A stretch of DNA of 64,000 nt from Physcomitrium patens (Eukaryota > Streptophyta > Bryopsida > Funariales > Funariaceae), in the NCBI RefSeq assembly GCF_000002425.4, contig NC_037264.1:8446104-8510103 (forward strand), in the 5' to 3' direction. Below, one piece after another: positions 1 to 64,000 of this stretch. Each line of letters begins with the position of its first letter. Position 1 is the stretch's first letter. The translations under genes were made by a program, and so were the position numbers. The notes beneath the pieces were generated by a model. That model searched no databases and was not told the origin of the DNA. It was given only the letters and a program-made list of their open reading frames with translations.

Positions 1-274
1 AAGTCAACATATATTGGAGGTCCTATAGAACGTCGTCACGTAGCTCCTAGTTAGATAGTATATAAAGAGACAAGAGTGAAGCCTTCTTCACTCTTATCAA
101 CTCCTTTCTTCCTTCTAGTATAGTTTCAAGGGTCTCTTGTTTTCTTGTCTTTTGGCAATAGCCATTCTAGTTTCTCTTTCAATATATATACTTATTTATT
201 TATATTTTTTTACCTTTCTTTGAGTGAAGGCTCACTTCTCTGGATTGTTTTTTCATCAAGTTCTTGTCCTTGAC
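1..274 (+). repeat. SP1 LTR, 3' part (copy a)
   Basis: This is the promoter-to-end part of the LTR of the chromodomain gypsy family called SP1, cut by the window edge. It has the TATA-like box (58-65), the arm CAAGAGTGAAG (71-81), the complementary arm ending in CACTCTTATCAA (89-100), and the family terminus CCTTGACA. What follows does not resemble the SP1 leader, so this is the 3' LTR of an element lying to the left, or a solo LTR. Confidence 0.85.
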
Positions 275-3200
275 AGTTCTATTCTAATCTAATACTCCTA
301 AGTCTTAAAAGAAGGAATAAAAGAGTATTTCTTTTGCTTCTTCTTCCTTGGTTCTACCGTCCAATTCTTTGCTTCTTGCTCTATAAGTATGCACTAAAAT
401 TTTAAATAATTAAAATAATTCACAAATGATAAGAAACTTACTTGAATTTTTATTTCTTCAATGCTAAGTTTCTTCTTCAATCTTTTTGCTCCTTAATCTA
501 CAATCTATTTTAGTTTAATAAGAATTTAAAAGCTTAAATTATTGTCCTAAGAGAACTTACTTTGAAATATAACCTTGAATTTGATTTTTTTTTTTCTTCT
601 ACTTCAATTTCTTTTTTGTTATACTTTTTTCTTCCAAATATATTTTTTGAAATATAAATAAAGAAATCTTCTTATACTACACTTGTGAATAAAAAGGATA
701 TAGCGGGTAGAGAGGGTGATTAAATATCTCTACTACTAGAGAATTGCTATCAACAAGGAATTTATAATTAGATGAAAAGAAAAGGTACAAGGCATAAAAA
801 GAATGATTACATCCATTCAACCACTAAATATGGGTCCTTAATAAAGAATTGATAAAAAAAAGAAGTAATAACTAATTTTGAAGAAGAGCTCTACCTTTGA
901 TAAAGATCCTTGTTTAATCTTAATTTAATTTTAATCCTTAAAATAATTTTAAATCCTTAATTAAACATCCTTCTAATTCTTTTTAAAATTCTTCAAGTTC
1001 TCTCTTTAATTTAAGTTCTTATACAACAAGAATCCACAATAATACCAAGAGATTATACTAATTTAAGATAAAATAATTTTGAAGCATACAACAAATAAAT
1101 AATTACCTTTTAAGTAATTCTAAGACTTATAAGATCTTCCTCCTAGTAAATGCACCAAAATATGAGCTAAAATAAACCTATATTAGTTGGAAGTTTATTC
1201 TAGTTCACAAAAAGTGAATAAACTTGTAAATTTTAGTAATTATAGTTATTAATAAAATTCTAATCAAATAACCAGTTATTCTTCTTAACTAATCCAAGTA
1301 ATTAAGCCAAAATTCTATAACTAATTTACTTTCATAATAATAAATCCATCATCCATTTAATATCATAAAAATTTCTTTTATTTAAATATATATATATATA
1401 TATATATATTATTATCATTATGGTTTAATTTAATTTTAATTAATATTTATTTATAAATAAAAATTCATCTTTGAATAACTATTCATTTGTATAATTCATC
1501 CATGGTTAAAAATTCATCTTTGATTGAAATTCTATCTATGCAATTTATTCAAATCCAAATTTATCTAATCTTAAATAAATTCATCTAAATCTATTTATCC
1601 ACCCTAATATAAATCCATTCTTCTTGAATTCTTACCAAGTAGAGAGATTTTCTCCAGCCTATTACACTTGGTTTTAATTCTACTGTTGAGATAATTTGAG
1701 GCTATCTTTTTATTGCCAATGCCTAGCAAAAATCAAAAGAATCAAAAACTTCCTACCACTTTGAACCTCATAATGATCAATTAGTCCGCTCACAATCTTC
1801 TCTTCATATCTAGGTGTATTGAGTCATGATATAAATTCATGCTCTATGATGACTAAATGCCTACAATTTACTATACTCCTTCCTCGATCCTTAAAAGTCT
1901 TTAATATAAGTTCTTTCCTAAACAAGATATCTACGTATTTTGCTTGTAGGAACCATGATCTTAAATGTTTCATGATAATCTTTTCATTAAATATCTCAAT
2001 TGCATATTTCTAAGCCTTCTTATGTAATATATCCATGAACCTTCATTGTAGAAGCAAAAAATATTTAAAAATACTTTTAAATTTTGTATTTGTAAAATAA
2101 ATTTAAAAGTAATCAAAAGTGTATATTATTCACATATAAGGTGATTAGTATTAGCTTATAAAACAAATAGCCACTACATCTAACTTTTCAAGAATTGAAA
2201 AAAGATTAATTCTTCTACTTTGTGTTTTCTTTTTCAATAGTACATTATTGACTCTTTCCTTGGTAGACCAATTCAAAGAGACATAGTATCATGAATATAA
2301 TGTGGTAGAATGCATGAACCTTTAAGTAATTTTTGATGCCACTTTTGAAGTAACTTTGAAGAATCAAATGATGTAATGGTCCTCACGAATAATTGATGCT
2401 ACCATAATATGAATTATAGCCAACCTAAATTGAAAATAAGATGAAAATGCTACTTAAAGGCATCAAAAACTACCATTATTGTATGCCACATTGAATTAAC
2501 TTTCCTAAATATTGATTCACAAAATTAGCATCTCTTTGCACATAAAACAACCACTCATGTCGATATTTAAAAATCAATCTAATGCAACTTCTTCACACCT
2601 ATATAGGCTCTTCCAATTAGAGCTAAGAAAGTAGAAAAATGAATAAAAAATTATCAATAATAGTAGTGGCTACCACATGCCAAATTTGACCATTGACATC
2701 ATCAATGATATTAGCAATGCATACTAGAACCTCCACTTAATATTCCTTGGATACAATTGTTGATTTACAAATAAAAGCAATGGCTCTAGCTACGTTGCTC
2801 CAGCTCAAGGAAAATATAAAAACTTCTTTAACTTTAGATCCTAAATTATTCAGCATCCACAAAAATAAAAATGGAACAACCACCTACTTCATTGTTGAAC
2901 CTCTTTATTGCCACTAGATTTTTAGCTCCTTCTTTACATAGGAAAAAAAAAAAAAAAAAAAAAACAAAAAAAAAAAACAAAACAACCAAATCTGATCACT
3001 ACCACACTATTGCATCAAGCTTTGATCTTCCACTACATCAACCATATATGTAAGGAAGTATTCAGATACAAGAACCTACTGCATCAACTACATATTTAAG
3101 GGAGTATTCAAGTATATGAACCTACCCTATTACATAATATTACAAAATTACATTATTTTTTTTAGAAATAATGCTACAGTCTCACAATCATCTCTATTCA

Positions 3201-4369
3201 TGATGCAATCACATAAATCAAGAACAGATAACAAAAAACCAAAAAATAATTAAGACCAACTTCTAAATTCCAAATTTTTATTGATTACCAAACAATAGAA
3301 GAAGATGTTGCATCATAGCACCTCCATGAAATATAAGGCATAAGAAAAATTTGAATAATATTAATGTCTAAATATTTGGCAATAAATAGAAGGTCTTCAA
3401 CACTGTCGCCAATCGTCACATGCCAAACATTGTCACTTAGTTGAATTATTTGCAATAAAATAAAAAAATAAAATAAAAAAAAAAATCCAAGCACAACAAT
3501 ATAGAACACCCAATGTCGCTAAATCACAATCATCAAGAAAGAGAGAATTTTTGGCCTGAATTGCAACCGAGCAAACACAACCGCAGATTAGAATTAGCAA
3601 AGGCGTCCTCTACAAAGTGCTATTGTAATCTTTTTGTTATGGAAGATGTGAATATTTGGTATCTCAATACATCAAGCTAAATTGCAATTATACAATTGTA
3701 CATGAAAAAAAAAACGTCTTCAAAAAAAGTCCATAGTGATTCGAGCTTTTTTCTCTCTACGACCAAAAAATTAAAAAATAAAATAAAAAATAAAAAATAA
3801 AAGGGATTTGGGGTAGCCCAAATCCCTATTGGCAAAGAAGTTGTTGCCATTCATAGGCAGCCTCTTGCCTTTTTTATCATCTTTTATTTTTATTTATTTA
3901 TTTTATATTTTGTTTCTTTTTTCTTTTTTCTTTTTTTTTCTTTTGTCCTTGTTTTCTTCTTCAATCTTGATTTCTTTTTCTTCTTCTTCTTTTTTTTCTT
4001 TCTTTCTACTTTCTATTCTTTTTTCTATTTTCTATTCTTCTTTCTATTTCTTTTCATCTTTTTATTGTTATTTTTTTATATATAACCTATATACCTATAT
4101 ATATATATATATAAGAGATATTAATAAAATAAAGTATTTTTTCTTTTTGATATCAAGACTATTTTTTTTAGTTCTTTATCTAATATTAGCTAATTAAAAC
4201 CATATCTTCTTTGTAGAATTTTTCTTATTAAACTCTATCCTAAGTTGCATGTCCGCTATCAACAATTTATCTTTTATTTTTCTAATTCATAAAATCTCTG
4301 ATTTCAAATACATCAAATGTATTTTTTATACTAAATATTCAAGTAAATCAATTTAGTGACTTATATAAT
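275..4369. other. AT-rich non-coding DNA
   Basis: I see no gene and no recognisable retrotransposon domain here. There is a (TA)n run near 1387-1410, an A-rich run near 2941-2979 and a very T-rich stretch at about 3880-4090. The short open frames are by-products of low-complexity sequence. It may hold retrotransposon DNA too decayed to recognise by eye. Confidence 0.6.
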
Positions 4370-4850
4370 CTTATAAAAGCAAGACTTATGCGATTGAAAC
4401 AAACTCAAAGTTAATTCTTTAATTCTAATTGCCAATCTTTAAATGCCTCAATACTTTGTTTTAGGTAGCTATTTTTGTGGCTAGAGGTTTGATTTTGACC
4501 TTTTTCCACAAACGGTCAACATCAAAGTATCAATGCAACCTAACTAAAGAATTTATTAGCTCAATCCTATTCTCAATTTAATTATAGTATAAAAAATATT
4601 AAATATTTATTTCTTATACGTGTTTTTATCAATTCATGGCCTTTCTAAGGTAGAAAAAGAGTTTCTATAGCTTATAAGATAAAATTATTAATTAACTTTT
4701 AATCTATTAGCTATTAAGACAAAAATAAACTAAGAGACTTTTATAAAAATCATGTTTAAATATCTTGAATTATTATTGAATCAAGATAATTAAATATTAA
4801 TTAAAATTTTATTTTTGATTATATTTTTACTATATAGTTGTATTACAACA
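4370..4850 (-). repeat. LL1 LTR fragment
   Basis: The sequence matches, base by base over long stretches, the end of the long LTRs found at 43550-43987 and 46490-46946. It ends in the same TATTACAACA terminus, which is the LTR start on the minus strand. The other ~850 bp of the LTR are absent. Immediately to the right the gag of an SP1 element resumes, so this is the remnant of an LL1 insertion into SP1 gag. Orientation is taken from the minus-strand gag of the LL1 element at 44-45.6 kb. Confidence 0.7.
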
Positions 4851-7800
4851 TGACAAAGATTCAAACTTCTTATAGCAAAGAAAAAGAATTGCTGATTTCA
4901 ACAAGTCTTATGTTTATATTATATTGAAGGAGGTCACAAATTTAAAAATTATTTGAAGAAAAAATATATAATTAGGATTAGAAGTGTAATTATTGAGGAA
5001 AAGAAAGAAGCCTAGCTATAATAGGGATTGTCCAATTGGATATTCCAATATCTTAAATTCATCAAGATCCCTCACTCTCTACACAACTTGCTTGTTGTTT
5101 TATGATATTTTTATTTTTTGGCCTATAAAAACTTCAAACAAATGCCTTCTTAGATTCAAGAGCATTTGTTTGCTTTTTAGATGAATAATTTTTCAAATTT
5201 CATAAAATTCCTCTATTATAGAAGTCAAAACCTTTACAAGTAGAAGTAATAGATGGTCGAATTTTATCTTCAGATAATGTTATTTATGAGACTATACTGC
5301 TAGAAATATAATTTAAAGGCCATAGTAGCAACACAATATTCAATATTATTAGAATTTCATCTTATCCTATCATTCTAGGACTTTCAAGGTTAGAAAGATA
5401 TAATCCATCTATAGATTGGAGATATCATAAGATTGAATTTCTTATTAAATTCTTTCAAGTAAAATCTATCAAGATATCATCAACAACAAAGTCTTTATTT
5501 TTGACAGCAAAGATTTTTATGAAGATGGCTAAGAAGATAATGTTATTTTTTTATTTATGCAATTGTGGCTTATAAAGAAGCAAGCTTACTAGTAGCTATT
5601 TTAAAGCAATATAAAGAGTTTTAAGATGTCTTCAAAAAAAATAATATTGACATATTTTTGGTACATCGACCATATGATTGTGCCATTAATCTTTAAGAAA
5701 GAGCTCAATCACTATTTGGCCCAATCTACAATCTATTACAGAATAAGCTTTTTGGATTAAAAAATTATATCAACAAAAAACTTGTAAAGAACTTTATTTG
5801 ACATTCCAAATCTTTAATAGATATACCAATACTTTTTATGAAGAAAAAAGATGGATCTTTGCAAATGTATATTAATTATTGAAGCGTCAACAAAATAATG
5901 GTGAAGAATCAATACTCATTATCATTGATATCAAGGCTTTTAGAGTAATTCGATCAAGTAAAGATCTATATTAAATTAGATCTCAATATAGCATATAATT
6001 TGGTATGGATTTTAAAAAGAAATGAATGAAAGACAACATTTTTGACAAAGTACAAATATTTTGAATATAATGCTATAGCTTTTGGATTGAAAAATGCTCC
6101 AATTGTATTCCAATATATTTTTTAAAATCCCTTGACAAGCTTATTATTTGGTATCTAGATGATATTTTAATCTATTCCAAGTTTCCTAAAGAATATAAAG
6201 AACATGTACAATTAGTCTTACAAAAGTTACAAGATATTGGATTAAATGCCAAATTAAAAAAATATATATTCTATCAATTAAAAGTAGAATTTTTTAGATA
6301 TATTATATTTAATGGACCGAAAGAAAGTTCAAAGTTGTAACAGAGTAGATAAGTCCAAAGAAAATATAAGATGTACAATGTTTTTTTGGATTTGCTAATT
6401 TTTATTGGATATTTATTAAGAATTACTCCCAAGTTGTTATTCTTTTCACTTGATTGACATTCAAAGATAAATTGGAATAAAGACCTCAAGTACAAAAGGC
6501 TTTTCAAGAGTTAAAAGTAATTTTTATTATAGTTCTAATTTTATTACATTCAAATTTTACAAAGTTCTTTTATTTGAAAACTAATGCTTTCAACTTTGCA
6601 TTAAGAGCTATACTATCATAGATGAGAAAGAATGAGAAGCTCTACCTAGTTACATTCTATTCTAGAAACTTTTCAACTATGGAGATCAATTATGAGATTC
6701 ATGATAAAGAAATTTTTGTGATTTTAGACTCTTTTCAAGAATGGCATCATTTATTAGAAGATGCTACACATCTTGAGACTATATATATAGATCAAAAAAA
6801 TTTGAAGTATTTCATGTCAACTCAAATTTTGAATCATTTCTAAGTTCATTGAAATATGTTATTATCTTGTTTTAATTTTTTGATTACATATCAATTAAAA
6901 AAGTAGCAAGGACTATTAGACACTTTATTAAGGAGATTATATCTTATTTCAAAGGCCTAAGAAGCAATATTTGATCAATAATATATCACTTTTTTGAAGT
7001 CAAAACAACTTTGTCTATATACTACTTCTATGCTTATATTTGTTGATGCAAATTTTCTTAAACAAATTCATGCAGCATCAACTAAAGACTCATTAGTTTG
7101 TAATATCAAGCAACTCCTTGACAATGATAAGTTTAGGTTTATGGAAGATCTTTTGTATTTTAAATATAATTTATACATTCCAAAAGAATTGACTCAACTT
7201 CAAGTTCTTCAATCTTGTCATGATTTTGTAACTATAAGATATTTTGGATTTAATAAAATATTGGAGTTTATTTTTCAAGATTTTTAGTGGCTTCAAATGT
7301 GGAAGACTATAAAGGACTTTGTCCTCTTATGTGTCATTTGTTTAAGATCTAAAAAAATTTGACATCGTCTTTGTGGACTTCTACATCCACTACCGATTTC
7401 AAAGTGATCATGGTCTTCAATATGAATGGATTTCACTACTAATCTACTACCATCAACAACATTTGATGTTATTTTCGTTATTGTGGATCAACTTACAAAG
7501 ATAGCATATTTTGTACCATACAAAAAGGTAATTTTTAGAGAAGGAATAATAAGGTTCTTTCTTAATAAAATATACCAATATCATTGCCTACCTAATAATA
7601 CAATTTTTTATCCAGAATCTCAATTTATATCAAAATTTTGGAAATCTTTTTTGAGATATTGAAGATGCATATTAAACTTTTCTTTGGCTTCCACCTTCAA
7701 AAATATGGTTAAACAAAATGAGTCAATCAAGTTTTAGAGTAATATTTACAATGTACCATCAACTATCAATTTGTTGATTGAATCTTATATTTATTTTTAA

Positions 7801-8099
7801 TAAAGTTTGCTTATAATAATACTTTTCATGCTTTGATTCAGCAAATACTATTTTATGTCAATTATAGTTACCATCGGAAGCTTGATTTATTAGGTACATC
7901 AAAAGATGAAAATTTAGTAGCTAAAGATCTTGCAAAATAATTGTCACAGCTCCAGTCAACTTTGAACCTCCATATACAAACAGCTCAAAATTCTTATAAA
8001 TTATTTTAAGACAAATTTAAAAAATAATCTATTATTTTTTAAATTAAAAATAAATATGGCTTCTTTGACAAAATATCAAGATCAATAGTCCTTGCAATA
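4851..8099 (+). pseudogene. SP1 copy b, decayed gag-pol
   Basis: Remnant of the Ty3/gypsy polyprotein. In order: a gag zinc knuckle with both outer cysteines turned to tyrosine (about 4900-4965); a protease-region segment (about 5210-5480); reverse transcriptase with an [11 protein letters not shown] block (about 5640-6350); RNase H (about 6500-6920, including the [11 protein letters not shown] stretch at 6730-6760); and integrase (about 7000-7960). Stops are frequent, many being TAG or TAA where copy e has Trp or Gln codons. The chromodomain, 3' non-coding region and first half of the 3' LTR are deleted. The integrase runs straight into mid-LTR sequence near 8090. Non-functional. Confidence 0.85.
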
Positions 8100-8318
8100 C
8101 TACTTAGAGAGTATATATAGAGACAAGAATGAAGCCTTCTTCATTCTTAATAATGCTTTTTTAATCCTTTGTCTTGTTTCAAGACTTTATAGTCTTTTTG
8201 TCTTTGGCATTAGCCATTCTAGTTCAATATATTACCATCTTTGAGTGATTTCTTAGTCTTTTTGAGTGACATAAGAGTGTATTGAGGTTTTCTATCTTTG
8301 AGATTCATGTCCTTGACA
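8100..8318 (+). repeat. SP1 3' LTR remnant (copy b)
   Basis: It begins at the TATATA promoter box and runs to the CCTTGACA terminus. It matches the second half of the full LTR of copy e. The upstream half of the LTR was lost in the deletion that also removed the chromodomain. Confidence 0.85.
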
Positions 8319-8969
8319 CCTAAGTAGCTAGATAAAAATTATGATAAAATTTAAGTTATGATTAATTTTTGTGATAAAATTTAAGTAGATACATATTTTT
8401 ATATTAAAAATATTATTTTAAGAATGAAAAGTATATTATTGAATGAAAGCAAGAATGATCCAATACAATATTTTAGAGACAACATTAATGATGCGATGTA
8501 GAAAAAATACATTTATTATCATCTTTTCCTATTATAATCTCTTGGCTAATTTTTTAACTAATAAACCAACCAAATAGATATTTTTAATTTTAGAAATTCG
8601 TACCTTTCTTTTAATGAAAAAATAATTCTAATGTTATAATTATACTAGAAATTTACTTAGTAATGATCTAATCTAATTAATAACATTAAAATCATAATAC
8701 ATACAATAAAATTCTAAGTTACAAATATAGATTATATTGTTTAGAAGTTAATAATAAGCTTGATTAATTTATTACTTTTTTTGCTTCTTAAAATAAAATC
8801 ATATATAATATTTGTATGCACATGTATATATGTATGTATGTATATTTAATATAAGTATAATTTATCTTAATGTACATGTATTCATTGCAATCTCATAATC
8901 TTCATATTGATTCTTGGTTTGGAGTACGTGAAAATGACATATGTACATTTAATATTTATTAGCCTCCAT

Positions 8970-9009
<40 letters not shown>

Positions 9010-9560
9010 ATATATATATACATGACACAATATGTCATTTCATTAATGGTTAATCAATATATTATGAGATAATAGAGTAATACTTTTTGATAAAAAAAAA
9101 GAAGTAAATTAAACATATCCTGGAGTTTTTATTATTTAGTTTAATGTGATATAGTGACAGTGATGTACATACATGACATGTTTGTATTTTGTTTTCTGAA
9201 CTATAAAACTCTGAAAGCATTGTCTTCATTTTTCTCTCTACTGTCGGCATTCATTATTTTTATTTTTTTCTTTGTCTTTATCAATGAAAAATCCAAGAAA
9301 AAAAAAAAAAAAAAAAATCTCAGAAGGTGCCTTAGAAAAATACTACCATAAATTTCTCAACAACATATAAACCCAATGCTAATTGATAATAGAACTGAGA
9401 GGTAATTGAAACTCAAAGGTGACCATCAGGTGTCATATCAATAAAACCACACTGGAATACAAAAATAGAATATCTATATATATATATATATATAGAGAGA
9501 GATCTGCCACTGCATGTAATTCCTAACAGTTCCAATACGGATAAATTAATTAGCTAGGGG
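8319..9560. other. Intergenic DNA upstream of the host gene
   Basis: AT-rich and non-coding. It has a long alternating TA run flanked by short inverted arms (about 8968-9011, a perfect palindrome), a second (TA)n run near 9475-9495 and an A-run near 9299-9317. I see no retrotransposon domain. The base composition shifts to higher G+C after about 9540, where the host gene's 5' region begins. Confidence 0.6.
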
Positions 9561-10123
9561 GGGACTAATCATGCCATAATCCTAAATCACGGAGCTCGGA
9601 GTACGGGAGATGAGATACGGATGAACGAGGACTCAAAACCCCATCCACGATATCATCCATCACCTCTAATCCATCCACCCTTACATCTATCATTACATCC
9701 TTTCACCATCACACCGATTACTCTATCCATCCATTGTTTCATCCATCCTGTGCCCCAACACGCGCGCCAGGTGCTACGGTTGCGGGCTTTGCATCTCCCG
9801 GCATAGAAAGGGGCCTTGTCTCCGTCGAGTCAGGTGGTTCGTTGGGGCCGAGGTTTGAGGGCGAGAGAGCGAGGGTTTGCGAAATCATACATAATCATCG
9901 GTCAAAATTTGCGGGAGGAAAACCACTAGGAACACAGACGAAGCGGATGTCAGTTAGTCATCGGAAGAGTGGCACGGTAGGAAAATGATTTGCGAGGCTT
10001 GAGGAGTGATCAGGGTTTGGAAAATAAAGGGAAGAAAAAACAAAAAATACAGAAACACGGAGCGGGAGGAGGAAGAGGAAGAGGAAGAGGAAGAAGAAGA
10101 AGAGGAGGTGGAGAAGTAAAAGT
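9561..10123 (+). promoter_or_regulatory. Promoter and 5' UTR region of the RSA1-like gene
   Basis: This is G+C-richer and CpG-containing DNA between AT-rich intergenic sequence and the start codon. It has a CCATC-rich stretch (about 9640-9745) and a purine-rich GAAGAGGAAGAG-type tract (about 10060-10115) just before the ATG at 10124, probably transcribed leader. No clear TATA box marks a single start. The exact transcription start cannot be read from sequence; the role is inferred from position. Confidence 0.5.
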
Positions 10124-13100
10124 ATGGACCAGTGGGGGATGGCGAGAGCTGCTGCGCAGCCGACACAGCAGCAGCAGCAGCAGCAAGTGCAGCATCAGCA
10201 AGCGGCTCACGTCCCGCAGGTAAATGCCACAGGCTATGCGTCGGAATTTTTCGAGAGTTTTTGGAGGTTTTGGTGTTTTTCAATTTTAGATTGGGAGTGT
10301 CGGGGTTGGAAGTTTGGGGCTTTGTGAGGAGTGTTTTTTTGATGGCATTTCGAGAGGAGGGTGGAAGGTGTTGTGGAGAGGTTGAAGGACGGCCTAGGGA
10401 GCGATATTTTGGTGTTGATGTGGTAGGGTATTGCTGGTGGGAGTGACAACTTGGGATTAGGAGGGAGTGATTGAATTGAATTGATCGTGGTGTGGAGGAA
10501 AAATAATATTAGGCTTTCCTCCCTTTAATATTCAAGCGCTTAAAGTGATACTGCCTAGGCTGTTTGGTAGGTTAGGATTGGGACGAGCTTCGTTGAAACT
10601 CTTGTGTTTCTTGGAGTGGACTGTATTAGGGTTTTTGAAGACAGGTAGTCTGCTGCCTGTCAAATCCGAAACCGTGAATGGATGGAGGAACATGTTTTGG
10701 GTGCATTATTTAGGGTTTTCAGGCAGTTAGTGTACTTTAAGCGACACTTCATGACAAATCGTGGTATAAGAGCATACATTAAGGTGCAATTATGATTGGC
10801 TAATCGGCTCGGGAAAACCTCCTTCTATGGGTTAAGAGAACGCCCTAACTTAAGCTTTTAGGCTGTAACCTTGGTATGTCAGCTACACAGGCTGCAGTCT
10901 GAGCGTTTTTAGAATCAAATTTGCAGCGTCTTCATGTGTATGTTTTATAGTTTAATGTTATTACAATTGTTTTATTTCCTTCCCGTGATTACAAATTTCA
11001 GTTATGAAAGGAACTCCTTTTATATTTTCTGCCAGTTTATTAATCTAGCTCATTTCGGTCTATCAAGGTGAGACGATTTTGTGTGCTTCCAAGAGCAGTG
11101 CTGGATAGGTGTTTTACACAGCAATATTGTCCATCATGGCACCAAGATGAACAATTTGGCACAAAAGCTCTAAAATCCACCTACTCTTTTTATATAGGCC
11201 TGAAAAGTGTGTGCATTTGAGTTTTCTGAGAAGGAGTAAACGTGCTAGGTTGTTCTATCACTACTTAAATGTAGGAACGGACCTGTCTGGCTTTGTTGTT
11301 CCATTTCCTATTCTCTATTTCTTCATGTTGCTAAAGTTCGAGGATGTTGTGACACTAGACTATAAACTCGTGCAATTTGCTTCATTTAATGCCTCCTTGT
11401 TTTGTCCTGCAGCAAGGGGTCGCCTCACAGTATTCTTACTCTGCTAGTTCATATTCGGGACAGCAAGTAGTTGCTACTGCCTCTGCAGCAAGTGCGGCAT
11501 ATGGGCAATCACAAACGTATGCCCAGCAAGGTTATACCCAGCAAGCCTACCAGGTACTGGATTCTTTCTGGTTGATGACTCATGCATTTACACGATCTTT
11601 CTTGATAAGTATTACCTCTCTATCCCCTGATTGCTGAGTGTATTGACGTATGTGAGACTCGTTCGTCTGATTCCTTTGAGTTTCACTATGTACATTGTTT
11701 TTGCCTTTGATTAATTTAGTTCTGTAGCTTTTGCAAGAAGCAAAGGCTTGTTTTAGACATTGTTTATTGGTGATCTAATTAGCACGGTCTTGTTTGTAGT
11801 CAATGTTTACCAATTCTTGAAAGCCTTTTTTCAATTGTGTTCACCGCAAATTTGGCTACTCGCTCTCTGATTATTATGTGCCTCGCGACGAGCAGCCATT
11901 TTACGCGCCGCTTCAAACATCGACTTATTCTGTAGGAATTAAACTCGGTGATTATTTCCTCATCCTTTATATCGATCATTTAGGTTTTTTATTGGTTTTT
12001 TTGACATTGTTTCAGCAACCAACTGCAACTTCCGCCCAAGTAGGTTATGCAAACACTGCTACATATGGTGCTCCTGCTGCCACAGCTCTGCAGTCGGCCC
12101 AGCAGCAACAGGTGGCCTGGTCACAGCAAGCCGCTGCGCAGGGTGCTCAACAGGCTGATGCTCAACAGGGTGTCTATGGTCGGACGTCTGCCGGTGTAAC
12201 ATCGGTGCCTTCTAGCGGTGGATCAGCAAATGCAGCCAATCAGTACGGTGGTCAGTATGGAGCTGTTTATGCTGGTCAACAGGGTGCTAGCCAACAGGTG
12301 AGATTGATCTCCGCTGATACCTCAGTGGCAAATGGAAAGCTTGAAGATATTTCTAGTAGTAAAGTCGTAAATCTTTTTTCTTAGTGATGCCATTATTCAC
12401 CAAGTTTATGATGTTGTGTACATCATGTGGATGTCTGCTTGATTGTTGGAATCAGCTTTTATTACTGGTCTCAAAGACATTCATTTGCAGGTTCTAGGGA
12501 CAAGCGGTCGGTCTACAGAAGACTATCAACCACAAAGTGTCGGTAACCGCGGCTCAACAGCTTATGGTGCACCTCAAGATAGCAGGGCTACCATAGGCAG
12601 CGGAGCTTCTTATGTGGTTGGAAGCGCGCCTTCCGTAAATGCATCTGGTGTGTACGGTGTCACAGATAACTCAAAATATGCCGAAGTATCCAAGTATGGC
12701 GAGGCTCCCAAATATAGCGATATTGCAAAATACGGAGACAATGCTAAGTATGTTGGCAGTACTTCAACCGCAGGATATGCCGGAAAGGCCAGTGAATATG
12801 GAGGAGCTACTTCGCCTACGGGTTACAACCAGAAGACGACATCAGACCAATTTGCTGCTAGCTATAACATGAAAGCTGCTGATTATGGGATGGCAGAAAG
12901 AGGTCATTTTGGACAAGCGCAGAATGCTTACGGACAAGCTGGGACCCGAGTGGATGCTGTTCGAGGCTACCAGGATGCCCATGCTGTTACCGCTAGTTCT
13001 ATTCAGCAAAGACAAGTAAGATCCGTTTATAGAAAGCTGGTATTTTTCAAGGACGGCGTAATTATTCGTATCAAATTATTATCCTAAATCTTGAACTCAC

Positions 13101-16100
13101 AAAACCAAGTTGATTTTTTTAACAACACAGTTGTAACTATCCATTGACTTCTATCAACGAATAATAAACCAGAAATGGAGAATGTAATCGCAACATTCTG
13201 GTTTTGTGATCTGATACACCAGCTTTTAGATCGGTAAAAAATTAACAAGTGGTGGTTGTCCTCTTTTATGACGTAAATTTTCTAACGACAGTACAAGGTC
13301 TCAATATTTCATGGAACATCCCTTGGAAAGAGATTCATTACAGTCAAGGTTTGCGAAGCTCTGTCATTTTTCCTCTCTACGTGCGTAAGTCTTGATTGCT
13401 CTGATTAATGACAGAGTCAGCTCCTTCTACAGCAGCAAGCTCTGCAGGCTCAGCAACTGCAAGCTACCATGGCTAACCGCGGAGATGCAACCTCGCCCCT
13501 GGAGGGTGCTACACGGTTAGTGAAGGCTCTGCTCTCAGCTGATTCTAGCATTGTATATAGATCTCACTTTCTCTGAATTGTGGTATAGAGCACTTACTGC
13601 GCACAATTTCAATATATAACTTAAATCAAATCTGGTCATATGGAGAGAATACCAATCGTAGATCTGGACTCACTTTTCGTTAATTGTATGGTTGTCTAGG
13701 GCTCAAGGAGATTATCTTGGAAGAGGAACTGCTGTACGAACAGGTGGTGTTCAGGATTACGGTGGCAATGCAAGGGGAATGTTAGGTGGAAACTACGGGG
13801 CCAATCGTGCCGAAGCAGAACTGGTAGCGCAATACGGAGGCGCTGGAGGACGGAGTGTTGCAGCTGATCCAAGAATTAGCGCTGGCGGTGGTGCTGGTTA
13901 TGGAAGCAACCAACAAGCCTCAGTGTATGGGGGCATGAGTGGTGGTCGGGGTCCTGGCGGAGGTACTTTATTTTCCCCAAATTTCTACCTCTTGTTTGTC
14001 ATTTAGGCCAAAGATTTGGTGTTTTGTTCAGGGTCTAATGGCATAACACTTTTGATCAGTTACTTTAGCAGTATAATAGGCAAATAGGTCAGTTACCTTC
14101 TTTGGCTGATATATTGTTCATTCTTTACCACGGTTTTAGATAGACTTCTACGCTTGTTTTACGCTCCTCTATTAAGGTATATTATTTACGAAATCGCAGG
14201 AAGACATTAAGAAACTGCAAAGTTGATAGTTTTTTGGACAAATGTACGGGTGGCTTGGCAGGACAAATGTATGGTGGTCACAGTGCACCTGCAATAGGCT
14301 ATGGCGGTGTTCAACTACCTCCAGGGCGTGATTACAGTGCTGGACGTGGAACCGGTGGAGGGGGTTTCCCTGTGCAGAGAGAAGGAAGCTACGGTGGCGG
14401 TCGCTCTGAACGTCCAAGCATCGGAAGCAGTCGTAACGACGATCGTCGTGATCCACGCCCTCCATTCCGATCTGGAGGCGGTGATCGACGCTACGAAGAT
14501 GTTAATCGCCGTAACAGTAGGGATAATATGCCCAGGGATAGTATTAGCAGGGACAGTAACAGCAGGGATAGAGGACGAAGCACCAACAGAATGCAAGTAA
14601 GTGGCGGTAGGGGCCCACCTGGAGGTGGAGGACTCTACGATCGTGAGGATCGAGAAAGAGGAAGAGACCGTGATAGAGACAGGAGGGACGACGATAGGAA
14701 GAGGGATCGTAGTCCTGGTCTACGGGCTTCTTACGATCGCAAGATGTCACCAGCTGGTGACCGGGATGATCGGAGTCGTAAAGAGTCACCACGGCGGGAT
14801 ACCTCCTACAAGTGAGTTTACACTTCTTTTTAGTTCAATAACGACTATCATTCCCTCATGTAAAATTCGCGAGCATTTTTTTAACCTTGGCGTTGGCTTT
14901 TAGATGTTGAAAGTGCACACTCATTGCAGCTGCACTTTCATTAGGAATGTAACAATCTATTTCGACCTCTTAGACTTATTTGACTACTTTTTGCAGCAGG
15001 CACGCATCCCCTTCGAAGGAGAAAAGGAGGGAGTATGTTTGCAAGGTGAGTATCTCTCTTGCTAGGTTTTCCGTTAATCATTACATTTTATGGAAACGAA
15101 TGGTTTTTGGTATACCTTCCTGTCTGATTGGACAGTATTCAATGTGATAGACAATTTATTACTGATATTGTGAATGAAAAAAGCTAAATGTCTGGGTTTT
15201 GTGGTGATTGTGATGGTTGTAGATTGAGCCGTACAGTTTAGTAGATTTGGAAAGAGACTACTCATCCGTTAGCAAGCGGTACTCCAAGCTCTACGTGGTG
15301 CCTGATTTCTCGAAGGTAATCTGCTTACATTAGATCGAATCATTGTTCTGAAGTGTTGATTTTAATTACCACGTTTCAATGATAGTTCTTGTTGTGCTCA
15401 TGTTTGTGACAGTCGATGTGTCTACTTTTGCTTTTTGGAGAAGAAATTTTACGATACTGCTGCTCGTTTGCTGCCACTTGTTCTGCAGGTAGTGGCTTGC
15501 TGGGTGAACAGGGACGTGGAATTGCCTATCAACAAACCAATCAGGTCTAACATTTATACCCTCGGTTCATTACTGATGGAAAATTACTGTTTCTTCAAGT
15601 CCTTTAAGTTGGCTCCAGAAGGTCAGCATGAGTTTGCTTGTCCATTGCCTTCAAAGTCAGGTCTGGATTGGATATTTGCGGGAATTTTTGAAGGTGCATG
15701 CCTGCGCAAGCCTTGTAAGTATGGACAGCTACGCTCTTCGTATTTATGGAGCTATGTCTTTCCTGCCACTTTCACAGACATGGGGCACCCCATTTGTCAA
15801 ATGCGTGGTAGGGTTCATCTCGTGTTTTCATGGTCGATGCACGGGGAATTTCACAGGGTGCTCTTTTCCATGAAGCTCAAATCGTACATGGCACCATTGA
15901 TCTTCGTGATTTCATTAAATTTCCAGGGTCAACTCACCATAGATCGTCTTAATATAACTTTCAGCAATTCAATCATGTGATAATAACCGAAGGCTGCAAG
16001 ACTGGGATGAAAGAAGTAAAGGATCTACGCTCGTAACTGCAGCAAAGTAGAGTTGGGGAATCGCTGAAGCCTGTCACAGCATGATAACGCTTTTATTGTC

Positions 16101-19100
16101 AACCCCCTGGGTCTTCTGTCATGACACATACCAACCGTGGTCCTGGAATGGGTTTGCCACAGCTTTGAGCACGATGCTGTAGACATAGAGGATGAGGGCG
16201 AGTCCAATAAGGAGGCCCCACCAAATATCTTCGACAAAGCGATTCCTTCTTCGGCTTCGGCAATTACTCCCTCTATTCCTACTTCGTCTAAGCCGGCGCT
16301 GCAAACTACCGTATGGAACGCAAAGGTAAAAACGGGACAGAAGAATGAAGTGTGTCTTGACAGCTACTGGACTCTGGTGCGATCAGTACACCAGCTTTCA
16401 GTAACCACAGTCAACGCATTTGTCGATTTCATAAGTGGTGTGAAGGGAGATGTGTTCTGCAGGGTTTTTATGCTTCCGTGACGCAGCTCTGAGCCTGGCT
16501 GCTTCTCAGGATTTTTGAGACTTGCCATTCGCTTTATTCACCTCAGTTATTGTGCCTTTGAAGATGCGCGAATTCTTATTTCAGACACGGATGCTAACAT
16601 TTTCTATTTTTAGAAATGACGCTTTGAGCAATTAGTAGTTACTGGTTCTAAATTTTTATTTGTGTCTATTGAATTTTGGACACATGAAAGAAGTACCTCG
16701 GTTTTGGCTTTGTACTTTAAGAGCTCGCAGGTGACGAATGTCTTTTTGTGGTTTAAATTAGCCCTCTCAAGTCTTTAAATCCATACAGCATTTTCTGGGA
16801 AGCATGCTTTCCATTCTCTTGGAGCTTTTCATCACACGTCAGCTCAGAGAGCGGTTGGGATGTTGTGCACCCATAATATTATATCCAGCTTGTCGCCTAT
16901 TTTTCTACTCAAGCCCCTTTTCGTAGGGTACGTTTTGCTCATGATATGTTGATAGCTTTCTCATTTGCTAATTTCGCCATCGGTGGGGATTGTTGCAGGT
17001 CATGCTGATGAGTGGACTTAACTATGAAGCTTATGCGGAATTTCTTTCAGACAAAAGCACTGATGACAAGCCTGCTCATGTACATAATCTACTCAAGTTT
17101 GTAGCTCTAAGAAAAGACCGGAGTGCAATTATGGCTGCTGGTGGGCGCTGGGACGAGGAACTCGATGGAGGTGATCCAACAAATGGTGACAGTGCTCTAA
17201 TAAAAGCTGCTATCAGGTTGACTTTTTGATCAAGAGTGCCTTGTAAATGCCTCTTCATGTTGTTGTGTCATAATATACTTGATATTTCCTTATTGTTGTC
17301 CTGTACTTCAAACATTTCCTGCAGCTGTTATCACTCCTGAGTGTTTGTTCCGTTGAATTTAGTTGTGAAACGTCCGGATTTCTGCCGGACTTATGCGCTC
17401 AGCTGATTCTAAATCACCTAATTATTCCAGATGTACAAGGGACTCTACGCAACTGGATCTAAGTGGATGCAAGAGTTGGAGTCGCATTGTAGAGGTTCTT
17501 CTACACAATCATTCTCCATCCGTTCTTGATAGACATATATATGTGGTAGCTGACCAGCAACCTTGTTACATTCTAGAGGTCATTCGTCATATTGACTGGA
17601 TTTTGCGATTCTTTGCATCCAGGTTCATTATGAAAGATTAGGAGAAGACGGGCTGCCGAGTCATAAAGAGATCACAGTGATGTTTCTTCCAACAATTAGT
17701 GACTGCGTTCCATCAATTGAAGCGTGGCAAGCACAGTGGAAAGCTAGGCAACAAGCCAAAATAGAATCTGAGTCCTCAGCAAAGAAAATAAAGGTGAATT
17801 TTGAGGTTTTTCAGTTGAGTTCAGAGCATGGGGCAGACGCGTTGTACTTGAACTTTGTATCGACAATATTCACTTAATAAGATTCCTGAATTTTCCATTC
17901 GTCACAGTCTATCACTTTGGGATTCAGATTCGTAGACCCTTTATATTGAAATAGCTGACTTGAGTTTGGGGTTATCAATTTGTGCTCTCAGGACGCATCA
18001 GAGAAGAAGATGCCAAAAGAAGGTATCGATCCTCTCTTTGTTCACTGATGTGTATTTTTGAAGTTCGAGAAGTTCGCTTCAGGTTTTGTGAGTGAGAAGG
18101 GATGGATTGTGTAGGATTTTTTATGAAAGTAATTCTAATTATCATAAATTTACTGATTAGTGCTTCGGTCCTGTGAAGGAACGCTCTTGAAGAATTTATT
18201 GTTCTTTTAGTACAAGCCATTAAATTTCCTGATATAGTACTCACCCTCCGTTTTAAAAAATAAAATAACAGGTAATTCTAACGGTGTTAAAAGTGGAAAG
18301 GAAGCATTGGGGGTGACGGAAGACGTATCCATTTCAGAAGGTAAGACAGATAACGGCGACAAGTCGGATGAAATTCAAGCTAAAGCAGAGAATGAACCTG
18401 CGAAGGTCGTATCTGAAGAAACCAAGGAGGTTCTTATTGCTCCAGAAGAAATTCCTGTGCCTGGTCTAGTGCTCACAACTAGACGTTCAAAGTCATCTAA
18501 GGTAGAGCCGTATGCTATATACCTGTCAGGGATGGTCTCCGATTGTGTGTATTTTCGCTAATGGAATACATATCAAGTACCTATCAACTCTGTCCTCAAT
18601 GTCTACCCGTAATAGATATTTCATCTAGTGATATAAAAATGATTGGTCATACTGAATTTTCGTTTATGCTGTTAACAAATCAGATGCGTTCCATGACTAT
18701 CTCTCTTGATGGGCTGCTTGATTATGACGAAGAGGATAGAGAAGAGTGTACTTTTGAGGTAATCTTTCTTGTTTACTGCTACTTCAGCATTCAAATCAAC
18801 CGTTAAGCTTGGTTCTCTGAGAAATGGATGTTGTTGTGTGTCATCCAAGTACGATAGTAAATTTGCTAGAGTCCTTTTCGAGTTTTTCTCATTCTGAAGT
18901 TGCAAAAGTACGACTAATATGTAAACTGGATGTCCATTAGCTTTCGTTATTTGCGGAGGCATTGCAAGAATTACTACAGCACAAGATGGGAAGCCGTATT
19001 TTGTCGAATTTGGAGGTAAATTATTGCAGTACAGACCAAAATTGGTGTTTTGGTGCACTTTGATGTTTTCCAAGATTGCTGTTTCAGCTGAGTAATGAGT

Positions 19101-20654
19101 ACGATTACTTTGTCATTGCTATACTTGCTGTCAGGCCATACGAGAAGGGTGCGTCGATCGGAGGAAAGAGGAGAAAAAACGTAAAGTTGAGAATGAGAAA
19201 GAAGTGGAAGTAGAAGGTTCATCTTCACAACGGAAGCGCAGCAAATTTTCAGATAAACCAGATGTTGTGGAGGTGAAAGCTGAGGTTGATGTGAATTTTA
19301 ATCCAGATGTAAAGATGGATGTAGAGCCTCTCAAGGTCACCGAGAAAGTAGAGGAGAATGGAACTGGGGGCTTGGAAATGGAGAATATCGAAGTCAAGGT
19401 GGAGTCTGATGCGGTCGACCCCCAAGCTGCTACTCTTGTAAGTGCCGAGAGTGTTGTGAAGACATTAGAATTAAATGGTACCGATGATGTCCAAGAAGTT
19501 CTCAAGGATGCGGAAATGGCACAGTCTGCAGAAACCACTGAAAGACTAGTCGAGGTATGTTAATGCATTAATGAGCTTCTGTATGATGAGCAGAAGCCTT
19601 AAGTCCTCCGCATGTTCGTTCGACACTGTTAGTGGGAAAGTGACATGCAACTATTTAATACGATTGAACATTTTGGCCCTATCCGACCTTTCCGTATGAT
19701 CAATAGGTGGAAACATTGTTTTGAACATGGAGCAGTTTATTTTCAAGATGCATGATTCATTTCAAAATAGGTTGTGCAGGATGAGAAACTGGAAGAGCGA
19801 AAAGTGGAGAAGAAGGTTGTAGTAGACCAAGAGCTTCTACTGGTGAGAACTACTAAATCCTGGTGTTTGCTAGTGGATGCATTTGTCCTGAATACTGCTG
19901 AATCTTTTCAGCTTCAGGCTGTTGAATTTTACATTCGTGCCAAAAGTGGTCGAAATTACACCAATGTGATAGAAATCTCATCTTCATGTTGACTTACTAG
20001 AATGTCCAATATGAACGCTCAAAGTTCAGATGCTTTCAGCTGTCTAAATTTTTACATTCACTGTGTGCAGGCCTATCGATACTTTGACAAGAATAGAGTA
20101 GGGTATCTTAAGGTGTGATTTTCTCACTGTAGCCCTCCTTCTGATGCAGCAGCATTTACCGTTTCTCTGGACATTGCCTAATACATAGGTCAAGTGAGTT
20201 TATAATTAATTTTCTTCACTTGAAAAAGACGTTTTCTTCCTCGATGTTTATCTTAATCAGCTTTTTGCAAATGTCCTACAGTCCGATGATTTACGACGCC
20301 TTCTACACAGCCTTGGGAAATTTCTGTCGCACAGAAACGTTAAGGTATAGTACTATCTTCTCGGAAATCTGTCATCCATCTGAACTTTAATCAATTTTGA
20401 ATTAGCGTTTAAAAACTGGATATGACCAGGTTATTGTTGTATTTTCTTACGCTAATTTTATTGCTACCTGTTTTGAGTACGAAAACACTATTATTTTCAT
20501 AGCAGTAAATATTAACCTATGTCATGCATCCGTGGATATGCAGGACATTGTTGCATGTGCAGTCACAGAGAGCAGCAAGTCTAGCCGTGACGATCGTGTT
20601 GTCTATCGCACCTTCACTGAGAAAGAAGTAGAAGTTGATGTGGAGTCTGTGTGA
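10124..20654 (+). CDS. RSA1: CCAR1/DBC1-like nuclear protein, RSA1-type
   Basis: Exons inferred: 10124-10219, 11413-11553, 12016-12297, 12491-13015, 13415-13515, 13700-13962, 14262-14811, 14997-15045, 15223-15315, 15489-15544, 16163-16325, 16999-17216, 17431-17494, 17623-17793, 17992-18022, 18272-18501, 18684-18758, 18941-19015, 19135-19554, 19771-19842, 20071-20112, 20282-20344, 20544-20654. All introns are GT-AG and every join keeps frame (about 1296 aa). Seen: a Gln/Ala/Tyr/Gly-rich N-terminus (1-470), an Arg/Asp/Ser-rich block (about 505-650), an S1-like segment from REYVCK through FEHD (about 664-730), a DBC1 domain (about 774-924), a charged Lys/Glu region (1062-1220) and a degenerate EF-hand, FDKNRVGYLKSDD (about 1229). 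Domain order and exon motifs match plant RSA1/EMB1579, a nuclear calcium-responsive regulator of transcription and splicing. Function here is inferred from that family. The EF loop has Val at position 5 and Asp at 12, so calcium binding is uncertain. Confidence 0.9.
10166..10186 (+). repeat. CAG repeat encoding poly-Gln in exon 1
   Basis: Six CAG codons and one CAA encode seven consecutive glutamines, residues 15-21 of the RSA1-like protein. The tract lies in a Gln-rich N-terminus that continues in exons 2, 3 and 5. Tracts like this often vary in length between individuals. Confidence 0.85.
12671..12760 (+). repeat. Lys-Tyr hexapeptide-like repeat in exon 4
   Basis: Residues about 234-263 of the RSA1-like protein contain five Lys-Tyr pairs at six- to seven-residue spacing (SKYAEV, SKYGEAP, KYSDIA, KYGDNA, KYVGS). 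The tyrosine-rich, low-complexity character fits the condensate-forming N-terminus known for this family. No fold is predicted. Confidence 0.75.
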
Positions 20655-22218
20655 AGCATACCATTTTTGCGCTAGCTTTTGTCCTTACAAAGGATCTCTT
20701 CTTGTCATATTTGTGCAGCTGGAGGACCATCGATGTTTTAATTTCTCTTCAAGTAATTATTATGCTTCTCTACTTTAAGGACACTCGTGCAGTCAACCGT
20801 GTGGTTGGTCATTGATGTCTTTGGATAATATTCTCATGCCAGTTCTGTATTCGATGTTTGTGCTTCTTTGAAAATCATCGAGCAAATGTTGACCATGTTG
20901 AAAAGTCTTCACACTTGCAAGTGGTAGACTAGGCTAAGCCTTCTTCACTTAGAGCTCATAGCTGATGAGATATCTCCAAATTTTAGATCAACTTACTTTG
21001 GCTGCCACTGTGCATGAAGACCTAAAAAGTGACAACTACGGAGGTAGTTTATGTTTTGTGTGATGTGTCGTTGTGCGTGTATGTTTTGGGTTCTAATCCC
21101 AACCTACTTGCAAATCAATCTTTATCTTTTTGGTAACTTGACCTTAAAATAGATAATCTCGTTGCAATCATCTTTCACCTTCATGTTGGTTTAGTGAGTA
21201 TAGATGTAGGTCTTCATCTCTAAGGAAACTCTTTAATTTCACTTGAACTTATTTCTGGAAGCATGTAGATCATTCAACCACTTTGGCTTAACTCTAAACC
21301 TGTAGTTGAGTTAAAAAGCAGATTTGATGTTCATCCTGCCTGACTTCTCTCTCTTTGCATTACTTTGATCGATTGAGTAGCAAAGTATACTTTCTTAGGT
21401 TCTAGCCCTATATAAATTTCTACATTAATTTGATCTTTTTAATTTCCCTATATATATATATTTATATATATTCATACATATACACAAATGTATATATTTC
21501 TTTTCTCTTCTTTACATTATGATGTAAAAACAGATACCACAATGAAACTGGTTGTTCTGATAAAAATTCTACATACAAAGTGCATAATGTAATTTTAATA
21601 TGCTTACTCATGAGCACCTCAGAGCTAAAACCACATGACGTCATCGTCATGACACCAACTCCCAAGACGCATCTTCATGGACCCCAACAGAGTCAATTTC
21701 GTAGTTTTTACGATGTTTGAGTATGTTTTGGGTGTATGGAAGGGTCCGACATTCCATCCTCATTCAATTACCTCATCTTGGTTACTGATGACTTTCTTCA
21801 TCTTTGTAATGAATGTGCCTTGTGATGACTCAGCAGAGAACTGTGCTGTGACAAGTGGTGACATGGATGATTGACACTTGGAAGGTGGTGTGAAAGGACC
21901 AAGGAATAGGAACAAATTTTATCAAAATCTCGCCCTTGTTTTGCATTTATTTTTAAACTAAATAATGTATGATAACTTTTAAAAAAAAATGTGAAAAATA
22001 AAATAGATTTATTTATAAATATTTTGTATTTATATAATAAATTTGTCTAAAAATTTGTCCTTAAATACATTATTAAATATTGCTCAAAACTTTGATATAA
22101 GTACTTTTGTAAATGAAATTGTATAATTTTTTATTGATTGGCTTAAAAGATTAATTAATTTATTTAAAATTTTAGCTATCTAACTAAAAAATAAATCAAC
22201 TAACACATGTTCAGTTAT
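20655..22218. other. 3' flank of the host gene and intergenic DNA
   Basis: It starts with the presumed 3' UTR. I cannot place the poly(A) site, though several AATAAT-type motifs lie between 20750 and 20840. Composition drops to AT-rich after about 21900. A (TA)n-like run lies near 21452-21475. No second gene or retrotransposon domain is visible before the LTR at 22219. Confidence 0.6.
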
Positions 22219-22736
22219 TGTCATAAACATGCATATTTATGTAGATAAAAAGTGCTACATAGAAGCTAAATGTAATAATTTTACATTATTATGTAGCAAA
22301 GCTTCTTGGAAGCTTCATAGAGGCATATTTGACTTTATACATGTATATAGTTGATTGATAGATTTGAAACTTGACCAACAAATTAACCACATATTGTATG
22401 AATTGATAGCTTATAGTACAAGCTAACAATGTGGCATTCATATAAGAAACTTATCTTTCAAGTTAAAACATATGTCTTGCAAATTGAATACATATCAGAG
22501 GTCATTGCAATGTAGCTCCTAGTTAGATAGTATATTGAGAGGCAAGAGTGAAGCCTTCTTCATTCTTATCAATGCCTTTCTTGTCCTTAGGCTTGTTTCA
22601 AGACTTTTTAGTCTTCTTGCCTTAGCAATAACCATCTTAATTTAATATTATGCCATCTTTTAATGATAATCTAGTCTTTTCAAGTAATATAGGAATATAT
22701 TGATCTTTTAATTCTTTAAGATTTATATCCTTAATA
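22219..22736 (+). repeat. SP1 5' LTR (copy c)
   Basis: It begins TGTCATAAAC and ends CCTTAATA (the family end is CCTTGACA). The TATA-like promoter area is near 22530 and the hairpin arms are near 22544-22572. The leader that follows reads GTTTGAAGAGAGTGC, a two-base variant of the family primer-binding sequence. Confidence 0.85.
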
Positions 22737-24254
22737 GTTTGAAGAGAGTGCTAACTCTTTATCTTTTTTTTATTTTTAGAAAAGAATAGAATATCTTACT
22801 TTTATTATTATATTTTAAAGATTGCTTATTATCTACTTTTAAACTAACATTTAATTTTTAACTATTGATTTGCAACTATTGCAAATCTTTACAAGCTTAT
22901 TAGTACTCTTAGTAGAAATTTCATATATTTTCAATGTGAATCATAGAGATAGTATTTTGATGTTTATGGAAGATGTCAATATTGAAGTTTAAAGTCTATG
23001 CTTAAAAGTTGTGCAATTAAGAGAAGCAAGTAGATTAAATTTACAACTAAATTTGAGACGACTTGCTACTATAAGTATGAAGGAGGCAAGGATAAGTATG
23101 TCAAAGAAGTTTGATAGAAAAAGATCAAAATATGGAGGATTTCTTTGATACAACAAGTAAAGCTCTATTTAAGATTATATCCTTCTCAATATCTTAATGG
23201 ATCTACTTAAGTCAAGTTTATAGGTGCGCTTCTATCTAAGAGTATTCTTTCTTGATTTGCACCTTTGATGGAAAAAAAGTCACAACTACTCTATATTTTG
23301 AATTCATTCTTAGAAGTATTTATAGCCACATTTAAAAAAAATAATCAAAAAAAAGATAACAAAGATAAAACTTGTATCTTTACAACAATGATCATGTTCA
23401 ACTACCATATATGTTTTGAAATTCCAAATCCTTGCTTTTGATGTGGATTGAAATGATAAAGCCCTTATCAATCAATTTTAATATGGATTAAAAGATAATG
23501 TCAAAGATTTATTATTAACAATGCCAAGAACAAATTCATTGGAGCAATTTTTGCTTAAGCTATTGTATGCAATGATTGATTTTTTGAAACATGACAAAAA
23601 CAAGGATTTAATTGAAAAGATATAAGTCAAGTTATAGCTATAGCTTTAAAGTTTTTGGAAGCTTATTCATTCAAGCCAAAGCCTATACAAATTAACATGG
23701 TACATTTTAAATCTCTTATTGAGTAAGAAAAGATTCAACATTGTTAAGAAGATTTGTGCCTATATTGTAAAAAATCCAAGTACACTGCTCAATATTATTC
23801 AAAGAAGCAACATAACTACAAAATAACGAGCATGGTTACCAAAAAAGATGATGTATTAAAAAAAATATTTTTCTAATTATAATAGGAACCATGCAATTAG
23901 AATCTTATGTGATACCTAGTACAGGTTCTATTCTCTCTATGCCGTTCTTTATCCTTTGAAAATATCATTTATGAAATTTTTCCTTTAAATATAGTAACTA
24001 ATGATCATAATAGCTTAATAATACTTAATAACATTAGGTTTTTTTTCTAATCCAATTATTTTAGGATTATTGTGGCTAAAGAAATATAACCCTCAAATTG
24101 ATTAGGTTTCTTGAAATCTTGATTTTTTCCATAGTTTAGCTAAAACTTTTGCTAGTGAAGTAGACATCTATAAATTCAATATAACCAAATCTTTATTAGT
24201 AGGAGGAAAAGCTTTTATGCATGTTACAAAAGATGGACTACTTTTTGCTATATA
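22737..24254 (+). pseudogene. SP1 copy c, gag and protease remnant
   Basis: Homologous to the gag of copy e from 36059 on. Recognisable segments include KKFDRKRSKYGGF (about 23105-23145), the core region and a CLYC-type knuckle remnant (about 23750-23800), then protease-region sequence ending in LLWLKKYNPQID (about 24065-24105). A deletion has removed the protease active-site region, joining sequence near 23945 to later protease sequence. Many stops. The same deletion and many of the same stops occur in the minus-strand copy at 50.6-52.6 kb. Confidence 0.8.
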
Positions 24255-24556
24255 TATTGAAAAAGAGAAGTCTAAAGGCTACAAACACTTAGCATTAGCA
24301 AGGATTGTACTCTAAGAGAAGTGTGGAAGAAGATAATCTTACTTCCAACACTCTTTACTTATAGGTGGTGGTTTGCCCACCAACGAGGCAACTTCCATCC
24401 ATTTGATATTACATCCATTTCTACCTCATCTCACTAAAGTCTCGGTAGTACCACAATAACTTACTTTACCTCTTTGCTGCCTTTTTACTATTAGCAACAT
24501 ACTATGCTTAAACTTTATGTGGTTGTAACTAAACAAGTACTTGCTGTTCTTCAATA
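24255..24556 (-). repeat. Copia 3' LTR
   Basis: On the minus strand this is the downstream LTR. Its ends are TATTGA and TCAATA, from original TGTTGA and TCAACA. It pairs with 29137-29439 with about 16 mismatches and one single-base indel. Confidence 0.95.
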
Positions 24557-24568
24557 CTCCTACTTTGC
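24557..24568 (-). other. Copia polypurine tract
   Basis: On the minus strand the bases directly before the 3' LTR read GCAAAGTAGGAG, purine-rich and ending in GGAG. Such a tract primes second-strand DNA synthesis in LTR retrotransposons; the role is assigned by position. Confidence 0.7.
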
Positions 24569-24574
24569 TAATAT

Positions 24575-27500
24575 TCAAAAGGCTTTTAATCCTAATCTCT
24601 GAATCAAGTCATGATATCTATCCTTGACTAATGCCTTTGTTAGCACATCAGCAAGCATGTCATTTGTAGCACAATACTTTATACCTATTATTCCATCTTC
24701 AATCTTCTCTCGTTTGAAATGATGTTGAACATCAATGTGCTTGGTCCTTGAGTGGTATTTTGGATTCTTAGAAAATACAAGACATCCTTGATTGTTACAC
24801 ATAATGAAAGTTGCTTCTAGTTGCACTAGACCAATGTCTTCTAAGAGTTGCCTTATCCAACACGCCTCCATTACACAATGATTTGCTGCCATGTACTCTG
24901 CCTCCATCATTGATCTTGTAATGGTAGGTTGTCTCTTGTAATTCCATGAAATGGCTCCCACTCCAATAAAGAATACATATCCTATTGTGGATCTTCTATC
25001 ATTTACATCTCCAATCCAATCCGCATCACAATAACCTTGCAAATCAATGTTCTTACCACCAAGACATAATTTGAAGTCTTTTGTACCTTTTAAGTACCTC
25101 AAAATCCTCTTTACTGTTTTCGAATGCATTGGTCTAGCCTTAGACATGTGTTGGCTTACGACACTCACCACATACGCAAGATCCACTCTTGTAGCCACTA
25201 TTGCATATATGAAAGAGCCTACTACTGCTTTGTATGGAATACTTTACATCTCACCTTCAACTTCTGCAAACTCCTCATCAGTGAGCTTCATCAACTTCAA
25301 ATTTACCTCTAAGGATGTTTCAATAGGCTTGCACTCCTCCATGTTGAATCGTTTCAATACTTCTTCAATGTACTTGGTTTGACTCATTGTAATGGTCTTG
25401 TTACCATGATCTCTTACAAATTCTACTCCCAAGCAATAGTGCAACTCTCCCAAATCACTCATATCATATTCCTTCTCTAATTTGGCCTTCATCCAATCCA
25501 TCTTTTCCATATTGTTAGCCAAGATGATCAAATCATCAACATAAAGGATTATAATCAGCAAGAACTCTCTAGATTGTATCACATACAATGAATGATCAGC
25601 TTCATTCCTTACAAATCCTTCATTGATAAAGAAGGTGTCAATTCGTTGGTACCATGCCCTTGGTGATTGTTTCAATCCATATAAAGATTTCTTCAATTAG
25701 CAAACAAGATGTTCTTTGCCTTGTTGTACAAATCCTTGAGGTTGGTCCATGTAGATGTCTTCTTACAATTTTCCATTCAAAAAGGCCGTCTTCACATCCA
25801 TTTGGTGTATTTCCAAATCCATTGCAGCCCCAATTGCTACAATGATCCTAATGGTGGTGAATTTGGCAATGGGTGCATAAATCTCATTGAAATCAATTCC
25901 AGCAACTTGTGAGTATTCTTTGGCAACCAATCTTGCCTTGTGCTTCACCACCACACCTATTACATCTCTTTTAGTCCTAAACACCTACTTACAACCAACA
26001 CTAGATCGATTTCTTGGAAGAGGTGCCAATTCCTATGTACCATTATCCATAAGAGATTGGTACTCTTCTTCCATAGCCTTCTCCCACTTGATTGCATCTT
26101 TACACTTCATAGCATGACACAAAGATAATGGATCAGCAAGAAGAGCAACATTTACATATTCTTTTCTTACTTGAGGGAAGATGTGATCCTTCCACCATTC
26201 GCCATGTTGCTTTCTTTCTCTCAATAGATATCTCCTTTCATTAATTGAAGAACATTCACCTTGTTCTACTTTTTGTTCTTTTTCAACTTTTAAACCTTGT
26301 CGTTTCTCACTCAATGGTTGATACTTTTCATCATTATCATTATCCCAATCTTCAACATCTTCATTTGTTTCATTGCTGGTCTTTTCAATTATATGAGCCT
26401 TTATCTTTTCAACCTACTTTGGCTTTTCATCTTCATTGATGTCATCTTCTTGTTTCTTTGCTGAATTCAAAGATGTGTCCACAAATACACCATTACTCCC
26501 ACTTGGACACATCTCCAAATGCTCACAAGCACTCTTGTGCTCAAAAAATGCAACATCACAACTTTTGATGATCTTCTTGGTTTCCAAGCACATTAGCCTA
26601 TATGCCTTAGTACCTTTACAATAACAAAGAAACACATACTTTGTATCTTTTGCATCAAGTTTGGACCTCATACAATCTGGTGTTTTTGCATATTTAATGC
26701 AACCAAAGGTCCTCATATTGGAAATGCTAAGTTGTCTCCCACTCCAAGCTTCTTGTGGTGTCATTAATGCAAGAGCACTTGTTGGACATCTATTTCTTGT
26801 ATATACTGCATTCACCATAGCTTCCGCCCAAAACTCATAGCCAAGATTTTGAGCATGAAGCATGCTCCTTGCTATCTCTACAATGGTTCGATTTGTCCTT
26901 TCAGCAACACCATTTTGTTGTGGAGTGTATGGAGTTGTAGTTTGTCTAGTAATTCCTTCATTCTTCAAATAAACATCAAATTGCTTAGACATATACTCAC
27001 CTCTATTGTCCGTACATAGCACCTTGATCTTGCATTCACTTTGTTTCTCAACAAGTGCTTTAAACTCCTTAAACCTCCAAAAGCATTCACTCTTGGCTTT
27101 AAGAATGTAGATCCAAATCTTTCTTGAATAATCATCAATGAAAGTGAGGAAATACCTTGATCCTCCAATACTTGTGTTTTTCATAGGTTCACATACATTC
27201 AAATGGACAATCTCTAGCAACTTGGTAGCACGTATTGCTACACTCTTTGAAAATGAGGCCCTTTGTTGTTTGCCTTGTATGCATCCTTCACATGCAAGTT
27301 ATTTTACATTATGGCTTGTATTGCCAAGATCTAGGCCAATTACCATGGTCTTCAGCTTTCTCATGTTCTTCACATTCAAATGGCCAAGGCAATGATGCCA
27401 TATATTCAACTTGTCTTGATTTGATGTAAACTCAGCAAATGCAGCTACCTCTACTCCATTCACCTTCTTACAAATGAGGTAGTACAAATTTCCTTCTTTC

Positions 27501-27930
27501 AAGCCTTTGAAGACCTTGTCTCCACTCAATGTTCTTACAAAACATCCATTCATGTCAAATTAAACTTTAAAGCCTTCCGTTACAAGTTTACTCACCGAAA
27601 GTAGGTTTTGCTTCATCTTAGGCACATGAAGGACGTTTTTGAGTGTGATCCTATTGGTTTGTCCATTCACAACCACCTTGACCATAATAGAGCCAATTCC
27701 AATGGCTTCACATATACCACTATCTACCAACACCACATTTGATGCTGCAATAGCCTCATAAGTTTCAAATGAACACTTTTAAGGTGTCATATGCTTGGAA
27801 CAACCTGAATCTACAATCCATCTTGACATGGCAGCCATTGAGGTTCCATTTGTTGCCATGAATGCATAATCTTGTCCTCCAAACTCATCTTGCACACTAT
27901 TTGCATTTTCCTTCTTCATCTTTTTGCCTT
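24575..27930 (-). pseudogene. Copia pol: protease, integrase, RT, RNase H
   Basis: Reading down the minus strand: protease with VDSGCSKHM (about 27800); the integrase zinc region with WHHCLGHLN and CEGC (27240-27430); the integrase core (26414-27220) with CTDNRGEY and QQNGVAERTNR; reverse transcriptase (25244-25984) with KTAFLNG and YVDDLIIL (about 25535); and RNase H (24575-25198) with DADWIGD and an ADVLTKAL C-terminus. About ten in-frame stops interrupt it, many TAG or TAA in place of Trp or Gln. The first catalytic Asp of integrase, normally in an HTDVCGP context, reads VHLNVCEP (Asp to Asn). Coding capacity is otherwise near complete, so decay is moderate. Confidence 0.93.
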
Positions 27931-27934
27931 TGAA

Positions 27935-28659
27935 GCAATTTCAAAAAAAATGGCCTATTTTGCCACAAATGAAGCAAGATTTGATATTACCTCCTTGTTT
28001 TGAATAGTTGTCCTTGCTTTGACGTGAGTAGAGTGCTGAATTTTCACTTTGAGGTTGCTTTGACGCTGCTTTTCTTTCTTCTTAGTTACTTCATGGGCAA
28101 GTCTTGCCGTCACATAATCCATTATAAGCTCTTTTAGCTTGATAGATTCTAATGCCACAATAAGGTAGTTGTAGGATTTGGGAAGGCTCATTAGTAAGGT
28201 CATGACAATATCACTTTCTTCTAAAGGCTTATCAACAATTGCTAGTTGGTTTGCAAGAGCCATTACCTTATTAATATGAGTCATGAGGTCTTCACCTTCT
28301 TCCATCTTGCAAGTGAAGAACTTGCTCCTTGTATAGATGATGTTGGATAAGTTCTTGCTCTCATAGATGTTGCAAAGAGTCTTCCATGCTTCTGCTGGTG
28401 CTTTGGAAGAGATAATGTGAGAGAAGTTGGCTTCATCTACATTTATTGCAATCAACCCAAAAGCCTTCTTTTTACGATGTTTGAACTCCTTCTTCTCCTT
28501 CATATTAGCATCTTTGTTTGGAGCCTCTTCATTATCATCTACAATATCCCAAAGATCGAAAGATGCCAACAAAAGCTCCATTTTGACCTTCCAATGGTAG
28601 AAATTTTCACCTCTAAACTTCTCAATAACTCTCAATTCTTCACCCTCACTTGAAGCCAT
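27935..28659 (-). pseudogene. Copia gag with CCHC zinc knuckle
   Basis: Starts with ATG at 28659 (MASSEGEELRVIEKF) and runs open to about 28080. It contains the usual copia gag features: FRGENFYHWKVKMEL near the N-terminus and the LLMSLPKSYNYLI core. A single-base frameshift near 28055-28085 then separates it from the zinc knuckle at 27935-27976. The knuckle reads CFICGKIGHFF, a stop, then NC, with all four CCHC ligands intact and one TGA, probably from an Arg codon. Gag packages the RNA into virus-like particles. Confidence 0.9.
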
Positions 28660-29122
28660 GTCTAAGGAAGAATTGTATCAAAAAAGATTGTAAGAAGAAG
28701 TCCTAATGCTCTCAAAATGAAAAAAAAAGGTTTTGCTGCCTTAAAATCACAAAATCCTTCTTTGTGAACAAACTAGTGTTATAACTCTCAAAAATACTCT
28801 CAACTTCACTTCTAAGACTTCTCACAAGACTGGTGAGCTTTCCAAATCTAAATTGTCACTTTAATATCTCTCTTATACTCACAAGTCACCTCTATACACC
28901 AAAAGAGGCCTACTAAGCACAATAAGCAATTTTATGTGATAAACCAACCATCAACACCAAAATACTCTTAACCAGAAGTAAGAGCAAATTAAGATCTAGT
29001 TCTAGATCTGAATCTGAAAGTTAGGTACTTTTAATGCCTAACATCAGCAACAACAACTTGATCTACTCCACACTTACAAAAATACTTCAAAGACTTCAAA
29101 AAAAACACTCAAGCAAATGTGA

Positions 29123-29136
29123 GTGGGTCCATAACC
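29123..29136 (-). other. Copia primer-binding site (internal tRNA-iMet type)
   Basis: On the minus strand the bases directly after the 5' LTR read GGTTATGGACCCAC. Thirteen of 14 match the complement of the anticodon arm of plant initiator tRNA-Met (GTGGGCCCATAACC). This site type is known from Drosophila copia, where a 5' half-tRNA is the primer. Confidence 0.8.
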
Positions 29137-29439
29137 TATTGAAAAAGAGAAGTCTAAAGGCTACAAACACTTAGCATCAGCAAGGATTGTACTCTAAGAG
29201 AAGTGTGGAAGAAGATAATTCTTACTTCCAATACTCTTTACTTATAGGTGGTGGTTTGCCCACCAACAAGGCAACTTCCATCCATTTGATATTACATCTG
29301 TTTCTACCTCATCTTACTAAAGCCTCGGTAGTACCACAATAACTTACTTTACCTCTTTGCTACATTTTTACTATTAGCAATATACTATACTTAAATTTTA
29401 TGTGGTTGTAACTAAGCAAGTACTTGCTGTTCTTCAACA
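29137..29439 (-). repeat. Copia 5' LTR
   Basis: Upstream LTR of the minus-strand copia element. On the minus strand it begins TGTTGAAGAACAG, the less decayed of the two copies. It is followed directly by the primer-binding site and is flanked by the ATATA target duplication at 29440-29444. Confidence 0.95.
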
Positions 29440-29800
29440 ATATATGCTATAATTAATTTCAGTAGAAGAAAGGCCTAAGTAGTATTCCAAGCTAGTATCA
29501 AGCTTACTAAGATGTTTTTGAAAAGAAGAATATTGATATTCTTCTAAAGCATCATTTATACGACTATTCCATTGATCTTTAAGAAGGAGCTCAACTACCA
29601 TTCAGACCAATCTATAGCTTATCACAAAAGAAGGTGGCTGCTCTCAAGGTGTACAATGACAAGAACTTGGCCAAAAACTTTATATGCTATTTTAAATGTC
29701 TAACTAAGCTCCTATCTTATTTATAAAGAAGAAAGATGGATCATTGTGGATGTGTATGGATTATTGAGGACTCAATAAGATTACCATTATGAATTAATAA
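29440..29800 (+). pseudogene. SP1 copy c, reverse transcriptase start
   Basis: Continuation of the SP1 reading after the copia insertion. It encodes a decayed linker and the RT N-terminal block, with a KKKDGSLWMCMDY-like stretch near 29728-29765. It is closely similar to the minus strand of 50770-51100. Homology stops near 29795, where AT-rich sequence and then the tandem repeat begin. Contains stops. Confidence 0.8.
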
Positions 29801-29829
29801 CATTTTTTTTTTCAGAGTATATATTGAAT

Positions 29830-31312
29830 TTGACTTTGAAATTTGAAGTACTTATTCTTAATTATTTTTAGATTTTTTTTGGAAGTCTTTTTAGAACGTA
29901 ATTCAAATTTAAATTTTAAATTTTGATGAATTTATTATTTATTATTTTTCTTTTTAAGCTTTCAAAAAAGCTCTGATTTGCTCTAAGAAGAGTTAGTTTG
30001 ATGTTGTGATTCTTTTTTGAATAAAGAAAGAATCAACTACTCTTTAAGATTTTTTTTGGAGGTTTGTTCATAGTTTATTTTGAATTTGAATTTGAAATTT
30101 TAAAACATTTTTTTTTCTCTTTATAAGCTTTTCAAAAAGCTTTTAGTCAAAAAATATTTATTCACTTCAACAAGAATTAGTATGAAGCTATGGTACCCTT
30201 TTGAATAAAAAAAGAACCAACCACTTTTTAAGATTTTTCTTTCAAGGTTTTTTCATAATATATTTTATATTTGGATTTGAAATTTTGAAGAGTTATTCTT
30301 TTTTTTATAAGCTTGCCAATCACTCTTTAGGATTTTTTTTAGAAATATTCATAGAATATGTTTGGAATTTAGATTTAAAATATTAGAGAATTATTTCTAT
30401 CTTTATAAGCTTTCCAAAAAGCATTCACTTATTCCAAGAGGAATTAATATGAAGGTGTAATGTTTTTTTGAATATAGAAAGAGCCAACCACTCTTTAGGG
30501 TTTTTTTTCATAGTGTATTTAAAATTTTATTTGAAATTTTGAAAAGTTATTTCTCTCTTTATAAACTTTCAAAAAAGCTCTTAATTACTCTAAGAAGATT
30601 TAATATGAACTTGTAGTATTTTTTTAGATAAAGAAAGAATTAACTATTTTTTAATATTTTTTTTGGAGGTTTTTTAGAATGTATTTTAAATTTGGATTTG
30701 AAATTTTAAAGAGTTATTTCTCTCTATATGAGATTTTCAAAAATCTCTTATTTTTTCTAAAAAGAATTTGTATAAATCTATGATATTCTTTTGGATTAAA
30801 AGCAAACTAGTCACTCTATAAGATTTTTCTTTGGAATTTTTTTCGTAATGTATTTCAAACTTAGATTTGAAATTTTAAAGAGTTGTTTCTTTCTTTATAA
30901 GCTTTTTAAAAAGGTCTCATTGAATCGAAAAATAATTAGTATAAAATTTCAATGTCTTTTGGATAACGAAAGAGTTAGCTATTCTTAAGGATTTTTTTTA
31001 TGGATGCTTTTTCAAAGTGTATTTTGAATTTGGATTTTAGATTTTGAAGAGTTATTTATCTTATTAAGAAATTTTTAGAATTATTTTATTCACTCCAAGA
31101 CTAATTAATATGAAATTGTGGTATCTTTATGTATAAAAAAAGAGCCAACTATACTTCAGGATTTTTCTTTGATATTTTTTTGTAGTATATTTCGAATTTG
31201 GATTTGAAATTTTGAAGAGTTCTTCCTTCTTTAATAAAATTACTAAAAAGCTTTTATTTACTTTGAGAAAAATTGATATGAAGTTAAGATATATTTTTTT
31301 TAATATAAAAAA
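29830..31312 (+). repeat. Tandem repeat, ~168-bp unit, about nine copies
   Basis: A recurrent block starting TTGAAATTTTGAAGAGTTAT occurs near 29836, 29914, 30092, 30277, 30374, 30531, 30698, 30867, 31035 and 31204. The last five lie 167-169 bp apart; earlier ones are irregular (78-185), indicating truncated units. Each full unit also carries an AAGCTTTCCAAAAAGC-like element, a GAATTAGTATGAAG-like element and an AGAGCCAACCACTC-like element. Units are non-coding and diverged. The array ends directly before the LTR at 31329. Confidence 0.85.
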
Positions 31313-31328
31313 GATTCATATATATATA

Positions 31329-31865
31329 TATCATGGATATACATATTTATTCCAATAATTAACTATATGATTAGATAGAAGTAGATAAAAGTAAATTATT
31401 TAGATAATATTTTATGAAAAAGCTTCATAGAAGCTCAATGATACAACTTTGACTTTAGACGTATTTGTAATTGATTGGTAGTTAGAAATTTAGTCAATAA
31501 ATTAGCCACGTATTGTACATATTGGTAGCTTATTGAACATGCTAATTATATGGCATATATATACAAAACTTTCCTTTCAAGTTAAGATATATGTCTTTTA
31601 ATTTAGATACATATTAGAGGTCCTATAAAACATCACCACATAGTTCTTGATTAAATAGTATATTGAGAGGTAAGAGAGAAGCCTTCTTTATTCTTGTCAA
31701 TGCCTTTCTAATGATTAGTCTTGTTTCAAGACTTTTTAATCTTCTTATCTTTGGCAATAATCATTCTAGTTGAATATTATATTATCTTTTTGTGATTCTT
31801 TAATTTTTTTGAATGATACAAGAATATATTAATCTTTTAGTTTTTTAAGATTCATGTCTTTGATA
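31329..31865 (+). repeat. SP1 LTR shared by copies c and d
   Basis: It begins TATCATGGAT (from TGTCATAGAC) and ends CTTTGATA. The next bases, GTATGACAAGAATTG, are a decayed form of the family primer-binding sequence, which makes this the 5' LTR of copy d. The same LTR ends copy c. Confidence 0.85.
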
Positions 31866-34800
31866 GTATGACAAGAATTGTAACTCATTGTTCTTATTTT
31901 ATTTTAGAAGTAAGTGGATTACTTCACTTCTATTATTGTATTTTTGAAAGTTACATATTATCTACCTTTAAATTAACTTATTTTTTTTTAATACTAATTT
32001 TTTCTTAAAAAAAAAAGAATTATTTTTTTTTGTAAAAAATTTTAGTTGATATTAGAGATTGTAGAATATTCTTCTCTAATTAAAATTTTAAAATTTGTTT
32101 GAATTATATATAGAAGAAAAAATTATGGATACTATTCTTAGCAAAAGTAGAAATAGATTTATAACTATTATAGATCTTTACAAACTTATCAACACTCTTA
32201 GGATCAAAATCACATATAGTTCCAACATGAATTATAGAGGTACTATTCTTACGCCTATGGAAGAAGTCAATAATGAAGTTCAAAGTTTGTACCAAAAAGT
32301 TGTACAATTAAAAGAAACAAGTAGATCTAATTTATAACTAAATCTTTCTACTACAAGTATAAGGGAGGCAAAGACAAGTATGTTAAAGAAGTTTGATAGA
32401 AGAAGATCAAAGTTTTGAGGATTTCTACAACAAGTAAAGTTCTATCTAAGATAAAATCTTTCTCAATATTTTGATGGATTTACTTAAGTTGGATTCATAA
32501 GAATACTTTTCTCTGAAAGCCATCTTTTTAAATTTGTATCTTTGATGGAAAAAGATTCAAGAATAATTTATGATTTGAATTCATTTTTGAAAGTATTTAT
32601 AGCTATATTTAGAAAAAATTATTAAAAAAATATAGCAAAGATCAAGCTTGTATTTCTATAACAAAGATTATATTTTGCTATCATATATGTTGTTAAATTT
32701 CAAAATCTTGTAATATGGATTGGAATAACAAAGCCTTTATCAATCAATTTTGATATGAATTAAAAGACAACAATAAACAAATTTCTTTAGCTACAATAGA
32801 GACCATGCAACTAAAATCTTATACAATACCTAAAAGAAAACTTATTTTCTCATTAGATCCTTCATCTTGTTTTATAATAGATGTTTTTTTAAGACCAAAA
32901 AATCACAAAGTTTAAACCATATTAGATTTAAGAGCCTCAACTTATTTTATAGATAAGACTTTATTAAAAAATCATAAATATATTTATTTTAAAAAATCAA
33001 ATCTATACATATAGAAATAATAGATGGACGTTTGTTGTCTTTTTGAGATGTTATCTATGAAATCATTCTTTCAAATATTACAACTAGTGGTCATAATTTC
33101 TTAATAATATTTAATGTGATTATATCTTTTTTGAATCTAATTATTTTAGGATTATCATGGCTAAAAAAATATAAGCCTGAAGTAGACTAAATTTTTCTTA
33201 GCCTTGATTTTTTTCATAGTTTAATTTGATATTTTGATAGTCAAGTAAAAATCTATGAGTCCAATACATCCAAAAACTTATTGGTAGGTATGAGAGCTTT
33301 ATATATGTTGCAAAAGAAGGATCATTTTTTGCTATATATGCTGTATATGTTCTTATTGGAAAAAATATTTCAAATAATACTCTAATCTAATATTAAGATT
33401 ATTAAGATATTTAAAAGCATCATCCCTAGGATTATTACATTGATCTTCAAAAGAAATTCAACCACCATTTAGATTAATTTATAGCTTATCACAAAATAAG
33501 TTGGACGTACTCAAGGATTATATTAATATAAATTTGGCTAAGAACTAAATATGCTATTTTAAATCTTCAATATGAGCTTTCATCTTATTTGTGAAGAAAA
33601 AAGACAGATCTTTGTAGATATATGTGGACTATCAAGACCTCAACAAGATCACCATCTAGAATAGATATTCTCTATTTTTGATTTTAAGACTTTTTGATCA
33701 ACTTAATCAAAAAAAGATCTTTATAAAAATAAATCTATGAGAAGTATATAATCTAATATGCATTAAAGAAGGAGATAAATAAAAAATTACATTTTGAATC
33801 AAGTATGGATATTTTAAAAATAATGTCATAGCATTTGGATTCATGAATGCACCAACTACTTTTTAATATTTAATAAACAATGTCTTTTTTGAGTTTCTTG
33901 ACGAATTTGTTATTTATCATCTAGACAATATCTTAATCTACTTTGAGAATATTAAAGAGCATGAAATTCATATTTTTTATGTCTTATAAAAACTAAAAAA
34001 TGTAAGATTATATGCCAAGATAGAAATGTAAATATTTTATATTATTTAAGTTATTTTAAACCATAGTCTTTTGTTTCTATGGATTTTGTCACAAAACTTT
34101 TAGTCTTAAGATCTTATGATTCTATATTCATGATATTAGATCGATTCACTAAAATGACACATTTTGTACTATGTACAAAATCTATCAAAAGTAAAAAATA
34201 GCTATACTTTTTTTAGTAATATTTATTACTATTATAGATTATTTAAAGATATTATATCACATAAGAGGATTCAATTTGTATTAAGATTTAAAAAAATCTT
34301 TATTAAGATTCTAGAGATGGATATAAAGCTCTTTGGCTTATTATCTTCATATTGATAGACAAAAAAAATCATATAAATCAAGTTTTGGAGTGATATTTGA
34401 GATGTATCATTAATAAGATGATTGGAATTTTTTTTTCCATTAGTAAATTTTCTTCATGATAACATGGTACATTCTTCTACTCAAAAAATACTTTTATTAT
34501 CAATTATAATTATCATCTATGACTTGATATTTTTGACCTTTCAAAAATTGATAATCCTATGATAAAAGATTTAGAAAATTATTTATTTGAGCTCTATACA
34601 TTAATAAAGGCACAATTAAAAGAAGCTTAAGAATAAGAGAAGATCAATCCACATATCTATCATAAGAAGCAACTTCAATTGCACATTGACAACAAATTAT
34701 GGTTATTTCTTTGCAATATCAAGATTAACTACTCTTGTGAGAATTTTAATTATCAAAGGCTTAGACCATTTTTTATTTGTGAATAAATCAATCATATTGC

Positions 34801-35007
34801 CTACTAATTATATATTTAAAAATCTATAAAGATCTATAAAATATTTCATATATCTCTTCTTGAGCCATATAAGACAATGAATATCTTGAGAAGAAGATAA
34901 ATGCTATCTCTTCCTATAAAAGTGAATAATAATAAAAAATTCAAATTAAAAAAAGTCTTAGATTCATTGCAATGCCAAAATAGATTAAAATATCTTGTTC
35001 ATTAGCG
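31866..35007 (+). pseudogene. SP1 copy d, decayed gag-pol
   Basis: The gag N-terminus (about 32110-32337) reads EEKIMDTILSKSRNRF and aligns with MEGKIIDAIFNGSENRF of copy e; its ATG has become ATA. One deletion joins mid-gag to the gag end near 32775. A protease remnant (about 32830-33300) and RT (about 33400-34030) follow. A second deletion removes the end of RT, RNase H and the integrase N-terminus, resuming in the integrase core near 34070 (DRFTKMTHFVL at about 34140-34170). The integrase C-terminus and GPY/F-type segment run to 35007. Numerous stops. Confidence 0.8.
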
Positions 35008-35527
35008 TGATATTATATAATATGTTATCTTTTTTAAAAATACATATAGCACTTTGTTGTGAAAGGTGAAGTTATATTTTATAAGTATTCAAAAAATCCT
35101 TATTGCTTTCATCCATATAAAAAGAATGCAATTTGAATTTTAATTCAAAAGTACTTAAAGTTAATACAAAGTATTCAAAAATCTCCTTTTTAATAATTTC
35201 AACCATACACAAACTCCAATTACCTTATTACTTTTATGATTAAGCAATTTTGATTTCTCTTTGCAAGTCCTAATCCTAGTCAGTGAGCTTAAAGAAGCTA
35301 TAACTTCTAATTTAATTGTCTACTTGGTACAAAAGTTATCTTAAAAATGCCACTATAAGTCTTTTAATATGTTAAAAAAATTGAGTCCAATCTAATTAAT
35401 AGATTGTGAGAAAACATCCAAAAAAATTGTAATAATATCACTTGGCTATCAACTCAAAAATTGATGCAAATATTTTAGTAGTATTTGTTTTTCAACTATA
35501 AGCTTTAGCTCAAAATCAATGCATAGC
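35008..35527 (-). repeat. LL1 left LTR, first part
   Basis: Aligns along its whole length with 45614-46136 of the right LTR (shared landmarks include AATTTGAATTTTAATTCAAA and TGCCACTATAAGTCTT). It is cut at 35527 by the insertion of SP1 copy e and resumes at 43170. The last five bases, ATAGC, are the target duplication of that insertion. Confidence 0.85.
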
Positions 35528-36058
35528 TATCACAGACATATATATTTATCTCAATAGTTACTTATATGATTAAATAAAAGTAGATAAATATAGAATAATT
35601 TCATAAAGTCTTCTAGAGAAGCTTTCTAGAAGCTTCATAGACGCAATTTTGATTTTAGATGTATTTGTAGGTTAGAAACTTGGCCAAAAAGCTAACCATG
35701 TATTAGTACCTTGTGGAATAAGCCAACTACGTGGCGCATACATAGATAACTTGCATTGCAAAATAAGACATGTGGCTAACAAAGTCAACATATGTTGGAG
35801 GTCATATAAGACATTGCCACGTAGCTCTTAATTAGATAGTATATATAGAGGCAAGAATGAAGCCTTCTTCATTCTTGTCAATGCCTTTCTAATCTTAGTC
35901 TTGTTTCAAGACTTTTTAGTCTTTCTTGTTTTTGGCAATAGCCATTCTAGTTAATATTACATCACCTTTTGGGTGACTTTTGAGTGACTTTTGAGTTCTC
36001 TTCAGTGATAGAAGACTGTATTCAAGATTCTCTTTCTTCGAGATTCATATCCTTGACA
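35528..36058 (+). repeat. SP1 5' LTR (copy e)
   Basis: 531 bp, from TATCACAGAC (ancestral TGTCATAGAC) to CCTTGACA. It pairs with 42615-43164, which has an extra ~50-bp internal duplication around the TAGCTTGTGGAACAAG motif. Confidence 0.95.
35842..35881 (+). promoter_or_regulatory. SP1 LTR promoter and start of R region
   Basis: A TATATA box (35842-35847) lies 28 bp upstream of CATTCTTGTCAA (35870-35881). That is the normal TATA-to-start distance. The predicted transcript would therefore begin with this 12-mer, complementary to the bases just inside the LTR (36061-36072). The start site is predicted and has not been shown. The segment also forms the right arm of a hairpin with 35852-35862. 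Confidence 0.65.
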
Positions 36059-36060
36059 AT

Positions 36061-36072
36061 TTGACAAGAGTG
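36061..36072 (+). other. SP1 putative self-primer binding site
   Basis: TTGACAAGAGTG begins two bases after the 5' LTR. It is the exact reverse complement of CACTCTTGTCAA in the R region of the 3' LTR (42987-42998) and in the solo LTR at 48301-48312, and matches the 5' LTR at 11 of 12 positions. No usual tRNA primer complement (TGGTATCAGAGC or similar) is present. Confidence 0.7.
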
Positions 36073-36294
36073 CTAACATATTATTTTTATCTTATTTTAG
36101 CAGTGAGTGGATTATCCCACTTCTATTGTTGTATTTTGAAGGTTGTGGACTATCCACCTTTAAACAAAAAATCTTGTTTTTTAACACTGATCTTTTCCTT
36201 AAAGAGAGTAGATTATCCCTCTTTGTGGAATTTATTTTTAGAGGTTGTAGATTATCCTTTTCTAATTTAACTTTTGAATTTATTTGATTTGTCT

Positions 36295-37343
36295 ATGGAA
36301 GGAAAGATTATCGACGCTATTTTCAATGGAAGTGAGAATAGATTTGTAACTATGGCAGATCTTTATGAGCTTGTCAACACTCTAAGAGTAGAAATCTCAT
36401 GTATTTCTGATGTGAATCATGGAAGTACTATGCCTACGCCTATAGAAGAAGTGTAGAATCTGTGGCAAGAAGTTTTGCAGTTGAAAGAACCAAGTAGATC
36501 AACGTCACAACCAAATCCAGGGAATTTTGCTTCTATAAGTATGACATAGACAAGAATTAGTATGCTTGAAAAGTTTGATGGAACAAGATCAAAATTTCGA
36601 GGATTTTTGTAACAAGTCAAGCTTTATCTAAGGTTGCACCTTTTCTAATATCCTAATGGATTTACCTAAGTCAGATTTATAGGCGCACTACTATCAGGAA
36701 GTGCTCTCTCTTAATTTGTACCTTTAATGGAAAAGGATTCACAACTCTTTTATGATTTGAATTCATTCCTAGAAGTGTTTACGGCCACATTTGGAGAAAG
36801 TGATCGAAAATGAGTAGCAAAGACCAAACTTTTATCCTTACAACAAGGATCACAATGAGCTACTACATATGCTACAGAATTCCAAAACCTTACTTGCAAT
36901 GTGGACTGGAATGACAAAGCACTTATCAACCAATTTTGATATGGATTGAAGGATAGCGTCAAAGATTTGTTATTAACAATGCTAAAAGTAGAATCTTTGG
37001 AACAATTTATTACTTAAGCCATTGCATGCAACAATCATTTATTTAAGAGGCATCAAGAACAAAAATTTGATTGGAGAGGAAAAAATCAAGTAATGGCGAT
37101 AGCTCCCAAGTTTTTTGAAATGTATTCATCAAAGTCGAAACCAATGCAAATTGATATGATACATTTTAAATCTCTCACGAAGCAAAAAAAGACTCAACGT
37201 CGCCAAGAAGAGTTATATTTATATTGTGGAGAAATTAAGCTTACTGCTCAATATTATGCAAAGAAGCAATACAATTACAAAATATGGAGCACAATTACCA
37301 AAGAAGATAATGTGACAAAAAATGAGTTTCTCCACCTACAATA
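36295..37343 (+). pseudogene. SP1 copy e gag
   Basis: Start taken at ATG 36295 (MEGKIIDAIFNGSENRF). Segments visible: LEKFDGTRSKFRGFL (about 36560-36610), the Ty3-gag-like core including NVDWNDKALINQF (about 36895-36940), and a basic C-terminus with a zinc-knuckle remnant, LYCGEIKLTAQYYAKK (about 37215-37265), in which the last ligand Cys is now Tyr and the His is lost. Five or more stops, several replacing Gln. Gag forms the particle and binds the RNA. Confidence 0.85.
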
Positions 37344-37399
37344 GGGACCGTGTGGCTGGAATCATGTGCAATACTTAGTAAAGGTCCTATCCTCTCCTG

Positions 37400-40300
37400 A
37401 AATCCTTCACCTTGTTTTATAATAGAAATATATTTAGGACCTAATAATCACAAAATCTTTTCCTTGTTAGATTGAGGAGCCTCAGCATGTTTTATAGATG
37501 AAGATTTTGCCAAAAATCAAAAAATATCTTTAATGAAGAAAGTTAAACTTGTACATGTAGCAGTCATAGATGGTCATTTGTTGTCTTCTAGAAATGTTAC
37601 AAATAAAACTATTCTTTTAGATATAGTAATTAAATATCATAACAACATAGTAGCATTTAATGTAATAAAATCTCCCTCTAATCTGGTTATTTTAGGATTA
37701 TCATGGCTAGAAAAATATAACCCTCAAATAGATTGGATTTCTCATAATCTTAACTTTTCTGATAGTTTAATCTAAGATTGCATTAGCAAAGTAGAAGTAC
37801 GCAAGTCTAGTATGTCCAAACTTTACTACTAGGTGCAAAAACTTTCATGCATGCTACAAAAGAAGGATTATCTTTTGTTATATATGCTACATCCATTTCT
37901 AATGGTAAAACAATATCGAGTGGTATTCCTAAATAATATCAAGAATTCCAAGACGTTTTTGAAAAGAAGAATGTAGATATTCTCCTCAAGCATCGACCTA
38001 ATGATTGTTCAATTGATCTGTAAGAAAGAGCTCAACCACCATTTGGACCAATCTATAGCTTATTGCAGAATGAGTTGGTTGCATTAAAGGAGTATATTGA
38101 TGAAAATTTGGCAAAGAACTTCATACGCTATTCTAAATCTCCAACCGAGGCTCCTATCTTATTTGTGAAGAAGAAAGATGGATCTCTACAAATATGTGTG
38201 GATTATCGAGGATTCAACAAGATCACCATCAAAAATAGATATCCTTTGCCTTTAATTTCAGGACTTCTTGACCAACTCAATCAAGCAACAACCAAAATAG
38301 ATCTATGAGGAACATACAACTTAGTTCATATCAAAGGAGATAAATAGAAGACTGCTTTTCGAACTAGATATGGATATTTTGAATATAATATCATAGTTCG
38401 TGAATTTTTAGATGATTTCGTTGTTTGCTATTAAGACAAAATTCTAATCTACTCTAAGAATATAGAAGAATATGAGCTTCATGTTTGTTTGTCTCGTGTT
38501 ACAAAAACTTAGAAATGCAGGATTATATGCCAAGTTGAAAAAGTATGTATTCCACACTACTCAAGTTGACTTTTTAGGATACATCATTTTCAACGAAGGC
38601 CTTATGATGGATCCCAAGAAGGTTCAAACTATCATAGATTAAAAGATTTTAAGAATAGTATGAGATGTACAATACTTTTTGGACTTTGCTAATTACTATC
38701 AAATCTTCATCAAGAATTTTTCTCAAGTTGTAGCTCCACTTACACGTTTGACTTGTAAAAATAAATTTGAATGAAATAAAGAAGCAAAAGCATCATTTGA
38801 TGCTTTAAAGAAAGAATTTATTTCTACACCAATTTTATGTTGCGTTGACTTCTCTAAGATATTTTTTATGGAAACAAAAGCATTAGATTTTGCTATAGGT
38901 GCCGTATTGTGACAAATGGAAACAGATGTCAAACTCCACCTAATAGCTTTTCATTAGAGGAAATTTTCAACAGCCAAAATTAATTATGAAATCCATAACA
39001 AATAGCTCCTTGTAATCATGGATTCATTTCAAGAATGGCATCATTATCTAGAAGGTACCTCAAGTCCAGTTACAATATATACAGACCATAAGAACCTCGA
39101 GTACTTCATGTCAGCACATGTCTTGAATTATCGTCAAACCTATTGGAGCATGTTTTTATCTAGATTCAATTTCAAGTTCACTTATCGACTTGAAAAATAA
39201 CAAGGTCTATTAGACACTCTTTTTAGACATTCTTATCTTACACCAAAAGAAGAAGATGCATCTTTTTATCAACAAAGATCAATTTTTTTGAAGCCCGAGC
39301 ATTTTTATCTTCAAGCTATAAAATCAACATTGACTATGGATTCAACATTTGTGAAGCAAATTCAATCAAGCATATCTTCTGATTATCTTGTTTAGGATAT
39401 CAAGGATACTTCCTCTAAGTCCCATGATACTTTCAAGTTTGAATTCAAGAATAATCTATTATATTTTGAAGGACACCTATATATTTCAGAAGATGAAGCT
39501 CATTTATGTGTTCTTGAAGCTCGTCATGACTTTCCAGCACAGGACATTTTGGATACAATAAAACTTTGGAACTAATATCTAAGGATTTTTGGTGGCTGCA
39601 AATGTGAAAGGTAGTTAAAGATTTTGTACAATCTTGTGATATTTGCTCAGGATCAAAAACTCCTCATCATCGAACTTATGGACTTCTTCAGCTGTTACTC
39701 ATTCGAGAACAACAATGGTATATTGTATCTATGGGTTTCATCATGGATCTTCTAATCTTAGGTTCTTATGACTCTATATTCATGATAGTAGATGGTTTTA
39801 CCAAGATGACACATTTTATACTATGTACAAAATCTATCATCGGTGAAGAAACAGCTAGGCTTTTCATTTACAATATCTATCGCTATCATGGATTATCAAA
39901 GGATATTATATCGAATAGGGGGACTCAATTTGTATCAAGATTCTAAAGAATCATATTCAAGATTTAAAAGATGAATATAAAGCTTTCTTCAGCTTTTCAT
40001 CCTCAAACCGATGGACAAACAGAACGAATAAATCAAGTTTTCAAGTAGTATTTGAGATGTACCATCAACTATCATCAAGTTGATTGGACAACTCTTTTAC
40101 CATTGGTAGAGTTTACATATAATAATTTGATATATTCTTCCATTCAACAAATACTTTTCTTTGTCAATTATGGTTATAATCCACGTCTTGATACTTTTAA
40201 CTTTTCAAAAGTTAATAATCCTGCGACAGAAGATTTAGCAAATCGCTTGTCAGAGCTAATACAAAAAAGAAGATACAATTAAAGAAAGCTCAAGAATGGC

Positions 40301-40673
40301 AAAAAACCAATATGGATGCCTCTCCTAAGAAGCAACCATAATATAATATGGGTGACAAGGTATGATTACTTCATTGTAATATGAAGACTACTCGTCCTTG
40401 TGATAAATTAGATTATTGTAGGTTGGGACCTTTTCCTATTTGTGAACAAATCAATCTTGTTGCCTATCGATTACATCTACTGGAGTCTATGAAGATCCAC
40501 CCTATATTTCATGTGTCTCTTCTGGAGCCGTATAAGACAGTGAATATCTTGGGAAGAAGAAAAATGCTACTTCCTCCTATAAAAGTAGATAATAACCAAG
40601 AGTTTGAGGTAGAAGAAGTCTTAGACTCAAGGTGGCACCAAAATAGGTTAGAATATCTTGTTCATTAGCACGG
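37400..40673 (+). pseudogene. SP1 copy e pol: protease, RT, RNase H, integrase
   Basis: Protease region 37430-37775 (an EEPQHVL-type frame shift hides the active site; VILGLSWLEKYNPQIDWI follows). RT 37990-38620: [21 protein letters not shown] and NRYPLPLI are clear. About 60 bp covering the MPFGLTNAP-type block are deleted near 38396, and the catalytic YLDD box reads Y, stop, DK. RNase H 38720-39200: [13 protein letters not shown] and [10 protein letters not shown]. Integrase 39290-40300: MVDGFTKMTHFI-type core, SNRGTQF, HPQTDGQTERINQ. GPY/F module 40380-40560: RLGPFPICEQ and IHPIFHVSLLEPYK. The chromodomain starts with EEVLDSRWHQNRLEYLVH before the 40674 insert. Confidence 0.92.
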
Positions 40674-41754
40674 TGTCGGGGTAGAGAGGTTTTGCCTCAA
40701 GAAAGCGCTGGGCTTCTGGCTGTCACTAATTACTCAATCAAGCTTAAAATAAGAAAACCCTAATTTTATATATATAAGTTCTCCTTTTGGGAAAATTACA
40801 CCAAATACTTAAGTCTTAAATAACCAACAATACCCAAAATATGGTAGAAGTACTCTAAAACCTTGTATATCCTTGTGTGGAAATTCTCCTGAACCTCAAC
40901 ACCTCATAACTCTTGATCCAACCGTCCAAACAAGATCAAAATTTACATGAAGTACAGATAAGTTGTTATTAATTTGTACAACAAATTTCAACCGCAAATT
41001 CATCGCGGATCTTGAGATACCTTCAAAACCCTAACAGTCGCTTCAAACCCTAATCTTTATATACCCGCGCGCAACTTTCTTCATATCTCACAAACCATAA
41101 GTCCAAATGCCACGAAACTTATATAGATAGATTTTTAACACAAATTTTTACATTATCTTAAAGTTTGAGCCAAAATTTCGTTCGAAAACTCAAGTTATGC
41201 CTCCTAACACTACTTTGAACAAAACCACTCACTTACTGCCTTTGATTTGAATGCGTTGTCTTTAACTCCCTATAACTCCTTCACATAAACTCCAAATGCA
41301 AAATTTTTTTTCGCAAAAGATGTATGTCTTAAAGTTGCCCTTTCAACCGCACCTTCCGATCTCCAAAAGCTTCCGTAAGACTCCTCTTAAACTCAAAAGA
41401 GTAACAGTAGGTCTCAAATTGACACCTTAACTTCAAACGGCTATAACTTATTCACCCTAACTCCAAACCCTATAAAATTTGCACAAAAATTGTAGCCAAA
41501 ACCCTAAACTTTACAACCTTTGCATTTGATTTCCTAATGGCCTCTTTGAAGTCGCCGAAACCCTTGTCAAGGTCGCCGGCAGCCTCCTAAAAGCCCATTG
41601 GGCATGGATTTCGACCAATGGGGATGAAGATCCTTATTTCTACCTTCATCCAACCATGCCTTGGTTTCATCCCTCCCAATTAACCTCCTATTAGTTTAAA
41701 TCTTCATCTTTAGGCTTCTATCTTCTCCCAAGGCTTCATACTAAATATTTAGGT

Positions 41755-41790
<36 letters not shown>

Positions 41791-41947
41791 AATGTCAAAA
41801 TCAAAAGAAGTAAAGAAACAAAGTAAAGTTTCTTATGCCAACTCCTTTTAATTTAATCTACTAGCCACTCTAACACACATCTAGATTTATAAACATATAA
41901 CATGTTTTAGCTAATTTTTATATATTGTAAGCATTTACAGTACGACA
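40674..41947. repeat. 1274-bp solo-LTR-like insert in the chromodomain
   Basis: Begins TGTCGGGGTAG and ends GTACGACA, giving 5-bp inverted ends TGTCG/CGACA, with a 4-bp direct repeat ACGG on both sides (40670-40673, 41948-41951). Skipping it restores continuous chromodomain codons. It is richer in CpG than the surrounding SP1 sequence, so it is younger. It carries four AAACCCTAA motifs, a (TA)n run (about 41757-41788) and no ORF of note. It may be distantly related to LL1 LTRs, sharing loosely similar CTATAACTCC-type phrases. Family not identified. Confidence 0.8.
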
Positions 41948-41951
41948 ACGG

Positions 41952-42033
41952 ATATGATATTAGTGAACGCACATGGGAGCCATCAAAGAATCTTATAAAT
42001 GCAGCAAAGAAAGTTGGACTCTTTCATCAATGA
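41952..42033 (+). pseudogene. SP1 copy e chromodomain, second half
   Basis: Encodes YDISERTWEPSKNLINAAKK and then VGLFHQ and a stop. The W-G-Y-D-x-S-E-x-T-W-E-P pattern is the signature second half of a chromodomain. Its first half ends at 40673. Chromodomains of chromoviruses tether integrase to modified histone H3 and steer integration to heterochromatin. Confidence 0.9.
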
Positions 42034-42599
42034 CATCCATCAAAATCAAGATGAAGAATAACAAACCTTTGCTATAAAAGAAACAAGATCAAAAGAAAAT
42101 AACATTCTACCTTCTATCTTTCATTGTAGCTTCTGTGTATTTGTGATGACATGGAGCACCAACAACTAGCAGATTCAATTCAAGAGCTTTCATTCGCGGA
42201 CTTATCAGTTGAGACATTGCGATTGTGAAAACCTTCAAGATCATGAAATGAAAATGAAGATCCTCAAGAATGACATGTCCTTCTTCAAATAGATGGTGAG
42301 ATACAATGTGTTTAGTATCACGATCTTGGAAGAAACTCCTGATGTTTATTGATTTTATTAGAGGTAGGAACAACTCTTCATGGTGTTTCAATTGTTTTAT
42401 TTAAAGAAAGTTATGAAGGCCTCAACAATGATCAAATAATAGGGTGGTTTTTTCACCCTACTATGGGACACTGTAAATGGTAGAGAGGACCTATCAACCA
42501 TCTTTGAAGAGTGCAAAGATCAGAGTATGTAGCAAATATAATTCGCCGCAGCTTGAACTTCTTCAACATATGAAAATCGCTCCTCGTGGAACTCGTCCC
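42034..42599 (+). other. SP1 3' non-coding region
   Basis: About 570 bp between the chromodomain stop and the purine tract. It recurs in copy d (47070-47610), copy g (49715-50010) and, inverted, copy j (53945-54100), so it is a fixed part of the element. It includes a perfect hairpin, arms TAGGGTG and CACCCTA near 42440-42462. A 94-codon antisense frame is not kept in other copies, so I do not call it. Confidence 0.75.
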
Positions 42600-42614
42600 T
42601 AGAAGGAAGGATAA
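42600..42614 (+). other. SP1 polypurine tract
   Basis: Purine-rich AGAAGGAAGGATAA directly before the 3' LTR. The equivalent spot in the inverted copy j reads AGAATAGAGGGTAA. This position primes plus-strand DNA synthesis. Confidence 0.75.
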
Positions 42615-43164
42615 TATCACGTACATATATATTTATCTCAATAGTTACTTATATAATTAAATAAAAGTAGGTAAATAGAAAATAATTTTATAAAGTCTTC
42701 TAGAGAAGCTTTCTAGAAGCTTCATAGATGCAGTTTTGACTTTAGATGTGTTTGTAGGTTAAAAACTTGGCCAAAAAGCTAACCATGTATTAGTAGCTTG
42801 TGGAACAAGTTACCTCCATATAATAGCTTGTAGAACAAGCCAACTATGTGGTGCATATATAAATAACTTGCCTTGCAAGATAAAACATGTGGCTAGCAAA
42901 ATCAATACATGTTGGAGGTCCTATAAGATATCGCCACGTAGCTCTTAATTAGATAGTATATATGGAAGCAAGAGTAAAGCCTTCTTCACTCTTGTCAATA
43001 CCTTTCTAGTCTTAATCTTGTTTCAAGACTTTTTAGTCTTTCTTGTTTTTGGCAATAGCCATTCTAGTTAATATTATATCACCTTTTGAGTGACTTTTGA
43101 GTTCTCTTCAGTGATAGAAGAGTATATTGAAGATTTTCTTTTTTCAAGATTCATATCCTTGACA
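42615..43164 (+). repeat. SP1 3' LTR (copy e)
   Basis: 550 bp, from TATCACGTAC to CCTTGACA, flanked on the right by the target duplication ATAGC. It retains the unmutated R-region 12-mer CACTCTTGTCAA (42987-42998). The length difference from the 5' LTR comes from a local duplication near 42790-42840. Confidence 0.95.
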
Positions 43165-43987
43165 ATAGCTTGATCTTCAAGTCCTTTAATACTATTTTAA
43201 ATTTTACTTTTTTCAAATAATTCAATCTTTAGATATCATAGAAATCGTGCTCAATTCCAAATTGCTAGTTTTTGATACTTCCTTGTACTAAAAACTAGAT
43301 ATCTTTCAATCACATTATTAAATTAATATAAATTTTATACACATTTAATAATCCTATTAACCGAGTACAATCATATTTTGAACCATTGATGTAATATCAA
43401 TTCAACAAACTAGCTGAGAATACTAGCTCTAATTGTATTGCATAAATTCAAAGTCACAAATATAAGTCTTGATTTTGAACAAAAATTACAAAGTTATTTC
43501 AAATCATATGAAAGTAAAATTTATGCTATGAAAACGACCTTAAAGCAAGGTCATCAATCTTAGTCATTGATCTTTGAATAACTTCATGTTTTCCTTTAGG
43601 TGACCATTTTAGTAGTTAGAATTTGATTTCAATCATATTTTAGAAATAATTATTCCCTATGTATCATTTTAACCTATCTTAGAAATATTTTAGTTGAATC
43701 TTATTTTCAACTTAATCTTAGTTTCAACCATATTTATTATTTATGACTTCTATCTTATTTTTACTAATTTATAGCTTTTTTAAAGCAATAAAAGAGGATC
43801 TATAGCCTCAAAGGTAAAATTATTGACCAAATTTTAATCTATTAACTATTTAGACAAGAAAATAAATTAAGAGACTTTTATAAAATCTATGTTTAAATAT
43901 CTTAAATTATTATTGAATTAAAATAATTAGATACTAGTTAAAAATTTATTTTTATTTATATTTTCATCATATAATAGTATTACAATA
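43165..43987 (-). repeat. LL1 left LTR, second part
   Basis: Begins with the second ATAGC target copy, then continues the LTR exactly where 35527 left off when compared with the right LTR at 46136-46946. It ends in TATTACAATA. Confidence 0.85.
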
Positions 43988-45613
43988 TGACATCCATCCT
44001 CTCTAAACTTAAGCATCTTTTGGAATCCACCTATAGAATCATTGAATTTGGCTCGCATTACACCACCTTTTTATTTTTAATATTTGATCCATCTTTCAAA
44101 ATTCTAATAAATCATGTATCAAAAATATCTATATCTTGCAAGAATATCTCTTATTTTGTACTTCTATAATCCTACTTTATAGTAGTACTTTTCTAAAATC
44201 CTTAAATTTAATATCTCTTAGCAATATATCCTCCTTCAACTTATCTCAATTTTTTTTTTTATTTGAACAAATTAACAATGCATGAGCAATAAAATTATGA
44301 GCAGTTAATAATATATGAGCAGTTAAAATCTTATTTTCCATCATTATCCATCATAGTACCATAGCTTGTAGCTTCTATTATTACAATCGTATATACAATC
44401 AAATAATCTTTAATAAATACTTTCATACTTTTTTTACTAAAATTAATCTAAAAAAAATCATTAGTATCTTTCAATGCCATATTTTCATTTTTAAAAAAAA
44501 TAATGCCATATTACACCATTTCATTGAATTCCATGTAATCTTTTTGAGAATGAAAATTATCATCACACCAAATACATTGTTGCCTATATCCTTGCTTAGA
44601 AGTAGCTTTTGAATTTATTGTAGAAGTCTTCTCTTCAAGCCTTGCAAGTTTGATTTGAAGATCTTGCATTCCATGTATAATCTTTTCAAGTTTCATGTCT
44701 TCTTCTTTTCATGTAGTCATTAGAGATTTGATAATAGGTACTATCAATAATTAAGTAAATATTTAAATATTATATACTTGTCCAACTCTTTGAATTCCAA
44801 TCTTATCTTTTTTCTTTTCTCTCTTTACAAGTAATCCCACAACATCTCTAATTTCTTTCTATTTTGTTGTCAATCCTTCATCTTCTTTCTTATCTTCAAG
44901 AAGAATTTTCAACTTTTCTTGTAATATTCTATCAACTGTTCAAAGAAACAATTCAACCTTAATTGTGTCCATAATTAATTTTTTTTATCTTTAATAATCA
45001 ATAATATTACCTCTCAAATTACTTCAAAAGCTCACTAGCTTACAAATTCTTGTTAGGTCACTCAATCTATTCCAAAAATGATTTTTTAGTAATCCTATTA
45101 CTATCTTCCAAATTCTATTTGTCTTTTAATACATGTAAAAATGTCTCCCATGAATCCTCAAAATGCTCTATAATTATCTTATCATATTTTTTTAACTCCA
45201 ATATTATAAGAATTCCAAATAGTTCAATCATCTTCTTTTTGAAAATCCAATTTAATTCCATTTCTTGTACATAAAATCTCCAATATTTTAAAATATATCT
45301 TCTATTAAATTTGGCAATTTTATTTACTACTACTTATAGTGCTTTGATTGCCAATGCCTCTTTGCTCTATTCATGTTGTATAAATAATGTAAATACTTAA
45401 AATCTATTTATAGTATTTAGATCAAAGTACTTATTTTTTCCACTAATAAAAAATCTACTTGAAGTTCCACATAAAGATCTACTTGAAGCTTGATCCAAAG
45501 GTCGATCAATAACTCCAAATTCAACTTTCTTGCCTTTTTGTGCCATCAATTCAAAATAACGACAAATATAATCGAACACCTTCTACTCCAAATTTTCATG
45601 TTGGATTTACAAT
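43988..45613 (-). pseudogene. LL1 internal region: gag remnant
   Basis: Minus strand. The gag N-terminal part (45397-45600) has RYFELMAQKGKKVEFGVIDR and FISGKNKYFDL. The middle part is decayed (about 44720-45390). The C-terminal part (44511-44696) has LQIKLARLEEKTS and a zinc knuckle CIWCDDNFHSQKDY, whose last Cys is now Tyr. No protease, RT or integrase is visible before the left LTR. The remaining 43988-44500 is AT-rich and unrecognised. This is gag of a Ty3/gypsy-type element of a different lineage from SP1. Confidence 0.7.
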
Positions 45614-46946
45614 TTATATTATATTACATGTTTTCTTATTTGAAAATACATTAGGCACCTAATAGTGGAAGGTAAAGTTGTGTTTTATATGTATCTAAGG
45701 AACTTTAATAGATTTCATCTATATAAGAAGAATGTAATTTGAATTTTAATTCAAAAGTACATAAAGCCAATACAAAGAGCTCAAAAATATTCTTCTTAAT
45801 AACCTCAATCATACACAGATTCCAATTGCCTTAATACTTTTATAACTAGGCAATTTTGATTTTTATTTATAAGTCCTAATTTTAGTCAATAAACTTTAGC
45901 AAGCTATAACTCCTAATTTGACCATCCACTTGGCACAAAATTTTTCACAAAAATGCCACTATAAGTCTTCTAAATGTTCAAAAAATTCAGCCCAATCCAA
46001 CTTATAAATTGTGAGAAAATGTTCAATAAAACCGCACTACTATGATTCAGCTACAAATCCAAAAATTGATGCAAATGTTCTAATATCAATTTTTCCTTCT
46101 TCAACTATTAACTTCAGCTCAAAATTTTTGTGTAGCTTGATCTTTAAGTTTTTAATACCATGCTAAATTTTAACTTATTTAGATCTTTAGATATCATGGA
46201 AATCTTATCCAACCTCAAACTGCCAACTTCTGATATTCTTTTGTATCAGAAATTAGACATCTTTCAACTACTCTATTAGAGTAATATAAAAAATTTATGC
46301 ACATTTAGTGCACCTAATCAACTAAGTTCTATCAAATTTTGAGTTGTAAAGGTGACACAATGGCATGAACTAACCAAGAATATTAGTTGTATTTATTTTA
46401 TATAAATCGAAAGTCACCAATATAAACCTTGACTTTGAAAAATAATTGCAAAGTCATTCCAAATCTTATGAAAACAAACTTTATGTCATTAAAACGAGCT
46501 TAAAGCTAATTCTTTAATCCTAGTTGTTAATCTCCAAATGCTTCCATATTTTATTCTAAACAGTTGTTTTAGTAGCTGGAGGTTTGATTTTTATCCTATC
46601 CCACAATTGGTCGATCCTTATATATTATTTCAACCTATTTTAGGGATTTTTAGCTTAAATCTATCTTCAACTTAAGCTTAATTTCAACCATATTAATTAT
46701 TTATTTCTTTTAATTTATTTTTATTAATTTATGGCTTTTTAAGATAATAAAAGAATTTCTATAATTTAGAATATAAAATTATTAACTAATATTTAATCTA
46801 ATAGCTATTACAAAGAGATAATAAATTAAAAAGCTTTTATAAAAACCATGATTAAATATCTTGAATTATTATTTAATCAAAATGATTAAATATTAATTAA
46901 AAATTTATTTTTGATTATATTTTTACAATGTAGTTGTATTACAAGA
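45614..46946 (-). repeat. LL1 right LTR
   Basis: About 1333 bp, unsplit, matching the left LTR (35008-35527 plus 43170-43987) throughout. On the minus strand it is the 5' LTR. Its uninterrupted sequence at about 46128-46140 shows the state of the site before SP1 copy e inserted into the left LTR. Confidence 0.85.
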
Positions 46947-47622
46947 TGATAGTCGATATTAATGTATATACATGAAAGCCTATAAAGAATCTTAAAAATA
47001 TAACAAAGAAGGTTGATGCTTTTTATAAACAATGCAATATCCATCAAAATTAAGATGAAGAATATCAAATCTTTGCTGTATAAGAAATAAGATTTAAAGA
47101 ATGTAACATTTTATTTTCTATCCTTGTTTTCAATTTTTTTGTATTTGTAGCACTAAAAAAATAAAGAATCAACAACCAATAAATTCAATAAAAGAGCTAT
47201 TATTTGCTGATTTACAAGACAAGACATTATAATTGGCACAACCTTTAAATCAATATAATTGAGATGAAGATTCTTAAGAATAATATATTTTTTTAGATAG
47301 ATGGAAAAATACAATGCATTTGGTATCACGACCTTAGAAGAGACTCTCGATATTTAGTAATTTTATTGGAAGTAGAAATAATTCTTGATATTTTTACAAA
47401 TTTATTATTTAAAAAAAGCTATAAAGGTATCAATAGCAATTAAATAATAGAGTAGTCTTCTTGCTCTAAAATAAAACATTATTGATGGCTAAAAAGATTT
47501 ATCAACTACCTTTAAAGGAAACAAAGATCAAAATATGTGACAAATATAATTTGTTGCATCTTGGACTTTATCAACATGTTATCATTGCTCTTCATGGAAC
47601 TTATTTCTAGAAAAGAAGGTTA
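46947..47622 (+). pseudogene. SP1 copy d: end of chromodomain and 3' region
   Basis: From 46953 the codons read DINVYT, a stop (TGA for Trp), then KPIKNLKN, aligning with DISERTWEPSKNL of copy e. The 3' non-coding region follows to the purine tract and LTR. This is the other half of the polyprotein gene interrupted at 35008. Confidence 0.8.
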
Positions 47623-48684
47623 AGTTACAAACATACATATTTACTCCAATAATTACCTATACAATTAGATAGAAATAGATGAAAGTAAATTAATTAGATA
47701 ATATTTTGTGGAAAAGCTTCTTAAAAGTTTCATAGATAAGGCTTTGACTTTATACATATTTGTAGTTCATTGGTTGGTTTGAAATTTGGTCAATAAATTA
47801 GCAATATATTGCATGTATTGATTGCTTGTAAAACAAACTAACTATATTATACATATATACAAAATTTGTTTTATAAGTTAAGACATGTATCTCATAATTT
47901 GAACATGTATCAAAGGTCATACACAATGTCGCCATATAACTTTTAGTTAGATAGTATATGTCATATATATATATATTTATTTATCTCAGTAGTTACTTAT
48001 ATGATTAGATAGAAGTAGATAAATATAGATTAATTTTATAAAGTCTTCTAGACAAGCTTCCTAGAAGCTTCATAGATGCGATTTGACTTTAGATATGTTT
48101 GTAGGTTAGAAACTTAGCCAACAAGTTAACCACGATTTGATAGCTTGGGAAACAAATTAACTATGTGGCACATATATAGATAACTTATCTTGCAAGTTAA
48201 GACATGTGGCTAGTAAAGTCAACACATGTTTGAGGTCTTATAGAATATTGCTACGTAGCTCCTAGTAGAGTATACATGGAGGCAAAAGTGAAGCCTTCTT
48301 CACTCTTGTCAATGCCTTTTTAGTCCTTAGTCTTCTTTCAAGACTTTTTAGTCTTCTTGTTTTTGGCAATAGCCATTCTAGTTCAATATTATATCATCTT
48401 TGAGTGACTTTCTACTTCCTTTCAGTGACATAAGAGTGTATTGAGGATTTTCTTTCTTTGAGATTCATATCCTTGACAATATATATGGATGCAAAATTGA
48501 AGCCTTCTTTACTCTTGTCAATGTCTGTTTAGTCATTAATCTTTTTTTAGGACTTTTTAATCTTTTTGTATTTGACAAAAGCTATTCCAATTTAATATTA
48601 TACTATCTTCAAGTAATTATTGAATCTTTTTGAGGGATATAAGAGTATTAAACTTTTAGTCATTTGAGATTCATATCTTTGATA
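47623..48684 (+). repeat. SP1 3' LTR of copy d, split
   Basis: First part 47623-47958; second part 48479-48684, ending CTTTGATA. The split lies next to the TATA box and is caused by a solo LTR of the same family. The second part still carries the R-region hairpin arms in decayed form. Confidence 0.8.
47959..48478 (+). repeat. SP1 solo LTR inside another SP1 LTR
   Basis: 520 bp, from TGTCATATAT to CCTTGACA, less decayed than its host LTR. Left flank GTATA and right flank ATATA match at four of five bases, a probable target duplication. It has the intact R 12-mer CACTCTTGTCAA at 48301-48312. Solo LTRs arise by recombination between the two LTRs of an inserted element. Confidence 0.85.
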
Positions 48685-49714
48685 TTACCTTTTGTTAATA
48701 TTATTTGTAGTTTTATTATCTTATAAAATATGTTATACATAATTTTAAGAAGTGAAGTTTGATATATATATGTATGGACTAAGTAGCATTCTGAAAAGCC
48801 ATCTTATACTAAAATCTAATAAAGTACAAAATTATGGCATTTATTTGAGTAAAAAAAGGGGTGTAAAATACCAAATACTATCAAGAAATATCACATATAT
48901 ATGAAATAGTGGAATTTATTTGAATGAAAGGGAGTATTTGATCATATTAAGTTACATCCAGGAACTTTGTATTTTCTTAAAGCAAACTCTTTCTTTTTAA
49001 TAACATCTAATAATCTTTATTTTTTGGAGAGTCAATAATTGAACTTGAAATCAAATATTGATAAAGATATGCTCTATTAGGCTTGGCAATAATTCAAAAT
49101 ATATATTTTTATAAAATAATTTAGATTTTTATGATCTATATTTAAGGTAATTAAGCTAAAAATATATTCTAGATAATGATGCTATTCTTAAAATAAATCT
49201 TTGATTGTTAGAAGTTTTATCATGGATCTTGTAATTGATCTAAATTGCTAAAAAATTCTTAGAATAAAAAGCTATGAAGTAGAGCTTGTTATGTATTCCT
49301 ATTTGTATCATCACTATACATATTGCAAAGTTTGATATATTTATTTCTAAAAAAATGCTTTAAAATTTTAACATAATATAAAATTGGTATAAAAACAAAT
49401 ATTATTTTTAAAGCTTCAAAATATGCTTCAGCTTCTTTTTTCTATTCATATTTATCTTTACATATTAAACATAAAAAAGATACAACTTTAAAAAAAATCT
49501 AAATTTTTTTTAATAATAATTAGAATTTTTTTTAAAAAATATATATTTGTGGCTATTCTTGGGACCTTTCAATCCATGATAGTTCGAATCTTCTTGAGAT
49601 CCATCATAAGATTATTGTTTCAAATAATGTATCCTACAGAGTCAACATGAGTAGTTTGAAACAAAAAAAATTCTATCTTAGCATCTATTCTTACATCTTT
49701 CACTTTTTGTACCA
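48685..49714. other. AT-rich non-coding DNA
   Basis: I see no coding region and no recognisable repeat. Several A/T runs are present. It lies between the end of SP1 copy d and the 3' fragment of copy g, and may be original host DNA. Confidence 0.5.
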
Positions 49715-50553
49715 CACAATGTCTAAAATCACAATCTTGGAAGAGACTCTTAATATTTGATGATTTTATTGGAGGTAAAAATAACTATTGATGGTATCTT
49801 AAATATTTTATTTGAAGGGAGTTACAAAAGCCTCAATAATAATCAAATATCAATGATCTTCTTATCCTTATATTAAATACTATTAATAGTTAAGAAGACA
49901 TATCAACCACCTTCAAAGGAAATAAAGATCATAATATGTGGCAAATATAATTTATAGTATCTTAGGCACCCTCAACATATGATGATTATTCTTTATAGAA
50001 CTTATCTCTAAAAAGAAAGATAATATCATAGACATGCATATTTACACAAATAAAAAATATTAGATAGAAAAAAAAATTAGTTGGAATTGATATTATCTTA
50101 TATTAAAGCTTCTTACAAGCTTTATAGATACTTACTTGATTTTATACATATTTGTAGTTTATTGGTAGGTTAAAAACTTAGCCAAAAAATTAGCCATGTG
50201 TTGTATATATTAGTAGCTTATAGTATAAGCTAACAATATGGTATACATAAAGAAAACTTACCTTGCAAGTTAAAACAAATGTCTAAAAAATTAGACACAT
50301 GTTGGAAGTCCTATAGAATTTTGCCATATAGCTCTTAATTGGATAGTATATATGGAAGCAAGAGTGAAGCTTTTTTTGCTCTTGTCAATGCCTTGTTAGT
50401 CATTAGTCTTATTAAAAGACTTTCTAATCTTTTTGTCTTTCCTAATAGCTATTTCAATTTAATATTATACCATCTTTGAGTAATAATTTAGCCACCTTGA
50501 GTGACATAAGAGTAAATTAATCTTTTAGTTCTTTGATATTTATATCCTTACTA
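49715..50553 (+). mobile_element. SP1 copy g: 3' region and LTR
   Basis: 49715-50023 matches the 3' non-coding region of copy e (GAAGAGACTCTTAATATTTG and later blocks). The LTR runs from 50024 (TATCATAGAC) to 50553 (CCTTACTA). Everything upstream of the 3' region is missing. The LTR end abuts an inverted SP1 segment directly. Confidence 0.8.
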
Positions 50554-53144
50554 TAAAAACAAGTAGGAATATTGATAAAATCAAAATGCATGACATTAAA
50601 TTCAATAATGCCTACACATATTTTAAAACAAAGTTATCCATTCATCACCTTTTTCCATACAAATTAGGTTTTACATTCTTCATAGATCTATTTTTTTATA
50701 GATCTTTGCTTAAATGAATTGATTAAGAAGTCTTAAAATTTTAAAAAAAATTATATCTATTCATGATAGTGATCTAATTGAGTCTTCAATAATCCATATA
50801 CATCCACAATGATCCATCTTTCTTCTTTACAAATAAGATAGGAGCTTAGCTAGATATTTAGAATAGCATATGAAGTTTTTGGCCAAGTTCTTGACATTGT
50901 ATACCTTGAGAGCAGCCACCTTCTTTTGTGATAAGCTACAAATTGGTCTAAGTAGTAATTGAGCTCCTTCTTAAAGATTGATGGAATAGTCATATAAATG
51001 ATGCTTTAGAAGAATATCAATATTTTTCTTTTCAAAAACATCTTGGTAAGCTTGATACTAACTTGGAATGCTATTTGGGCCTTTCTTCTACTGAAATTAA
51101 TTATAGCATATATAGCAAAAAATAGCCTGTCTTTTGTAACATGCATAAAAGCTTTTGCTCCTAATAATAAAGATTTGGTTATATTGAGTTTATAGATGTC
51201 TACTTCACTAGCAAAAGTTTTAGCTAAACTATAGAAAAAATCAAGATTTCAAGAAATCTAATCAATTTGAGGGTTATATTTCTTTAGCCGCAATAATCCT
51301 AAAATAATTGGATTAGAAAAAAAATCTAATGTTATTAAGTATTATTAAGCTATTATGATTATTAGTTATCATATCTAAAGGAAAAATTTCATAAATGATA
51401 TTTTCAAAGGATAAAGAACGGCATAGAGAGAATAGAACCTGTACTGGGTATCACATAAGATTTTAATTGCATAGTTCCTATTATAACTAGAAAAACGTTT
51501 TTTTTAATACATCATCTTTTTTAGTAACCATGCTCTTTATTTTGTAGTTATGTTGCTTCTTGGAATAATATTGAGCAGAGTACTTGGATTTTCTACAATA
51601 TAGGTATAAATCTTCTTAATAATGTTGAATCTTTTTTTACTCAATAAGAGATTTAAAATGTACCATGTTAATTTGTATAGGCTTTGGCTTGAATGAATAA
51701 GCTTCCAAAAACTTTAAAGCTATAGCTATAACTTGACTTATACCTTTTCAATCAAATCCTTGTTCTTGTCATGTTTCAAAAAATCAATCATTGCATACAA
51801 TAGCTTAAGCAAAAAATTACTCTAATGAATTTGTTCTTGGCATTGTTAATAATAAATCTTTTACATTATCTTTTAATCCATATTAAAATTTATTGATAAG
51901 GGCTTTATCATTTCAATCCACATCAAAAGCAAGGATTTGGAATTTAAAAACATATATGATAGTTGAACATGATCATTGTTGTAAAGATATAAGTTTTATT
52001 TTTGTTATCTTTTTTTTGATTATTTTTTTCAAATGTGGCTATAAATACTTCTAAGAATGAATTCAAAATATAGAATAGTTGTGACTTTTTTTCCATCAAA
52101 GGTACAAATCAAGAAAGAACACTCTTAGATAGAAGCGCACCTAAAAACTTGACTTAAGTAGATCCATTAAGATATTGAGAAGGATATAATCTTAAATAGA
52201 GCTTTACTTGTTGTACCAAAGAAATCCTCCATATTTTGATCTTGTTCTATCAAACTTCTTTGACATACTTATCCTTGCCTCCTTCATACTTATAGTAGCA
52301 AGTCGTTTCAAATTTAGTTGTAAATTTAATCTACTTGCTTCTCTTAATTGTATAACTTTTAAGCATAGACTTTAAACTTCAATATTGACATCTTCCATAA
52401 ACATCAAAATACTATCTCCATAATTCACATTGAAAACATATGAAATTTCTACTAAGAGTACTAATAAGCTTATAAAGATTTGCAATAGTTGGAAATCAAT
52501 AGTTGAAAATTAAATGTTAGTTTTAAAGTGGATAATAAGAAATCTTTAAAATATAATAATAAAAGTAAGATATTCCATTCTTTTCTAAAAACAAAACAAG
52601 GATAAAAAGTTAGTACTCTTGTCAAACTATCAAGAATATGAATCTCAAATAATTTAAAGATTAATACATTCTTATGTTACTTAAAAAGACTAGATAATTA
52701 TTCAAAGGTGAAATAATGTTAAATTAAGATGGTGATTGTTAAGGCAAAAAGATTAAAAAGTTTTGAAATAAAAATAAGGATAAGAAAGGTATTGATAAAA
52801 ATGAAGAAGGCTTCACTCTTGCCTCTCAATATACTATCTAACTAGGAGCTATATGGCAATGACCTCTGATATGTATTCAATTTATAAGACACATGTTTTA
52901 ACTTGCTAGGTAAGTTTCTTATATGTATGGCACATTGTTAGCTTGTACTATAATCTATCAATTCATACAAAATGTGGCTAATTTATTGACCAAGTGTCTA
53001 ATCTATCAATCAAATATAAACATGTATAAAGTCAAATATGCCTCTATGAAGCTTCTATAACGATTTTCTATAAAATAATATAAAATCTATTTATATTTAG
53101 ATTTATGTAGGTACTTATCTAGGTAAATATACATGTCTATGATA
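50554..53144 (-). mobile_element. SP1 copy h, 5' half, inverted
   Basis: On the minus strand: LTR (53144 down to 52628), a leader with GTTTGACAAGAGTAC (11 of 12 bases of the putative primer site), gag, protease remnant, then RT up to the NxPTxF block, ending at 50559. About 95% identical by eye to copy c over the gag-to-RT region, sharing its protease-region deletion and many stops. It keeps the uninterrupted sequence at the copia insertion site (about 51100). It ends exactly at LTR g. Confidence 0.85.
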
Positions 53145-53384
53145 TTTTTACATCTAATAATTGATATTTTTTGTGAATTTGTGATGATTTTATTGTTTAT
53201 TATCTTGACAATATTTTAATCTATTCTTAAAATATAATAGAGCATGAAATTCTTATTTGTTGTTTGATATAAGAACTTAGAGATATAGAACTATATGCCT
53301 TGATGGAAATTTATGTATTTTATACTACCTAAGTTGACTTCTTAGGATACCATTTCAAATGATAGCCATATAATGGAGCATAAG
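53145..53384 (+). pseudogene. SP1 reverse transcriptase fragment
   Basis: Plus-strand RT codons CDDFIVYYLDNILIYS (about 53180-53230), aligning with the catalytic YLDD region of copy e, then a further ~150 bp of RT. It begins with TTTTTA precisely where the RT of inverted copy h breaks off. It ends against the 3' end of another inverted LTR. Confidence 0.75.
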
Positions 53385-54100
53385 TATTAAGGACACAAAC
53401 TAAAAGAAGATACATAAAATTATGGAATCTATATCAAAAAGAAAGTGAAAAAATAGATGAAAGTATGTATTCAACGAAGAACTGGAATGGCTATTGCTAA
53501 AGACTAGAAATCATAAGACTCTTGAAACTAGACTAAAAAATAAGAAAGAAGTTGACAAGAGTGAAGAAGTCCTCATTTTTACTTTTATATATACTACTTA
53601 GCTAAGAAATATATGACAACATGCTATAAGACCTCTAATACGCATCCAACTTATAGAACACATGTTTATTTTGTAAGACAAGTTTCTTAGGTGTGTGCCA
53701 TATGTCCAACTTATACTATAAGTGGTCAACATATTGACACGTAGTCTTCTTGTTGGCCAAACTTTCAACCTACCAATCACCTATAGATATGTATAAAGGC
53801 AAAGAAATATCTAAGAAGCTTCTAGGAAGCTTTCTACAAGATATTATCATATTTATCTATTTTGACTTACTTCTACTTATTCTTATTATCTAAATAATTA
53901 TCAGGATAAATATATATGTCTATGACATTACCCTCTATTCTAAGGACGAGTTCCACGAGAAGCGGTGATTACATGTTGATGAAGGTCAAAATGAGCCAAA
54001 TTATATTTACTACATACTCTAATCTTTGTTCCCTTTGAAGGTAGTTGATAGGTTCCTTCAACCATCGGTAATGACTCATACTTGGGTGTGATTGTCATTT
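53385..54100 (-). mobile_element. SP1 copy j: 3' LTR and 3' region, inverted
   Basis: LTR 53385-53927 on the minus strand (start TGTCATAGAC, end CCTTAATA). It is preceded on that strand by a purine tract (53928-53944) and about 150 bp of the 3' non-coding region, including AACTCGTCC, as in copy e. Homology ends near 54100. Confidence 0.8.
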
Positions 54101-55330
54101 TACTTACTCTAGACTAATCTAATCGAAATAAATATGTATAAATGGATTCAAACATGGCAAAAGACTATATGTATGAGTTTTCATGTTAGGGTCACATAAT
54201 TAACTATTTCTTAATCAACTAAAATATCCAAGCATGCTATATGACTTTTGCATTCTATCAAAGAAAATATTACAATGCATAATTCTATCTTATGTATCTA
54301 ATATCTCTTTTCCTTTTTAAACTTATGACAATAATAAGTTATACTATACTATCTTAATAGACTGCATAAAACATTCTATAATCAAATCATTGGAATTCTC
54401 CAAACTAATTGTCATTCCCATTAATCTTCTTCACACAATTCTAGACTCTACATACTTCTTCTTGAATCTCAACATTTAATGTTATAATTCTCCCAATATA
54501 TCCATACTTCACAAACATCTTCTATTATCGACTTTTTAATCCTCTATTTATAATTTAGTATATAATAAATTTAATTTTTTATTTGATATCATCTATATTA
54601 AATCTTTCTTTCATTTCAGAATTTCATCAATCAGTTTTTCATTTCAGAATTTCAAAATATTCAAAAACTATTCATTACTCTTATTCTATAAAGAAAATTG
54701 TGAGTCATCAGATTGACTCACTAGTTGTTTTAGGACAAAAGAATGCATGTAGAGTGCCAAAATTACAATTATTAGGTAAAGATGTGCTTAGAAGATGTTA
54801 AAGAATAAAGAATAGTATTAGTGGAGAAGAAATGGAGTCTTAGTAAGTATTGGAGGTAATTATTTTAGTTGGTTTAGTATTTTTACTTATTATTGAGGAG
54901 TAAGGATTAGTTAATAAAGTCAATATTTATATTGATCTTATATCTATATGTATTATTTATACAAAAATAATAAATGTTTGTTAGTAGTTAAAAGAAGCAT
55001 GAGAAAGAACCTCATATATTTTTAGTTATTTATATAAAAAGTAGAATTTATAGTATATTTAAATTAATTCTATTACTATAAAAAATCCATAATATAAGAA
55101 ATTATATCCTTAAATTACTATTAGCATTATAGAAACATTACAAGAATTTTTAGAATTTATTTAGAAATTATTTAGAATTTTTAGTAGATTCAAATTAATT
55201 TTTATCACTATAAAAAATCATCAATATAGGAAATTATATCTTTAAATGGATATTAAAATTATATAAATATTATAGAAATTTTTATAATTTATTTAGAATT
55301 TATTTAAAATTTTCTATGAATTTTTAGGGT
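54101..55330. other. AT-rich non-coding DNA
   Basis: No gene or retrotransposon domain recognised. A 72-codon open frame at 54583-54801 has no known motif and is probably chance. Two similar short AT-rich blocks near 55080-55210 and 55190-55310 (TAGAATTTATTTAGAA-type) look like a local duplication. Confidence 0.5.
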
Positions 55331-56391
55331 AATTTTCAAGACCTTGGTGAAATTGAGTTTTACCACTTGGAGAGCCATTATGAAGAAATGGAGCAAGGTT
55401 TGAAGGCCACACAATGTTTTTAGGCTAATTGGGTGTTTTTGAATACTACGGTGAAGTCAAAATTGTAAAAATACTAATTCTACTAGTAGAAAATAGGAGG
55501 ACCAGCAACTAGTATAGTCCTTGTAAGAAGGGAGGTGCACAAGTCCCATATAGGTTGTAGCACCTTGGATGTAGGTAGGAAGATAATACTAAGGCCTCAA
55601 GGCCTCTTTAGGCAATCCATATACATTACATATGAGCCTTGCTGAGGTTCAAATCCTTGATCTATTAACTAATTATCTTTGAGGTAAAATATTTTTTACT
55701 TAACTTTCTATTTATTACTTGTTATTTTCAATCCTTCATAACTTACTAATAATAAATCGGATTTATATTTTTTTTAACATCATTAAAAAGATAAAAAATT
55801 TACCTTTTTAAAAATATACTTTTTATTTTTTACTTTTTATTGGATGAGAATCCAGTGAACAGACTATGACTCGTTTTCTAGTATACAATTGCTTGATTGC
55901 ACTTGTTTTACTTGTTTTGTGTTATTCTTCTTTAGTTCTTATTGTTTGTTACTTCTACTTCACACCACCTATTACAAATAACTCTTAATTGAGGCCATCT
56001 TGTAATTTGGATTGAGGGTGGAATTTTACAGCCACAAAAATAAAGAATAAAAAGATAGCATCAAGCTTACCCTAGCTCATGACTATCACAGTCTGTCCCT
56101 TTCTACTTCTTCTTCAACTTACTTATGTTTTTTTTAAAATGCTAACCACTACATAACTGATGATAACTATTTTTTTTGATTACATCATCTATTCTACTTG
56201 CTAATTTATTCATTCATCAGTTTACTAGCTTCTTTTAATCTTACATACTAGGTATTATAAAACAAAAAAATCCTACACATTCTACATAGTTCCACTCCTA
56301 ACTATACAAGGTCCTTGTAAACACAAAATTAGTAAAAGAAAACTTCTTCAATGGAAACTTTACAAAGTCTCTAACTCTCTGGCTTGTTGGA
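55331..56391 (-). other. Possible LTR or 3' region of the aORF-bearing element
   Basis: Lies downstream (minus strand) of the extra ORF, where a 3' UTR and 3' LTR are expected. A segment 55466-56030 would have TGTAAAA inverted ends on the minus strand, but I found no second copy in the window to confirm it. A GGTTCAAATCC motif at about 55649 resembles a pol III B box, but no tRNA fold is evident. Confidence 0.3.
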
Positions 56392-58337
56392 TTAATCAAT
56401 CCCAACATTCTCCTTAAGTGATTCCACTAATTCTGGTTCTAATGAAAAGTCTTCATCTTCCTCTAATTCTTCCATTAGCTTTCTCCTCAATTGGACTAAT
56501 AAGTCTTCATTATATGCTCCTAATTCATGAATTTGAGCCTCCAACTATAGAATCCTAACATTTTTCACTTCCAAATAGTATTGTTCTTGCCTCATCTTCT
56601 CCTTTAATTTATCAATTATTGAAATGGGTAGAATAGACATTTGTGACTGACCAATACTGACTAAATCAACCTCCAATATTGTCATTACAACCTTCAAGGT
56701 TTCAATTTTTATTTGTAATTTTTTTATTTCAATTTTATGTTGGTCATCCAATGTCCATTTTTCTTGTTCCAATAATTCTATCTTTTTTTGTTCCATTTTC
56801 AATTGATACATTATATTTTCTTGTTCCAACATTGATGTACTACAAATTTGTATTAGATCTTACTTTTGGCCTTCTATGATATATTGAATATGTTTTTTTT
56901 CTTTTTTCCAAACTTCTTATTCCTTTCCAAATTTATGCTCTAATTGCAACTTAGATTTTGTATTTTTTTAGATAATTTGATCTTGTTCCTTAATTTGGTG
57001 GCTTTAAAAGAATAGATCTTTCATGTTTGCTTCTAATTTATGCCTTAATTTTCCTTCTCCATCTATTTTATTCATCGTAAGCTATAATTGAGAAATTTGA
57101 GCCAATATGACATCCTTGAGATTCATTCTTTTTGATATTCTACCCTGTGGAAATGCTAACTGATTGATGTCTATCAAAACTGGAACTTTAGCCTCCACCT
57201 CGATCGCCAAATAAATTGAAACCTATTCTAATAGAATCTTTGATATAGCCTTTCGTCTCAATGAATTATTTGATTTTCCAATTTTGTGTACTATGACCTT
57301 AGGACTAGCTATCAGTGCCATCAAACTCTGAACACCTTGTTAAAGCACTGGAGAAGGCATATTGTTTTTCCTTACTAGTAATATTTTTCTCAATATATAT
57401 GCAATCACAAAGTGCACATAATTGGAGCAAAGCAAAGATATAAATTTCTTTATCTTTTGCTTGGCTTTTATTTCTATATGGATTTTAGTTCCTCCAAAAG
57501 CTATCCAATTAAACACCATACCTTTCAACGTTCCTACCATAGCAAACAATAGCCATTTAGATATGTATGTCATGTGTCGATTTAAGCCTAACCACTTTTG
57601 AATGAAACGCATCCACTCCATAAGCTCTAGAATAAGTACCTCCATCGTTCATCAACCTTGATTTCTCTCAAATGATGATATGCCACCTTTGAAATAGCTT
57701 TCTCGTTTAAAATTGCTAGACACTTCAACATCTACCACAAGCTCACTAATTAGGAAGTGCAGTACATTTTGTAAGGTAGTCTCATTGATCTCAATAATGC
57801 TCTCCTTTATAATACTCGAGCCATCTTTTGGGTCATAATTGATTATGTATTCTTTCAATAATTCTACATCAATTGGCGACAAATCATCAAACCATTGCAA
57901 AAATTGATATAACTATGTATTTTGAAAATCTCTCTATTTTTTTGTGTTCCAGTAAAATTCCAAACTCTTGGTTCTATATTGGTAAGAACCACTAGGAGTA
58001 GCCACTTCAAACTACTCTTAGCTCTCACATTACGACAACTTTTTTCTTTGTCCAAAGCTCTCTTCATTCTTTTCATTGGCATTATGGAATACTTGATTAT
58101 CACACTCTTTGTTTGCACTGACACTCCATTCCTACTTATTGAAGGAAACTCTACACTGTAAACTGGTATGCTCCAAACCACAATGTACAAAATGGTGAAG
58201 ACAATTGCCACCATGTGTCCCACTTCTAATCTTTTACTCGGGATATGGATCAAGAATCTTTAATCTTGTTTACTATAATTCTACTTCTAATTTTCCTTAC
58301 TAGTTGGTATTAGGATCCAAAATTAACCATCAGCCAT
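56392..58337 (-). pseudogene. Additional ORF (aORF) downstream of integrase
   Basis: Minus strand, about 648 codons with scattered stops, same strand as the integrase, starting MADG at 58337. N-terminal part: RFLIHIPSKRLEVGHMVAIV. Middle: RVWNFTGTQKNREIF, LQNVLHFLISEL and YFKGGISSFERNQGW. C-terminal ~250 residues (56400-57150): Lys/Glu/Gln-rich and heptad-like (EQEKWTLDDQHKIEIKKLQI), predicted coiled coil. No catalytic motif is seen. Some plant Ty3/gypsy lineages carry an extra ORF at this place. It was once selected, since its open frame is long, but its function is unknown. Confidence 0.7.
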
Positions 58338-58382
58338 CTTTACTATCCATCATACACCTATGATTAAAGACAATCTATTAGA

Positions 58383-58386
<4 letters not shown>

Positions 58387-58423
<37 letters not shown>
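58387..58423. repeat. (TA)n microsatellite
   Basis: About 18 TA units followed by a T-run, in the short spacer between the integrase stop and the start of the aORF. Confidence 0.95.
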
Positions 58424-58426
<3 letters not shown>

Positions 58427-58483
58427 TTTTCTTTTTGTTAAATTTAATTTTTAAAATCCGTCTCGGTTTTATGTATAATAAAG

Positions 58484-59730
58484 TCATAATCGATTTTTGT
58501 TAATATGTGTAGTAAATTGAGTATCCGTAAAATCTTTCAATTGAATTGAATCATTAGGAAAACCTTCTACTACACAATATGGTCCATGCCAACTGACTTG
58601 AAATTTTTCCAAAAAATTGTTAAATTGGCTATCATAAAGAAGCACTAGATCATTTGACAGAAATACTTTGGTATGTAATTTACTATCATAATAACTCTTA
58701 CATTGACATTGTATAACTTCCATAGTCAAAAGAGCCGTAGCCATAACTTCATCTAATTTTTTCAATTCTACATATCAAAATTGGAGGGATTTTTTGTCAC
58801 CAAGATGTTCATCCAATACAACTCTCAAACTTTGTATTTCTAATTCAATTATTAATATTATCTCTTGTCCATACACCAATTGAAATGGTGTGGAATTGAT
58901 AGTTACTTTATACATAATATGATATGTCCATAATATAGCAAACAACTTAGTATCCCAATCCGTTCCCACACCAAATATTGTTTTAGTTAAAATTTTGCAC
59001 AAAATACTATTGGTCTTTTTAGTCTACCAATTAGTTCGAGGATGATATGGGATTGTTTTTTGATATTTGATCTCATATTTATCCATCAAGGCTGCAATCA
59101 TAGATTTTATAAAATAGATTTTTTGATCACTAATCAATTCTTAGAGCTACTCAAACCGAGTGATAATGTTCTCATATAAAAATGTGGCTTTTGTATTGGC
59201 ATTATTAGTTTTCGTTGCCATCACCTAAGCCTATTTTATTACTTAATTGATTGCTACTAAAATATATCTTTTTTAACTATTATGTGAGGCTGGAGTGATT
59301 AGTCCTACAAAATCAATACCCCATTTTTTCAAACGGTTCTTGAGCCAGAATTGATACTAATGGCATGGCAGAAGTTCTAGTAGGTCGACCAATTTGTTGA
59401 TAAGGATCATAACATTGGACATATTAGTGTACATCTGAAAATATTGTTGGCCACCAATAATCAGTCATTAAAGCTTTATAAGCAGTATTATTACTAATAA
59501 AATGTTGACCACAACTATCCAAATGGCAACCTTCCAATATGATACGTACTTCACTTTGAAAGATATAGCAGCATAAAATTCCATCCCACCCTTACTTATA
59601 TAAGGCATCCCCAATCATCGTATATATTGCACTTTTTAAAATTAAGCATTTCTTAAGTTTTTTACTATAAGTAGGTGGAAATATTTGAAATATCAGATAC
59701 TGAATCAATTCACTATATTTAGATCTAATC
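58484..59730 (-). pseudogene. Gypsy RNase H end and integrase (aORF element)
   Basis: Minus strand. 59592-59730: the linker between RNase H and integrase, with FPPTYSKKLKK, LILKSAIYTMIGDALYK. 59003-59591: zinc finger and core, badly decayed (PYQQIGRPTRTSAMPL near 59370-59420). 58775-59002: core end, TNSTPFQLVYGQE-type, here INSTPFQLVYGQE. 58484-58765: C-terminal domain, YYDSKLHTKVF, LVLLYDSQF, KFQVSWHGPYCVVEGFPNDS, LKDFTDTQF. This C-terminus lacks a chromodomain, as in Tat/Athila-like and other non-chromovirus lineages. RT is not present on this strand; the reading is broken near 59730. Confidence 0.85.
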
Positions 59731-59736
59731 ACATTG

Positions 59737-60339
59737 ATGGTAAATAATTCCGTATTAGATAGATGTAGCATAGATATTAAGAATGAGAACTTAACAATAA
59801 AGAGAATATGGCAGTCAAAAGAAAGAATAGAGAGATTACAAGCAAGAAATTTGTTGCGTAACAAATAAGAATGGAAGTTAAAAAAGAATCATCAACAAAG
59901 TTGGATTAAACCATAGTTGCATGCCTGTCGGCATATCTGAGTATACCCAGAAGTTGATCAATATCAAATATTTCAGAAGTATATACCATTAGAGAAATTT
60001 CCAAGAGCACTCGCGGAAAATTTGGTCAATAGACTAGTATTTTCTTTGAGGCCATTAACTGCGAGTGGGAGAATCACAGAAAAATTGGATACTCCATTGG
60101 ATACGTTTTCAATAACATAAGCTTCTAATTCTGTCAAAACTGGTTCTGTAGAGTGGCATAAATTATTGGTTAATAAGGGCCAATTCAGTGTATTTCAAAA
60201 TCAGCCATTTTTACCCTCAATTCAATCAAGTAACTTAATAAGGGATAATAATAGTAAATTATGGAAACTTCAAAATAATAAATTGGGAAAGGAGCCAATT
60301 ATTTTAACAAAAGATTAAGTGGAATATTGTTCTCTTTAA
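59737..60339 (+). pseudogene. Leader ORF upstream of gag
   Basis: About 200 codons in one frame, from ATG 59737 to TAA 60337-60339, with five or so internal stops. It is rich in basic and polar residues (KRIWQSKERIERLQARNLLR, then EVDQYQIFQKYIPLEKFPRA, then LTASGRITEKLDTPLD). The terminal TAA overlaps the gag ATG as TAATG. I know no named domain for it. The retained length and the overlap suggest a real ORF of the element. Alternatively it is a long chance frame. Confidence 0.5.
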
Positions 60340-61850
60340 TGGCGACGAGTGGTCCAGTGGTTCTAATATCAGTACAAATGGGTGACGTGAGCGATCACAC
60401 AATGAACATGGCTCTATTATCTATTTTTAGGGATTTTTCGAGTGCAGATTTCAATCAACATTTGTCTCAATTTTTGACAACATGTGTAGCCAATAATGGA
60501 AGAATTGAAGATATTTGGTTACAATGGCTGCTAGCAACTTTGAAGGACACAGCGTTTGAATGGTACAATTGTCAGCCAGTGGGTCAATTTCTCAATTGGG
60601 AAGCACTGAAGAATGCATTTTTAATCTATTTTTGCTTAATTGAGCAAAAATCAATTGGTAATGAGGATTGACTTCAAGAAAGATTAATAACTAGCAAAAT
60701 GGGTCCAAGAGAGGCAATGGAATCATACTATGGTCGTGTGGCAGATATACTCTATAAGTAGCTAAATTACCAAATGTTCAAAGCTTTTGTACTGTCCATA
60801 TTAATCAACGGATTGCACCCACCCGAACTAAAAATGTTTCTAAAAGAAGCTCAACCAAATACTGTAACTGCATCTCTTAATAGAGCCAAGGTTTGAGAGG
60901 AATGCCATTATGATCAATTTTTAACTGCAAGTACCACGATGATTCTAGTTCAAGACAGCTATCAAAATCCGACTTGGAACAGATCAATAGGTGGTTATCC
61001 ATGAATATTAAAAACAATGGCCAATTCTAGTGCCAATATTTAGGGGCCAATTAATGTCACCCCATTACAAGCTATACCACTGAACATGACAATAGCATAT
61101 GCTCCATATTTTCTATATCAACAACAAGCGGCAAAGTTACCAATAATACCAGCCCCAAAAGATTCCAATGAAGCCTTGTTATTGAACCTGATAAAGAAAA
61201 TGGAGGAAATACCTATTATTATGGCCAAGGATAAGGAGAAGAGGCATAAGCTTATCAATACTAGAGCCAATGTGTGGTGCAGTATTTGTAAGGGCTATGA
61301 TCATTTGGTAACAAAATGCCCTTCACCCTCACAAATGATGGGTCAATGTATATTTTGTGGAGGAAAGCACTTAACAGCTAATTATTGGAATTGGCAAAGA
61401 CAATAATAATTCATTAGTTAAATGATGATCCTACCAACTCAATGAGACATCAATCAAGTTCAAACGGAAAATATATTTGGATGGAATGAAAATCGATCTA
61501 ATCGATAAAATCGAGCATTCAATAACTTTCAAAGTTTCAATTTTAATTAGAGGTCTACATTAAATCTCCAGAACTATAGTAAGGAGCAATAGAGGTATTA
61601 GTAATATGCTCCATCGACGTCATCAAACCAAGTATCTTCAGTACCAACGAGACAACCAAGATCATTTTCTAACTCTACATGGAAAAGCCTAGTAGATATA
61701 TATTGGTGGAGACATCTAATATGCCTGATAGAAGTGCAAGAAGACCACTTTGTTGTTTTTGTTGTTGACAGATTGATCATTATGCTGGTGAATGTCCCAA
61801 TCCTAGAGCCAGTGACGATTATGCGCTAGTGTATAGGAATTATAAGTAGT
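60339..61850 (+). pseudogene. Gypsy gag with three zinc knuckles
   Basis: ATG at 60339 (MATSGPVVLISVQMGDV). Retrotransposon gag domain 60420-60900: DFSSADFNQHLSQFL, ATLKDTAFEWYN, WEALKNAFL, ESYYGRVADIL, LINGLHPPELKMF. Two tandem zinc knuckles at about 61278-61370: CSICKGYDHLVTKC, and CIFCGGKHLTANY with the last Cys lost. A third knuckle at about 61748-61793 has C-x2-C-x4-H-x4-C with one internal stop (ending DHYAGECPNP). Frames drift, and stops are common after 61400. This is the 5' part of a plus-strand gypsy element of non-chromovirus type. Confidence 0.85.
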
Positions 61851-63130
61851 CGAGGTATATTTATTAGCAATGTAATGCTCCATTCAATTTCAATAATCGA
61901 GATCCATAGATCCAAAGCCAAGGAAAAATTGAGAAGATAAGTCAAAGTCCTCAAGATTCTCTGGTAAATTGGGTAGAATGTGTCCAAGCCATTCTTACCA
62001 AGAATCAGCAAAAAGAAAAAGGAGCAATTTAGTATTTGGGTGAGCTTGATGCGAAGGACCAATTTGATCCAATTATAGGGACATCCAATCAACGTCCTGT
62101 TATGGGCCTCTTACTCAATATGAGACCTAATTCGGTTGGGCAATCCAATGACGTCCCGATTATGGAGGCTTCAATTCTATTCCAAGAGGTTTCATTCTCT
62201 ACACAGTTTTGGGAAACATCCTATCCATTGAAAGATCCTCTCAATGGTATAAATTCTGAGGAAGCTCAAGCTACTCTTCCAATTCCAAGTCCAGGGCAAA
62301 AGAATATCTTACCTCTCGCAATTAAAGTCAACCTAATGAAAAAAAAAAGCGCATTGAGAATTACCTTGAATATAAAATCTTATGATATTTTGAAGGATTT
62401 GGATACTATTCGACTTTCTATTTCTATGAAGCAACTTCTAGTGGTTGCACCAAAATACCATTCTACATTGAATTCATCGTTAACATGGTATACGCAATGC
62501 AATAAGGAAGTTTGTGAAGTCAGTTTGAATCTTGACCCAAGTGCACCAACCATCAATGTTTTGATTGACAGTGTTATAATCTTGGATGTTCAGGTGGATG
62601 GTGGTTCTAGCGTCAATTTAATGAACACTGATACAATGAATGCTTTAGATTTGGAACACTTAATACCTACAACATTGGTGTTAAGGATTACAAATCATAG
62701 CCAAGTTAAACCAATGGATATTTTACGGAGTATTCAAACTATAATTGTCGGTATTGCATATGAAATCAACTACATCATCTTTTGGTTACAACGTTTAACT
62801 TTATCATATCTAATTTGATTGAAATGATCCTGGCTTTATGAAGCAAAGGTCTAGAATGATTGGGATCTGAGTACTTTGACAATTGGCAAGGACAAAGATA
62901 AAATGGTCTTACAAATGTATCCAGTACACTATCATGGGGAGTCTCAATTGCCAGCTTTTGAATTGACATCAGACAATGACCTTAGCTCCAATGATGATGC
63001 AATAGCACCGATTACGGAGGCGCCCGTGGAAGTAGTCCAACACCCTGGAATAGTGTACTAATGTGGAGGTCCGAGAGAGTACTTAATATATCCATCTTAT
63101 TCAAAAATCTCTACTAAAGTTACTATTGAT
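61851..63130 (+). pseudogene. Gypsy protease region
   Basis: Longest open part 62036-62818 (about 260 codons). An aspartic protease active-site motif, VQVDGGSSVNLM, is at about 62588-62625, where retroviral-type proteases have DTG or DSG; DGGS is the form of this lineage. It is followed by LRITNHSQVKPMDIL (about 62680-62730). The preceding ~500 bp link from gag. Stops appear from 62816, and frames shift before RT. Confidence 0.8.
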
Positions 63131-64000
63131 TAGATGATCAAGTATGATGTGCACCATGTGAGTGTCCTAGACACAAGATTCAGCACTTTGCACATGTCGT
63201 ACTTATCGACTGATTTTAAACTAGTGCGGGAGTTGAAACAGAACATAGCCGCTGCACCTTCATGTCAAACTATCAACTTGGCGACCACAGCAAAGCCTTG
63301 GATAATTAAGGTCTACGAAGGTATTAAAGAATAGGAATTGACCTACTAGACAAAAAATTTCTTGTATTATAAATCAGCTTTTGCTTGAACTTATGATGAT
63401 CTAAAAGGTATCTCCATTGAAATCTATGAGCATCGTATCATTTTAGAGAAAAATGCTAAATTGGTACGACAGAGGCAACATCACTTTAATCCTAAATATT
63501 CTCTCATAGTGAAGGAGGAATTGGACAAGCTTCTTGCGATTGGTTTTATTTCTCTAGTCCCAAATAGTGAGTGGATTTCTCCAATCGTGATGGTGCCGAA
63601 AAAGATCAAGAAAATCCAAATTTGTCAGGATTTTTGGAAACTTAATGCAGCCACCAAGAAAGATTACTTCCCATTATTTTTCACGGATAGTATATTAGAC
63701 GCCATAGCAGGTCACAAATGTTATTCATTCCTTGATGTATTTTTCGGGTATAATCAAGTTCAAATTACACCAGAAGTTCAACTCGAGACAACCTTTAATA
63801 TGGATTGGGGCACATTTGCTTATTGCGTGATGCCTTTTGGATTATGCAACGTCCCAGCCACGTTTCAAAGAGTGATGACTGATTCCTTCCAAGACTATCT
63901 CCGGATGTTTATATAGATCTTTTTAGATAACTTTTATACATTTAGTACAAAACAAGATCATATTAGTTGTTTAGGTAAATGTTTAGCTTAGTGCGTTAAG
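63131..64000 (+). pseudogene. Gypsy reverse transcriptase, cut by window end
   Basis: Main open part 63461-63916: RQRQHHFNPKYSLIVKEELDK (fingers), SEWISPIVMVPKK, CQDFWKLNAATKKDYFPL, YSFLDVFFGYNQV (catalytic Asp), VMPFGLCNVPATFQRVM. A stop at 63914-63916 follows MFI. The catalytic YLDD box then reads IFLDNF, with the second Asp changed to Asn. Sequence is of the Tat/Athila-like type, clearly different from SP1. It continues past the window edge. Confidence 0.88.

Follow-up and report, generated by a model that had tools for sequence, protein, structure and literature searches.

The SP1 element of the moss Physcomitrium patens is very probably a member of a large moss chromovirus family that reverse-transcribes from its own mRNA, as does Tf1. 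Self-priming had been proposed in the original prediction from a single stretch of 64,000 nucleotides (hereafter the window; contig NC_037264.1, positions 8,446,104 to 8,510,103). It is supported here by the co-variation of leader and R between families, by complementarity that is perfect in 19 of the 20 long-frame copies examined, and by leaders that lack TGG in their first 12 nt in all 30 loci of the SP1 subfamily. The start of transcription is predicted from the sequence to be the A of a CA dinucleotide that lies 31 nt past the first T of the TATA box. The RNA would pair through its first 11 nt with a site two bases past the 5' LTR, as the complementarity of the two suggests and as folding predicts in most copies. 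By analogy with Tf1, RNase H would then cut past nucleotide 11, and the freed 3' end would prime minus-strand DNA. A hairpin of the LTR, which would form at the 3' end of the RNA only, may hide the second primer copy from the primer site.

Element e, the SP1 copy that carries the primer site first noticed, is broken, and its internal region contains short open frames only. Identity between the two LTRs is 91.6% across 521 aligned columns (gaps excluded), the differences being 36 transitions and 8 transversions. Their limits are supported by the ATAGC duplication on both flanks and by the purine tract before the 3' LTR (Table 1). In relatives the purine tract is GGGAGGATAA and lies directly before TGTCA. 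Two pieces of the polymerase region are recognised by Pfam, an RNase H and an integrase C-terminus. The Chromo match that follows has an E-value of 0.032, which is under the curated Pfam cut-off, and PF00385 (chromodomain) is present in many relatives of the integrase C-terminal piece. Among these relatives are one protein from a moss, Ceratodon purpureus (63%), and one from a fungus, Grifola frondosa (45%).

Table 1. Coordinates of SP1 features in the window (position 1 is its first nucleotide).
Feature	Position	Strand	Evidence or remark
SP1 element e, decayed Ty3/gypsy chromovirus	35528..43164	+	LTR pair and 5-bp target duplication ATAGC
Target site duplication ATAGC, left copy	35523..35527	+	sequence
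Target site duplication ATAGC, right copy	43165..43169	+	sequence
5' LTR of element e	35528..36058	+	
3' LTR of element e	42615..43164	+	
TATA box of 5' LTR, element e	35840..35847	+	predicted +1 is the A after C at 35871
LTR hairpin left arm, element e 5' LTR	35850..35862	+	in U3, upstream of predicted start; 13-position stem
LTR hairpin right arm, element e 5' LTR	35867..35879	+	contains primer nt 1-9; 4-nt loop
Predicted self-primer, first 11 nt of R, 5' LTR	35871..35881	+	one base off
Primer binding site, 11 nt	36061..36071	+	matching 12th base at 36072 extra
RNase H piece (Ty3-type) of element e	39006..39200	+	Pfam RT_RNaseH, E 2.4e-12
Integrase C-terminal SH3 (Tf2-1 type) and chromodomain start, element e	40366..40668	+	Pfam SH3_Tf2-1, E 2.6e-15
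Polypurine tract AGAAGGAAGGATAA of element e	42601..42614	+	sequence; precedes 3' LTR
Same hairpin, 3' LTR of element e	42967..42996	+	partly decayed
Self-primer sequence in R, 3' LTR	42988..42998	+	perfect complement of primer site
Primer site, copy c	22739..22750	+	10/12 bases kept
Primer site, copy d	31868..31879	+	9/12 bases kept
Primer site, copy h	52614..52625	-	11/12 bases kept

Several other features accompany the SP1 copies of the window. An apparent copia element (24337-29437) is nested in copy c. The direct repeats at its ends, 24337-24554 and 29220-29437, are 94% alike, and by eye the minus-strand frames between them resemble copia gag, integrase and RT-RNase H. Immediately upstream of copy d, 29949-31242 is occupied by tandem-like repeats of about 168 bp. 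A run of several adjoining partial SP1 LTRs is present at 47623-48684, with a second TATA-R unit at 48472-48684. The U3 of the 5' LTR of element e contains at 35624-35636 an array (TTCnnGAAnnTTC or GAAnnTTCnnGAA) that we take to resemble the heat-shock element motif. The array is also present in the related loci L003, L006 and L063 and was not found in L073.

The leader 12-mer TTGACAAGAGTG is present at 36061-36072, two bases past the LTR end ..CCTTGACA (36058), as had been claimed. Its reverse complement is likewise perfect at 42987-42998 and 48301-48312 and one base off at 89-100 and 35870-35881. To these can be added a perfect R 12-mer on the minus strand at 53552-53563, in an inverted LTR, which the original prediction had not listed. 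The complement had been placed shortly downstream of the TATA box, and the distance in element e is about 30 nt. The primer-site variants reported for copies c, d and h were also recovered (Table 1). Of 4000 dinucleotide shuffles, none reached the 12 nt over which the 3' LTR is complementary to the leader, and 68 of 4000 reached the length of the 9-nt exact run between the mutated 5' LTR and the leader. The R 12-mer also pairs with an upstream arm within the LTR, a feature that the original prediction did not mention and that is described below as the LTR hairpin.

Two sets of copies were drawn from the moss genome. A DNA search with the R-to-leader stretch of element e gave 6435 first-look candidates and, among them, at least 40 scored matches; 30 of these were taken as SP1-subfamily loci, and the first, L022, is element e. 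R and leader form 12 of 12 Watson-Crick pairs in 13 of these loci, 11 in 11, 10 in 5 and 9 in 1; the best match elsewhere within the same R-to-leader stretches reaches 8 or 9 pairs. In 29 of the 30 copies, the C of the R 12-mer comes 30 nt after the first T of the TATA box. The second set came from a protein search with the chromodomain of locus L006, for which 150 loci were listed in the moss genome. An open frame of 1100 aa or more is present in at least 36 of these, and 20 of the 36 were taken, with 0.5 kb around the expected leader. These 20 long-frame copies were picked by their open polymerase frame, independently of the leader sequence. R and the primer site are present in all 20, with 11 of 11 pairs in 19 and 10 of 11 in L109, and complementarity is thus perfect, not lost, in 19 of these 20 more intact copies. 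Two of the copies (L098 and L105) have LTRs that end in TTGATA, and R and site are perfect in both. Nine further leaders of family 1 gave seven that are perfect over 11 nt and two (L086 and L093) with 10 of 11 pairs. An 11-nt exact complement anywhere in the LTR was reached by 6 of 4000 shuffles for L085 and 5 of 4000 for L083.

Because pairing is perfect over 11 nt in 19 of the 20 long-frame copies, the primer is best taken as 11 nt, with its first base at the A of the CA dinucleotide at TATA+31. Neither of the bases that flank the 11-nt duplex is paired in any of the 20, and a 12-nt primer for the family, with its 12th base unpaired in 20/20, was rejected. The 12-nt duplex originally described therefore stands for element e, where the pairing is true; in the family the duplex is 11 nt long, with no 12th pair as a rule. 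A paired 12th base is present in L091, L082 and element e, and in L091 pairing extends one base further on both sides of the 11 nt. Judged from the sequences, this extra pair is an addition in element e and in many subfamily copies.

The test that had been suggested, co-variation of the leader with R, gave a positive result between families. Three of 30 chromodomain-anchored loci (L052, L062 and L063) have a different R, AGTCTCGACAA, and represent family 2. The site of this family, TTGTCGAGACT, was predicted from R before the leaders were read, and it was found in L082 and L083, in both two bases past TGACA. A third family 2 stretch, L084, contains no recognisable R and no site. Relatives outside the mosses were sought by a scan of bacterial and archaeal genome contigs, which yielded 17 loci resembling stray eukaryotic DNA; contig scans found no relatives among viral contigs. 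Three of the loci (L003, L004 and L006) and a further one from the same assembly (L018), together referred to as the L003 group, have the site TTGTTCGCCTT or TTGTTCACCTT and a matching R at TATA+32. Their R and site form 11 of 11 pairs in a sequence unlike that of the moss families. A cross-table of seven representatives gives 10-11 of 11 pairs when R and site come from one family or group, and 4-8 when they come from different ones. Seven of the 11 duplex positions vary across the representatives, and one of these seven, position 2, includes broken pairs.

L010 and L011 have a 9-nt complement after the LTR, which was located by eye and with a shorter search word, and are without the U3-R hairpin; they are stray contigs of chromoviruses that may be fungal. 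Locus L005 has an LTR hairpin, and its contig contains no leader. When its assembly was searched for the predicted site, 2 matches were obtained, versus 4 and 4 for reversed controls; both matches looked unrelated, and L005 was rejected as another family. Several contigs (L001, L003-L008 and L015) of an uncultured Trichormus assembly (ERR2144891) resemble eukaryotic retrotransposons, and by its sequences the assembly seems to be contaminated with eukaryotic DNA. Trichormus is the genus of the Azolla symbiont, and the fern Azolla is a likely source of the L003-group contigs. A WRKY plant marker had no match in the Trichormus assembly, nor in control genomes, so that its absence carries no information.

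The co-variation of R and site also bears on conventional priming, in which a host tRNA would prime from the leader and the R complement would be accidental. We give this explanation almost no credence, and it was rejected on the leader letters: TGG is absent from the first 12 nt past the LTR in 30 of 30 SP1-subfamily loci, which agrees with the earlier statement that no tRNA-type site follows the LTR. Similarly, TATCAGAGC occurs in 0 of the 30 loci within about 60 nt past the LTR and nowhere in the window. What speaks for a tRNA is a short motif, AATATCAGAGCT, present in 5 of 9 moss leaders of families 1 and 2, with a one-base-off version in 4 of the 9. It resembles the core of the initiator-Met primer site that is usual in plants. 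The motif or its variant lies 19-22 nt past the start of the primer site in L082, L083, L085-L090 and L092, where it is displaced and without TGG; it is perhaps a relic of a tRNA site. A tRNA-type site does exist in one related contig, L014, which carries TGGTATCAGAGGC adjoining CACAG.

Self-priming is further consistent with most predicted folds of leader RNA begun at the predicted start base. The mean pair probability of the duplex between primer and primer binding site (PBS) is at least 0.75 in 24 of the 30 SP1-subfamily loci; in the other 6 it is 0 to 0.45, and these folds do not favour the duplex, which counts against self-priming. It exceeds 0.9 in L003, L004 and L006. Among eight further moss leaders it exceeds 0.9 in five and is 0.35-0.48 in three, which show no clear preference for the duplex. 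A second duplex, of the LTR end with the sequence right after the primer, appears in the folds of L003, L004 and L006 and is like part of the Tf1 'pretzel' as outlined in PMC10085805. That structure consists of three duplexes, whereas here the central duplex is predicted in most leaders, the second in these three, and the third was not seen in the predicted folds of the SP1-subfamily, L003-group and further moss leaders.

The LTR hairpin involves the primer itself. Its right arm is formed by the first 9 nt of R and the 3-4 bases that precede them, and its left arm is a part of U3 downstream of the TATA box and upstream of the predicted start. The stem has 13 positions in moss families 1 and 2 and 12 in L003, L004, L006 and L018 (with one mismatch in L004); in all of these the loop is 4 nt long and the stem ends at primer nucleotide 9. 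Among the 30 chromodomain-anchored loci, R is recognisable in the 3' LTR of 29, L078 being the sole case in which none was recognised. The hairpin is unbroken in 27 of the 29, with G:U counted as paired, and has one broken pair in 2. The scored 5' LTRs of long-frame copies contain no broken pair in 18 of 18. The z-scores of the hairpin core range from -4.2 to -8.7 in 8 of 10 hairpin-bearing examples and are -3.1 for L005, whose hairpin is of a different geometry, and -2.2 for the 3' LTR of the window. The hairpin is absent from the LTRs examined of L010 and L011. The 5' LTR of L082 is without the left arm, which is present in the 3' LTR of the same copy (L062).

Since the left arm lies upstream of the predicted start, only the R copy at the 3' end of the RNA should fold into the hairpin. 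In isolated pieces, the primer is predicted to be unpaired at 12-25% with U3 versus 30-94% without it in 9 of 10 hairpin-bearing examples; the values for L005 are 46% and 74%. The stem is calculated at -15.9 to -21.0 kcal/mol versus -12.1 to -16.2 kcal/mol for the primer:PBS duplex, and it is the stronger of the two in 6 of 7 examples. In L004 the hairpin is weaker than the duplex (-12.1 vs -14.1 kcal/mol). A possible function, which we put forward tentatively, is that the hairpin masks the 3' primer copy and so restricts the self-primer to the 5' end. If this is true, the masked 3' R would be spared from annealing to the primer site and from cutting, and would be saved as the acceptor of first-strand transfer, with the 5' copy left free. 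The modelled pairing figures fit masking of the 3' copy and are no proof of it.

The hairpin may instead be without function. Template-switch correction of imperfect palindromes is a known mutational process, and template switching during reverse transcription could mend the palindrome and keep its arms matched. Such an origin, which we consider nearly as probable as masking, would suit arms that vary between families in a stem that yet stays nearly perfect. It leaves unexplained why the register is fixed across moss families 1 and 2, L003, L004, L006 and L018, all of which have a stem that ends at primer nucleotide 9 and a loop of 4 nt.

Two further readings concern the primer. First, the leader could be a stray copy of the hairpin left arm, and the R complement a by-product of an LTR palindrome with a role in the promoter. 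Left arm and leader do have CAAGAGT in common in family 1 and GTTCGCCTT in L003. The match to R, however, is 11 nt long and extends to a CAA end that is missing from the left arm; its place, in the L003 group as in both moss families, is two bases past the LTR; and L010 and L011 have their 9-nt complements after the LTR without such a hairpin. A stray arm is therefore highly improbable. Second, the element could be self-primed from a transcript that starts upstream of the left arm, in which case the primer would be internal and the hairpin would also stand at the 5' end of the RNA. The left arm begins about 10 nt past the start of the TATA box, and the transcript start is itself predicted from sequence. 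Against this, complementarity ends at the base after C, at TATA+31-32 nt, in the moss families and the L003 group (pairing is one base longer in L082 and L091, and the spacing in L011 is about 45 nt). A distance of 31-32 nt from the first T of the TATA box to the start is usual in plants. An upstream start is thus very unlikely, and we infer that the paired 11 nt are the first nucleotides of the RNA.

Self-priming through the start of the mRNA is known from the Tf1/sushi group, in which the first 11 nt of the RNA are complementary to a site next to the 5' LTR (described in PMC7175516 and PMC10085805). SP1 resembles Tf1 of Schizosaccharomyces pombe and the Tf1/sushi elements, as portrayed in these two papers, in the 11-nt complement and in the chromodomain integrase. 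Unlike Tf1, the SP1 family adds an LTR hairpin that contains primer nucleotides 1-9. Neumann et al. (2019; PMC6317226) have reported that most plant Tcn1 elements are without tRNA sites and are predicted to be self-primed, and that the copia lineage TAR is predicted so too. Their criterion was a complement of at least 10 bp beginning 0-5 bp past the LTR. The prediction draws on the same kind of evidence as ours, and the passages on this clade report no experiment. The mechanism is thus not new, moss and club-moss Tcn1 elements having already been predicted to be self-primed by that survey. The original description of SP1 as unusual for a plant element holds against seed-plant chromoviruses; for most Tcn1 elements of mosses and club-mosses, PMC6317226 gives the same prediction. 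The limit of 11 nt at a TATA-directed start and the hairpin are not reported in the passages of that paper on the plant Tcn1 clade.

Reports also exist on individual elements. SM-Tcn1 of Selaginella is a Tcn1-like chromovirus with a TG..CA LTR from a non-seed plant, and in these respects it is like SP1; in the account of Novikova et al. (2010; PMC2864245), self-priming was not found for this element, unlike what is predicted for SP1. PpatensLTR2 of Physcomitrella has been placed in a Tf1/sushi tree in the S. osmophilus paper (tree of PMC10085805). The most abundant element of P. patens is RLG1, characterised in PMC7466625 as a gypsy element with a chromodomain, with 5092 complete copies and transcription in protonema. 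The abundance given there fits the 6435 first-look SP1 candidates in the 470-Mb assembly, and from the likeness of the descriptions SP1 may well be RLG1. Several chromoviruses are stated in PMC3601003 to prime with a 5' hairpin; by its context this is a fold of the primer to its site, unlike the U3-R hairpin. No description of a U3-R hairpin was found in the papers searched, including the portions bearing on priming in PMC3601003, PMC10085805, PMC7175516, PMC4600332, PMC5445492 and PMC6317226; for so limited a set of papers this absence is weak. The hairpin is the new part of the SP1 case.

The polymerase relatives were also placed in a tree. The moss families and the L003 group fall in one clade (support 95/93) with the chytrid Powellomyces and four unnamed proteins. 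Cunninghamella stands next to this clade, and L010, L011 and the fish elements stand outside it. The row farthest from the others, which sits on a long branch, is that of L014, the contig that carries a tRNA-type site. The tree was rooted at the midpoint, and its rows exclude named Tcn1, Tf1 and seed-plant elements, so that the grouping of the moss polymerase relatives with fungal elements, as had been anticipated, is that of a tree without a seed-plant row. The organism-named proteins among the best 120 of 7823 listed for L003 are from fungi, fish and amoeba, and none is from a seed plant.

Overall, self-priming is by far the best reading of SP1, which thereby documents well a type of element whose existence in mosses had already been predicted. 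The survey-level prediction is sharpened to a primer of 11 nt, a start at one base 31 nt past the TATA box, and co-variation across families. If SP1 is the transcribed RLG1, these points would be testable at the bench in the model plant Physcomitrium. The hairpin raises a general question for self-primed elements with repeated ends, namely how they keep the 3' primer copy out of the reaction.
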